From Crossaster papposus (Eukaryota > Echinodermata > Asteroidea > Velatida > Solasteridae): DNA of 64,000 bases. Of this stretch, positions 1-64,000 are shown piece after piece. The translations under genes and the position numbers were made by a program. The notes beneath the pieces are model-generated. The model did no database searches, was not told where the DNA came from, and saw only the letters and a list, made by a program, of their open reading frames with translations. The stretch covers positions 124,001-188,000 of the forward strand of contig JBAIAA010000871.1 of NCBI GenBank assembly GCA_037893245.1, given 5' to 3'. The first letter of the stretch is position 1. Every line of letters begins with the position of its first letter.

Positions 1-1
1 C

Positions 2-64
2 TTCAAAGAGACAACCATTCCTGGCATCATCGAGTATATGTATAGCAGCATTGAGAAGTTTTGA
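2..64 (+). CDS. Possible C-terminal end of an upstream gene
   Basis: The first 60 bases are open in one plus-strand frame and end in TGA at 62-64. The 20 readable residues begin FKETTIPGII and end SSIEKF, which looks more like protein than random AT-rich sequence. No family can be named from so little. It could be the last exon of a gene starting before the window, or chance. Confidence 0.2.
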   Translation, partial: FKETTIPGIIEYMYSSIEKF

Positions 65-1667
65 ATACTAATGAGGACGATTCCATTAGCGTCAAAGGGT
101 GGATCAGTTTGCACTAACAGGGAACAATACCCGGTAAGTCTCTCCTCCATTGTCTTATATAATTCTAATTATATTGCAGGTAAGTACCTTTATGTAATTG
201 GGGAATTATTGGGTCTATATGAGAATACGACTCGCAACAAAAAAATCATTTTTCTCTTGTTTTTACCTTGTTGAAGAAGTCGAGGCACAAATTCAGAATA
301 CCCCGCCACACGTATACATGTACGTCTGCCCTGACTTTGTATCCGGATAATACGCGCTGTACGTACTGTATGCTGTACAGCTAATGAGTGTTCACGATTA
401 TTTTTCGTATTTTTCGGAGGCCAGCCCAGAGATATAAAATGCCCGCGAAAACTGCGCCCTCTACCGGTATTGGTGTCGGTGTCGGAGGTCCATTCCATTA
501 AACATTTCGGGGGTAGGGTACGTTGCGCTGGAGGGGTGACGGTTTGTTTTATTGAAATTAAACGAGTTCCAGGGTATCCCTTGGTGGGATTTTGTTTGTT
601 TTTGTTTGTTCTCACTTCTCTGGTTTCTCCCATAGATAACAGATAACAATGTGGGCGATAAACAAATCAAATTAAACAATGTCATTTTAAACGTGGGTTT
701 CATAACGTAAAAGTCATGAGAGGGGTGATTGTGTGGCGAAAAGAGGAAGATCTCTCGGGCTCAAAACAGATTCTTCAGAAATTCAGGGAGAAATTGTTTT
801 CGAGCTTGGGAGATATCCTCTATCCACGTTTTTTTATGGTTAGAATTGTTAATACTTTTTAATGCTTTCAAATAAAACTGGCAGTGGGAGTCGGGTTATC
901 ATGATCAACAAATCGCCAAACTATTGGGTATGCAAGAAGAGTGGCTCTCGTACGATGCAGTTTATTAAGGAACATTCAACATAAAAACTTACTCAACGTC
1001 ATCTTTTAACATTATTATCTGCTCACTAAATGTTTTTCAACGGAAAACAAACCGATCTCTTAGATACCATAACTCTAGTACCGGTTATACGTTTCGTGTT
1101 GTCTACCCCCTAAGTCCCCATTACATCAAATACAATAAATTAAAACCAAAACACTTGATAGTTGATACATATACATGTATACGGTAATAAACAAATTGAC
1201 GTTCACAATATAGTTTATACGGTAAAGTAATCGATAATCAAGACGAGCGTTTAAAATTAAATATACCAATTTATATAAAAATGTGTTGTTCACTAAAAAC
1301 ATGACGACCATCATGTATCCTAAATATTAAAACAATTGGGCAGTTCGTCGTCAAAAGATGAAAGATATTCAAAACAAAATTATTCGCCAACAAGATCAAA
1401 GAAGCTTTTAATCACAAAACTTACAACCTCAGAGTCTCAGTGAGCAAAACTTATTCTTAAACGCTATTGTTTCTGATATGACTCATGCTGCCTTTGCTTT
1501 GCACAAAATGAGTCATACTGCATAATCCCTCAAATGCATCATAACAAATGATCAGGCTGTCGCAGTCGTTGTTGGTGTAAATGTCAAACTTGTTAAGCAC
1601 TGCAAATATTACTTGTTGGCAGTGACGGTGATTACTCAAAAGTAGCTTTAGCGACTTGTGACTCAAT

Positions 1668-1673
1668 TTTATT
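1668..1673 (-). terminator. Poly(A) signal of zinc-finger gene 1
   Basis: AATAAA is read on the minus strand about 20 bases after the stop codon of the zinc-finger ORF. The same signal at the same distance follows the second zinc-finger gene (14121-14126), which supports a real 3' end. Confidence 0.6.
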
Positions 1674-1693
1674 AGTTGGGTTTAATCACAAAA

Positions 1694-2809
1694 TTATCTC
1701 TCTCTCTCATCGCTGTCGGTGTGGTCCATCTTGTGGTTTTTCAGGTAGTTGTTGCGACTGAACGATTTTTCACAGATGTCGCATGCATGCGGTTTCTTAT
1801 TGGTGTGGGTCATCTGGTGTCGCTTGAGGTCTCCATTCTGCCTGAACGATTTTCCACAGATTTCGCAAGCGTATGGCTTCTCATTGGTGTGGGTCATTTG
1901 GTGTTGCTTGAGGTTTCCATTGTGCGTGAATGATTTTCTACAGATGTCGCATGTGTACGGTTTCTCATTGGTGTGGGTCATCTGGTGTCGCTTGAGGGTT
2001 CCACTTTGTGTAAATGATATTCCACAGATGTCGCATGTGTACGGTTTCTCATTGGTGTGGGTCATCTGGTGTTGCTTGAGGTTTCCATTCTGCGTGAATG
2101 ATTTTCTACAGATGTAGCATGTGTACGGTTTCTCATTGGTGTGGGTCATCTGGTGTTGCTTGAGGTGTCCACTCTGATTGAACGATTTTTCACAGATGTC
2201 GCATTTGTACGGTTTCTCATTGGTGTGGGTCATCTGGTGTCGGTTGAGGGTTTTCTCCTGATTGAATGATTGTCCACAGATGTCGCATGTGTACGGTTTT
2301 TCATTGGTGTGGGTCATCTGGTGTCGCTTGCGGTCACCATTGTGCGTGAATGATTTTCCACAGATGTCGCATGCGTACGGTTTCTCATTGGTGTGGGTCA
2401 TCTGGTGTTGCCCGAGGTTTTCACTTTGCTTAAACGATTTTCCACATCTGTACGGTTTCTCATTGGTGTGGGTCAAAATATGGTGTCGCTTGAGGTTTCT
2501 ATTATGTGCAAATGATTGTCCACAGATGTCACATTTGTACGGTTTCTCATTGGTGTGGGTCATCTGGTGTCGCTTGAGGTTTCCACTCCACGCAAACGAT
2601 ATGCTGCAGATGTCGCATGTGTACGGTTTCTCATTGGTGTGGGATATTTGATGTCGCTTGAGGTTAGATTTTAATGTAAAGGTTTGGCTGCAGATGTCGC
2701 ATGAGTAATTTCGGCAAAGATTTGACCGTGTCTTAATTGCTGTCTCCTCCAAACTAGCAGTCTCGTCTACATCAGACTCTTCAAAATGTGCAAAGAAAAA
2801 TAGGAGCAA
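1694..2809 (-). CDS. C2H2 zinc-finger protein 1, 12 finger units, last exon
   Basis: The ORF encodes an array of C2H2 (Kruppel-type) fingers of the form CDICGKSF-x5-LKRHQMTH joined by TNEKPY linkers. Such proteins are nuclear and usually bind DNA through residues -1, 2, 3 and 6 of each helix. I count 12 units. Finger 3 has a two-residue insertion between its zinc histidines, and finger 4 has lost the first half of its CxxC knuckle (reads YRCGKSF), so 11 can bind zinc. The upstream part (ESDVDETASLEETAIKTRSN) is acidic and is also readable upstream of gene 2. The open frame begins at a TTG, with no ATG before the fingers. A pyrimidine-rich tract ending in AG near 2775 suggests a splice acceptor, so this is probably the last exon of a gene whose first exon is not identified. 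The order of helix residues differs from gene 2, so the DNA target should differ. Confidence 0.8.
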   Translation of the reverse strand: MLLFFFAHFEESDVDETASLEETAIKTRSNLCRNYSCDICSQTFTLKSNLKRHQISHTNEKPYTCDICSISFAWSGNLKRHQMTHTNEKPYKCDICGQSFAHNRNLKRHHILTHTNEKPYRCGKSFKQSENLGQHQMTHTNEKPYACDICGKSFTHNGDRKRHQMTHTNEKPYTCDICGQSFNQEKTLNRHQMTHTNEKPYKCDICEKSFNQSGHLKQHQMTHTNEKPYTCYICRKSFTQNGNLKQHQMTHTNEKPYTCDICGISFTQSGTLKRHQMTHTNEKPYTCDICRKSFTHNGNLKQHQMTHTNEKPYACEICGKSFRQNGDLKRHQMTHTNKKPHACDICEKSFSRNNYLKNHKMDHTDSDERER

Positions 2810-2954
2810 AAAGTAAAATTTTCTACTAAAAGAATTGGCGTCGTCACTCTGTTCTTCGCATACACAGTATATTCAGCGGCGTAATTAGGGTAAATTTGTT
2901 AAGGGGTACTTAGTTACGGTTGTCCCACCGCTCGACCCGTCCCACCGCTCGACC

Positions 2955-3155
2955 TGTCCAACAAAGGTGCTTCAAGTTTATAGCACAAAAAGTCTTGCTC
3001 AGTAATAAAAGGTTATCGGTCAAAACTCCTTGTGCTTTTCATTCAAAACAAAAATCTGCAGAATTACCAGTCACAAACAATGAATATCAACTGAAATATT
3101 GGTTTGTACTTTGTCTTTGTAACCCCGTTTTTTCCAAGGAAATTGTTTCAACTAA
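2955..3155. mobile_element. Degraded MITE upstream of zinc-finger gene 1
   Basis: This stretch (AGCACAAAAAGTCTTGCTC and onward) matches the interior of the intact MITE at 28671-28914 and the segment 16560-16750 upstream of zinc-finger gene 2. The terminal repeats are lost. It lies in the presumed promoter or first-intron region of the zinc-finger gene and predates the segmental duplication. Confidence 0.55.
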
Positions 3156-3185
3156 ACAAATGTTGGTGCTATTCTAAACAAAACA

Positions 3186-4010
3186 TTAACCCTAACCCTC
3201 CCGGCTCGTTTGGCTAAGACATAACCTCAATCCTCCTATATCCTTCTGTAGTAAAGAGTTAAAAGCTCAAGGAACCTGGATCCTTCTAAATCCTTCTCAA
3301 TTCTGCTAGTATGGCTAATGCCCTGAATCCTTCTAGATCCTCCTGCCTGCTGGGGGATGTTTTTGGGGGTCTGTGTAAACTGATTACTTATCCAACAAAT
3401 TACCCTCAAACAAATGGAAGTGCCCAGTACAATGACCTTTTCATACCAGGACAAGGGCCACAGAAATTCCATTGTATGCACAACACTATGCACATGTGTT
3501 TCTTATTGATAATACATAAACATACATTGTCCAGAGACCCTTTCAGCACTAACCCACTGACCTTGCAGTATACACTTACCTTCCAGTACACACATTTGCC
3601 ATGCACACAAATGCAAGCCCTAAAAATAACCAAGTCAGAAGCATGCATTCCCCATGCCATTACAATGTACACAAATGCAAGCCCTAAAAATAACGAAGTC
3701 AGAAGCAGGCATTCCCCATGTCATTACACTGTACACAAATGCAAGCCCCCTCCCCCATAACCTAGATCCTTCTGGATCCTATTTTGGGCAAGCTGCATAC
3801 AACCTCAATCCTTCTCTTTCCTCTTGTGTCAAATACAGCCTGATAACCTCAATCCTTCTCAATCCTTCTCAATCCCTCCCATAGCAAAACCCCATCTGCC
3901 CTCAATCCTTCTGGATCCTCCTCCACTGCAATGTCCTAATAACCTCAATCCTTCTAAATCCTTCATTTTGTACAAGAGGATTTAGAAGGATTTGGGAGGG
4001 TTAGGGTTAA
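3186..4010. mobile_element. TTAA-flanked non-autonomous element with telomere-like ends
   Basis: The segment starts TTAACCCTAACCCTCCC and ends with the exact inverse, GGGAGGGTTAGGGTTAA. Excluding the TTAA at each end, the termini are CCCTAACCC...GGGTTAGGG, the pattern of piggyBac-type MITEs (TTAA target duplication, ends beginning CCCT). The interior is non-coding, with many dispersed AATCCTTCT/GGATCC-like units at 3225-3340 and 3760-3975 and a duplicated stretch near 3600-3750. It shares its ends with two 90-bp elements at 31172 and 32825. The superfamily is inferred from the ends only. Confidence 0.7.
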
Positions 4011-4478
4011 GGCAAGGTGGCGGTTAGTCAACAAGGTCCGTACTGGGCTCTGATATTTCTTTCGATTTGTGCTGCTTCTAGCCTGCTTTGCTCTGTAAAT
4101 TGTACATCATTTGAAGGAGTTTGTCCTGCTGACTTCACTGGACTGTATCATCATGTGATTGAGGGCACTGCAGAGGAATTCCGGACAGATCTTGTGTTGG
4201 ACTTTTACCTTCTTCAGTCGGTTTTTCTGCATAAGAGTGTAAGCAGTTGCAGCACACACGACACACTCGACCGACTCCATTATGGCCTGCATGGCAGTTT
4301 TTTGCGTGGTGCCCACCAGCTATTGTTCCCTTATGTGCATCTTCACTAAGCAGCATTGTGTACCATGGCTGAACCATAAACAACTCATCAGGACTTACAA
4401 GAAAATTAAGTTTGGAAATGCCCCGGTGTTTACTACCACAACTCAACATCATCATTTCATATCTTATTAACTGTATGT

Positions 4479-4505
4479 GGAGATATAGAAGACAATCCTG
4501 GGCCT
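4479..4505 (+). other. 2A-like ribosome-skipping motif (GDIEDNPGP)
   Basis: The codons read GDIEDNPGP, matching the 2A consensus D(V/I)ExNPGP, at which ribosomes release the nascent chain between the final G and P. It follows a hydrophobic stretch (ILLTV), typical of the 2A-like sequences described at the N-termini of APE-type non-LTR elements. An ATG at 4418 opens a hydrophobic leader (MPRCLLPQLNIIISYL) that is out of phase with the motif by one base. This suggests a one-base loss in this decayed copy. Confidence 0.75.
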
Positions 4506-4648
4506 GTGAAGGATCCCTGTGGTAGTTGCAGTCGCCCAGTGAAACGAAATCAGAGATCTATTATCTGTGAAGACTGCAACCAATCTTGGCACCACAAATG
4601 CATCCCTGACATGCCCATCACCCTGTACAATGAGCTGATATGTAGTAC

Positions 4649-4935
4649 TGTAACGTAGATTTCTCTGTGTTCTACACCACACACAGGAAGGACTCTTGAC
4701 GCAAGTATTCTGTATTTCCGGTGATTCTCTCTGGTTTATTGTGACCTCTTGCCGACCAAAACATGGACTTCAGGCTCCCGCAATCACGCGGCACCCGAAC
4801 TGGTTAGAACTGGTTCGGCGCTTGCGCAATCCAAAGGCGGGTTTCCGGGGCGCACCAGCAGGAGCCACCAGGGCGATCCCACCACCGTGGAATCGCTCCA
4901 GCGCCCTCTACCGCCCAACCGGCACGGGCGTTACA
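4649..4935 (-). repeat. Long terminal repeat, left copy
   Basis: 287 bp, TG...CA ends, identical by eye to 6066-6352. It is the 3' LTR in the element's minus orientation and lies beside the polypurine tract (minus strand GTGGGGGG). Confidence 0.85.
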
Positions 4936-5164
4936 CAGCCCCCCACGAAGACCTTGTTTGCCCCCAAACAAGACCATGGGCGCTGCTGCCGCACCCCGGC
5001 CAACCGCCCTGGAAAACGCATAACGCCAACAATTACACAACAATTTACATTACAAAAAAATGAAAAGTTCAAAAGTTCCCGCCTAGTAGGTGGGAGGTGG
5101 CCTGAAGCTGCTCCCAGAATTCCGGTGGAATGTCTCTCCACGCCTGGGCCGTCTCCCCGAGGCG

Positions 5165-5415
5165 CGTGCGTGGTCCGACTCCGTCGCGCATGCACAGTCC
5201 GACTCCGTCGCGCATGCGTGGTCCAACTCCGAGGCGCATGCGTGGTCCGACTCCAAGGCGCACGCGTGGTCCGCCAGACGACCCCAAGCTCTGGCACCCC
5301 CAGCTCCGGCACACCCCCAGCTGTCAAGACTTGACTGGCTCCTGTGACTGGCTCATGTGACTGGCTCCTGTGACTGGCTCTTGTGACTGATTCCTGTGAC
5401 TGGCTCTTGTGACTG
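5165..5415. repeat. Minisatellites inside the LTR element
   Basis: Two arrays: about four copies of a roughly 27-bp unit containing GCATGCGTGGTCCGACTCC (5165-5280), then about six copies of a 13-bp unit like CTCCTGTGACTGG (5336-5415). An imperfect duplication around CCGTCTACAGCATGG recurs at about 5523 and 5668. None is coding. Confidence 0.7.
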
Positions 5416-6065
5416 ATGAGCTGGCTTAGAGAGCGTGGGCGTCCCGGCGAGGCCCCGCCCCCGCTGCTCCGACGGGCACGGCTCGGGCTCGCTCCGAGTG
5501 TTGCGAGCCGTGTGCCGCGCCGCCGTCTACAGCATGGGCCGGGCCCCCCCGACTCGGTTTCATTCCTGCAGAAGATCCAGAGAATGTCTCGACGAGGCCC
5601 CGCCCCCCACTGCATCCACGGGCACAGCTTGGGATTGTTCCGCGTGGAACCATCCGTCTGCTGCGCCGCCGTCTACAGCATGGGGCGGCCCCCCGACAGA
5701 CCTGGTAGCGGACCCGGACAAATATGGAGAAGGGCGCCCTCTCTCCAAATCGGAGTGGACGCACTGAAGCCCCAGCCATTGGCGCATGTCCCGAAATTCC
5801 CGCTATCCTTCTCCAACTCCTCCCCCAGGAAACATCCAGACTCCCAAGTCCCCATAACCTCCCTAGAGTTCCCCAAAACATCCCTAAAGAAGGCCTCTAA
5901 CTCCGCCAGCGTGATGTACGGAATGCACCGGCTCCTGGGCCCATGCCTTGGCCTGCCCTCTCGCCGTGGGGCGAGTTGGCTGCCGTGCTATCGTGGTTTT
6001 CTGAAAACATGAACACTTCACCTGGTCTTTCCTTAGTCCTCCTGCATGCCGACCGCTGCCACCAA

Positions 6066-6352
6066 TGTAACGTAGATTTCTCTGTGTTCTACACCACACA
6101 CAGGAAGGACTCTTGACGCAAGTATTCTGTATTTCCGGTGATTCTCTCTGGTTTATTGTGACCTCTTGCCGACCAAAACATGGACTTCAGGCTCCCGCAA
6201 TCACGCGGCACCCGAACTGGTTAGAACTGGTTCGGCGCTTGCGCAATCCAAAGGCGGGTTTCCGGGGCGCACCAGCAGGAGCCACCAGGGCGATCCCACC
6301 ACCGTGGAATCGCTCCAGCGCCCTCTACCGCCCAACCGGCACGGGCGTTACA
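6066..6352 (-). repeat. Long terminal repeat, right copy
   Basis: 287 bp, identical by eye to 4649-4935. It is the 5' LTR in the element's minus orientation and is followed on that strand by the primer-binding site complement (TGGTGGCAGCGG) at about 6052-6064. Confidence 0.85.
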
Positions 6353-9300
6353 GTACTCTAGATTGGTTCTGCCCTTATTGTATTTACAAGCTACCATTTT
6401 CATCGTGCTCCGACAGTTCATTTCATGAGGAATTTGGCAGTGATCGAGAGCTCAATTCTACACTGGAACCTGATAATAATTTGGATGCTTATCCTTGGGA
6501 CTTTCTTTCAGCTTCAAAGACTTACAAGAATTCCATCTCTGGTCTACTTCTCAACGCTCGCAGTATTTCCAGCAAGCAACAGGACATGCAGTCATTTCTC
6601 GAGCTTCATCCAGTAGACATTGTCTGTATCACAGAAACATGGCTGTCGGAAAATGATGCCCTAAGCATACCTGGTTATTCTAATTTCAGACGGGACAGAA
6701 ATAACCGAGGTGGTGGCATCATGGCAATAGTTAAGGATTCGTTGCTTCCGGCTCATCTAGACCACCTTAACCCCACTGACATTGAGGTAACTTTCTTATC
6801 ACTGACCCTGAGACACTCAAAATGGCTTGTTGGAATTGTGTACCGTCCCCAAACTCAAATGTAACATTCTTTGATAAACTGCAAGATGTATGTGACAACC
6901 TTCAATCAGATCTTTGTAACTTTGAGGGAATGATACTGATAGGCGACTTCAATGTGAACTGGTGTACAGAATCTTCTTCCCTGACACATTTGCAAGGAGT
7001 GATCAACTCAATAGGCCTCAATCGACTGGTTGATGAAGTGACGCGGCCATCAAATAATTCTTCATCTACTGGGACTATCATCGATCTCATTTTTACAAAC
7101 CGGCAAGAGAAATTCTGTTCAGTAGAAACAGTGGCCAATCCAGTGAGCAGTGATCACCACGCAGTGTTCTTCTCATTTGTTGCGAACAGAACCCCCCCTG
7201 AACCCAAAATCATTCGTTCATTTATGCAGTACAAGAAAGCCGACTTCGAACATTTGGAGACACTTTTACATCTTGCGCCATGGACTGCATTCATGAACGA
7301 TAGTGATCCCACAGCATCATGGGAAGGGTTCATGGACATACTGGATGCAGCCATTCGAGACAGCATTCCAAGGAAAACATGCAATCGGCGCATGTCCCCA
7401 TGGATTACACCCATACTGAAAAACCTCATCAAAAAGAAACAACAACTCTTTGTCAAGGCCAAATTGAGTGGTGACAGCAATGACTGGGACAGCTATAAAC
7501 TAATCCGCAATGAGGTCAAAAACAAAACCAAGAAGGAATACTGGAAATACATCAATGACATTTTTGCTCTAAAAGATAACAAACGTAGCTTTTGTAACTT
7601 TGTTAAGGACCAAAGAAAATCTAAAAGTCCACCTGCATTCAGGACCGTCGAGTCACAGCTCCACAAGCCTACTGATATTTGCCACGCGTTCAACACATTC
7701 TTCACTTCTGTCCACACCCCGGCAGAGGCTCCTGAAGAGACCCCACCAACTTGTGACCTCCCCATTCCAGAGATTCACCCCACAACAGTGAACCTTGACT
7801 GGCTTGTTAAGTCGTTGTCCAACTTAAATCCTCATAAAGCACCAGGCCACGATGCTGTACCACCTAGAATTCTAAAAGCAACTGCAACATCAATTGCTCC
7901 GCCCTTGGTGCGATTGATGAACTCGTCCTTAACTACTGGTGTTGTCCCCGCAGATTGGAAACTCTCCCAAATAACTCCGGTCTTCAAGGCTGGCAGCCGT
8001 GCAGATATCAAGAACTACCGTCCAGTTGCGCTGACGTCAATCATCTGCAAGTTGTTGGAGAGGGCTGTTACTGACAACATCAACGACCATGTAACATCAC
8101 TTTGCCTGAGCAACCCAAAACAACATGGTTTCACTGCCCACAAATCATGCGTCACCCAGCTAGCAAACACTATTCACGATTGGGCAACTATCTTGGATAA
8201 ACCTCGCCCTCCTCGAATTGACGTAATTTTCCTCGATTTCAGTAAGGCTTTTGATGTCATGCCACACCATATGTTACTTAACAAACTTGCCAACAACTTC
8301 AATATTCGTGGATCAACATGGACCTGGATAAAGTCATTCCTAATAGGTCGTCAACAACGTGTCGCATATCGGGGATGCTTCTCTGCGTGGGCACCAGTTA
8401 CTTCAGGTGTCCCCCAGGGCAGTGTCCTTGGCCCCCTTCTGTTTAATCTATTTATTAATGACATTTCTCATAAATTGACCACAAATTGTGCACTCTTTGC
8501 GGATGATACACTCCTCTATCAGCCAATTCACTCAACCCAAGATGAACTCTCCCTCCAGTCGGACCTGACTACACTTGAACAATGGAGTAATCTCAATCGC
8601 ATGCAGCTGAATATCAAGAAAACCAAGGTCATGCACATATCCAGATCCCGGAAACCAGCAGTTCTTCCAAGTTACATTCTCCATGGTCAACCGCTCAGTT
8701 TTACACCTAAATTCAAATATCTTGGCGTTATCATCAACGATTCACTGAACTGGAACGATCACGTCGATACCATTGTTAAAAAGGCCAATAAGACATTAGG
8801 CTTTATCTGGCAGATTGCTGGTGGTGCTTCGACCAAGGCTTTGACATCACTCTATCGTTCACTTGTCTTGCCCGTACTTGAATATGGATTACCAGCGTGG
8901 TCCCCCGACACAGCATCTAATGCAGCCAAACTCGAAAGAGTGCAGAGAAGAGCAAGCAGGATGTGTCTTAAACAGCCCAAAGGTGCCATGTCATATGAGG
9001 ACCGAACACATGCTTTGAATTGGATGACCTTAGATGCTCGTAGACAAAAGCATTGTTTCCTTTACAGTCAAGGTCCTATTTAATTTAGTGAACTGCCAAT
9101 CAGTGAAGGCCAGCACTGTAGTTAACACTCGACACCAGGATTCTCTGGTTTTTTGTCATCACTATGCCAGAACTCAAACCCTAAAAAAGACACCTGGCCA
9201 TGTTTTCCCCCGAATCTGGAGTAGTCCATCACATATAAGGGACTCTCTTTTGATTGAATCTTTTTCACAATTCAACACCAGATTATCTAATCATTATAAA

Positions 9301-9424
9301 GAGTGTTAAGCTATTCATGTTTTTCTACAAATAATTAAGGTTTGCGAGTGCAAAAGTGGTTTCATGGGGTGACGGATGGAAAGTTCTCTGCTGAAAGGAG
9401 TAAAATGTCACTAAATATTTGCTA

Positions 9425-9770
9425 GGGTGTTTGTGTTTTGTATTGTTTTGTGTAAAATTGTTTTGTGTTTAGTTGTTTTGTGTTAGTTAATTGGTTTTGT
9501 TTTGTGTTTAGTTGTTTTGTGTTAGTTAGTTTGTTTTGTGTTAGTTAATTTGTTTTGTGTTAGTTAATTTGTTTTGTTTTGTGTTTAGTTGTTTTGTGTT
9601 GTGCTGTTTTTGTGTTGTGTTGTTTTTGTGTTGTGTTGTTTTTGTGTTAATTTGTTTTGTGTTTATTTGTTTTGTGTTGTGCTGTTTTTGTGTTAATTTG
9701 TTTAGTTTTGTGTTTAGTAGTTCTGTGTTTAGTTGTTTTGTGTGTTTGTTTGGTTTTGTTTTTTCTATTT
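9425..9770. repeat. TTTTGTG-rich minisatellite in the LINE 3' region
   Basis: Degenerate tandem units such as TTTTGTGTTTAGTTG and TTTTGTGTTAGTTAA. The open frame here is a simple-sequence artefact. Bases 9770-10125 are non-coding 3' region of the same element. Confidence 0.7.
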
Positions 9771-10967
9771 GTTACGACTATATAATATTTGTTTTACGTC
9801 AGCTTTTCTTGCCTCTGATGATAAATTGATAAATTGTAAAACTTGTAATTTAAAAAAACGTGAAATTTTGTCAATGTTATTCACTATCATTTAATCATCC
9901 TTTTCTTGTTTTAATTTAAAGTTGTAATTCCTGTAAAGTTGTAATATTTATCGAGATTTTATTTGTTTGTGCATGTATGTTACCATTCGAGTAAGGATTG
10001 ACAGGCTTTCGAGTCCGAGTGTTTAATTATACTTTTGTCAATCCTGGCCAGCTGGAATTGCATTGTTTTTGTTTAGTTAAATCTGTTTATTTTGTGAATT
10101 GTTTTTTGTATGTTGCTATTGGCCGAATAAATAATAATAATAATAATAACAGTAACGTTTTATGAACGTGGCCCCTGCTGGTTCTAAGCATGGAGGTATG
10201 GAGGAGAATACGACTCGCAACAAAAAAATCATTTTACTCTCGTTTTGACCTTGTTGAAGAAGTCAAGGTACAAATTCAGAATACCCCGGCACTCGAATGC
10301 CCCGACTTCGTATCCGGATAATACGCGCTGTACGTACATGTACAGCTAGTGAGTGTTCACGATTATTTTTCGGAGGCCAGATTGGCCAGAGATATAAAAT
10401 GCCCACGAAAACTGCGCCCTCTACCGGTACTGGTGTCGGAGGTCCATTCCATTAAACATTTCGGGGTGGGTACCTTGCGCTGGAGGAGTGACTGGGTTTG
10501 TTTTATTGAAATTAAGCGAGTTCCAGGGTATCCCTTGGCGGGATTTTGTTTGTTTGTGTTTGTTCTCACTTCTCTGGTTTCTCCCATAGATAACAGATAA
10601 CAATGTGGGCGATAAACAAATCAAATTAAACAACGTCATTAATTTAAACATGGGTCAGCATATAACGTACAATTGAGAGGGGTGATTGTGTGGCGAAAAG
10701 AGGAAGATCTCTCAGGCTCAAAACAGATTCTTTAGAAGTTTAGGGAGAAATTGTTTTAGAGCCTGTTTAAAATAACGATCAAAAGAGATGGTTTTTCAAA
10801 AAATCGTCAAACTATTTGGTAGGCAAGAAGAGTAGCTATCGTATGATGAAATTTATTAAGAAACATTCAACATGAAAACTTACTCAACGTCATCTTTTAA
10901 CATTATTATCTGCTTACTGAATGTTTTTCAACGGAAAACAAACCGATCTCTTAGATACCATAACTCC

Positions 10968-13527
10968 CCCAGTGGGCATTTTACCCGATATTACCCGGGT
11001 TGTAACGAGTAATAACGCTAGTTATTACTGGGTAACATACTGATATTACCCGGGTTGTAACGAGTAATAACGCGTTATTACGGGTAATATCACCGAGTAA
11101 TAACGGGGAAATAGTAGACGAACATTTCCCCGTTATTACCAGCCGATATTACCACATTTACCCACTGTTACCCGGGAGAATGTTACCGATATTTCTGGCA
11201 TTGTACGTTATTACCACCCGATATTACCCCATTTACCCGATATTGCCAGGAAGATTACCGATATTTCTGGCATTGCATTGTTATTACCACCCGATATTAC
11301 CCCATTTACCCGATATTTCTGGCATTGCATTGTTATTACCACCCGATATTACCTCTTTTACCCGATATTTCTGGCATTGCATTGTTATTACCACCCGATA
11401 TTACCTCTTTTACCCGATATTTCTGGCATTGCATTGTTATTACCACCCGATATTACCTCTTTTACCCGATATTTCTGGCAATGCATTGTTATTACCACCC
11501 GATATTACCCCATTTACCCGATATTTCTGACACTGCATTGTTATTACTACCCGATATTACCCCATTTACCCAAAATTACCAGGGAGAATATTACCGATAT
11601 ATTACCGTTATTACCACCCGATATTACCCGGGATAATGTTACCGATATTTCTGGCATTGCATCGTTATTACTACCCGATATTACCCCATTTACCCAATAT
11701 TGGTTAATTTGTTGGTTAATTGGTTAATGATATTGGTTAATACTAATATTACGATACTACCGGAACAATACTACAATGTATACACATATAAACATCAATG
11801 ACTCTTCTGAGCCTACAATCTTTAGCGTGTACTTAAATGCTATATATGTGCCCAATATCACCGCTGTCTGTAATCACAGCTAGTTTGCAATTAATTTGTT
11901 GTTAATTTATTTGTGTGTTGGTTTTTTGGCAAATTTGTTTCTTTAAGACTTGGAGTAAATAAATATTACACAATTATCTCTACGAAAACACCCTAAACGT
12001 ATCGCTATTTCGCAAAACATAACGTTCATGTAGAAAAAAAGTGACAAAATTGTTTCACCAAGGTTTATCACGCCCACTTGGGGGTCAACATGTAAATTGA
12101 GGTCACCCGATATTACCCTATTTACCCAATATCAGAGAATGTAACTGATATTTCTGGCATTGCCGTGTTATTACCACCTGATATTACCCCATTTACCAAA
12201 TATTACCAGGGAGAATGTAACCGATATTTCTGGCATTTTCATGTTATTAACTCGGTAAATTGTTACCCATTACCTCTTATTACCCTGTCATAACTCACTA
12301 AAATGTCGGTTTCAACAGGGTAATAACAGTAATCTTTGAACTTGGAAATTATTAGCTTGGATTGCTATAATTTTACTGTTATTACCCCCCCGGTACTCAA
12401 GTTCCCAATGTTATAACCAATTCAAGCCTTTCATCATTACCCACATTACCTGTATTATCCTGTTGTTACTCGGTAAAATGTCGGTTTCAACAGGGTGATA
12501 ACAGTAATATTAGAACTTGGAAATGTTACTGTTATTACTCAAGTTCCCGATGTTATAACCAATTCAACCCTCTCACCACATTACCCATATTACCTGTATT
12601 ATCCTGTTGTTACTCGGTAACATGTTGGTTTCAACAGGGTAACAACAGTAATATTTGAATTAGGAAATTTTGCTAGGATTGCTATAATTTTACTGTTATT
12701 ACTCAAGTTACCAATGTTATAACCAATTCAAGCCTTTCATCATTACCCACATTACCTGTATTATCCTGTTGTTACTCGGTAAAATGTCGGTTTCAACAGG
12801 GTAATAACAGTAATATTAGAACTTGGAAATGTTACTGTTATTACTCAAGTTCCCGATGTTATAACCAATTCAACCCTCTCACCACATTACCCATGTTACC
12901 TGTATTATCCTGTTGTTACTCGGTAACATGTTGGTTTCAACAGGGTAACAACAGTTATATTTGAATTAGGAAATTTTGCTAGGATTGCTATAATGTTACT
13001 GTTATTACTCAAGTTACCAATGTTATAACCAATTCAAGCCTTTCATCATTACCCACATTACCTGTATTATCCTGTTGTTACTCGGTAAAATGTCGGTTTC
13101 AACAGGGTAATAACAGTAATATTAGAACTTGGAAATGTTACTGTTATTACTCAAGTTCCCGATGTTATAACCAATTCAACCCTTTCACCACATTACCCAT
13201 ATTACCTGTATTATCCTGTTGTTACTCGGTAACATGTTGGTTTCAACAGGGTAATAACGGTTATATTTGGACTTTGAAATTTGGTAGACCGGTGCACCAT
13301 TTTTCAAGAGTTTTTCTCATCAGAAACAGCTGTCGGTCTCAAGGATCAATTAGAGTCAATCCTTATATTAAAAAAACAAATATTAAGGAATTTATAACAA
13401 TTTCATTATCACACCGGTAATATCATTTGGGTAATAACACGGTAATATCGGTAAAATTTGGACTTAGTCAAATTTTTGGGTGATATTACCGGTAATATCG
13501 GTAACCGGTAACAACTTGCCCACTGGG
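10968..13527. mobile_element. TTACC-rich non-autonomous DNA element, 2.56 kb
   Basis: Starts CCCAGTGGGC and ends GCCCACTGGG, exact inverted ends. Unit A preserves the empty site at about 1070-1085 (ATAACTCTAGTACCGG against ATAACTCC-element-CCAGTACACGG), so at most two bases are duplicated. The interior has palindromic TTACCCG/CGGGTAA motifs (10980-11160), a 52-bp tandem array with period-perfect copies (about 11270-11560), and about three copies of a 306-bp repeat (12435-13260), each made of two related halves. It has no transposase. Open frames rich in Pro, Leu and Ile come from the tandem units. Superfamily not assigned. Confidence 0.75.
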
Positions 13528-14120
13528 CCAGTACACGGTTATATGTTTCGTGTTGTCTACCCCCTAAGTCCCCATTTACATCAAATACAATAAATTAAAA
13601 CCAAAACACTTGATAGTTGATACATATACATGTATACGGTAATAAACAAATTGACGTTCACACTCAAAGACATAGTTTATACGGTAAAGTAATCGATAAT
13701 CAAGACGAGTGTTTAACATTAAATATACAAATTTATATAAAAATGTGTTGTTCACTAAAAACATGACGACCATCAAGTATCCTAATATTAAAACAAGGGC
13801 ATTTCGTCTTTAAAAGATATTCAAAACAAAATTATTCGCCAACGAGATCAAAGAAGCTTATCAAAAAACTTACAACCTCAGACTCACAGTGAGCAAAACT
13901 TATTCTTCAACGGTATTGTTTATGATATGACTCATGCTGCCATTGCTTTACACAAAATGATCAAGGCATACTGCATAATCCCTCAAATGCATCATAACAA
14001 AAGATCAGGCTGTTGCAGTTGTTGTTGGTGTAAATGTCAAACTTGTTAAGCACTGCAAATATTACTTGTTGGCAGTGACGGTGATTAATCAAAAGTAGTT
14101 TTGGCGACTTGTGACTCAAT

Positions 14121-14126
14121 TTTATT
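14121..14126 (-). terminator. Poly(A) signal of zinc-finger gene 2
   Basis: AATAAA on the minus strand about 20 bases beyond the stop codon, the same arrangement as in zinc-finger gene 1. Confidence 0.6.
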
Positions 14127-14146
14127 AGTTGGGTTTGATCACAAAA

Positions 14147-16279
14147 TTATCTATCTCTCTCATCGCTGTCGATGTGGTCCATCTTGTGGTTTTTCAGGTA
14201 TTTGCTGCGACTGAACGATTTTTCACAGATGTCGCATGCGTACAGTTTCTCATTGGTGTGGGTCATCTGGTGTCGCTTGAGGTCTCCATTGTGCATGAAT
14301 GATTTTCCGCAGATGTCGCATGTGTACGGTTTCTCATTGGTGTGGGTCATCTGGTGTCGCTTGAGGTCTCCATTCTGCGTGAATGATTTTCCACAGATGT
14401 CGCATGTGTACGGTCTCTCATTGGTGTGGGTCATCTGGTGTCGCTTGAGGTTTTCATTGTTCGTGAATGATTTTCCACAGATGTCGCATGTGTACGGTTT
14501 CTCATTGGTGTGGGTCATCTGGTGTCGCTTGAGGGTTACACTCTGCCCGAACGATTTTCCACAGATGTCGCATGCGTACGGTTTCTCATTGGTGTGGGTC
14601 ATCTGGTGTCGCTTGAGGTTTTCATTGTTCGTGAATGATTTTCCACAGATGTTGCATGTGTACGGTTTCTCATTGGTGTGGGTCATCTGGTGTCGCTTGA
14701 GGGTTACACTCTGCCTAAACGATTTTCCACAGATGTCGCATGTGTATGGTTTCTCATTGGTGTGGGTCATCTGGTGTTGCTTGAGGTTTCCATTGTGCGT
14801 GAACGATTTTCCACAGATGTCGCATGCGTACGGTTTCTCATTGGTGTGGGTCATCTGGTGTCGCTTGAGGTTTTCATTGTTCGTGAATGATTTTCCGCAG
14901 ATGTCGCATGCGTACGGTTTCTTATTGGTGTGGGTCATCTGGTGTCGCTTGAGGTTTTCATTGTTCGTGAATGATTTTCCACAGATGTCGCATGTGTACG
15001 GTTTCTCATTAGTGTGGGTCATCTGGTGTTGTTTGAGGGTTTCACACCGATTGAATGATTTTCCACAGATGTCGCATGTGTACGGTTTCTCATTGGTGTG
15101 GGTCATCTGGTGTCGCCTAAGGTTTCCATTGTGCGTGAATGATTTTCCGCAGATGTCGCATGCGTACGGTTTCTCATTGGTGTGGGTCATCTGGTGTCGT
15201 TTGAGGGTTTCACTCTGATTGAATGATTTTCCACAGATGTCGCATGTGTATGGTTTCTCATTGGTGTGGGTCATCTGGTGTCGTTTGAGGGTTCCACTCC
15301 GATTAAACAATTTTTCACAGATGTCGCAAGCGTACGGTTTCTCATTGGTGTGGGTCATCTGGTGTCGCTTGAGGTCTCCATTGTGCGTGAATGATTTTTC
15401 ACAGATGTCGCAATCGTACGGTTTCTCATTGGTGTGGGTCATCTGGTGTCGTTTGAGGGTTCCACTCCGATTAAACAATTTTTCACAGATGTCGCAAGCG
15501 TACGGTTTCTCATTGGTGTGGGTCATCTGGTGTCGCTTGAGGTCTCCATTGTGCGTGAATGATTTTTCACAGATGTCGCAATCGTACGGTTTCTCATTGG
15601 TGTGGGTCATCCGGTGTTGCTTGAGGTTTCCATTGTGCGTGAATGATTTTTCACAGATGTCGCAAGCGTACGGTTTCTCATTGGTGTGGGTCATCTGGTG
15701 TCGCTTGAGGTCTCTATTGTGCGTGAATGATTTTCCACAGAAGTCGCATGTGTGCGGTTTCTCATTGGTGTGGGTCATCTGGTGTCGCTTGAGGTTTTCA
15801 TTGTTCGTGAATGATTTTCCACAGATGTCGCATGTGTACGGTTTCTCATTGGTGTGGGTCATCTGGTGTCGCTTGAGGTCTCTATTGTGCGTGAATGATT
15901 TTCCACAGATGTCGCATGTGTACGGTTTCTTATTGGTGTGGGTCATCTGGTGTCGCTTGAGGTCTCTATTGTGCGTGAATGATTTTCCACAGATGTCGCA
16001 TGTGTACGGTTTCTTATTGGTGTGGGTCATCTGGTGTTGCTTGAGGTTTCCACTATGATTGAACGATTTTCCACAGATGTCGCATGTGTACGGTTTCTCA
16101 TTGGTGTGGGTCATCTGGTGTCGCTTGAGGTCTCCATTCTGCATGAACGATTTTCCACACACATCACAGGTGTACGGTTTCTCATTGGTGTGGGATATTT
16201 GATGTCGCTTGAGGTTAGATTTTAACGTAAAGGTGTGGTTGCAGATGTCGCACGAGTGCCTCTTCTCCTTGATGTGCAT
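14147..16279 (-). CDS. C2H2 zinc-finger protein 2, 25 fingers
   Basis: 710 residues, almost entirely 25 uninterrupted C2H2 fingers of 28 residues (84 bp) joined by TN(E/K)KPY linkers; the tail ends HIDSDERDR. All zinc ligands are present. The protein is presumably nuclear and DNA-binding. No KRAB, BTB or other effector domain is visible. DNA units are near-identical, and blocks repeat (for example EKSFTHNGD followed by EKLFNRSGT occurs twice in succession), so the array has grown by recent unequal exchange. ATG at 16279 starts the ORF with an in-frame stop just upstream. Farther upstream the acidic segment of gene 1 (ESDADETASLEETAIKTRSN) is readable but runs into TAA before the fingers. Either an extra intron exists or the original N-terminus has been lost. 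The DNA target is unknown. Confidence 0.82.
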   Translation of the reverse strand: MHIKEKRHSCDICNHTFTLKSNLKRHQISHTNEKPYTCDVCGKSFMQNGDLKRHQMTHTNEKPYTCDICGKSFNHSGNLKQHQMTHTNKKPYTCDICGKSFTHNRDLKRHQMTHTNKKPYTCDICGKSFTHNRDLKRHQMTHTNEKPYTCDICGKSFTNNENLKRHQMTHTNEKPHTCDFCGKSFTHNRDLKRHQMTHTNEKPYACDICEKSFTHNGNLKQHRMTHTNEKPYDCDICEKSFTHNGDLKRHQMTHTNEKPYACDICEKLFNRSGTLKRHQMTHTNEKPYDCDICEKSFTHNGDLKRHQMTHTNEKPYACDICEKLFNRSGTLKRHQMTHTNEKPYTCDICGKSFNQSETLKRHQMTHTNEKPYACDICGKSFTHNGNLRRHQMTHTNEKPYTCDICGKSFNRCETLKQHQMTHTNEKPYTCDICGKSFTNNENLKRHQMTHTNKKPYACDICGKSFTNNENLKRHQMTHTNEKPYACDICGKSFTHNGNLKQHQMTHTNEKPYTCDICGKSFRQSVTLKRHQMTHTNEKPYTCNICGKSFTNNENLKRHQMTHTNEKPYACDICGKSFGQSVTLKRHQMTHTNEKPYTCDICGKSFTNNENLKRHQMTHTNERPYTCDICGKSFTQNGDLKRHQMTHTNEKPYTCDICGKSFMHNGDLKRHQMTHTNEKLYACDICEKSFSRSKYLKNHKMDHIDSDERDR

Positions 16280-16559
16280 TTTAAAAACTAGGACTCATTT
16301 CGCAATGATTTGACCGTGTCTTAATTGCTGTCTCCTCCAAACTAGCAGTCTCGTCTGCATCAGACTCTTCAAAATGTGCAAAGAACAAAAAAGAGCAAAA
16401 AAGTGAGTTTTTCTACTAAAAAAAAATATAGGTGTCGTCACTCTGTGTTATTTGCATACACAGTACATTAGAGTTAATTTTTTAAGGTATCCAATTTTTT
16501 AAGGGGTACAATTATTTTTCGACTCGCACCACTTGACTCGTCGCACCAGTCGACTCTTC

Positions 16560-16750
16560 CCACAGAAGTGCTTAGCACAAATAAAGTCTTGCTTAGTAAT
16601 AAAAGGGTTAACGGTCAAAACACAACGTGCTTATCATTAAAAACAAAAACCAGCAGAATACCAGTCAAAAACAATGAATAACAACTGAAATTTTGGTTTG
16701 TATAACCTCGTTTTTTCCATGGTAATTGTTTTATCTCAACAAAGTTTAGT
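16560..16750. mobile_element. Degraded MITE upstream of zinc-finger gene 2
   Basis: Matches 2955-3155 and the interior of the intact MITE 28671-28914. Terminal repeats not preserved. Confidence 0.5.
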
Positions 16751-16769
16751 GCTATTGCACTAAACACAA

Positions 16770-16828
16770 GCATGGAGCATAGACATGGAGTTTTTTTTTT
16801 GTTTTCTCCATGTCTATGCTATGGCGCA
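16770..16828. repeat. Short hairpin around CATAGACATGGAG
   Basis: GGAGCATAGACATGGAG and CTCCATGTCTATGCTATGG form inverted arms around a T-rich loop. It sits between unit B and the third partial copy, possibly a fold-back scar at the duplication junction. Confidence 0.5.
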
Positions 16829-16861
16829 TGGAGGAATAATTATAAGACATATAAACACAAC

Positions 16862-17287
16862 ACTAACGTTTTATGAACGTGGCCCCTGCTGGTTCTAAGC
16901 ATGGAGGTATGGAGGATAATACGACTCACAACAAAAAATCATTCTACTCTTGTTTTTACCTTGTTGAAGAAGTCAAGGCACAAATTTAGAATACCCCGCC
17001 ATATACGTACGTACGTCTGCCCCGACTTCGTATCCGGATAATACGCGCTGTACGTATTATTTTTCGGTTTTTTCGGAGGCCAGAGATATAAAATACCCGC
17101 GAAAACTGCGCCCTCTACCGGTATTGGTGTCGGTGTCGGCGGTCCATTCCATTAAACATTTCGGGGGTGAGGTACGTTGCGCTGGAGGGGTGACGGTTTG
17201 TTTTATTGAAATTAAACGAGTTCCAGGGTATCCCTTGGTGGGATTTTGTTTGTTTTTGTTTGTTCTCACTTCTCTGGTTTCTCCCAT
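16862..17287. repeat. Third, partial copy of the duplicated segment
   Basis: Matches the first 430 bases of unit B (starting TAACGTTTTATGAACGTGG) and unit A from about 217, then stops at CTCCCAT. It contains no finger sequence. It shows the locus was once a longer tandem array or that the copy was truncated. Confidence 0.75.
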
Positions 17288-17399
17288 GGCAACAAAAATA
17301 TGAGAACCATACAAATAAAAAGAGACACCTCCACAGAAGCCGTCCACAAGATGGCGCCAACCATGTGCCATCTTCAGGATTAATAGAAGATGCAAGGCA

Positions 17400-17643
17400 G
17401 GCCAGCGCGACTGATTATTATTATTATTTCTTTTCGGCAATGAAACCGAGGATTCCTCAAAAGCACCCAAGGCACTGTAGCTCGTAAGCCCGATGGAGAT
17501 GCTATGCCTATACATGTATATGTTAATTTTTTATTTTCTTTTTGTTTCTGTTCTTGTTCTTGTTTTAATTCAATTTCTGTTTTGGAAAGCATTTTTTAAC
17601 TGATAAGGCCACCCTGGTTAAATAAAACAACAAATAAATAAAT
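17400..17643 (+). mobile_element. Probable LINE 3' end fragment
   Basis: A T-rich stretch followed by GGCCACCCTGGTTAAATAAA and an AAATAAATAAAT tail resembles the 3' end of a non-LTR element. No coding part is attached. Confidence 0.35.
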
Positions 17644-17684
17644 CTGCATGGAAAGGTCACGCCCCATTTTCCACAGATGACGTA

Positions 17685-19205
17685 TAGATAGTTTAGTTTA
17701 TTGTTTTACACTCGTGGCCAATGGCCAAATTACAGTAACAATTACAAAATAAATTTACATTAAAAAAAATGAACATCTTATTGGTAATGAAAACTGCATT
17801 AAACAAAATCATTTGGACATGTATTAACCCCCAAACGTACTGCAACTACCTGTTCAATAAATTAACAAAATAAAGGAAAAGGACGGTTTCTGAAACGAGA
17901 AGTTCTGGTGCGCAGCTGGGAGACATTATGGGCACTGCGCAGATTGCAAGAATGACTCCCATATCCAGTAGGGGAAAGAAGGTCCATAGTGCGGCTAGAC
18001 TAAGAGATCCCTTCCGCAAACTGCTGACAGTGATCTTCTCTTCAGCTAGACAAAGACTCAAGCTCGCAGTCTTGAAGAGCGTCGTTGTATGAAGTAAACT
18101 TACCCAAGACTATTTGGCATGCTCGCCGTTGCAGCGTTTTTAATGGAGAGGATTGTTTACACGTGAGAGAGGATCAATGCCATACTACATCAGCGTATTC
18201 TAACAATGGAAGAATATACCCTTTATACACAGTAACAAGTTCTGGTTTAGTAAACCCATATTTTTTCAGCAGACGAAGCTTGTACAATTTGCGGTTAGCT
18301 ATAACCTTGCGACGTGCGGCCATTTTTTTTTACACGAACGCGCATCTGTATTTTTTTCAAAGTCGGTTGTATTTCGTGAATAACCCCAATGCTGTTCGGT
18401 TTTATGGCTTTATGTTTTATGTCAACCTCTAGTTTATTGCTCCATGTGTCAACACAGTACTTTCCCATAGTGTCTGAATATATTCGATCCCAGCTGGTGT
18501 TGTTGAATGGGGCAAGGCAACAATAGCATGATTAATTGCTTGGGTAGGTCTGGTAAACCCAGACTTGAATAGCCCCTTTTTTGTACACAAAGTAATGAGA
18601 TACTCGTGGGGCAGCACTTTCCATTGCAAAAAGCTGTGTCACAGGTTCAACCAGGGTTCAAGCTGCACTTACCATGCTATTCGGCATGCTTTGAACTAGG
18701 AATACATGTATTATGATATTTGTTTTACAAATGATGAAAAATCAATTTTTGTTTTCAAGGCGAAGCGACTTCAACAAAAAGTGCGGTGGCACGTCGCAGG
18801 GTTAACGAAAATCTCTGAAATATTTTTGTTCCAAACACTAAGAATGTTTGCCTGGTCAACAAACTGAAAAGGGCATTGATTGATTTTAAGAACAGCAGGG
18901 ACAGGAGCTTGATGTTTGTAACATATCTGGAGGGCCTGGCAATTGCTCGATTTAAGCAAATCATATTATCATCACTAACACCATTCACTAAAATTATTAA
19001 GAATCTCCTGAAGCTGGCTATTACCCAAATAAGAATGTTTTTCAGCTAGTGTCGGATCATCAACATATTTTCAACGATTCATATTTTTAGAAACAACTTT
19101 AACAGCATCATTAATAATGACCTGGAAAGCCACCGGACAAAGTTTGATTATATCGAACACATTGCATCCGGTCAACCAAGGAAAGATGGATCTGCAGCCC
19201 CCCGA
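17685..19205 (-). pseudogene. Degenerate LINE reverse-transcriptase remnant
   Basis: Read on the minus strand from about 19205, interrupted frames give reverse-transcriptase pieces: a catalytic YVDD box (19056-19067) after an INDA segment, fragments of the palm and thumb (18770-18990), and a C-terminal section typical of invertebrate LINEs (LQRRACQIVLGKFTSYNDAL at about 18060-18130). Stop codons and frameshifts are frequent. The 5' part (endonuclease) is missing, so this is an old 5'-truncated copy. No gene of the host is seen in this stretch. Confidence 0.6.
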
Positions 19206-19651
19206 TATATACACACGCATCAGATTATTTTATGGCGGGTAGCAGTTGACGTAATATCATGTCTGACTGCAGAGAGAAAAAAATGCCCTAGGCGACAGAA
19301 TGTAAATAACGATGCTAAAAAACTAAGTGTTGGCATCTTGTAGTAGTTGCAGAATAAGGAATATTTTACAGAATAAAAACTCGCCAGTGGTCTCGGTAAC
19401 TTGAAAATAAACCTGGCGCTAACTGGTTAAAAGTAATGTAGAGCGTGCTCAACTAATCCGCTTCGGATCGAGGTTCATGAAAAACTATCTAGAACGTGGT
19501 CAAGGTCAATGTCTACATAATACTGGCGAACTGGTTAACTCTGTGGAACAGGAAGCCAGCAGAGGGGATTTTTTTTATATGATGTACTATATGATTATGG
19601 CCAAGTTGATTGTTTGGGTGGCCATCTTCAGAAAGCAAACACGAGGGCTTT

Positions 19652-19739
19652 CTATATGGTGTGCTTGATGATATGGGCCGCTTCCACAACTGTCTGGGTT
19701 GGTCTCTTGATTCTGGGGTCCATCACAGGTACAGACAAC
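19652..19739 (-). CDS. DRC2: DRC2 coding exon 8 (terminal)
   Basis: The exon follows a TTTTTGTTCTAG acceptor, starts with the third base of a lysine codon and encodes the conserved C-terminal tail (PTQTVVEAAHIIKHTI, then TAG at 19652). The tail aligns with the VIEAAHV-type end of vertebrate CCDC65. Phase fits exon 7 exactly (two bases plus one). Bases 19205-19651 and 19740-19916 are non-coding. Confidence 0.85.
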
Positions 19740-19916
19740 CTAGAACAAAAATGCAGAAAAGAAGAACATTTATTATATAATAGACATTCTTTTACTTGGT
19801 GCATCTGACTATAACCGCACTTTTCTTCAGAGTTTCTCGACAAACATATTCGCATAAATGTCTTGTATGCGAGGGGTTCTAATTATTTTGTCGGAACGCC
19901 TCACATATTTGCTGCT

Positions 19917-20158
19917 TTAACCAGTTCGCGCCAGATGACGTATATAAACGCAAAATTTTCCTCAAATTCAAAACGGATGACGCATAAACACGCCAAGTTC
20001 AAGTTCGGAAATCTCTGTCAGCAGCGAGCAAGGCCGGAAATGCGTGGGTGTGCTTCCCAACACTATCGGCTTGAACATGCTTCGGATCGAGTTTTGTTAA
20101 AAATAATCCCGTCCCTCGGCTCGGTGATGTTACAATAATCCCGGCGCGAACTGATTAA
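19917..20158. mobile_element. TTAA-flanked MITE, AGTTCGCGCC family, copy 1
   Basis: Starts TTAACCAGTTCGCGCC and ends with its inverse (GGCGCGAACTGATTAA), 242 bp, in the last DRC2 intron. Copies 2 and 3 are at 24829 and 29445. The TTAA target suggests a piggyBac- or Kolobok-type source. A further degraded end lies at 19380-19432. Confidence 0.75.
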
Positions 20159-20691
20159 TACTATACAGGGTGGTAACAAACCACAATCTCATACTTCCAC
20201 TATTCAGAGACCTACCCTTTTGATATGGATAAGAAATTTTGTAAGAAGGAAAATGATTTGGTCTAGTAATTTTGATTGCAGCGTCATTTTTGTGAACCAA
20301 GTCAGGGGCTCTAATTACGATTATCACATCACAAGTGAAAATCCAAGACCAAATAACCTCTGGCTTTGGTTCACAAAAATGGCTCGGGAATCAGAACTAT
20401 TGATCCGAATCGGAAGTTCTTGGTATCATTTTTCTTCTACAATAATTTCAAAATATTTATTGTAGGTATCTGAATAGTGGAAATACGAGGTGGCGTTTGG
20501 TTTATTTTGATCACCCTGAATATGGCGGTATCCAAACTATTTGTACACATGTGGACTTTTTCTGACATGATTTTGGAGTAGATATACTAGTGTTTAACAG
20601 ACTATCCAACTAATAGGGTCAAAGGCAAAACTGGTGTAGTGTGCATTACAGAATATAAATTCGGACACGGGGGTAGTATTGCGCATGCCTA

Positions 20692-21462
20692 TTAAAAGGT
20701 AGGATACACCATTGGTAATTGCTTGAATTATCAGGAATGGGTGGATTTTATAATATTTTATAATAAATATTGTTTAACTGACCTGTCCGAAGTTTTACAA
20801 TCATAGATGCTGAGAAAATCAAGAAAAACGATGTTCGTTTTCAACCGGCGTCGGGCAGTGGCTCTTGTTTTTTTCGCGTTTTTATAAAATAAAATTTTCG
20901 TAACGATTACAGGATATCTAGCCCAATCATTTTGCTGGATGCCTACAATCATTATTTATTTTCAAATAAGTAAGATATTTCTCAATAATTCGGTAGTAAT
21001 TGTGACCTGTTCCAACGAAACCCGGACAAAGTCACACAATGTGTTTTGTCACAATGTACTCCTGAAGTCATTTCAGGATGGATTTTAGCATTTTGAGGTT
21101 TTAGGTTTTCCTAAGTCACTTTCTATTAATCTACAATCTCCTCAAATTTGAACAAAATCCGTCTACCAGAAGTGTGTTTTTTTTGTCAATTTTGTGAAAC
21201 ATTTGTGTATAGAAATAATATGCTTTTCTGAACTTCAAAGAATCTCATAATTAGGTTGTCATGGTTTTATCACTAAATCCAGATCCCAGGGAAGATAGGG
21301 TGGGGGTGCATATGTAAATGATACATCATTTTAAAGCTGAGAACCTAGAGAATTTGAAAAAAGCAAAATCTGAAAAACTAAAAAGTCGACTTTGTCCGGG
21401 TTTCGTTGGAACAGGTCACAATTAGTTTCTTGATATCTGCAAATGGTGTATCCTACCTTTAA
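20692..21462. mobile_element. TTAA-flanked MITE, AGGTAGGATACACC family, copy 1 (interrupted)
   Basis: Ends AGGTAGGATACACCATT and its inverse, flanked by TTAA. It is matched by 25564-25913 and 43974-44362, and is longer because another MITE (21002-21419) is inserted in it. Confidence 0.75.
21002..21419. mobile_element. AATT-flanked MITE nested in another MITE
   Basis: 418 bp with roughly 30-bp inverted ends beginning GTGACCTGTTCCAACGAAAC, flanked by AATT on both sides (20998-21001, 21420-21423). Non-coding. The element at 57798-58216 has nearly the same length and the same first nine bases. Confidence 0.8.
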
Positions 21463-21928
21463 AAAGAAGAAAATTACATGTAGAAGAATGACCAGTCACG
21501 TGACCAGTCAACTCTTTGAGTTAATGCTACCGCTGGGCTTTCTTTTTTAGCAGTGGTTTTTCAATTTGGTTTTGCGTTATTATACCATTATCATTGTTCT
21601 ATTTTCTTGGTCATTCTCTAAGCTCTTTGTAACCCTACGAAAAGGCGCTTTATAAATGTTGATATTTCACTAAATGAGCACTTATGGAAACAAATTAGCG
21701 TACGTTTTTAGGTAATAAGGAGACAGTAACACTTAGGGAGACATTTCAGTGTCTCCCTAAGTGTCTAGCTACTTTTACAAAGATATTTGGGAGTTATTTT
21801 TGCTCCAGAACGACAGATTGGGGTCTAAATAGCATAAATCTTGAGGATGTTAGAATAAACAAGTTAGGACTGTTTTAAGTTTGTATACATCCCTTTTGGA
21901 TTGTCTCCCTAAGTGTCGGTGTTTTTTT

Positions 21929-22475
21929 AATAAGGGAATACATGTGTTCGAGAGGCGAGGGTAATTATCAGCACCCAGACTCCAAGCTGTATTAAACAGA
22001 GTGATTAATACCAACCGAACACACATGTATTCCCATTAATAAATACCTTTTTTGTAAAATTCAGCCAAAAAAGCCCCGAAAATCATGGAAAATTGTCGCA
22101 AGTAAATTTCGGTGTTTCGCCATTCTGTGTGTGTCAAATGACATGTTTCCGCCTCTGTCGCTCTACGCAATACATGCAATACAAGCGTATTTACTAGGAA
22201 CCAGACTATTACTACCATTGGCAACCTCGTTCCCAGGGTGTCGAGCTGTACGCGCCCAACACCACCCTTTTTTACTATTGGAGACGATGTACGGTTGGAA
22301 ATAAAGTGAGCCCTGGGGACGGGTATAATGCGACATCGCGTGACGTATTTTGTTGCCAGCTGGTTTCAAACACTTCCAGCCATGTCTTTATCGTCCGTTA
22401 AATACCGGCCACAGGACGGGCTCTCGACCAATAGGAATGCCTAAACTGTCCCAGGTATTTATGAATTATTATTAT
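21929..22475. mobile_element. MITE-like inverted repeats (AATAAATACCTTTTT family)
   Basis: A short inverted pair (GGGAATACATGTGTTCG, 21929-22036) adjoins a segment from AATAAATACCTTTTTTG (about 22040) to TCCCAGGTATTTATGAATT. The ends and the TCTCGACCAAT motif recur at 59331-59805. An ATT microsatellite follows at 22466-22490. Confidence 0.5.
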
Positions 22476-22535
22476 TATTATTATTATTAAAAGGGTTTTG
22501 ATTTTCATATCACACTGAAACTGAATTCAACATAC

Positions 22536-22753
22536 TTGACGTTGGTGCGCTGGTTGACCACAAACAGTGGGTTGACTTGGCTGAGTATCTCATCATTGAC
22601 AGAGATGCCATCCAGGTATTGCTTCAGGACCGTCCTCAGCTGACGATTCTCCTCCAGTAGAGTGCCCTTCTCCTTGTCGAGAGCCACCTTGTCCAGCAGG
22701 ACCTTGTTGTAACGCTTCCAAAAGTTCTCAAGTGACACATACTCGTGCATAAT
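22536..22753 (-). CDS. DRC2: DRC2 coding exon 7
   Basis: Acceptor TTATTACAG, donor GTATGT. Encodes 72 codons plus two bases, including ENFWKRYNKV and LKQYLDGISVNDEILSQVNP, among the most conserved stretches of CCDC65/DRC2. The pattern is coiled coil followed by the globular C-terminal part. Confidence 0.92.
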
Positions 22754-23216
22754 CTGTAATAAATCATCTGACAATGAATGGTGCGATGTTCACTCATTTT
22801 ATAAACAGTTTAACATACATGTATAAAGGGTTTTATTACTATACAAATTCTTCATCCGCTACAAATTTTCCTAAACATTCAAACGAAACTCACTGTAAAA
22901 AGTTGACTCGTGTTTTAATACTCTAACTACGTGTACATTTCATACACACAAACGATGCCATTAAATCTATTTTTAATTAAAAAAGAAAGAAAATGTCCTA
23001 AAAGTTTATTATCAACCAGTTTGTAAATGTTAAGTATAGCTATTCCCCGATCCAACTTTATTTATCGACAAATAAAAAAATTAAAATATTCTGTCTCTTC
23101 TGTCTCTTGTGAGTTCCCTTCGCGATTAATGTTACAAGTTCTGATCACGGTGATGAAAACATGTGCGTAATGATCAATGCAGCAAAGCTGTGCTGGTCCC
23201 CGCTGCACGCCCACCG

Positions 23217-23957
23217 AGGGTGGGTTTTCACAAGGCACGCGAGGGATGCGAATGCCAAACAAATTTCAAAGTCCAACATTCGTATTTTAGGATCTAAAAG
23301 TTCGCCCAACATGCGCGGGGGTTCGGAAGCGTCGTCAACTGTTCGCAAGAGTCGTTTTTAGTTCGGCAGAAATTTAAAAAAAGTTCTTGCCAACGTTTCC
23401 AGCATCCCGGGTCGTGATTTGCTTGTGATTTGCCCTCGAAAATGTCTAAAAAGCTTCGCATATGCGCACGACCTACTCACGACGTGCGTGATGTTCGCAA
23501 AATCTTGTGAAACCCCAAACAGATTCCGACAGTTTGGAGTATGTCTCGTGAAAGCAGCGAAGTTCGTCCGATCATTTCTCGAGTTATTTACGAACCTGTT
23601 CGCATACTTATTGAGAACAGGTTACTTCACCAAAGAAGCATCGGATCGCCGGTCGCAAGATAATGAATGTCGCACGACGTTCATTATTCGAGAAAAATGT
23701 GAAATGTCCGCACGAATGTTGCCTGAGATTCGTGCAACATTCGTGTTGTTTGCATTTTAGTCGCATGTTCTTCGTGTATGTGGACTGGCCATAGTTCGGC
23801 AACGCTACACACGACATTCGCATACGTTGTGAGAACTATGCACAAACTGCATTGTCGCGACACATTCGGAGAAAAACTTCCCCGAATGTTGGACTTTGCC
23901 ATTTTTCGGCATTCGCATCCTTCGCGAATCGTTTGCGTGCCCCGTGAAAACCCACCC
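23217..23957. mobile_element. Inverted-repeat element in DRC2 intron 6
   Basis: GGGTGGGTTTTCAC at 23217 is mirrored by GTGAAAACCCACCC ending at 23957, with matching subterminal GGATGCGAATGCC/GGCATTCGCATCC arms. About 740 bp, with TTCGCAA/GCGAATG motifs throughout. No ORF supported. Terminal duplication not resolved. Confidence 0.6.
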
Positions 23958-24245
23958 TTTAATAAATAAATAAATATTCAGGAGCAAATTGGAGACGATA
24001 ATAATATCCAGCTCGCTGCCGTGCGGTATTCTTTCTGGCAGCACCAACAATTTCCACTAAAACCCGCCTCGTAGACATGTTGTCTGTGGCATGTAATCTT
24101 CACGGAACCATTCTCAGTAACGTTACTAGATTTTTAAATAGTCATCAACACTTGGTAAATACACATTTTCTGGAATTGTAGGAGGTGGGTGAACAATCAC
24201 CTTAAACTTGGGCACGGCCTGTCACTGTCTCCAGTCTAGTCTCAC

Positions 24246-24398
24246 CTCTGCCAGTGGTTCTGATGGGGGTTCTGCCACAGCGGCCTGTACATCTTCCTGT
24301 TCCTCCTGAGTCAAGCTGGAAGCATAGAATGGAAGAACCTTCTCCTCTTCTGTCTCCAGTTTACGACACTGCTCAGCCAACTTGACTATCCTCTCGCC
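24246..24398 (-). CDS. DRC2: DRC2 coding exon 6
   Basis: 51 codons (GERIVKLAEQCRKLETEEEK ... PLAE), acceptor CATGCCCAG, donor GAG/GTGAGA, both junctions phase 0. The LETEEEKVLPFY segment is a hallmark of CCDC65. Confidence 0.92.
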
Positions 24399-24828
24399 CT
24401 GGGCATGATAGCAGTCGTTTTTCATCAATTTAGTAGTTTTTGGTAGCCAAATGATACACAACCTAAAAAGCCAATTAGACTTTCTTTGCTTTCCTTCCTT
24501 GAAATGCAGCCTAGTATGTATAAGGATAAATGCACTTTGTGTTGCGCATGGGTCTGTATCAGGCTTCGAATTTGCGTACCATCACACACAAGTCGAACTT
24601 CGTAAGCTCGTAACCATGACCACTGCAACTTTTTAGCATGAATTTTTGGTCCTCTTCAATACTGAAGATACAGATGCACATCAAAATGACCTTTCAGTAC
24701 TTAAAAATAAAAATAATCTGTGAGTATGTACGGTAGTTATAAAATAAAAAGCCTAGTGGGCCCCTCATTGACCAAAAAATGAATGGTCAATGACTGTTTG
24801 GTGATCAAATATAATCAGAAAATGTACA

Positions 24829-25072
24829 TTAACCAGTTCGCGCCGAATGACGCATATAAACGCAAAGTTTTCTCCAGATTCAAAACGGTTGACGCATAAA
24901 CGCCACAAGCAAGGCCGGAAATGTCTGTCAGCAGCGAGCAAGGCTGGAAATGCGCGGGTGTGTTTTCCGGGACCATCGGCCTGAACCCTCCTCGGATCGA
25001 GTTTCGTTAAAAAGAATCCTGCGCGTCGTCTCAGTGATGTTAAAATAATTCCCGTAACGTAAAAGCTGTTAA
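24829..25072. mobile_element. TTAA-flanked MITE, AGTTCGCGCC family, copy 2
   Basis: Aligns with 19917-20158 and 29445-29672 in the same orientation. The right end has diverged (reads AAAGCTGTTAA). Confidence 0.7.
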
Positions 25073-25294
25073 TTTTGTTGTCAAAGAAACCGGAATTGGT
25101 TAAAAACGCTGGGCAGCTACATGTACACCAAATGTCATGAAACAGATGCATTTGTTGTGCAGCAGTGCATGTTGCATACGCATGGCATAAATAAGCTTTG
25201 TATCGTAAACCTATGAGATTACTCCCTCAAAACCAGTTAAGACAGATAGAAATTGCAGAACAATCTAGAAAATCAGTGATAAAAATTGTCCCAC

Positions 25295-25513
25295 CTGATC
25301 CGTTTTCCTTTTTAGCTCCTTGATTGCAGCGTTGCTCTCCAAAGTCAGCTTGGTCAGACGGGATCTCTCGTTATCTCTGAACCGATTCATCTGGTTCTTG
25401 AGCTCGTGAAAGTGTTCCGCGATGACCTCCCGCTGTTCCCGCAGGTCTTTGTTGCGCTCCTCGCTGTCGCGCGAGTTCTGTGTCATCTTGCCTTTTAGCT
25501 GGGCTATTGTGTC
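25295..25513 (-). CDS. DRC2: DRC2 coding exon 5
   Basis: 73 codons, acceptor AAAATAG, donor CAG/GTGGGA, both phase 0. Starts DTIAQLKGKM and contains the coiled-coil stretch ending LTLESNAAIKELKRKTDQ. Confidence 0.92.
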
Positions 25514-25563
25514 CTATTTTAAGATGCAAGACAAATATGGTTTAAATATAAACTTTTTTACAT

Positions 25564-25913
25564 TTAAAGACAGGATACACCATTTGCAGATATTAAAAAT
25601 GTTTACTACCGAATTATTAAGAAATATCTTATATTTTGAAAGTCAATAATGATTGTAGGCATTCAGCAAAATGAATGTAATTTCTGTAATTGTTCCGAAA
25701 AATTAAATGTTATAAAAACAAATTGCAATCCCCTAAAAAACCACTGCCTGACGCCGGTTGAAAACAAACGCTATTTTTCTTGCTTTTCTCAGAATCCCTG
25801 ATCATAAAACTTCGGACAGGTCAGTTAAACGATATTTACTATAAAATACAACCTCCCAAATCCACCCATTCCTGATGATTCAAGCAATTACCAATGTTGT
25901 ATCCTACCTTTAA
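25564..25913. mobile_element. TTAA-flanked MITE, AGGTAGGATACACC family, copy 2
   Basis: 350 bp, flanked by TTAA, inverted ends AGACAGGATACACC / GTATCCTACCT. Uninterrupted relative of 20692-21462, in DRC2 intron 4. Bases 25914-27275 show no gene, only short hairpins (for example TCATGTGACC/GGTCACATGA near 27060). Confidence 0.75.
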
Positions 25914-27275
25914 AGGTAGTTAAAAAATTGCAACATTTGCCTTTGCTGTAATTTTCAAAAATTGGCAAGTTAGGAATTTGTATTTTACAGTAAATATTGT
26001 ATTCATAGATGCTAGAAAAAAGAGGGCAAAAACAATGATGTTCTTCAATCTTGTATTCTGGTTCCTTGAATTTCTTTAGATGAAACAGAGCAATTTAAAG
26101 ATGTCAGGGAATTATCAGGTTAGAAAACCACATTAGTTGGCTTTCATACTTTCATACATAATTCTGCGCAGTACAGGTTACGCAACCCATTTATCGAAGC
26201 GTCGTTTTGCCCATACATGTAACCTACTTTGTTAACCCCGGTTTTGTGCACATGGCTGGCAGTCTATACGTTAATGAACGTTGATAAGTACTGTCTTACA
26301 GCGTGATCGAATAAATCTATAATCCATCTGATGTAGTTAAGTAAATCTTCGCGTCGTTTAAAATCGGTATGCCACGAAAAAAATTCTAGGCTTGAAAAAC
26401 AACAGCATCATGTCACCATCTCCTAACAACCTGGGCACACTGCTTGCGAATATACATGTATCTTTCACGCGGCACCCCGCTAGTCAACCAATAAAAGGCT
26501 AAAGCGACCAGATGTCACAGGTTTTCAAATTTCATGTGACACTTGAAAAGTGTTTAAAACTGGCCTCCGTTTTTTATCATCCATTTAAAACCGGCCTTAG
26601 GCAGTTTACACTTTTGCAGTTCTTAAGGTTTGGAAGTATAGTAGCAACCACTGATATCTCAATTCACAATAGGCTATGTGCACCAACAAGAGAGTTCGCC
26701 ATTTACCATATTCGAGAGCCCATTGGACAAGACACACCAAGTGAGCTTACTGGTTTTCTGCACATATAGTGCAAAGTATGCACTATCTTCAATGTGCACA
26801 AAGCCATATCGTCTTTGTGTAAGCATCAGGCATGTACATGTACAGTTACATGTAGCAATGTGTTGGTACATGTATGTGCACAGAGCCCTTTATGTGCTAT
26901 CATCAAACGTGAAAGTTTGGTTTCAGTTCTATTATTGAATCAAATAAATAGAAGGTACCTTTTTGGGAGTTCAATTTACAGAGCTTGTACGTATCAGGAG
27001 ATTGCGACACCATCTCGGTGTATTTGTCATCTGGCGTTGTTGAGGCCCTCACGTGACTTGTCATGTGACCGAGCTTGGTCACATGACAAGAGACGGCATG
27101 GAACTTGAAACTCAGATAAAAGCTTCATGTTCCAATTGGCCAATCTTCTTATATCAATATACAACTAACCCTAACTCTTATTTTGTAATGTAAAGTCACG
27201 ACACATCCTGAGGGCAAAAGAGCCAAACTTTGGTAAAGTGAAAAGCTCAAGGACACAAATGAAATGAAAAATTAC

Positions 27276-27473
27276 GGATATTCTCTGGAGTTTCCTCATC
27301 TGCATCTCAATCTCCTTGGCGCTCTTCTCATCTTTGGTTTTCAGGGTTTCAAAGTGAGCCTTTCTCTCCTCCGTGGTTTCGTTGTAGCTCTTGAGGGCCT
27401 GTTGGAACTGCTTCCATAAGTCTTCCACTTGACCTTCCAGCTGGATGCGCAGAGCGTGCTTCTCTTCCAGATT
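27276..27473 (-). CDS. DRC2: DRC2 coding exon 4
   Basis: 66 codons ([10 protein letters not shown] ... RKLQRIS), acceptor GTATTTCAG, donor TCC/GTAATT (a weak but usable donor), phase 0 at both ends. Aligns without gaps across the exon 4/5 junction with vertebrate CCDC65. Confidence 0.92.
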
Positions 27474-28403
27474 CTGAAATACATGTAAGACATGCCAATG
27501 ATAGTTGCAACAACAACTAGATATTACACTTTTCAACCAATCTGTGGAAAACCACGCACAACCTCTTGATCACGAAACACGATTTTGTTAACCACTCTTT
27601 GTTTCCAAATATCAGTCAATTGAGAGATTGTTGGAAATCACTTACGCTTCTTGGTTTCTTCTGAATGACAGCCAACCAGATTAACTAATTTCTCAGGGCG
27701 TTTAGTACCATTGCAATCTTTTATCGAAGTAAGTTTGTTGATAATGCAGTACATGTATTTTAGTTTGGCGATAAATGCTAATGCCTGCATGACCATCCTT
27801 CAAAACTTTAAATGCAACTTTGGGTATACCAAATCTTGAAAAAAATCGAACCCCTTCACTTTCACCCATTTTTTGTTTTCTTCCGTCTCTGACAGAATTC
27901 AAGTATCCTGCGGCCTTCGCAAACTTTCTCTCTCCTTAACATTATGTGTGGTGTGTGTGTACGTAAGCACACATTGTACATGAAGTTGTGTTTTACCAAA
28001 ACTACCGAGGATACCCTGTTGTGGTTCCCTTTGTTCCTGTACTATAACCTAACCCCATATACTTAGCATACACTATAACGCCCGAGGACAAAATTCAACA
28101 AATGACAAACACCCGAAAACTGAAAGGATCTATTGTTTGCCTATTGTGCTTCTGTCCTCAGGGGTTATATACATGTAGTACATGTACATAGTATGCAAGT
28201 ACATGAATACATCATGTTTTTTGTCTTGATTAAGCTTATGGCATTGCCGTGTCTTTCTATGCCTGTAAATCCTATACCGCCCCAAACTGTCCTAGACCTC
28301 TATTGTTCTATGGAAATATCAAGTGCTGAATGGTTAATGGCAAAGATAGCGAAGAGAAATACTACTCTACCAATGTTTGGATATTTGGATTTATTCAAGA
28401 TAC

Positions 28404-28627
28404 CTTGTTCTTAATTTCATCTCTGAGGCTCTGAAACTCTTGCTTTGCTTCATTCTCCCTGTCGTTGTTGTTCTGCTCCATGGCAAAGAGAATGTCCTGC
28501 AGATCGTTAACCTCTCGTCGATGCTGCTCGATGATCAAGCTGCGCTCACTGTTAAACTCCTTCATCAGGATGGCTTGCTCGGCATCATATTCTGACTTCA
28601 GAATGGCCAGACGATTCCTCTGTAGGT
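28404..28627 (-). CDS. DRC2: DRC2 coding exon 3
   Basis: Two bases completing an aspartate codon plus 74 codons (LQRNRLAILK ... EIKNK). Acceptor TGTCACAG, donor AAG/GTATCT. Includes NDLQDILFAMEQN, a conserved DRC2 coiled-coil stretch. Confidence 0.92.
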
Positions 28628-28670
28628 CTGTGACATGAATCAAAATTGCTTGCTACAAATCATTGCAATC

Positions 28671-28914
28671 TGGGGCCAATTTCACGGAGCTGCTAAGCAC
28701 AAAAATGTGCTTAGCACAAAAAAGTCTTGCTCATTAAAAAAAAATTATCAGCCAAAATTCTACGTGTTTTTCATGCTAAGCAAAAAAACAGCTGATTATC
28801 AATCAAAAACAATAAAGATCACGTGAAAATTTGGTCTGTAACCTTGTTTTTACCAAGGACAAATCTTCATGCTTAGCAAATGTTTGTGCTTAGCAGCTCC
28901 GTGAAATTGGCCCC
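28671..28914. mobile_element. MITE with GGGGCCAATTTCACGG ends
   Basis: About 32-bp, nearly perfect terminal inverted repeats (GGGGCCAATTTCACGG continuing into AGCTGCTAAGCAC), total about 244 bp, in DRC2 intron 2. The interior matches the regions upstream of both zinc-finger genes. Target duplication not resolved. Confidence 0.8.
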
Positions 28915-29048
28915 TGGCATTTTCATAATGCTCGAGGATGGAATTTGCACCAGAAAATGTTAAATTTGAATAATTTGGTTCAAAGGTAAAACAACGTTAC
29001 ATTTCACCAGAATTTGTTGTTTATACTTTTCCCCCACATACCTGATCA

Positions 29049-29301
29049 CATGGTGTATAGACGATGTGCCCTCTGTTTACATCTGTATTCAAATGTGCTC
29101 GGCAGTATGCGCACGCATTATGTTTTACATAAATTTGGTTAAGAGATGAGATCAGAGGTCACATAATTCAAAGGCGATCTGACATGCGACGTCACTCTTT
29201 AAAGCAAATTTTATGTAAAACACGATGTGTGCGCATACCGGCGTCGGCGGGCACATTTGAATACAGATGTAAACACGTGATGTCAGAGGGCACATCGTTT
29301 A
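29049..29301. mobile_element. MITE-like inverted repeat (GATGTGCCCTCTG)
   Basis: GATGTGCCCTCTGTTTACAT near 29062 is mirrored near 29270-29300, with matching inner arms around ATTCAAATGTGC/GCACATTTGAAT. About 250 bp, non-coding. Confidence 0.6.
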
Positions 29302-29444
29302 TAACACAAAAAAATCATTTTGAAGCATAATTCACTTTGATATTGACATTTTACAACCCAGCCTCTTTATTTAATGATGACAAATTCATATTGGGTACAC
29401 GGTTTATTAGGAGTTGCGGTGTCCAAAACCCAGACGTCTTGTCT

Positions 29445-29672
29445 TTAACTAGTTCGCGCCGGATGACGTACCCCGGTATATAAACGCAAAGTTTTCCCCA
29501 AATTTAAAACGGATGACGCATAAACACGCCAAGTTCAAGTTCGGAAATCTCTGTCAGCAGCGAGCAAGACCGGAAATGTGTGGGTGTGCTTCCCGGCACT
29601 ATCGGCCTGAACACGCTTCGGATCGAGTTTCGTTAAAATTTTGTTAAAATAATTCTGGCGCGAACTGGTTAA
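29445..29672. mobile_element. TTAA-flanked MITE, AGTTCGCGCC family, copy 3
   Basis: 228 bp, TTAACTAGTTCGCGCC to GGCGCGAACTGGTTAA. The best preserved ends of the family. Bases 29673-30512 show no gene. Confidence 0.78.
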
Positions 29673-30512
29673 TGACCTATTTTGCTTGAAGCCACTTTAT
29701 TACTCTCTCATTGATGTATGATTTATTTTGAAACCTAAAGCGAAAGGTCGATTAAATAAACTTAAACAAAAAAAGTATCAAATAAGTTAAGAGGGCCTAA
29801 TATTTGGATCTTCTTCAGAGACAAAATGGCTGTGTACATGAAACAAAAATATAAAGGGGACATACAAGCATGATGCACAACATAGGTCAGAGAAGAAACA
29901 CAAACAAGAAATACCAGAGTGGAGTTGAACAATCAACAAAAGGCAGATTAGGCTAAGGAAAAAAAAGATGAGGTAAGATAGAGTGGGTATAGGGATGTAC
30001 ATTTGGGTGGGGAACAAAAACAAAATGAGTAAAACCACAAGGAAAGGGTCCAGGGTGAAGATCAAAGGGAAGAACTAACAAAGCAGTATAACTAGGAGTA
30101 ATTGGGAGGGGGAGGAGGGTCGCGAGGTAAAGGAGTGGGCAATAGTATTAGTATTAACCTCAAATGTCCTTTGACCTCAGTGCATGACCTTTGACACAAC
30201 CATCATATAAAGGTTACAAAGTACACGCATGATTCAATTATTGCAATTGCACTTCAAGTTTTAAAATAAGACCGATTTTTTTCATTTCTAGTCTTTTTAC
30301 AACTTGACCGCAAATGGCCTTTGACCTCCGTACTTGACCTATAATAATCATCCATGACCCAAGTTTGATTGGAATTGGACTTAAGACCAATTTGTTTAAA
30401 CTTTAAAATTATGCACATTTTTTGTTTTCTCCACAACGGCCTGGCCTAGTTCCGTCTCACTATGCTAGAACACCTCACACACCGCTACTTAAATCTGCAA
30501 GACCATGCTCAC

Positions 30513-30765
30513 CAATGAGAACATCCATGTTTTGAAGATGGCTCCTCAGCGCCATGGAGTACTGCTCCTCTGCCTCCGACAGATCCTTGGCCAATGATTT
30601 GATGACGCTGTCCTTACGGTCCACGACCCTCTCAAAGGTCTGACTGAGAATCTCAATGTCTCTCTTAAGCTCCTTGGACTTGGCAGCCCGCATGATGTTC
30701 CTCCACTGGTGAGTGATCTTGTACATGTTGAAGCGGGTGTTCTTTTCCTCCTTGACCAGTTTGTC
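30513..30765 (-). CDS. DRC2: DRC2 coding exon 2
   Basis: 84 codons plus one base. Starts [10 protein letters not shown] and contains the family signature [20 protein letters not shown] and [18 protein letters not shown]. Donor ATTG/GTGAGC. The acceptor CCCGAAG has a modest pyrimidine tract. Confidence 0.92.
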
Positions 30766-31171
30766 CTTCGGGAAAAATTGAATGAAGATTTAGTGTATGC
30801 ACCAAGGTGCATGTTTTATTTAACGTTTAGGAGAGAGTTACACAAAGTGATTCTTTTCAATGAAGGTCACCATTTAACCAAACAAATTACAAACATAGCT
30901 TTATCCTTCAAACTCAGACAAAAAACTTCAGAGCCAAATTCCAAGTGAATTGGGATATACAGCCGCCCTCCAAAAAGGACAGGTGATCACCTCTTTTTGA
31001 CAAATGCAAATGTTGCCAATACCATTTTCATTTGCTCATCCTTTTTTATTTAATATATTAATCTTAAAGTTGATTTATTGGGTAAACTCTTTGGCTGTTC
31101 TCTTCCAAAAAAGCATCAGAAATACTGTACCTGTATCGGATCTTAAGATATTTTCACTCGAAAACCCTGCT

Positions 31172-31261
31172 TTAACCCTAACTCCCTCACCATTGTTATT
31201 GAACAATACAATTCCTTCAAAATCCTCCAACTTCCTTTGTTGTGTAAGGAGTTAGGGTTAA
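31172..31261. mobile_element. 90-bp TTAA MITE with telomere-like ends, copy 1
   Basis: TTAACCCTAACTCCCT at one end and its inverse at the other; exactly 90 bp including both TTAA. Reverse-complement near-identical (two differences seen) to 32825-32914. Its ends resemble those of 3186-4010. Confidence 0.8.
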
Positions 31262-31838
31262 TTCTTCCACAAGTACACGTATGCACAGTTTGTACTTAAT
31301 TTGAATTTAGACCCCCCCCCCCTATATTTTCCAAAAATAATTTCAGAAATGTTATATAGCACTGTTTAATATACATACATGTAGATGGCAACTGGTGTAC
31401 CATGGGGGCATTAAGCTAAGGTGGGTCAAATACGGTTTGTACACGAAAAGTGTCTGAAAATTGCGGGAATTTATGTTTTGCACGCACAAGTACCTACATG
31501 TACATGTACATGTATGCGTGTACTGCTATTGTGGTACAATCCAAGTGAGTAATCACGAGGGCCGATATTCATAAAAGCCTGCTAACTTACCGGTAGCAGC
31601 CAACTACGGTACATTTAGGCCTTAATTAGCAGTCTGCTAAATTCAAAGTTTTTTTCTCCGTGGTTTAAGCCTGTCGCGGGTACCCGGATACCCGGGTACC
31701 CGCCCGCGGAGGCCAAGAACCGGTTCCATTTTATCGGGTCGGGTACCCGTAACCGAATTTATAAATTTCGACGCAACGTCCGAGACAACACAAAGTGTAA
31801 AAAAAACACAAGTACATGCGTTCAAATATCACTATCAG

Positions 31839-32274
31839 AAGATTTACAAAGTTCCGAGTGAATTTACCGACGATTCCAAAACTCCATCCTGTGGTTTATA
31901 TTTTAGTTTTATTTAGACTATCTTTGATGTGTCTCCAGAAGCGCGAAAGTGATGAAACCCGATAGTATCAACCTTTTGTTTGCGTTTGTAATAAAGCTTC
32001 TTAATACTAGCCACTAGCCAGGAAATCATCCTCTCTGATGCGCCGCAGATGGCGGGTAGTACCTGAAATTAGTCCGTAACCTAAGATTTACAAAGTTCAA
32101 AGTAAATTACCGACCATTCCAAAACTCCATTTTGGGTTTTTTAGTTTGAGTTTAATTTTGTTTTGACTATCTTTGACGCGTCTCCAGAAGCAAGAAAGTT
32201 GACCCATTGTGTGTGGTTTTTAATAAGTTTCTTGTAGCCAGGAAATGATCTTCTTTGATGCGCCGCAGATGGCG
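31839..32274. repeat. Imperfect tandem duplication of about 220 bp
   Basis: Sequence from AGATTTACAAAGTTC through GATGCGCCGCAGATGGCGG occurs at 31839-32056 and again at 32085-32274 with substitutions and small deletions. Non-coding. Confidence 0.7.
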
Positions 32275-32549
32275 GAATAAAGCGAACAAACGATACAAAG
32301 TGATTGGCATTGTAATTGTACTTACGCTAACCCTTGCCTGGCAGATACAGAATTTATTTAAAAGGCGTTGGTCGGTGTATTCCTCGAGCGAATTTATTTA
32401 TCTCTTAGACCATGCCAACCGATGGTCATTAAATTGTGTAAGTACTTTTACAAAAGTTTGCCGTACTGATTTACAAATAAAAAGGTGTAAAAAAAACCTG
32501 AGCCTGTTTATTTACGAAACCCTAGTCCTACTTTTTTTTTTTTTTTAAT

Positions 32550-33067
32550 TCCTAAGGTTAATTATGTAATTGTCCTTGCTTTTATAGAAATAAAAAAGAA
32601 AGGTTACTTAAAGACTTATTTGAATGAACTCCTAAAATTTTCCAAACAGATTCCAGGGGTAAATAATAATATGATTTATTCTTGGTTTTTCTGATATCTA
32701 ATAAAATCGACATACACCTGACCATTAAATAACGAGGCGAGCGAAATTCCCGGTTTATTTAATAACATTGATTTCTGGTTTCGTTGTTTTAAAAAAAAGG
32801 AAGAGAAATAAAAGGAACAGAACCTTAACCCTAACTCCCTACGCAACAAAGGAAGTTGGAGGATTTTGAAGGAATTGTATTGTTCAATAACAATGGTGAG
32901 GGAGTTAGGGTTAACACCTAATATTTTGAGATCCTAAACATTTTGATCAAAATAATTCCTAAGGTTAATTATGTAATTTGCCTTGTTTTTATAGAAAACA
33001 AGAGAAAGGGTACTTAAAGACTTGTTTGAATAAACTCCCAAAAATTTTCCAACAGTTTTCAGGGGTA
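32550..33067. repeat. Direct repeat pair of about 110 bp
   Basis: AATTCCTAAGGTTAATTATG ... CAGGGGTAAAT is present at about 32550-32660 and 32955-33067, flanking the second 90-bp MITE. Confidence 0.7.
32825..32914. mobile_element. 90-bp TTAA MITE with telomere-like ends, copy 2
   Basis: Same element as 31172-31261 in reverse orientation, again exactly 90 bp between and including TTAA sites. Confidence 0.8.
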
Positions 33068-33228
33068 AATGGAAAAAAGGTTAAGGGGAAACCCTGTTAA
33101 CAGTGCAGTGACGGCCAGGCGGATGAACTCACTGAAGAATAGACAGCGTGGAGCTCTTGGAAGTTCGCCGACTTCGTCATCCATGTCTTTATTAATCGCC
33201 AATACGTTTCTTTTATTTCATAAACTCA

Positions 33229-34237
33229 GGTATATGGGTCTTTCCATAAATAAGGGGGCCAAAGCAGGACATGGTGTTATTTCTCAAAATGTAATTTACT
33301 TTCTATATTCTTTGCATGTTCGTATGGTGGGGATAGCTCATACGTTTAATGTATAACTTCAATTTCTTGAATCAGATGTTTTGTTTTCATATACGATCCA
33401 AAACTATCCATCACACTGTAACGGAGACACCGGTGTCTCAGTTACAGTGTGAAGTGTGAAACTTGTGACTTGTTTTGCCATAAATTAGTAGGTTTTCATT
33501 GAAAATTTAAATTTCAAAGGGTAATATGTAAACATCATTGGTATACTGTAATTCAGCTATTTTCAATGAAAACCTTCAAACGTTGGCCAAGCAGTAAAGG
33601 CCGACAGTTTTACGCGTAACCGTGACACTGGTGTCTTTGTTACACCGTGACTCAAAAAGTCCTGTCTCTCTTATTATGCATCATAAATGTCTGAATCTAG
33701 CAAAGTGCATAGTAATACCTGCTACATGTACATGTATGTAGCATGTATTACTATGCACTTTGCTAGATTCAGACATTTATGATGCATAATAAGAGAGACA
33801 GGACTTTTTGAGTCACGGTGTAACAAAGACACCATGGTGTCACGGTTACGTGTAAAACTGTCGGCCTTTACTGCTTGGCCAACGTTTGAAGGTTTTCATT
33901 GAAAATAGCTGAATTACAGTATACAAATGATGTTTACATATTACCCTTTGAAATTTAAATTTTCAATGAAAACCTACTAATTTATGGCAAAACAAGTCAC
34001 AAGTTTCACACTTCACACTGTAACTGAGACACCGGTGTCTCCGTTACAGTGTGGTGGATAGTTTTGGATCGTATATGAAAACAAAACATCTGATTCAAGA
34101 AATTGAAGTTATACATTAAACGTATGAGCTATCCCCACCATACGAACATGCAAAGAATATAGAAAGTAAATTACATTTTGAGAAATAACACCATGTCCTG
34201 CTTTGGCCCCCTTATTTATGGAAAGACCCATATATAT
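33229..34237. repeat. Near-perfect palindrome, about 1 kb
   Basis: Arms of about 490 bp run from TATATGGGTCTTTCC (33229) to GGAAAGACCCATATA (34237) around a short centre at about 33720-33745 (CTACATGTACATGTATGTAG). I count about five or six mismatches between the arms. Each arm also has small inner palindromes (GAGACACCGGTGTCTC). No gene. It is either a fold-back transposon, a recent inverted duplication or an assembly artefact. Confidence 0.85.
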
Positions 34238-34383
34238 AACAGACATTCTTCACCGACAAATGTAATCAAATCGACCTTTTGCAAATCGGCATATCAAAGA
34301 AAGCATTATAGAACACGCTGGGTGGGGGCTGGGCGTTTAACGAAAACACCGACTTCCGGGTTGGCGTTATAAGAAAACACTCT

Positions 34384-34460
34384 TTTTTTCCCCCGTTTTT
34401 TCCCCCGTTTTTTTCCCCGTTTTTTTTTTTTTTTTTTTTTTTTTTGGGGGGGGGGGGGGG
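34384..34460. repeat. T-rich tract joined to a poly(G) run
   Basis: A tract of T runs separated by C groups ends in a long T run followed directly by a run of G. Low complexity; the base count is likely uncertain in any assembly. Confidence 0.8.
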
Positions 34461-34709
34461 TTACGGGTACCCGACTTTGATCGGGACTGGGTATCCGGTT
34501 CCATTCAAAACCGTAAACAAACAGGCTTACCGTGGTTACCAACCAATTTTGTATGCATAAAACCTTGCTAAGAATGTTGGCCGCTAGATATTGTTAGAAT
34601 GCAGCTAGGACATCATGCAAATGACTTTTAGGAACAGCAGTAAATCTGTACATGAGGCCTACCGGGTATATATGTGCACACAAGCACAGTGGTCATAAAC
34701 CTTGTCGAT

Positions 34710-35063
34710 GTGGAAGGTAAACATGGTAAAGGGAAGAAACGTAAAGCCATTTATAGCGATTAAGAAAACTTATTTATAGCAGAAAAGTTTGATGAATCGA
34801 AAGACGTTCTTGATGTTGAGAGTAAGCACAAAGACGTCAACACCAATCGCAATAAGAAATATGCTTGGGAAGATATCCTCACCCATCAAAGGACCATATT
34901 CCCCACAACCAACCGAACATTGGGAGACCTAAAAAAATAGACTCTTAAAACTGAATCCAAGAACCATATTATCCAATGTAAAAGGTCCCAAAACAAAACT
35001 GGTGGAGGAAAAGCAGCACCTGGGCCAACTGCAGCCCAAGAAAATATAATTGATCTTTGTGTA
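34710..35063 (+). pseudogene. Myb/SANT-like DNA-binding domain pseudogene
   Basis: One frame across 354 bases reads a basic segment (GKHGKGKKRKAIYSD), ENLFIAEKFDESKDVLDV, KHKDVNTNRNKKYAWEDIL, PTTNRTLGDLK, then SQNKTGGGKAAPGPTAAQEN and IIDL, with TAA and TAG stops at two points. The layout is that of the MSANTD/NAIF1-like Myb/SANT domain family, related to the Myb-like proteins of Harbinger transposons, which bind DNA. The third helix appears shortened. Two in-frame stops and no visible start make it a pseudogene. The 31-bp satellite begins immediately after its last codon. It lies in DRC2 intron 1 on the opposite strand. Confidence 0.65.
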
Positions 35064-37650
35064 CCTGCAAGCTTGCGACAAGCGTGCACGTGTACCTGCA
35101 AGCTTGCGACAAGCGTGCACGTGTACCTGCAAGCTTGCGACAAGCGTGCACGTGAACCTGCAAGCTTGCGACAAGCGTGCACGTGTACCTGCAAGCTTGC
35201 GACAAGCGTGCACGTGTACCTGCAAGCTTGCGACAAGGGTGCACGTGTACCTGCAAGCTTGCGACAAGCGTGCACGTGAACCTGCAAGCTTGCGACAAGC
35301 GTGCACATGTACCTGCAAGCTTGCGACAAGCGTGCACGTGTACCTGCAAGCTCGCGACAAGCGTGCACATGTACCTGCAAGCTTGCGACAAACGTGCACG
35401 TGTACCTGCAAGCTTGCGACAAGCATGCACGTGTACCTGCAAGTTTGCGACAAGCGTGCACGTGTACCTGCAAGCGTGCACGTGTACCTGCAAGCGTGCA
35501 CGTGTACCTGCAAGCGTGCACGTGTACCTGCAAGCGTGCACGTGTACCTGCGAGCTTGCACTTGTACCGGCTAGCTTGCGACAAGCTTGCATGTGTACCT
35601 GCAAGCTTGGGACAAGCTTGCACGTGTACCGGCAAGCTTGCGACAAGCTTGCACGTGTACCGGCAAGCTTGCGACAAGCGTGCACGTGTACCGGCAAGCT
35701 TGCGACAAGCTTGCACATGTACCGGCGAGCTTGCGACAAGCGTGCACGTGTACCTGCGAGCTTGCAACAAGCGTGCACGTGTACCTGCAAGCTTGCGACA
35801 AGCGTGCACGTGTACCTGCAAGCTTGCGACAAGCGTGCACGTGTACCTGCAAGCTTGCGACAAGCGTGCACGTGTACCGGCAAGCTTGCGACAAGCGTGC
35901 ACGTGTACCTGCGAGCTTGCACATGTACCGGCTAGCTTGCGACAAGCGTGCACGTGTACCTGCAAGCTTGCGACAAGCGTGCACGTGTACCTGCAAGCTT
36001 GCGACAAGCGTGCACGTGTACATGTACCTGCAAGCTTGCGACAAGCGTGCACGTGTACTGCAAGCTTGCGACAAGCTTGCACGTGTACCGGCAAGCTTGC
36101 GACAAGCTTGCACGTGTACCGGCAAGCTTGCGACAAGCGTGCACGTGTACCTGCAAGCTTGCGACAAGCGTGCATGTGTACCTGCAAGCTTGCGACAAGC
36201 GTGCACGTGTAACTGCAAGCTTGCGACAAGCGTGCACGTGTACCTGCAAGCTTGCGACAAGCGTGCACGTGTACCTGCAAGCTCGCGACAAGCGTGCACG
36301 TGTACCTGCAAGCTCGCGACAAGCGTGCACGTGTACCTGCAAGCTTGCGACAAACGTGCACGTGTACCTGCAAGCTTGCGACAAGCGTGCACGTGTACCT
36401 GCAAGCGTGCACGTGTACCTGCGAGCTTGCACGTGTACCGGCTAGCTTGCGACAAGCGTGCACGTGTACCGGCAAGCTTGCGACAAGCTTGCACGTGTAC
36501 CAGCAAGCTTGCGACAAGCGTGCACGTGTACCGGCAAGCTTGCGACAAGCGTGCACGTGTACCGGCAAGCTTGCGACAAGCGTGCACGTGTACCTGCAAG
36601 CTTGCGACAAGCTTGCACGTGTACCTGCAAGCGTGCACGTGTACCTGCGAGCTTGCACGTGTACCGGCTAGCTTGCGACAAGCGTGCACGTGTACCGGCA
36701 AGCTTGCGACAAGCTTGCACGTGTACCTGCGAGCTTGCACGTGTACCGGCTAGCTTGCGACAAGCGTGCACGTGTACCTGCAAGCTTGCGACAAGCGTGC
36801 ACGTGTACCTGCAAGCTTGCGACAAGCGTGCACGTGTACCTGCAAGCTTGCGACAAGCGTGCACGTGTACCGGCAAGCTTGCGACAAGCTTGCACGTGTA
36901 CTGGCAAGCTTGCGACAAGCTTGCATGTGTACCTGCAAGCTTGCGACAAGCGTGCACGTGTACCTGCAAGCTTGCGACAAGCGTGCACGTGTACCTGCAA
37001 GCTTGCGACAAGCTTGCACGTGTACCGGTAAGCTTGCGACAAGCGTGCACGTGTACCTGCGAGCTTGCACGTGTACCGGCTAGCTTGCGACAAGCGTGCA
37101 CGTGTACCTGCAAGCTTGCGACAAGCGTGCACGTGTACCTGCAAGCTTGCGACAAGCGTGCACGTGTACCTGCAAGCTTGCGACAAGCTTGCACGTGTAC
37201 CGGCAAGCTTGCGACAAGCTTGCACGTGTACCTGCAAGCTTGCGACAAGCGTGCACGTGTACCTGCAAGCTTGCGACAAGCTTGCATGTGTACCTGCAAG
37301 CTTGCGACAAGCGTGCACGTGTACCTGCAAGCTTGCGACAAGATTGCACGTGTACCGGTAAGCTTGCGACAAGCGTGCACGTGTACCTGCGAGCTTGCAC
37401 GTGTACCGGCTAGCTTGCGACAAGCGTGCACGTGTACCTGCAAGCTTGCGACAAGCGTGCACGTGTACCTGCAAGCTTGCGACAAGCGTGCACGTGTACC
37501 TGCAAGCTTGCGACAAGCGTGCACGTGTACCTGCAAGCTTGCGACAAGCGTGCACGTGTACCTGCAAGCTTGCGACAAGCTTGCACGTGTACCGGCAAGC
37601 TTGCGACAAGCTTGCACGTGTACCGGCAAGCTTGCAGCAAGCTTGCACAT
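35061..37650. repeat. 31-bp satellite array with higher-order structure
   Basis: About 80 units of 31 bp, with core GCAAGCTTGCGACAAGC and GTGCACGTGTACC, full of small palindromes (GCAAGCTTGC, GTGCAC, CACGTG). Unit types differ at ACCTGC/ACCGGC and at AAGCGTGCA/AAGCTTGCA. Shortened units of about 20 bp lack the GCGACAAGC part. A 330-bp higher-order period (ten full units plus one short) is visible at about 36750, 37080 and 37410. Since 31 is not a multiple of 3 and no frame contains a stop, long open frames appear on both strands; they are not genes. Confidence 0.92.
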
Positions 37651-37664
37651 ACATTTGTACAAAT

Positions 37665-37952
37665 TGAGTGAGTGAGTGAGTTTTTAGGGTTTAACGCCGT
37701 ACCAGCATCAATGGCCATATTCACGGCGGGAACAAATTTCATTCAACAATTTTGTATTTCATTCAACAATTAATGTGAAGAAGTTACAGTTTTAGAGGTG
37801 GGAGGAAAACCCCAGAAGAATATCCTGGGGAAAAACCCACGGAGTCAGGCAGGGACTGAAAACCCAATCCACATATTGGCCCAGGCCGGATTCGAACCCG
37901 GGTCATAGTGGTGGAAGGCGAGGAAAGAACCGCTACACCAACCCGACTCCCC
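37665..37952 (-). mobile_element. tRNA-derived SINE
   Basis: On the minus strand, the head reads GGGTTGGTGTAGCGG (A box, 37931-37944) then GGGTTCGAATCC (B box, 37888-37900), the internal RNA polymerase III promoter of tRNA-derived SINEs. The body follows, with a tail of CTCACTCACTCACTC at about 37665-37680. It abuts the right end of the satellite. It is not a functional tRNA: the sequence does not continue as a cloverleaf. Confidence 0.65.
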
Positions 37953-38407
37953 CTGTACAAATTGAACCTACATGTAGTTACAAAGTAGACGAGGCAGTTG
38001 GAATTGATGGAGAGTAAGTAAATGTGTGAACTTTGGAACTTAGTTTCATTACAATAAAAAATGGGAACCAGGTACTCTTTTAAAGTAAAACACAGGTACA
38101 TGTGTAGCCAGGTACCCCCACTAAGTACCTGTATTTTACACACATAAATAGAAACCCAACTCAACATTTATATCCCAGAAGGTGTCTAAAAGCTTTTCGA
38201 TGCAAACTGCAACTTTCATGAGCATCGTCTGTCGCATGTTAAAATGCACATTTATATAACATAAAATCTGCTTTAGTTTACCATACATATTCCAATACAT
38301 ATCCCAAATGCCTTTTAAAACCTTACTTTTATATTGTCTGAAATTGTGAGATTTTATGGATTCCCGGGTAACAATTCCCGAGGCACATCCCTAAATATGT
38401 ACTATAC

Positions 38408-38560
38408 CTTTAAAAACTGGTTGAGCATATCTTCTTTTTTCTTCTTCATCTCTTCCTCTGCCAGCATCTTCTGCTCCAAATACAGGATCCTTTCCTCCTC
38501 TGTCATCTTGGCCAGTTTTCCCTTCTTCCCCGATTTCTTGCCTTTCTTCTTGGGTGGCAT
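38408..38560 (-). CDS. DRC2: DRC2 (CCDC65), nexin-dynein regulatory complex subunit 2; coding exon 1
   Basis: The gene runs from ATG 38560 to TAG 19652 on the minus strand in eight coding exons. Every splice junction is GT-AG and joins in phase, giving about 501 residues (vertebrate CCDC65 is about 484). Exon 1 encodes MPPKKKGKKSGKKGK, a basic start, then ERILYLEQKMLAEEEMKKKK. DRC2 pairs with DRC1 as a coiled coil forming the base plate of the nexin link between outer doublets of motile cilia, where it regulates dynein. The protein is predicted to be mostly coiled coil with a short conserved C-terminal tail. TTTTTCAG directly before the start codon suggests a 5'UTR intron. Introns 1 to 7 are about 7.6, 1.9, 0.9, 1.8, 0.9, 1.5 and 2.8 kb and filled with repeats. 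No frameshift or stop is seen, so the gene looks functional. An X-box-like site lies about 2.1 kb upstream. Confidence 0.93.
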
Positions 38561-38991
38561 GATTTCTGAAAAAGCAACACACACAAGACAGGGACGTAGA
38601 TTTTGATGAAACTACAAACTTAAATTTGTCATGATGTACTACTGTACAGTACATGTAGAACCTGAAATGTACATAAAGTTATTGAAAACAGCAGCCATAT
38701 TGCATCTAAAGCTGTTGCCTATCACCATTCAAATTGTGTTGTGCAAGTGTAAAATTGATGTGATTATGACTGTAAATATGGATCTGACATCAATTCAACA
38801 CTTTGGGGTTTGGGGTTTACCGAGCTAGTAAGATTGATTTTAGGGAACTTTAGAGGCTTCCAAAGCCAATGAAATATCTTACACTTCCACCACAAAGGAC
38901 TTTCAGGAAAAAGGTCAAATTTGATGGCACCTGACTGAATCCCTCGAAATGAGTCTTAAGGACCAGTTTTCAGGTACCGGGTATTAAGTTT

Positions 38992-39040
38992 TTATTTATT
39001 ACATTTCTTTAACATGGATAAAGAAATGTAATAAATAAAT
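38992..39040. repeat. Perfect 17-bp hairpin
   Basis: ATTTATTACATTTCTTT and its exact inverse are separated by about 9 bases. It lies in the otherwise feature-poor stretch 38600-39840, where I see only this, a poly(G) run at about 39161-39172 and no gene. Confidence 0.6.
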
Positions 39041-39846
39041 ATGCTGTAGAAAGCACACCATTTGCTCTTCATTTTTATACCTAAGCATACACAGATGTTA
39101 TTTAGGCAAAAACCTTGATTTCTTCAATTGATTTCAGTTGAGAAGAAATACTATTAAAAGGGGGGGGGGGGGCCCAGCAAAGTGCGCCACCAACGTTGAA
39201 ATGTATCTCATTCATTCTTCCACGCTCACGAGCCGCACATCTCGCATAGTAAATACGTATAGATTGCTACCTCGAAGCGCACCATTGAAACACGTACAGA
39301 TTTGCTCCGTGCATCGCTCCCCGAATTCAGTGATTTATACAACGTCCGCAAAGCCAAATACACAGGAACGATCTACACGGAATTTGTTTGGGGAGATGTC
39401 ATTTTCTGCTATTTTCGTTCGAAAACAACACAATAAAACGCATGGGGTTCACAGACAGATTTTTTCAAAAATTCAGTATATCACTGCGACATCCTTTTTT
39501 AACGTATTCATGGACAAAAATGAGTGGGTTCGAAGCAGGATTTTCCAAAATTTATCGATTATTATTGCCCTTTTTAGGGGAGGTAATTGTTGACGTCGGT
39601 TAGGTATTTGTGCACAATCTCCACGTGTATCAACGGTACGTCAACGTTAATTTTTTTTCGACTGCTTTTTTCATTTTCCATACAATTTTTGTCATTGGAT
39701 GATAAAAATTAAGGTAAATAACAACCTTTTTTTAACTACAAAAGACAAGATGTTAAGATTGGATGCCAAAAACTCAAAAAAATTGTTCCCCCCTATTTTG
39801 AGAATGGACGTTACCACAGCGTTTCGCAATCGCAGCCTCGAAGGGC

Positions 39847-39896
39847 CCCCCCCCCCCGCCCCCCCCCCGCCCCCCCCCCCCCCCCCCCCCCCCCCT
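39847..39896. repeat. Poly(C) tract
   Basis: About 50 bases almost only C, with a few G. The open frame here (poly-proline) is an artefact. Confidence 0.9.
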
Positions 39897-39989
39897 GTGC
39901 CATCTCATGAAACAGTCGCTGCTTACCCTGCAACCCGGTCGCACGCTTGTTTACATTTGTTTACGACACAATTGATACACTTTGACCTG

Positions 39990-40017
39990 TGACGTCACAG
40001 GCATCCCACAATGCACC
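39990..40017 (+). promoter_or_regulatory. CRE and Staf/ZNF143-like promoter motifs
   Basis: TGTGACGTCACA (perfect CRE palindrome around 39990-39997) is followed by CATCCCACAATGCACC, which resembles the Staf/ZNF143 element. Both are typical of CpG-type promoters close to transcription starts. They precede an ATG at 40026. No TATA box is seen. Confidence 0.4.
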
Positions 40018-40025
40018 ATCTAATC

Positions 40026-40088
40026 ATGGCGAACAGCAATGGTTCAGTAATTACTGGAAAACTGGCGTCGAATTTCCTTGATTTGCAG
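40026..40088 (+). CDS. Candidate first coding exon, gene unknown
   Basis: ATG at 40026 opens 21 codons (MANSNGSVITGKLASNFLDL, then Q) ending CAG/GTCAAG, a plausible donor in phase 0; without splicing the frame stops at 40098. Promoter-like motifs stand 10-35 bases upstream. I find no matching downstream exon before the giant element at 42174, which may lie inside this gene's intron or have separated it from the rest. I do not recognise the sequence. Confidence 0.3.
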
Positions 40089-40682
40089 GTCAAGGATTAA
40101 TCGCGAGTCATTCGAGTACCCCCGAAGCCCCTTAAGTTCAGCTTGGACATATGGAACTGGAAGGCTACATATTTGTGATGCGATCTGTGAAAACCCGTCG
40201 GATGTCGCAAAGTTGCAAGTCCCATAAAAGCATAACAAAAATCTAAAAAAAATTGTAATTGATTTTTCATTGCTATTCTGATACCTTTAATCGTTAAACG
40301 CTGTTTTCTCGAAACTTCGCATCGCCAATAATCGATGTTCATTTTAACGTAACTTTTGATGTAGAGGTCCTAGAGACCTGATTGAAATAAGCATTAGAAA
40401 GAAATTGATCTCAGCTTTAAGATGATGTAAAGAACTCATTTTTTAATTTTGCCACCATGTGGCGGGTTTTCACAGATCGCATCACATTTAGTATTTAGAC
40501 GATTTACAAATTAGAGGTATTTTGTTAAGTATTTTTGTTGTGGTGCTACAATTTTGTTTTTAATGAATTTAAGACTTTATTCTTTTTCAATATTTTTTTT
40601 GCTCGGACTCTAGTACTAGTAGTAAAGTATTTTAAATTGCAAGATCATGTCTAAATGTTAAACAAGCGATAACTAGGGTCCA

Positions 40683-40696
40683 GTAACCATGGTAAC
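40683..40696. promoter_or_regulatory. X-box-like RFX site
   Basis: GTAACCATGGTAAC is a perfect palindrome and fits the RFX X-box consensus GTNRCC-NN-RGYAAC. RFX factors drive ciliary genes such as DRC2, whose start codon is about 2.1 kb away on the minus strand. A chance match is possible. Confidence 0.35.
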
Positions 40697-41091
40697 TCGG
40701 ACTAGGATTTGACCATGTTTGAATTATTGAGGCTTTTTTATTTTGACTTAGAATTCTTACGTGATTTAACTGGTTCCCGACACAGACAAGGGAAACTCAA
40801 TACGCGCGGAACGTATATATGGAGACCACCCAGGAAATTTGTTTTGGCAATATACCGTAGTCGATGTTAAATTGTGGTATTTTAGTCCAAAATGCACTTT
40901 TTTGACCATAATATGTAATTATTCAAACGATTCCATGATTGAATTTACATTTTTGTGCAAACATAGTGAAAAATTCACATTACATTTCATTCGTATTCAA
41001 ATGTTGACATTATTCTTAAAAAACTAGCTGTGACTTCGTCGTGGACAAAAAAGTGTACTATTGATCACCGCGGACATACGTCACAGGTCAG

Positions 41092-41180
41092 CGCGCCGAT
41101 GAAAACAATGCGCGCCGACACTGCACTGAAGTGAAGCATACAGACTGCACGCGCGATTATCGTTTTCATCGGCGCGGTGT
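41092..41180. repeat. Small inverted repeat CGCGCCGATGAAAAC
   Basis: CGCGCCGATGAAAAC at about 41093 is mirrored by GTTTTCATCGGCGCG at about 41162, with an imperfect extension on each side. MITE-like but short. The rest of 40100-42173 shows no gene to me. Confidence 0.5.
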
Positions 41181-42173
41181 ACGTATTATGACGCGTTATT
41201 GTGAAGGTTCCCGGATGTCCGCCCCGACCTATAAAACTAACAACGGCAATAGCTAAGTTTGAATAAGTGTTCAGATTCAGAGACAGAGGTAATATCATTA
41301 TCAATAGAAATGGGTTATTATTGTATGTATGCGTAATATAATTGTGTAATAAGTTAATTCCATTGGTATTGTTTCATTACGTAACCTTTTTTCTATTAAC
41401 CAAAATTATTGGTTAATAATTTCATCTAGATAACCGGTCTTAATAAAGTCGATATACGAAAAACTAGGGACTGTATACGAACAACTACTGAACTAGGGAC
41501 TGTATAACTAGGGATTGTGCATGCTCTACCAAAACTCACGTAAGAATAAAAAAAAGTACGTAGGGTTACAGTCACGTACAGACGTAAGAATAGCAACGGC
41601 CTAATCAATATTGGAAACTAGGAAAGACTCAAGACAAGTCAAGAGCATTTTTTTGCAAAACCGCTTTAATTTGTTACAATAAACTTACTTTTAAGGGAGG
41701 TGCGCCTTAACTGCTTCTGTTAAAATGCTCGGATATTAACTGTGTTAAATCTGGTTCACGTTGCATGCATGGCGAAAAATAAAGTAAGCAGACTCGACTA
41801 GCTACATGTAGGCACATGAACATGATCAAAGATATATTCGTACTTTTCGTAGAGCTTTGCAAATTGCACACGCTATCAAACCATAGAGTTTTTTTAAACG
41901 TAACAATCTGGCTAAAAGTGCATTGACACGAGTCATCTTAGCAACGCCGATGCTCCTCGTTTTTATGTTAAATCTTATCAATATTGTTTGTAAAAGACCG
42001 CAGATGTGTTAAGATTAAAAATACATTTGGCTATATTTATTTTAAAGTATTATGATACCTATGTTATGTATATTAAGTCTACTTTTTTGTTTGTTAATAT
42101 GATTGGAGCAATGAAAGAGACTATATAACTGTTCACTGTCGTCTGGCCGGTCATTGGCATAGCAACGGCCTTT

Positions 42174-42840
42174 TGCTGCGTTCCAATCGCGTCGTGTTTA
42201 TCGTGTTCACCGTGAATTTCTCCATGTTCACGTACGAGTAGATTGCATTCCAAACGCTACTCACCAAGACGCACGCGCACAGTCGAGTTAGTCATGCGGT
42301 AAGGACATTATTTATCACGCAAGAACTCGTACGTGAACCAACACGCATGCGCGAGTATTTCATTGGCTATAAAGTCGTGAGCATGGAGAACAAAATTCCA
42401 CCTTGAGTTCACCACTGGTGAACACGAGTAACCAGACAAGTCGACCGTTGAGACAACTCGACTCACCTGGCAGAACCTAGCCCGCGATTCAACACGCGAT
42501 TCAGCCCGCGATTCAGCCTTCGATTCAACCCGCGATTCAGCCCGCGATTCGGTTGGCCGCAGCCGTTCATAAAAATTTAGAATCCATGCGACAAAAGGAG
42601 GTGCTGATTTGAAACTAGATTTACAGATTAGATCAACGAATTTTCGAAAATAGAACGGAAATTAATCCCCAATTAAAGATTAACTTCAACAATAACTATC
42701 AGCAAGACTATAAATAGTATTCTTAACACTTTTTTCCCTCCAAAATTGCCATTATATTAGTCGATTCCAGAGAACCTCATTTTTAAGCGTTTCTCGCAAC
42801 ATATTACTTCCGAATCAATAAAATGCCGTCTTAAATAAAA
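42174..42840. repeat. Giant transposon, left unique inverted end
   Basis: Mirrors 55470-55932. The part 42430-42840 (from CACCTGGCAGAACCTAG inward) is nearly identical to the right end, including repeated GCGATTCAGCCC motifs near 42480-42550. The outer 250 bases match mainly at the extreme end. Confidence 0.8.
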
Positions 42841-43973
42841 TGGTGTACCGCACATGTTTTGTAAATTTTTTATTTTTACTTCATTATCCTAATTATCACC
42901 TTCCTGGGCACACTTAATTTCAGCAAGGGCATATTCCAATAAGCCGATCCGTTCCAAACGGCCTCTTAAAGAGGCAACGTTTTCGATAACATCTGAAAAA
43001 TGCGGTATTTAATGTTTTTAGTAAAACACTGTCTTAAAAAAAAAGTGTACCGCACATGTTTTGTAAAATTAACGTTTTTACTTCATTATCCTAATTATCA
43101 CCTTACTGGGCACACTTAATTTCATCAAGGGCGTATTCCAATAAGCCGATCCGTTCCAAACGGCCTCTTAAAGAGGCAACGTTTTCGATAACATCTGAAA
43201 AATGCGGTATTTAATGTTTTTAGTAAAACACTGTCTTAAAAAAAAAGTGTACCGCACATGTTTTGTAAAATTAACGTTTTTACTTCATTATCCTAATTAT
43301 CACCTTACTGGGCACACTTAATTTCAGCAAGGGCGTATTCCAATAAGCCGATCTGTTCCAAACGGCCTCTTAAAGAAGCAACGTTTTCGATAAGATCTGA
43401 AAAATGCGGTATTTGATGTTTTTTGTAAAATGCCGTTTAAAAAAAAGTGTACCGCACATGTTTTGTAAAATTAACGTTTTTACTTCATTATCCTAATTAT
43501 CACCTTCCTGGGCACACTTAATTTCAGCAAGGGCGTATTCCAATAAGCCGATCCGTTCCAAACGGCCTCTTAAAGAGGCAACGTTTTCGATAACATCTGA
43601 AAAATGCGGTATTTGATGTTTTTAGTAAAACACTGTCTTAAAACAAAAGTGTACCGCACATATTTTGTAAAATTAACGTTTTTACTTCATTATCCTAATT
43701 ATCACCTTACTGGGCACACTTAATTTCAGCAAGGGCGTATTCCAATAAGCCGATCTGTTCCAAACGGCCTCTTAAAGAGGCAACGTTTTCGATAACATCT
43801 GAAAAATGCGGTATTTGATGTTTTTAGTAAAACACTGTCTTAAAAAAAAAGTGTACCGCACATGTTTTGTAAAATTAACGTTTTTACTTCATTATCCTAA
43901 TTATCACCTTACTGGGCACACTTAATTTCAGCAAGGGCGTATTCCAATAAACCGATACGTTCCAAACGGTCTC
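42840..43973 (-). repeat. Giant transposon, left satellite array
   Basis: About five to six copies of a roughly 201-bp unit (CCGTTCCAAACGGCCTCTTAA start, then TTATCCTAATTATCACCTT), inverted relative to the right array. It is terminated by the MITE at 43974, after which a short unit remnant (AAGAAGCAACGTTT) resumes at 44363. Confidence 0.88.
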
Positions 43974-44362
43974 TTAAAGGTAGTAAACACCATTTGCAGA
44001 TATCGAAAAAAAAATACTACCGAATTATTAAGAAATATCTTACTTATTTGAAAGTAAATAATGATTCTAGGCATCCAGCAAAAAGATTGCCCTAGATATC
44101 CTGTAATTGTCCCGAAAAATTGAATTGTATAAACCAAAATTCATTATCGCCGGACGGCGATCGCGAAATAAACAAAAATAAAATAAGAAAAACTTCCCGA
44201 TTCCGGTTGAAAACGAAAGTCTTTTTTCTTGCTTTTCTCTGCAACAATGATTCTAAAACTTCGGACAGGTCAGTTAAACGATATTTACTATGAAATATAA
44301 CCCCCTAAATCCACCCATTCATGATAATTCAAGCAATTACCAATGGTGTATACTACCTTTAA
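43974..44362. mobile_element. TTAA MITE, AGGTAGGATACACC family, copy 3, inside the array
   Basis: 389 bp flanked by TTAA. It sits at CTC-TTAA-AGAAGC, which is the uninterrupted sequence of the satellite unit, so the empty site is proven by neighbouring units. Bases 44400-45487 that follow are non-coding interior of the giant element, with no feature seen. Confidence 0.85.
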
Positions 44363-45487
44363 AGAAGCAACGTTTCGATTACATCTGAAAACGTTTTTTT
44401 CATTATTTGGGGTTTTTTTCCTGCGCTCTTTTATAATTTTAAGAAAACACGAATTCAGAGAGAAAATGTCGCCTAACGCACATGTTTATCTTTATTTCAT
44501 ATCTTCATGATCGGTTTTTCTGTTTAGCTCACTCAATGTCAGCACCGTTTTATTATGATGGATGACTCTATATATAAAACATTTGACTTATACAGACATG
44601 AAAGCCTTTCTAACAAACTTTAAATGACAAAATATATATCTTATACTATATCCGTAAGTCATTATATCACTGTACCTATTACCGACACGCTTGTAACGTG
44701 TCATTTGGATGTAAAATGCCTCCCTAAAAAAATATCGGTTTATGAAAGGAATTATAGATTCGGACAAGTGTGACAGGGACCTTACAATTGTGTTGGTCCA
44801 CTAAAGGCCTATTATTCAATACTTAAACTTGCAAATTGTTCAAAATCTTTTTTCAATAACTGCTTAATAATGTTGTTGTTGGCAGAATAATATGATTACA
44901 CACCGAAATGACGATGGACGATGCGCTTAATTATTGTTATTTAAGATGGCAAGATTACCAATAACAATAAATACCAACAAATTAGTTTCTTGTTAAAATT
45001 CAGCTCCCCCAAAGTACATGTATATGTATTACAAAGTTTTAAGAAGTGAATATAAAAGTAAGGTAGCACTTTTTATGACCAACTAGAGTAAAACAAAAAG
45101 GGTGCATATGCTTTCGTAGCTGCAGATACTTCATCAGATGCAATGAAGTGGGGCATCATTATACAAGATATACATACAGGAGCAGTCATGTACATTTACC
45201 GGGCCACACAATAATTCAGTTTAGAGTAGCTGCATGTACTCCAACATATGGGATTAAAACCAAGGGTGGACAGGGAAATTACAGAACAAAAGATCATTCG
45301 TAAACTGAACTGTATACAAATACGCCTTAATTAAAAGGGTCGTGTTTTTTGCCACACTACACTATTAATGATTAATCACCACCCTCTGTTAAACACCTGC
45401 CCACCATTAAAAGTCAAGTGAGTTGACTTGAATATAATTGTCGAAGTTGGGGGTCTACAATGTTAGATCGTCGTATAAGCTGAATCG

Positions 45488-47452
45488 CTATATACATCCG
45501 GAGTTCTTCAGTGTTACTGTCTGTCTGGAGTTTTCCGATCCTAGGCACAATTCTTCTGCAAACAAGCAGCAATAGACACCGCAACTTGCCAAATCTGTTT
45601 GCTGCGGACACGGTGCCTGTCTAATATTAACCATTTTTTCACACTGAAGAACTCCGTGAGTTTGATTCCAATACCTCTTGATTAGACCGTTCTGAAAAAA
45701 CTCTCTAAATGCATGTCCATGAACTAAACGTTTCTGTCTAGTGTCTTTCCTATCACTCATGGAATCGAAACAATCTATCATGCTACTTTTAGTGTCAAGG
45801 ACGTACAGGGTGAAGTGCCTATTTTCTAATAATGGAAATAGCAATACCTCGCTGAAATGCAAACCTGCAATGCAATTTTTGGCCACCGATCTATATGTTT
45901 CTTGGGTTATTTTATTGTTTAGTATCTTGTCGGTGACAAAGCACTGCACTGACCCAAATTTTATTTTTTGATGGGTATCCGTATGTGACAGTTTACACAG
46001 TTGATTTATGTAAAAGTCTATTACTCCTTCTTCTAACCATCCTAGTTGGTAATTTATGTATGTGCGTTTAAGGTGCTTCACAATAGCAGTAGATGGAGAC
46101 GAACTTATTGTTGCTAACTGCAAAAATGACAAGAAATCGGTGTTTGTTGCGTTTTTGACTGCAACGCTGGGGAGGTTTTTCTCATTGAGCGAACACCAGA
46201 GAATTTTCATAAATTCTCTCTCCTTCTTGTTTACTACGAAATGGTCATCTGAAGTGCATGAGCCAGTGTCTTTGTCTTTACTCTGTAGGCCTATGTTGGT
46301 TCTTTCATAGAAAAATAAATAACCTGATTCTGATACCTGGGTGTTGAAAGCAAAAGTGTCTATCTGGTCTACACGTGAGTCGTCGAATTTCGTTAGGCTA
46401 GTACCATACAAATTGTCTTTTATGAATGCCTTATAATGCCCACTCTGTAGGGATTGACCCTCGTGGGTTATCACAGATCTTAGTCTATAAATGGCAGGTG
46501 TTTTGTTCACGCAGAATCGGCGTAAATCTATCTGTACACTAGGGACAACTTCTGTCGAGATTTTTTCTAGTTTGTTGTCTGCGACACGGGATCGTAGAAG
46601 TTGCGCAACTAACAGAAACGGACAATTGACAATGCGGTACGTCATGATTTTTTTACACAGCGTCTCTTTGCACAAGTCACAATTGACATCCCGAACCATT
46701 TCATCCTCAAAAACCTGTTGAATGCATCTGTCTAAGTTTGAATTACTCACAGGAACCGGCAACACTCCAGAAGTCAAATTTTCTATCGGTTCGCTTTCGT
46801 CACAATTTAGGCACATCACTGATTTAACAATTTCTATTTTGTTAGTGAGACAAGACTCGCCCACAAAAGGCACAATCAGTTGGGAATAGAATTCTGCAGC
46901 ATCCTGTTGGTGTTTGGGGTTGATCCCCATTTGCAATGCACTCTCTTGTACTAATGGTTTCACTTCATGGAATGGAACAGGAGCGGGATTTCCATTCTTT
47001 AATGAAACAAAAAGCTTCATCAGGTTTCGCCAAAGAAATACTTCGCTTCCCTGAAATTTGGCAACATCGGTTTTTGTTGCATTAACGAATGGCCGAACAG
47101 CTTGGATGGTTGAGATCCACCAACAAGACACTTGATTATTTGTAATCCCCCTAGATAAGGACGATGTTGTCTGGTTTCTAGTGTCTGTGACTGCACCTTT
47201 CTTGTGTTTGGTTGAGTTGTTTTTATGTTTTTTATTTTTTTGAAGTAATGTATTGTTACTCCCGGTTTGTTGGCTTTCTGGCTTTATTTTTTGTTTGTTC
47301 GAACCGTCTTTAAATCGCAACTCCTTAGTTGGGGGTGTAAGGTAGACACCTTTTTTGGTCGGTGTGCTTGTTTTAGGACGTTTTGACCATTTCTCATTTG
47401 ACAGTTTCAATGATCGTTTATACAGTTCGTTTAGAGGTACAAAAAGCTTCAA
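45488..47452 (-). CDS. Transposon-encoded USP plus Ulp1 dual protease
   Basis: 654 codons. Residues 1-100 are Lys/Thr/Asn-rich. Residues about 104-385 form a ubiquitin-specific protease (peptidase C19): Cys box NNQVSCWW (C110), QQDAAEF (182-188), a zinc ribbon (C214/C217 and C258/C261), His box HEGQSLQSGHY (GHY 338-340) and YLFFYER (378-384). Residues about 470-640 form a Ulp1/SENP-type SUMO protease (C48): GWLEEGVIDFYI, RHFTLYVLD (H546), CFDS (D563), and Q-x-D-L-A-S-C-G (C624). Both catalytic sets look intact. The USP motif WW replaces the usual Tyr-Leu after Cys. The frame opens at a TTG, has no ATG before codon 145, and overlaps the transposase ORF end by 35 bases in another frame. It was therefore probably a C-terminal continuation of the transposase, joined by splicing or frameshift, or broken by an indel. 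Confidence 0.85.
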   Translation of the reverse strand: MKLFVPLNELYKRSLKLSNEKWSKRPKTSTPTKKGVYLTPPTKELRFKDGSNKQKIKPESQQTGSNNTLLQKNKKHKNNSTKHKKGAVTDTRNQTTSSLSRGITNNQVSCWWISTIQAVRPFVNATKTDVAKFQGSEVFLWRNLMKLFVSLKNGNPAPVPFHEVKPLVQESALQMGINPKHQQDAAEFYSQLIVPFVGESCLTNKIEIVKSVMCLNCDESEPIENLTSGVLPVPVSNSNLDRCIQQVFEDEMVRDVNCDLCKETLCKKIMTYRIVNCPFLLVAQLLRSRVADNKLEKISTEVVPSVQIDLRRFCVNKTPAIYRLRSVITHEGQSLQSGHYKAFIKDNLYGTSLTKFDDSRVDQIDTFAFNTQVSESGYLFFYERTNIGLQSKDKDTGSCTSDDHFVVNKKEREFMKILWCSLNEKNLPSVAVKNATNTDFLSFLQLATISSSPSTAIVKHLKRTYINYQLGWLEEGVIDFYINQLCKLSHTDTHQKIKFGSVQCFVTDKILNNKITQETYRSVAKNCIAGLHFSEVLLFPLLENRHFTLYVLDTKSSMIDCFDSMSDRKDTRQKRLVHGHAFREFFQNGLIKRYWNQTHGVLQCEKMVNIRQAPCPQQTDLASCGVYCCLFAEELCLGSENSRQTVTLKNSGCI

Positions 47453-48760
47453 CGAATTCTCTTTGCAATGGGAGCATGTCTCTTTCGTAAATCAGAACGA
47501 AATCAATTAATTTAGAGCACCTATTGTACATTAATTTCGCTCTTTTCGTTTCTTGCATGGATTTTTCTACTATCCCTTGTGTCCGATTATCCTTTGAAAT
47601 GTTCTGAAATTTTGACTTTTCTAGTACTCTGTACATCCTTGAGTAGACATCATATGTTGGTGATGTACCATGCCTTCCAAGATCATGCAGTAACAGTGCT
47701 GACCAGCTAGCTATGTTTGAGAGGGGGCATTCTAATAGATAGTTCAACAGCTCTTTTCCTATGTATGGATTTTTGGTCAGTTGTGCGGAATTATTTATGT
47801 CTTTGCCAAATTTGTCAATTTCTATTTGTGCTTGTTCCAGAATACTTTTAAAACGAACCTTGAATGGCGAGTTGTGTCCCTTTAGAATGTATTCGTCCTC
47901 TGAAATGTCCAGGCGGCTAGTTTCGTTCTCAGACAAGTTTTCTAAGTCTGGTGTGTCGGGACCCTCTTCTTCATCGAGGTGTTCGAATATATCTTCCAAG
48001 TTATCAGTTTGGGTTGAACTCTGATGTTCGATTTTATATTTCAGTTTATTATAGTTTTCTCTAACAAAATCAGTAGCAAACTCCGAAGTTGTTACTATTG
48101 CAAGAGAAAATATAATTTCATCGATTTCGGCAAGGCTGCTTGCTTGTACTAAGAGACCCAACCAATACATAGCATCGCGGAAGTTAGACTGGTAATACTT
48201 TCTGCACATTTTGGCACTGTTTTTTACGAAGTGACTTGCGCATAAATGAACGTGTTTTTTTTTAAGATCGTTCTCTCGAGCTTTACCAGTAACAATTCGA
48301 TAACATCTTTCGTTGTATTCGGATACAGATTCATTGCTAAAGGATTTTAGTGTGGCGAGAAGAAGATTGGGACTTCCATCTATCATTATCATGAGCGGTG
48401 GCTTTACACCGTTACGGCCATACAGTTTCTGTTCCGAATGAAGAAAACATTGCAAAAAATAACCTATTAATACTGCGTTGTGTTCCGTTGTCAACAAAGA
48501 CGCTACTACAAAAGGCGGGGAACCCTTGAGTGGATGCCGTGTGACAATGTCGTACAGTTGATACTTCTTTGAATCAGAAAACCTGGAGTTATTTTTGATA
48601 ATGGAACCTGTGGCATCAAAATATATTATGTCTTTACAGGATATGTTATGATAAATTCGGACACTGTCTTCCGAATATAGCATAACATAATGCTGGTTGG
48701 AGACAAACTTGGCGTAAAATTCCCGGAATACGTTTACTGGAGTCAGCTTGCCTGTTCATT
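47418..48760 (-). CDS. RNase-H-like transposase core of the giant element
   Basis: The open frame extends from about 48760 (KLTPVNVFREF just after a frame change) to the stop at 47418; an ATG occurs at 48683. Conserved-looking motifs counted from that ATG: YFDATGS (D23, first acid), MIMIDGSPNLLLA (D102, second acid), HLCASHF (C148-H151), then an acidic insert (EDIFEHLDEEEGPDTPD) and a helical C-terminal region (SALLLHDL). D...D...C/H spacing resembles MULE- and KDZ-type transposases with an RNase H fold. The third acid is not assigned with certainty. It would act in the nucleus on the long inverted ends. The frame is broken at its 5' side relative to the upstream segment 48750-49013. Confidence 0.7.
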
Positions 48761-49013
48761 ACATTAAGCAGATTTTGTATCTCACTTTCCTTCTCATCGT
48801 CCAAACGCTTAGCCTCACTTGATATTTTATGCAAAACTACTTTGTTTGGCGCACGGTCTCGACAGCCTGACAGGAATTCTTCCTCGGTTAGTGATTTCAT
48901 GTTATCAAGATATTCACGACGAACCTTCTTATACTTTAATTTGTCTTTCATGTCGTCCCTCAGTGTATTTCGAACGTATCTTGCCCGTCGTTCACTAAGC
49001 CTATGCTTTATGG
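48750..49013 (-). pseudogene. Transposase middle segment, split by a MITE
   Basis: Reads HRLSERRARYVRNTLRDDMK ... LLNVMNRQ, a basic helical stretch. Downstream it loses phase with the RNase-H core by one base near 48750. Upstream it is cut by the MITE pair at 49014-50157. Removing the MITE and one TTA joins it in frame with the segment ending VVFSGKV at about 50160. So the ORF was continuous before the insertion. Confidence 0.7.
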
Positions 49014-50157
49014 CCCTGTCACACCAGAACATTTTAGGCCAACGCGTGAGTAACGTGTTGTAATTTTGGCAACACGCTGGCAAACGCTGACCAACGCTAG
49101 GCCAGCGTTAGCAACACGCTGAGCGCGTTACTCACGCGCTGGGACATGCTGTTACACGCTGAGGAAAACATATTTTTTTCAACATACATACAATTTCCAG
49201 CGTTTGCCAGCGTGTGACTGCACACGCTGGCGGAGCGTTGGAGGTTTGTTACTCACGCGTCGAACACGCTAGACGATCGTTATCAACCCGCAACTCACAC
49301 GCTGGCGCACGCTGGTGTACGCTGGCGTATTCTGGCGACACGCTGGTTATGGCACTGTCACCCCAGAACGTTTTAAGCCAATGCATGAGTAGCGCGTTAA
49401 AAATAGTTGATACGCTGGCAATCGCTGAACTTTCACAGAAAAAGTCAAGTGGAACCGTGATTTCAGCGTGTCCATACAGGTTGATTACGGGTTCATAGCG
49501 TATGCCAGCACGTGAGTATCGTGTGAGGAACGCGCTCAGCGTGTGAGGAACGTATCACTGATTTATAGTAAAAATACGACAGCGGGTCGCCAGCGTGTGA
49601 GTAGTGGGTTGGTAACGTTCGTCTAGCGCGTTCGACGCGTGAGTAACGACCATCCTGCGCGCCGCCAGCGTGTGCAGTCACACGCTGGCAAACGCTGAAA
49701 ATTTTAGGTATGTTGAAAAATGTATTTTTGCCTCAGCGTGTGACAGCGTGTTCCAGCGTGTGGGTAACGCGCTTATCGTGTTGCGAACGCTGGCCTAGCG
49801 TTGGTCAACGTTTACCAACACGTTGGCCTAAAACGTTCTGGTGTGACAGGGCCATTAGTGTAGTAGCGCGTCTGTTTTTTATACAACTAATCATGTGGTC
49901 GTTGCAGTACGCTGGCGCGCGTTGGAACGCGCTACTTACGCGCTAGGCAGTCGTTCATCAGTCGTCGAGTGCGTTACTAACGCGTTACTCACGCGCTGGC
50001 GAACGCTATGATCCCGTTAACAACGCGTTATGGACACGCTGAAATCACGGTTCCACTTGACTTTTTCTGTGGAAGTTCAGCGTTTGCCAGCGTATCAACT
50101 ATTTTTAACGCGCTACTCACGCGTTGGCCTAAAACGTTCTGGTGTGACAGGGCCATT
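49014..50157. mobile_element. Harbinger-like MITE with an inverted copy nested inside it
   Basis: Outer ends TGGCCCTGTCACACC (49014) and its inverse (ending about 50155), flanked by TTA on both sides. Inside, a second pair of the same ends (about 49346 and 49851) is also flanked by TTA. The left outer part (to 49345) is the inverse of the right part of the inner element, and the right outer part (from 49855) is the inverse of the inner left part. So one copy inserted head-on into another. Three-base TTA duplication and GGCCCTG-type ends fit PIF/Harbinger. The interior has many ACGCTGG/GCGTTAC motifs and no gene. Confidence 0.8.
49346..49851. mobile_element. Inner nested Harbinger-like MITE
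   Basis: Starts TGGCACTGTCACCCC (two changes from the outer end), ends GGTGTGACAGGGCCA, TTA on each side. It is an inverted relative of the outer element. Confidence 0.75.
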
Positions 50158-50505
50158 ACCTTGCCACTAAATACAACGTGTACCTTCAGATTACTCTCTG
50201 ATTTCATCATCATTTTAAACTGTACGCTGCAATTGGTAAAGTTGCAATATCCACTTGCAGTAAAGGCATGTTTTGATTGCTTTCTGCTCGATATAAATGC
50301 CACAGAGTGTCGGCGAAACTGGAATGCGCAATACGGGTGTAAGGTTTTCAGGCCTTTTGAGAATGTGTGTACCCAATTATTTGGTAATGTGTGCCCACGT
50401 TGCTTTTTTTTAAGCTGCTTCCAGTCCGACCGGTCAACGTGAAAAAAACACTTTCTGGACAAGGGCAACTCCGTCGTCCAATACTCGCCATGCTCAGATA
50501 CATTG
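50158..50505 (-). pseudogene. Transposase N-terminal Zn-ligand segment
   Basis: Minus-strand frame reading RSDWKQLKKKQRG, NWVHTFSKGLKTLHPYCAFQ, HAFTASGYCNFTNCSVQFK, and VVFSGKV. The CAF...YCNFTNC pattern is a plausible zinc-binding region and keeps phase with 48750-49013 once the MITE is discounted. A frame change separates it from 50512-50841 upstream. No ATG starts it. Confidence 0.6.
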
Positions 50506-50511
50506 CCTATT

Positions 50512-51140
50512 TCAAGGCATATCCATCATCCCATTGGCAGGTAAAGCATTGTCTGAGAAATTGTTGTCTAAACCTAATTTAGAAGAATATAACGATCCCG
50601 ACTGTTCATCAACGTTAACTTCGCTTTTCTGTAATGGCGACTTCATAAATGTATCGGCAGTTGAATGTACGTTATTCGATTCGCTCTCATTATCGGCAAA
50701 ACCAGTGTTGTAGCCACATCCCTCCCCATCTACGGACATTTCAATCGGTGACAAATTTGGAGTTAAATGTTCATCATCTGACAACAGAATATTTGTTGGT
50801 TTTTCTGTTTCTTTCTTATTTGCTTTAATCCAGTCTGACACTTTTTTAAAATTGTCTGCTGGTCTCTACCCGTGGTCTGAATGACCCACTTCTTCAGGAG
50901 AAGCAGAGTGTTTGTGCCCAAATACAGACTCGGGCACAAACACCCTCTCACCGTCGTTGCACCCATTAATGCCGCAAATGAATTTGGTATTATTTAAATA
51001 GGATTTGTTCCTTGATATGGGCTGCAAATTTATACATTGATAGTGATACCAAACATCGCATTGGTCACACTCTATCATACTTCGCGATTGGTTGTGTGGT
51101 TGTTGACATATATGCAGTAAAGTTGATTTGAATCTTCTGC
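50512..51140 (-). pseudogene. PHD-finger segment of the giant element
   Basis: From about 51140 the frame reads HICQQPHNQ, then MIECDQCDVWYHYQCINL and FICGINGC: the C4HC3 pattern of a PHD finger, a domain that usually reads histone tails. It continues to TAG at about 50866. The same frame is open beyond the stop (SDWIKANKKETEKPTNILLS, acidic/Ser-rich) to 50512. So a single TAG interrupts an otherwise continuous 200-codon frame. It is out of phase with the repeat-rich ORF upstream (51205-51978). The segment is either broken, spliced or read through. Confidence 0.65.
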
Positions 51141-51204
51141 TAGTTTATTGGATTTCTCTGACGTTATGGAATCTTCCACCGATTCATTGTACCCGTAAGC
51201 ATTT

Positions 51205-51978
51205 TCAGAAGTATTCATAGTAGATTTGGGGGCAGATGATAAATTTATTTCGTACGTCACTATCAATTTTTGAAGTATTCATGATAGAGTTTAGTGAAGA
51301 TGATATCTTTTTCACCGATTTATTTTGTAAGTCACCCTTTTCAGAAGTATTCATGTCAGATTTTGGGGCGGATGATATATTTTCCTTCGATTGAGTTCGT
51401 ATGTCGCCATCAGTTTTAGAAGTATTCATATTAGAATTTGAGGAAGATGATATCTTTTTCACCGATTTATTTTGTACGTCACCCTTTTCAGAAGTATTCA
51501 TGTCAGATTTTGGGGCGGATGATATATTTTCCTTCGATTGAGTTCGTATGTCGCCATCAGTTTTAGAAGTATTCATATTAGAATTTGAGGAAGATGATAT
51601 CTTTTTCACCGATTTATTTTGTACGTCACTCTTTTCAGAAGTATTCATGGCAGATTTTGGGGCGGATGATATATTTTCCTTCGATTGAGTTCGTATGTCG
51701 CCATCAGTTTTAGAAGTATTCATATTAGAATTTGAGGAAGATGATATCTTTTTCACCGATTTATTTTGTACGTCACCCTTTTCAGAAGTATTCATGGCAG
51801 ATTTTGGGGCGGATGATATATTTGCAACCGATTCGTTGTGTACGTTACTGTTTTCACGAGTATTGTTAGATTTTGAGGAGGCTGTTCTGAACGAGTGATT
51901 TTCCACATTTTTGTTTCCATATGTACATGTATTCGTTTCGGTTTGGAGACAAGACTCTTGTTCTGGTTCTGATTGCAA
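51205..51978 (-). CDS. Ser/Asn/Lys-rich repeat segment of the giant element
   Basis: 257 codons from a TTG. Contains about four tandem copies of a 49-residue (147-bp) repeat with ISSAPKS-MNTSEK-GDVQNKSVKKISSSSN and KTDGDIRTQSKEN parts. Low complexity, likely disordered. The frame is open leftwards of 51978 (GSTGSVYGTPSDS), so the true start may be further upstream (about 52050-52230). In position it is the N-terminal part of the transposon protein that leads to the PHD finger. Repeat copies are nearly identical, so they arose recently. Confidence 0.55.
   Translation of the reverse strand: MQSEPEQESCLQTETNTCTYGNKNVENHSFRTASSKSNNTRENSNVHNESVANISSAPKSAMNTSEKGDVQNKSVKKISSSSNSNMNTSKTDGDIRTQSKENISSAPKSAMNTSEKSDVQNKSVKKISSSSNSNMNTSKTDGDIRTQSKENISSAPKSDMNTSEKGDVQNKSVKKISSSSNSNMNTSKTDGDIRTQSKENISSAPKSDMNTSEKGDLQNKSVKKISSSLNSIMNTSKIDSDVRNKFIICPQIYYEYF
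51290..51840. repeat. 147-bp coding tandem repeat
   Basis: Period 147 bp (49 codons), roughly four copies within the repeat-rich ORF. The period is a multiple of three and the frame is kept. Confidence 0.8.
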
Positions 51979-52299
51979 CCTTGAATCTGACGGAGTCCCA
52001 TAAACACTTCCAGTGCTACCACGAACAAATTGGGATTCGTGGTTTTCCGGTGTGGCGGTCTCACTTCTCCGGGGTGCTCACTTCTCCGAAAGGAAAATCT
52101 CGCTTCAATACGCATGCGCAAAAGTGCGCAGTGGCTTACATTTTCGCCGACTTTATTCTGTGTGCTGAGTTCTTTGGTAATGTACTGGATGGTGCGCGTG
52201 CACGTAAGATTGTAGGATGATGTCTACGTTACATACAGCTAGGGTACCAGTAGAATTCAGAATTTCCGCGGCGACGGGGCCGTGCGGCAAAATTGTACA

Positions 52300-55200
52300 A
52301 GCATCTTTAAGAGGCCGTTTGGAACAGATCGGCTTATTGGAATACGCCCTTGCTGAAATTAAGTGTGCCCAGTAAGGTGATAATTAGGATAATGAAGTAA
52401 AAACGTTAATTTTACAAAACATGTGCGGTACACTTTTTTTTAAACGGCATTTTACAAAAAACATCAAATACCGCATTTTTCAGATCTTATCGAAAACGTT
52501 GCTTCTTTAAGAGGCCGTTTGGAACAGATCGGCTTATTGGAATACGCCCTTGCTGAAATTAAGTGTGCCCAGTAAGGTGATAATTAGGATAATGAAGTAA
52601 AAACGTTAATTTTACAAAACATGTGCGGTACACTTTTTTTTTAAGACAGTGTTTTACTAAAAACATTAAATACCGCATTTTTCAGATGTTATCGAAAACG
52701 TTGCCTCTTTAAGAGGCCGTTTGGAACAGATCGGCTTATTGGAATACGCCCTTGCTGAAATTAAGTGTGCCCAGTAAGGTGATAATTAGGATAATGAAGT
52801 AAAAACGTTAATTTTACAAAATATGTGCGGTACACTTTTGTTTTAAGACAGTGTTTTACTAAAAACATCAAATACCGCATTTTTCAGATGTTATCGAAAA
52901 CGTTGCCTCTTTAAGAGGCCGTTTGGAACGGATCGGCTTATTGGAATACGCCCTTGCTGAAATTAAGTGTGCCCAGTAAGGTGATAATTAGGATAATGAA
53001 GTAAAAACGTTAATTTTACAAAACATGTGCGGTACACTTTTTTTTAAACGGCATTTTACAAAAAACATCAAATACCGCATTTTTCAGATCTTATCGAAAA
53101 CGTTGCCTCTTTAAGAGGCCGTTTGGAACGGATCGGCTTATTGGAATACGCCCTTGCTGAAATTAAGTGTGCCCAGTAAGGTGATAATTAGGATAATGAA
53201 GTAAAAACGTTAATTTTACAAAACATGTGCGGTACACCTTTTTTTTTAAGACAGTGTTTTACTAGAAACATGAAATACCGCATTTTTAAGATGTTATCGA
53301 AAACGTTGCCTCTTTAAGAGGCCGTTTGGAACGGATCGGCTTATTGGAATACGCCCTTGCTGAAATTAAGTGTGCCCAGGAAGGTGATAATTAGGATAAT
53401 GAAGTAAAAACGTGAATTTTCTAAAACATGTGCGGTACACTTTTTTTTAAACGGCATTTTACAAAAAACATCAAATACCGCATTTTTCAGATCTTATCGA
53501 AAACGTTGCCTCTTTAAGAGGCCGTTTGGAACGGATCGGCTTATTGGAATACGCCCTTGCTGAAATTAAGTGTGCCCAGTAAGGTGATAATTAGGATAAT
53601 GAAGTAAAAACGTTAATTTTACAAAACATGTGCGGTACACTTTTTTTTTAAGACAGTGTTTTACTAAAAACATTAAATACCGCATTTTTCAGATGTTATC
53701 GAAAACGTTGCCTCTTTAAGAGGCCGTTTGGAACGGATCGGCTTATTGGAATATGCCCTTGCTGAAATTAAGTGTGCCCAGTAAGGTGATAATTAGGATA
53801 ATGAAGTAAAAACGTTAATTTTACAAAACATGTGCGGTACACTTTTTGTTTAAGACAGTGTTTTACTAAAAACATTAAATACCGCATTTTTCAGATCTTA
53901 TCGAAAACGTTGCCTCTTTAAGAGGCCGTTTGGAACGGATCGGCTTATTGGAATACGCCCTTGCTGAAATTAAGTGTGCCCAGTAAGGTGATAATTAGGA
54001 TAATGAAGTAAAAACGTTAATTTTACAAAACATGTGCGGTACACTTTTTTTTTAAGACAGTGTTTTACTAGAAACATCAAATACCGCATTTTTCAGATGT
54101 TATCGAAAACGTTGCTTCTTTAAGAGGCCGTTTGGAACAGATCGGCTTATTGGAATACGCCCTTGCTGAAATTAAGTGTGCCCAGGAAGGTGATAATTAG
54201 GATAATGAAGTAAAAACGTGAATTTTCCAAAACATGTGCGGTAGGCCTACACTTTTTTTTAAACGGCATTTTAAAAAAACCATCAAATACCGCATTTTTC
54301 AGATCTTATCGAAAACGTTGCCTCTTTAAGAGGCCGTTTGGAACGGATCGGCTTATTGGAATACGCCCTTGCTGAAATTAAGTGTGCCCAGTAAGGTGAT
54401 AATTAGGATAATGAAGTAAAAACGTTAATTTTACAAAACATGTGCGGTACACTTTTTTTTTAAGACAGTGTTTTACTAGAAACATCAAATACCGCATTTT
54501 TCAGATGTTATCGAAAACGTTGCCTCTTTAAGAGGCCGTTTGGAACAGATCGGCTTATTGGAATACGCCCTTGCTGAAATTAAGTGTGCCCAGTAAGGTG
54601 ATAATTAGGATAATGAAGTAAAAACGTTAATTTTACAAAACATGTGCGGTACACTTTTTTTTTAAGACAGTGTTTTACTAGAAACATCAAATACCGCATT
54701 TTTAAGATGTTATCGAAAACGTTGCCTCTTTAAGAGGCCGTTTGGAACGGATCGGCTTATTGGAATACGCCCTTGCTGAAATTAAGTGTGCCCAGTAAGG
54801 TGATAATTAGGATAATGAAGTAAAAACGTGAATTTTCCAAAACATGTGCGGTACACTTTTTTTTAAACGGCATTTTACAAAAAACATCAAATACCGCATT
54901 TTTGAGATCTTATCGAAAACGTTGCTTCTTTAAGAGGCCGTTTGGAACAGATCGGCTTATTGGAATACGCCCTTGCTGAAATTAAGTGTGCCCAGTAAGG
55001 TGATAATTAGGATAATGAAGTAAAAACGTTAATTTTACAAAACATGTGCGGTACACCTTTTTTTTTAAGACAGTGTTTTACTAAAAACATTAAATACCGC
55101 ATTTTTCAGATGTTATCGAAAACGTTACCTCTTTAAGAGGCCGTTTGGAACGGATCGGCTTATTGGAATACGCCCTTGCTGAAATTAAGTGTGCCCAGTA

Positions 55201-55470
55201 AGGTGATAATTAGGATAATGAAGTAAAAACGTTAATTTTACAAAACATGTGCTGTACACTTTTTTTTAAAGACAGTGTTTTACTAGAAACATCAAATACC
55301 GCATTTTTCAGATCTTGTCGAAAACGTTGCTTCTTAATTTAAGAGGCCGTTTGGAACGGATCGGCTTATTGGAATATGCCCTTGCTGAAATTAAGTGTGC
55401 CCAGGAAGGTGATAATTAGGATAATGAAGTAAAAATATAAAATTTACAAAACATGTGCGGTACACCATTT
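52300..55470 (+). repeat. Giant transposon, right satellite array
   Basis: About 16 copies of a 200-203-bp unit (TTTAAGAGGCCGTTTGGAAC, then CGGATCGGCTTATTGGAA). Two unit types alternate irregularly: one with AAACGGCATTTTACAAAA, the other with AAGACAGTGTTTTACTA. Each unit has a CCTCTTTAAGAGG palindrome at its junction. No gene in the array. Confidence 0.92.
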
Positions 55471-55932
55471 TATTTAAGACGGCATTTTATTGATTCGGAA
55501 GTAATATGTTGCGAGAAACGCTTAAAAATGAGGTTCTCTGGAATCGACTAATATAATGGCAATTTTGGAGGGAAAAAAGTGTTAAGAATACTATTTATAG
55601 TCTTGCTGATAGTTATTGTTGAAGTTAATCTTTAATTGGGGATTAATTTCCGTCCTATTTTCGAAAATTCGTTGATCTAATCTGTAAATCTAGTTTCAAA
55701 TCAGCACCTCCTTTTGTCGCATGGATTCTAAATTTTTATGAACGGCTGCGGCCAACCGAATCGCGGGCTGAATCGCGGGTTGAATCGAAGGCTAGGTTCT
55801 GCCAGGTCTCGACTCGGGACAAGTCGACCGTTGAGACAACTCGACCGTTGAGACAACCGATTAAAACGCCATAGAGACATCCGATTATACGACTCGTGAA
55901 CACGATAAACACGAGGCGATTGGAACGCAGCA
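55470..55932. repeat. Giant transposon, right unique inverted end
   Basis: Inverse of 42174-42840: near-identical for about 300 bp next to the array, including GAATCGCGGGCTGAATCGCGG, then diverged with a re-match at the extreme end (ATTGGAACGCAG). Confidence 0.8.
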
Positions 55933-55977
55933 TATTGCTAATGCTAGCGTAGAGCAAGACACACCGCAAACATTAAC

Positions 55978-56029
55978 ATGTCTAACGAATATAAACGGAA
56001 AGTTGGAATTGTGGGATTTGGAAATCTAG
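55978..56029 (+). CDS. ASPDH: ASPDH-like aspartate dehydrogenase, exon 1
   Basis: ATG at 55978 begins MSNEYKRKVGIVGFGNL; the glycine codon split over the donor (CTAG/GTAATT) completes the Rossmann GxGxxG nucleotide-binding motif. Exons 2 and 3 continue in phase. ASPDH is the animal homologue of L-aspartate dehydrogenase, an NAD(P)-dependent oxidoreductase converting aspartate to iminoaspartate/oxaloacetate; the role in animals is not well established. The gene continues past the window: exons for the catalytic domain are not found up to 64000. The start codon lies about 46 bp beyond the end of the giant transposon, and no promoter element is evident in between. Confidence 0.85.
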
Positions 56030-56798
56030 GTAATTTTGTGTTCCTTTTTTGTTTGTTAATTGTCATCATTGACTTGTTATTGAATATTTGAGAATGAGAA
56101 TGCGCTGCTTTTGATTCCACCACACCCATGACACCAGCACGTCCAGGGGCATGGACGGTCTAGGCACCAGAGACATGATTGGTCATTCATTGAACTGTGA
56201 ATAACATTTGCGATTCCAAGTAGTTGATTGGAGTGACATTCTGAAATGAAGCATCCAACAACATGCAGTCTGTGATTTTTGATTGCTGTTAGTGTTGAGA
56301 AACACACTGAAATTCATAGTGATGATTTGCATACAATTAATTTAGTTTTACACCCCCCCCCCCCGCCCATTTCTTTGTGAACCTAAGCTTGGTGGGTGGC
56401 AAGATATTGCACTGATTTTGATATGCAAAATTTGAAGCAATGTCGCCGTGACGTCATTGGGTTTTTATGAATTTTTTTATATATAAAATTTCATTCTTAT
56501 TCGACTTTCAATTTCACAAAAATCGTTAATTGACAAGTGTCGTCATAATAACGTCATCGTAGAGCATCTTAAAGGCCAGCCCGGGCTTACTATGAAACTG
56601 CTTCTTGCAAAGTATGGTAACATTTTTGGACAATTGCAGAATACCTCTCTCACGCTTCATTGCCCACCAGATTGGGTTCAATCTTGGCATGTGGGATGGG
56701 ATGTATTTTAGATGAAAATTGAAGTGACGTCATGATGGCATTGTCATACGATTATGAATTGTTATAATTTTGAACCTTTATTTTATGCCATATTTTAG

Positions 56799-57196
56799 TT
56801 AAAGGGATCGTATACGTTTGGTAATTTGAACCCACTGTTTGTTTCAATCCTATATATAGTTATAGTATACCATAAAACTAACCTGTAAAAATTTCTTTTC
56901 AAAAAGTGGTAGCGATGTTTAGATATTGCCGAAAATCTGGAGCGGTTATGTCCACGCAGGAAGAATAATCTGCATTTGACTACACGATCTGAGAAATGTC
57001 ACTGCAGTATTGAACGCTTCTCAGATTCAAATTTTTGGGGATAAAAAGTGATATCTTTTTCCATAACCGCAGTACTTCAACGTGAACAGTTTCTAAAAAT
57101 GCATTATATTATCCAAAGTTGCTGTGCTTCTTATCAATTGAGTTTTTATTGCCATTAATTTTTGAAGTAATTACCAAATGTATACGATCCCTTTAA
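56799..57196. mobile_element. TTAA MITE, GATCGTATACGTTTGG family, copy 1
   Basis: TTAAAGGGATCGTATACGTT and its inverse, flanked by TTAA, about 398 bp, in ASPDH intron 1. The second copy, in opposite orientation, is at 59982. Bases 56030-56798 show no gene. Confidence 0.78.
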
Positions 57197-57239
57197 AGAA
57201 CATATGCTAAAATCACATTTCTTTCTGTATAGGTTTAGG

Positions 57240-57352
57240 TGCCCCCCCCCCCCCCCCCCCCCCCCCCGTGCCCCCTTCCCCCCGCCCGTGCCCCCCCCCC
57301 CCTCCCCGTGCCCCCGCCCGTGCCCCCCCCCCCCCCCCCCCCCGCCCCCGTT
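57240..57352. repeat. Poly(C)-rich tract with CCCGTG spacers
   Basis: About 110 bases of C runs separated by GTG or G. The proline-rich frame is an artefact. Confidence 0.9.
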
Positions 57353-57564
57353 AGGGTCAATCAGAGTGCTTCAGATTTTAATTATTGCACTGTAAATGAA
57401 ATCCATTGATAATTTTTTTTAATTGAAATTGAGACGAGCTTAATGGTGTTTAGAGTCAAAGTGTCGTTATGATGAATTTGTATGATGTAAACTGGTGTTA
57501 AAACAACTGGGAAAACCTATATTAAACAGTTTTGTTTCTATATTTTGTTTATCACAAACTTAAG

Positions 57565-57700
57565 GACAGTATCTTCACCAAGCAGTTCAAGACAGTGCAG
57601 ATCTGGATGTTGCCTTTGTTTGGAACCGAACATTGTCGACCTTGAGGGAAACAGTAGCAGAGCAGCATATTCTAGAAGATCTTTCCAAGTTTGCTGACAG
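57565..57700 (+). CDS. ASPDH: ASPDH-like gene, exon 2
   Basis: Acceptor ACTTAAG, donor ACAG/GTAATC. Encodes the completed glycine, then QYLHQAVQDSADLDVAFVWN and RTLSTLRETVAEQH to KFAD. DVAFVWNR matches the conserved second beta strand of vertebrate ASPDH (ELVFVWNRD). Confidence 0.88.
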
Positions 57701-57797
57701 GTAATCTTCTTAGGGGTGTCGACAATTCAACAGTTGTTGGTTAAAATGTGTGAATGATGCTCCAGAGTTATAATTGCTATGGAGTTTATTGGAAATA

Positions 57798-58216
57798 TGT
57801 GACCTGTCATCACAAAATGAGCGTAAAGTCGCACGGAGTGATTTCCCAGTACGGCCAGTTAAAGTCAAAATTTGAAGGGGTGGTCGATTTTGAGATTATG
57901 GTTTTTTTTAAGACTGAATCCCCAACAATCAATTCCCAATTTTTCAGGACGATCAGATAACAACAAATTAGTTTTTGAGACAATTTTGACTATGCCTTTC
58001 TTTGCGCGTTCACGCAATTTCTCGCAAGAAATGCCAGTTTTCTCATAATCTCTGTATTAAGACTCCAGACTAAAAAATAAAAATAAAAAAATTATTGAGT
58101 ATCAAACTTCCAAGTGTTACCACTTGAAAGCTCTGTTTCAATAGAATTTAGAAATACCCATATCTCAATTTTTGATTTTGCCGACTTTATGCTCATTTTG
58201 TGATGACAGGTCATAT
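57798..58216. mobile_element. MITE with GTGACCTGTCATCACAAAATG ends
   Basis: About 33-bp inverted ends (GTGACCTGTCATCAC ... GTGATGACAGGTC), about 418 bp, flanked by ATAT. It shares length and first bases with 21002-21419, so both may belong to one superfamily with a 4-bp A/T target. In ASPDH intron 2. Confidence 0.75.
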
Positions 58217-58436
58217 GTGTCTACCGTGTCTGTAATGTTATGCTATACCAGGCAGTAAATGAGCGTCTTTCGGTAAATTCTACACGGTGAATTTCTACCA
58301 TCTTTAGAATATAGTGTCAGAAATGTGCTGAATGTAGCACAATTGACCACAGCATCCTACTTGATCAAATGGAATGGCTTCTTGGAGTCCATGGTGTTTC
58401 ACTGCAGTTGGAGTCTATGGTGTTTCACTGCAGTGG

Positions 58437-58760
58437 TAGTGAAGTGTCATGGCTGGGCGGTTAAGAACCCGGTTTTCTGTTCCGCAGAGCCTGAGTTCGA
58501 GTCCCGGTGTTAACACGCGTGTCCTTAAGCCAGGCAATTAAATCACTATTGCTTCGTCCTTAGGATGGGACGTAAAGCTGGAGGTCCCGTGTGTTGTGTA
58601 ATGCACGTAAAAGAACCCAGAAAAACTTATCGCTAAAAGAAGGGGTTTGCCCCGGTGTTTCTGGAGGATCAAGACAGCTACCTTCTCGTGGTGATTCGGC
58701 TAAGAGAAAAAAGACCTCTCGAACTAAAGCTGTCAATCCGGACTTCGGTCCATACGACAA
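58437..58760 (+). mobile_element. tRNA-derived SINE
   Basis: Head with A-box-like TGGCTGGGCGGTTAAG (58450) and B-box GAGTTCGAGTCCC (58493-58505). The body includes CTTCGTCCTTAGGATGGGAC and GAGGTCCCGTGTG, a form of SINE body common in marine invertebrates. No intact tRNA fold. In ASPDH intron 2. Confidence 0.65.
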
Positions 58761-59164
58761 CAACACTGCAGTGGTTCACATCTTACCTGTCTTACCTACC
58801 TGTATCAATGCTCCAGGGATTAGTCTTAGGCCCACTCCGGTTTTGTATTTATACCTTACCACTTGGTCACATCATCCGTAGTCATGGCATGGAATTACAC
58901 ATGATACAGTAACGCACAGTTACATGTACAGTCCCATATCTCATGTTACGTCTCATGACGTCTTAAAGGGAGTGTCAGGAATTGAGGCGTCTGGGAGTCC
59001 ACAAATTTCCTTCAAACTCAGTGCCATAATGCTCAATGCCCAAAACTCCAGCATTGTTAAAACGTTCAGAATGTTTGCCAAGATATTCCTAAATCCTTAG
59101 TGTTTCTGATCAGTACCACTGAACAAATCAGAATTATGATGGTTATTCTACTTGATTGTTATGT

Positions 59165-59335
59165 AGGTAATAACAGTGCGAGGACCCGGTTATTACTGCG
59201 TGATAATGAACGGGTTGGGGGATGACCGCTGGTAATGGATCGAGCCGAAGGCGAAGTCCATTACCATCGGTCATTCCCCAAAACCGGTCCTTATCACGCA
59301 GTAATAACCGGGTCCTCGCACTGTTATTACCTTTA
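59165..59335. repeat. Palindromic MITE-like hairpin, 170 bp
   Basis: GGTAATAACAGTGCGAGGAC and its inverse flank a near-continuous hairpin with CGGTTATTACTGCGTGATAA arms. Non-coding. Confidence 0.75.
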
Positions 59336-59805
59336 ATAAATACCTTTTTAACGAGAAAAATTGTGAAAATGTTCCAAATTTCGTGACTTTCCTTTCGGCG
59401 ATATTTCCATGCATGGTACCCTGTCTCTTCAATATGTGTTGTTATTATAACCATAGAGAAAGTTATAACCCATACTTCGAGACCAGACTAGCTGACCACT
59501 GATGCCCACCGTGCATAGCAACGCGCTAGTGTTAACAGACGACACGCACATTTTTAAAAATGCCGCGCCTATAAATGTAGATACAAACGTTCTACATAAA
59601 GTACGCATACATTTATAGCGCGCAGTATCAAGATTTGACGCGTCCTTGTTGCAAGTTACCGTAGAACTGATGCATTCGGCCACTCATTGGCTTACATGAT
59701 GCTTGATTAATGCTGGTTCAGGAACATTGTACATGTAATCCACTCAACGTGATCGAGTCTCGACCAATCAGAAGCCAGCAACTCTCCTAGGTATTTATTA
59801 ATAAG
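59331..59805. mobile_element. MITE-like element, AATAAATACCTTTTT family
   Basis: From TAATAAATACCTTTTTAACG to CCTAGGTATTTATTAATA, with a TCTCGACCAATCAGAA motif near the right end. Resembles the segment ending at 22475 in DRC2 intron 7. Confidence 0.5.
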
Positions 59806-59981
59806 TGATAGTCCAGCTGTAACTTCCGTACTAACCGTTTCTTGTCTTAAGGGAGGAGGATAATTTAGATTGGCATTACGCAGCCACCATATCCGTAATG
59901 TATGATATAACGTGCAGTAAATAAAGCCTCCTTCAGTAAATAATCCACTAGGAGTCTTAATGTCTTTAGAACAGTAATCAA

Positions 59982-60398
59982 TTAAAGAGATCGTATACGT
60001 TTGGTAATTACCGTACTCCAAAAATTAATGTCAATAAAAAATTACTAAGTAAGAATTACAGCAGCTTTGGATAGTAAAATGCATTTTTAGAAACTTTTCA
60101 CTTCGAAGTACTGCGGTTATGGAGTTACTGCAGTGACGTTTCTCAGACTGTGATGCAGATTATTCTTCCTGCGTGGACATAACCGCTCCAGATTTTCGGC
60201 AATATCTCAAAATCGCTAGCACCTTTTTTAATAAATCTTTTACAGGTTAGTTTTATGGTATATGCGCCTTTGTTCAGCGCCTTGATCTAGTGTCTAGGAT
60301 ATGTGCGCTTTATAAGAACTTTGTATTATTATTATTATTATATAAAGGATTGAAACAAACAGTGGGTTTCAATTACCAAACGTATACGATCCCTCTAA
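59982..60398. mobile_element. TTAA MITE, GATCGTATACGTTTGG family, copy 2
   Basis: Inverse orientation to 56799-57196; left TTAA intact, right reads CTAA. It carries an extra stretch (about 60265-60345: GCGCTTTATAAGAACTTTG then an ATT run) that looks like a small retroelement 3' end inserted in it. Confidence 0.7.
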
Positions 60399-60446
60399 AT
60401 CGTGAATCAATTTTAATAAATTATTATTTACTTTTTTTGTAAACAG

Positions 60447-60531
60447 GCAGCCAGATTTAATTGTAGAGGTTGCCCATCCTGTAATATCCAGCCAGTATGG
60501 AGAGGCTTTTCTTGCTGTTGCAGATTACATG
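60447..60531 (+). CDS. ASPDH: ASPDH-like gene, exon 3
   Basis: Acceptor TTTTTGTAAACAG, donor ATG/GTAAGT. Starts with the last base of an arginine codon, then QPDLIVEVAHPVISSQYGEA to VADYM. PDLIVEVAHP is a signature of ASPDH. Phase 0 at the donor. Following exons lie beyond the window or were not recognised. Confidence 0.9.
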
Positions 60532-62299
60532 GTAAGTCTGTAAATTGTGCAGGAAAAAAGTTGCAAGCATACATGTACATGTACTCTCACAATGTCTTAA
60601 GACTACATGTATAGACTGAAATTTGTCACACAGTTAGAATTTCTGACTGGCACACTATGCACTAAGTCTGAGGCCATGTCCGAATTACTTGGCTGTTGCT
60701 GGAAATTGCTTTATACATGTACACACTTATTAAAGAAACGGCCACTTTCCACAGCCATATTCTATTCATGGCACGTAATTGGGTCATTCCATGAAGTTGA
60801 GGAACACCTGGTTATTGTCCAAGTCCCATAAAACTAAAGAATAAATCATGAACATGTTTAAAAAATAAACCTTGTAAACTTACTTAACAGAAAAGAACAC
60901 AAATAAAGGATTATTTAAAAACTGATTTTTTGTTTTTTGGTGGTAAAATTTTTCCCAAAAGAATCATGAAAAGGTGGTTTCCGGTTATGTAAAAGTGAAA
61001 TATTTGTGACAAAATAAATTGGCATTTTAAAAACCAATTAAGTGGTTTAAATATAATACAAAAAAGTCTCATTCGTTTTTATTTCTTGGCATATAATGCA
61101 CCCTGTATATTCCATAACACTATTCATGTTGATCACCCCTATTTTATAAGTGGCCTCCACTTTTGTTCAAGGGTACGGACGTAACTTGTGGTTTCCGTTT
61201 AGATATAAGGGCAATACGTCCAGAACGAGATTTAATTTGTGTGCCCTGGATTTTTTTTTTTAAAGTGCTATAACTCATTTTATTAGCTATGATCTGGTGC
61301 ACCTTTCCCCAACTCATCGTTCACGTGTTGCGTTTCAATCTTACGATATATATTTTGTTGGTTCAAGCACGGCACGGTTTCCGGAGCCATTTCCTTACGT
61401 CCGCAACCTTCAGTGTTCCGTAAAACCACAATACACGCCCCCGCGTTCGAAATGCTTTCTTCCATGCCCCGCAGACCAAGTTGGGAAACCCCCAAACAAA
61501 CTCACATGTCAGACAAATTCTCTGTGTGTGAAAATAACCGCTGGTGAAATGTGGGTTTCCGCACGTTACGTCCGGGGGGGTAGTTACGTCACCAACTTTC
61601 TTGGAAGTAAATCTAACTATTAAATGAAGCCGTAATTGATTTTGCAGTGCCAAATTATATAACCAAACCAAATCTGCGAAAAATACATTTTGTTTTAGCG
61701 CGTGTGTATTTACTTTCGATTTGTTTCACGAATTTGAGTTCGATTTGAGAAAGATTCCCACGGTTTCCGCGCAATACGCCCGTAACCGCATGGCCAGGAC
61801 CGCACCATAACTAACGATGGGGGAAGCATCATATTCCGTTCTGAGGTGTCGTACTCTAACTAGTAAATACAAAACAGACGGATATTTTCAAACTGGAAAT
61901 GTTAATCATTTATAGTCATCACATTATCCGTATTTGTATTGTTCGGTAATAGTTTTATAAAATAAGAAACCAAATAGGTAAGTTTTTACATAATCCCTGT
62001 TGACAAATGGTACATTCTGTGTTTACTTGTCGCTCGTTGGTAATGCGTCTAGTCCCTATATCCTATGAGCATCAATAATGCAGTGCTATGTCAGAGCACC
62101 ATACTATAACGAACTCGCGCGCGCGCCGCGCTGTGAGTGTGATGTCGCGTGGAATTATCGGCAACAGTTTTCTACAAAATTGCACGACTTATTGGAGTTG
62201 AAATTAATATCGTTTATGAAAATGGACCTTGTGAATATTTAGATTGTAACTCGACAATCTGATTAAATATCCAGTCCGAGTAACGACTTTTTTTGTAGC

Positions 62300-63010
62300 C
62301 TACAAATCGTCGTTTTAACGTTAATCCGAACCAAAATGCGACCATGAATGATGACGAACATGACGAATCCAATCACTTGACAACGAAAACAGATTTGACC
62401 ATCAAAACGGCCACAGAACTACTAAATGCGCCACCGGAGACACAAGTAGAGACCGATGACCAAGATTGAGGTACTAATGTTTACTAATGATCTGGATGAA
62501 AAGTGAAATTTTCCGTTTATCGGCAAATATTCTGACGCGAAAACCACGCGGGCACCATTTTGAACGGCTATTTGCAGCGCTGCAATTGACTTGTGGATAA
62601 GGCTATGCGTAGCATATACAGGCCAATCACAGGCGCCTCTACCAAATCAAAGTCGCATGTGATTGGTGGAGGCGCCTGTAATTATTATACAGCTATTTCG
62701 ATTTGCCTGTCATTACTACGCATAGCCATATCCACAAGTCAATTGCAGCACTACACATAGCCGTTCAAAATGGCACCCGCGTGGAATTCGCGACAAAATA
62801 TCGCCAATAAACGGGAAAATTCACTTTGTATTCATATGATAAGTACATTTTAAAACCTCAGTTTTAGTCATCGACCTGTACTTGTCTCGCAGGCGGCGTA
62901 TTTAGTAATTTTGTGGATGTCTTGATGGTCGAATCTATTTTTGTTTTAAAATGGTTGGGTCGGTTTTTTTGCTACTGCGTGGTGGACATGTTGGAGTTTG
63001 ACAAAATGAC
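62300..63010. repeat. Inverted duplication with about 350-bp diverged arms
   Basis: Arms are about 75-80% alike, best around AATTGACTTGTGGATA / TATCCACAAGTCAATT and GGCGCCTC / GAGGCGCC, with the centre at about 62655. The outer parts are more diverged but still align. Confidence 0.65.
62344..62469 (+). CDS. Small acidic ORF inside the inverted duplication
   Basis: 41 codons from ATG 62344 (MNDDEHDESNHLTTKTDLTI ... TQVETDDQD, TGA). Acidic and Thr-rich. The corresponding stretch of the right arm does not keep an equivalent open frame by eye. It could be the first exon of a lost transposon gene or a chance frame. No family recognised. Confidence 0.2.
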   Translation: MNDDEHDESNHLTTKTDLTIKTATELLNAPPETQVETDDQD

Positions 63011-64000
63011 AGCCCATCTCCCACCCCAGTCCCAATATTATGCCTACTACAAAAGGCGGTTTAACTGGTAAATATCCAGATTTACAAACAATTAGGCCTA
63101 GGCAAAATAAAAAACAAAACATGGGTGCCCTCGCTCGCTTCCTTTTTTGGGACGATTCCTCTTTTTCCCACTGGTTAAGATGTGGATATAACAGGAAATG
63201 GTTTCCAGTTACATCCACAACCCATTGAAGGGAGTTATTTAATAACCTTAAGATTAATTAATGCAATTCTTCTGGCAAATTTTGTTGAAGACTGAAATAG
63301 GGGGAGTACAAATGCAAACAAAAAACATAATAACTTGCATAAATATATATTTCTTCAAGTTGAATATGAATTACAAATGATCATAAGTATAGTTTAAATA
63401 ATGGAATTTACCGAATACCTTAAGACACTCACCTTAAAGTCAGTTGTAGCAGAAAATTTCTTTCTTTTTAAATTCTTTTTGTAAGGATACTTGCAAACAT
63501 TCAGAATGTAACAAATGTATCTTGAAAATTTTTCTTTACCTAGAGGAACTGTCACCTAAACTCGGTATGGTTTCCGGAGGTTACATCCACAACCTGCCAC
63601 ATGATGCATGATAAACGAGGCCGTATATTTCTTCGCGTGTCAGGGTTATTTGAAAAATATTATTAGTTCAGTGAAATATGGTTAATAGTCTATCCAAATT
63701 TGAGAAGCATTTAATAAATAAATGATTTTGAAATTTTAGCTTCTTTGTCACACTTTGTTATCCAACTTCATGGAATGACCCAATTGTGACGGTGGTTTCC
63801 TTTACCAACAAAGCAGCTTAATCTAAAGAGTTAGAGTCGCGTCATTACATGTCAATTTCAACAAAATATTTCACTCTATTCTCGCCAATTAAAATGTTAT
63901 TTGGTGTGATTATTGGCCTATAGGAGATAACCTGCAAAAACGAATTTTAGTTTGTAATTTGACCTGGTAGTTTTTGAGATACGAATTTTGGACTAATTGT

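Follow-up and report, generated by a model that had tools for sequence, protein, structure and literature searches.

Among transposons described so far, the Rehavkus elements are the nearest kind to the one reported here, a likeness drawn from descriptions and not from sequence. According to excerpts of the literature, they have a PHD finger, one ORF, a 9-bp target duplication, terminal inverted repeats (TIRs) of 26-400 bp and a minisatellite, and they occur in arthropods and annelids; very few are known, in Repbase only (PMC6446971). The same partial sources place the group, described in Repbase, as sister or outgroup of MULEs. One member, Rehavkus-1_TC, is 9.5 kb long and has a 164-bp satellite in its inverted ends, mostly in 5 and 8 units (excerpts of PMC10218199). 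Inverted ends made of tandem repeats are likewise described for Foldback, Galileo and Tetris, where they can seed satellite DNA, and the Galileo arrays are considered extra transposase binding sites (excerpts of PMC4079207, and work cited in it). Proteases have been reported in some Mutators (Ulp1), in Ginger1, whose transposase is fused to Ulp1 or OTU and once occurs with a PHD finger, and in a Trichomonas protein with transposase_11 and peptidase C19; a role in deconjugation has been proposed for those of Ginger1 (excerpts of PMC2836005). Among the titles and abstract openings listed from the literature covered (in one search 10 of 35), with Repbase Reports and most subscription journals outside its scope, none describes a transposon protein that combines a ubiquitin protease with a SUMO protease.

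The locus examined here lies in a 64,000-nucleotide stretch of Crossaster papposus DNA (the window). It very probably holds one member of a family of DDE-type DNA transposons that move by cut-and-paste, with a PHD-transposase-USP-Ulp1 protein, ACCTG termini and inverted arrays. The transposon spans 42465-55807 (13,343 bp; termini ACCTGGCAGAACCTAG). The terminus common to other copies, ACCTGGCAGAACC, begins at 42465 and its mirror ends at 55807, and an exact 8-bp target-site duplication, CTCGACTC, lies immediately outside each (plus strand, 42457-42464 and 55808-55815). A query covering 42174-42840 returned at least 43 matches in the host genome (1.02 Gb, 1,841 contigs; 40 of 2,474 candidates scored): the window itself, 39 at 93-99% and three at 84-85% identity. 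All 42 matches outside the window leave the first 285 query bases uncovered. The terminus ACCTGGCAGAACCTAGCC has 88 + 93 = 181 genome matches at no more than one mismatch, and its reversed control has none.

The original prediction had set the ends at 42174 and 55932, with CTGCGTTCCAATCGC as terminal sequence, and these limits proved wrong. Ends of the CTGCGTTCCAATCGC type have 1,232 + 1,209 = 2,441 genome matches at up to three mismatches, against none for the reversed control; the first 100 places listed include six pairs spaced 312-331 bp from each other. These ends belong to a separate short repeat and not to the element. That repeat family has 35-bp inverted ends (CTGCGTTCCAATCGC...) and is found at 42174-42464 and 55816-55932 (both plus strand, outside the element) and at C479:1093512-1093924. 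CTGCGTTCCAATCGC was ruled out as the element's end, since it belongs to this family, of which contig C479 holds an uninterrupted copy. The element is inserted into a short high-copy repeat of the CTGCGTTCCAATCGC family.

Contig C479 provides the empty site. The joined window flanks (408 bases with one CTCGACTC) match C479:1093512-1093924 end to end at 95%. Bases 1-696 of the C479 locus match window 40804-41506 (98.7%) and bases 839-1796 match 41503-42464 (97.1%), with ~140 unmatched bases between the two, and bases 1789-3413 match 55808-57394 (95.1%). The left and right flank matches overlap by exactly 8 bases. Window 59000-60200 is also colinear with C479 at 98%, and the colinear flank thus reaches 60.2 kb. 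C479 is an element-free second copy of the locus in the same genome, with CTCGACTC once where the window has it on both sides, as the proposed comparison of filled and empty sites showed. The most economical reading is that the assembly retains both haplotypes, C479 being the second of them, and that the insertion is heterozygous; C479 could be a segmental duplication instead. A local inverted duplication around a host gene, with no transposon involved, would account for the inverted flanks themselves and for nothing else. The empty site, the target duplication and the many copies speak against it; it is ruled out by the element-free C479 locus, and we give it practically no credence. The single-copy scenario raised in the original prediction as its possible undoing is likewise at odds with these findings.

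Other features of the neighborhood are recorded here for completeness. On the plus strand, ~170 bp to the right of the element (55978 onward), a first exon MSNEYKRKVGIVGFGNLG is followed by GT; we take it to resemble aspartate dehydrogenase domain proteins. Arrays of an 84-bp unit at 1759-2707 and 14212-16216 read by eye, on the minus strand, as C2H2 zinc fingers in tandem, and a 2.6-kb GC-rich tandem array with a 31-bp unit and its multiples occupies 35059-37648.

The element's ends consist of the ACCTG termini followed by inverted arrays of satellite units. Outside the arrays, the TIRs cover 42465-42836 on the left (plus strand), including a 12-bp minisatellite at 42479-42550, and 55472-55807 on the right (minus strand). 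The left array (42837-43979, plus strand) has 6 units of about 202 bp and the right array (52301-55471, minus strand) has 16 in the opposite orientation, with a unit spacing of 200-206 bp, mostly 202; the oppositely oriented arrays that had been predicted are present. The longest inverted pairs in the window measure 742-816 bases at 97-99% identity. One pair of 456 bases scored 100%, yet its aligned ends differ at a few positions. Inverted arrays were found in seven copies with 6-112 units per side (left/right: window 6/16, C64 12/12, C489 21/95, C356 22/112, C471 6/50, C174 25/21, C334 19/9). In C356, C471, C174 and C334 the core is reduced to about 150 + 780 bp and the coding core is gone. 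These copies look non-autonomous; they keep a non-coding core stretch that lies at 44000-44921 in the window.

A second subfamily, represented by C7, has a terminus (ACCTGTCCAAAGC; 21 + 19 matches at up to two mismatches, control 0) that resembles ACCTGGCAGAACC of the window. The left side of C7 carries an array of a 186-bp unit, which has an 89-bp stretch in common with the window unit at 69% identity, and within this stretch the 15-bp box GGGCACACTTAATTT is intact. This box, present in the units of two subfamilies, has 1,434 + 1,410 genome matches, and its control has none. In the first 100 of these listed, the C2 places lie first on the plus strand and later on the minus strand, and successive places on C7 are spaced 186 bp apart. 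Two copies on C445 have identical flanks (25 bases per side) and lengths of 19,860 and 29,074 bp, a difference that would fit growth or loss of the arrays. In 166 sampled units, similarity was 0.948 within an arm, 0.934 between the arms of one element and 0.929 between elements. Units are thus hardly more alike within an arm than between arms or elements, and this sample gives no clear signal of strong homogenization within elements. From terminus to terminus, the copies on C7 and C535, both with exact 8-bp duplications, measure 42.6 and 51.9 kb.

Some ends have unusual arrangements. The left end of C489 (L023, C489:1088095) is a palindromic head-to-head junction of two termini, and similar head-to-head pairs occur on C64 and C862. 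Five elements of ~1.1-1.6 kb (L035-L044, on C119, C235, C305, C326 and C344) have the ACCTGGCAGAACC terminus within a longer inverted repeat, gtttgcaaatatatacgacgaagcg; judged by these ends, they are a different composite.

The coding core of the window copy lies on the minus strand. Its N-terminal part (51205-52077) is of low complexity, with 147-bp (49-codon) tandem repeats that are expanded in C64. The PHD-finger coding region follows at 50950-51120. Here the predicted chromatin reader stands in part: the PHD finger passes the Pfam cut-off in the copy on C489 (1.3e-6), whose transposase is 98% identical to that of the window, but the region is frame-broken in the window itself. Frames of 117 and 165 codons (50028-50865), continuous in C489, lead to the transposase, of which an upstream piece (48646-49107) aligns with the database protein P0003 and with C489. 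The catalytic frame (47418-48755, 445 codons) contains the D, D, CxxH and E positions. Downstream, a single 667-aa frame encodes both predicted peptidases, which Pfam identified with confidence: the USP (UCH) domain at 46307-47149 (7.6e-25; residues 115-395) and the Ulp1 (Peptidase_C48) domain at 45518-46039 (1.8e-11; residues 485-658). A search of PDB sequences with this frame gave 19 weak matches, to USP and SENP proteins.

The 445-aa transposase frame matched no Pfam family and no solved structure in the PDB sequence search. The D, D, CxxH and E positions, conserved in alignment, suggest the RNase-H-like nature that had been predicted. AlphaFold models, built from an alignment of 5 sequences for P0003 and of 2 for the window USP-Ulp1 frame, had pLDDT values of 36 and 31, too low to use. 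The transposase coding sequence is interrupted by a ~1.15-kb nested repeat (49010-50156), foreign to the element proper and missing at that point in C489 and C64. This repeat has inverted ends TGGCCCTGTCACACC, TAA flanking both sides and copies elsewhere in C64 and C489; we take it to be perhaps PIF/Harbinger-like. Frame breaks lie close to the PHD finger, within and next to the transposase, and close to the Ulp1 end. As its reading frames stand, the window copy cannot encode the whole protein and, if it was inserted in that state, it would therefore have been moved by the enzyme of another copy.

The family is multi-copy, with several divergent subfamilies. Genome searches gave 70 matches to the transposase frame on 37 contigs and 78 to the USP-Ulp1 frame on 36; 23 contigs have both, within a few kb of each other by hand comparison. 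Near-identical transposase copies lie on C489 (98%), C130 (97%), C64 (97%) and C261 (96%), followed by C461 (83%), many others at ~49-63%, then decayed pieces of lower identity, and distant matches at 24-29%. Intact members encode the transposase and both proteases in a single frame, about 1,470-2,090 codons long. This was seen at six loci (C7 2,024, C360 2,088, C364 1,807, C96 1,807, C643 1,482 and C245 1,468 codons), these being lengths of the open frame that covers the three domains, upstream of which further exons are possible; some loci may be haplotype pairs and so represent fewer insertions. Intact members scanned at their N-terminal part have one or two PHD fingers. Pfam found UCH (8.6e-28), C48 (3.7e-9) and PHD (1.9e-6) in the C7 frame, and UCH (1.1e-26) and PHD (2.8e-13, two stretches) in the C360 frame, where C48 went unmatched although the region aligns. 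On C489, a 2,062-codon frame begins with N-terminal repeats, continues through the PHD finger and the transposase and reaches the USP, where it is broken by a ~1.27-kb insert.

A distant relative on C767 (L031; 24% identity) has a 1,891-codon frame with long acidic repeats, a PHD finger (7.6e-8) and the same core motifs; it suggests that PHD and transposase form the older core. Beyond this genome, a large protein database yielded three short relatives, P0001 (314 aa), P0002 (258 aa) and P0003 (991 aa), the last of which has a single frame that covers the transposase and a portion of the USP. C7 residues 735-2018 found no relative among 6,009 database candidates of comparable length. Viral contigs gave 13 pattern matches, none encoding a relative, and a PHROGs search gave no convincing match.

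Target duplications vary between copies. The window duplication is exact and backed by its empty site, and in the C7 subfamily three of eight pairs are exact at 8 bp (C7 TTTACGCT, C535 CTGTTTTC, C596 CAATGTGC). Two more, C656 and C1257, match over 8 bp with one mismatch and have the same flanks in opposite orientation; they are probably one insertion in two haplotypes. The remaining three (C164, C904, C362) have no target duplication. In the window subfamily, 10 further pairs were scored and none has an exact 8-bp duplication: five lie within a different inverted repeat, two (both on C445, with the same flanks) match over 10 bases with one mismatch, C49 and C59 share 4 bases, and the C338 pair has none. 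C334 also lacks a duplication at its termini, and C356, C64, C471, C174 and C489, with one terminus altered, were left unscored. That all 10 further window-subfamily pairs and C334 lack an exact 8-bp duplication, and three of the eight C7-subfamily pairs lack any, counts against the cut-and-paste reading, as does the non-significant profile match to MULEs of this genome. Nonetheless, the multi-copy relatives, the empty site and the 8-bp duplications together bear out the predicted mobile DNA element, with its fold-back-type satellite ends and its core of PHD, transposase, USP and Ulp1.

Sequence conservation extends to the presumed active sites. In a 13-row transposase alignment, D226, D305, H354 of the CxxH and D536 are nearly invariant, and all 11 rows that span the RTQGIIE stretch, in a count by eye, have its Glu. 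The five-row USP/Ulp1 alignment, in which P0003 ends within the USP, has invariant VSCWW and QQDA motifs, and SGHY and the Ulp1 His, Asp, Gln and Cys positions are common to the rows that cover them. These residues have catalytic roles in USP and Ulp1 proteases. Each of the 12 domain comparisons shows fewer differences at second than at third codon positions, a contrast that is not a dN/dS test and in which third positions are near saturation. The two proteases could also be passengers captured from host genes, taking no part in transposition. In keeping with this, they are less conserved than the transposase (USP 33-56%, Ulp1 31-46%, transposase 50-65% in the pairs measured), and Pfam detects neither UCH nor C48 in the distant C767 frame. 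Both are nevertheless in frame across subfamilies, with their key motifs kept and fewer second- than third-position changes, and we regard passenger status as improbable.

Some MULEs, in hydra, lancelet and plants, carry Ulp1, and as excerpted descriptions have it MULEs combine 8-11-bp duplications with long TIRs, as here. By eye, the order D...D...CxxH...E is also similar. The Pfam MULE transposase had no match in the window or in the C7, C360 and C767 frames scanned, and none of the 79 genome matches to PF10551 overlaps the transposase or USP-Ulp1 loci of the element. A profile comparison by hhalign with MULEs of the same genome (six loci, five used) brought the D, D and CxxH into line but fell short of significance (probability 0.4%, E 0.16). 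KDZ elements are large DNA transposons, some linked with Ulp1; their transposase domain, for which Pfam presumably includes a model, had no match in the Pfam scans. The element resembles Ginger1 in joining a transposase to Ulp1, with a PHD finger as well (excerpts of PMC2836005), but Ginger1 has a Gypsy-type integrase core and Pfam found no integrase here. It is like Foldback, Galileo and Tetris in its tandem-repeat inverted ends and, going by the excerpts, unlike them in having proteases; unlike Galileo and the P superfamily, it has no THAP or P-type domain by Pfam in C489 or in the C7, C360 and C767 frames.

FB/Galileo and KDZ, the comparisons originally offered, are therefore less close than Rehavkus, which by its excerpted descriptions combines a PHD finger with satellite-bearing inverted ends. 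The transposon has a PHD finger in its transposase protein (in C489, C7, C360 and C767), satellite in the inverted ends of seven copies and on the left side of C7, and one ORF at the six stop-free loci, all of which fit the excerpts of PMC6446971 and PMC10218199. It could accordingly be a plain Rehavkus member whose proteases and 8-bp duplication are ordinary, unreported variation of that group, and we rate this as only slightly short of an even chance. The differences, measured against partial descriptions, are a duplication of 8 bp (window, C7, C535, C596) and not 9 bp, hosts given as arthropods and annelids, and the USP and Ulp1 in the same frame: Ulp1 and C48 are mentioned 0 times in the accessible text of PMC6446971, and the Rehavkus descriptions seen in excerpt include neither protease. 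Arrays of up to 112 units per side also contrast with the 5 and 8 of Rehavkus-1_TC.

For the DDE-type transposon family favored here, the cut-and-paste mode and the protein roles are what we infer from domain content and comparison. The transposase would bind the termini and probably the box repeated in the satellite units, as analogy suggests, and the PHD finger would tether it to marked chromatin. USP and Ulp1 may remove ubiquitin and SUMO tags either from the transposase or, where the DNA has been cut, from repair factors and chromatin, and by analogy with Ginger1 this might let the reaction or its repair finish. The arrays would grow and shrink by unequal exchange. A bolder proposal, which we consider rather unlikely, is a separate superfamily of giant satellite-ended transposons with histone reader, transposase, deubiquitinase and deSUMOylase in one protein, in which transposition would depend on the last two to free chromatin and repair proteins of ubiquitin and SUMO, and the arrays would serve as cooperative binding platforms and a source of new satellites.

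The element unites two ideas, that removal of ubiquitin or SUMO eases passage through chromatin and repair (Ginger1; excerpts of PMC2836005) and that transposon ends seed satellite DNA (excerpts of PMC4079207 and PMC10218199). The 42.6-kb and 51.9-kb copies give a measure of the repeat load such an element can carry. With two catalytic cysteines in one polypeptide, the deconjugation idea becomes directly testable.
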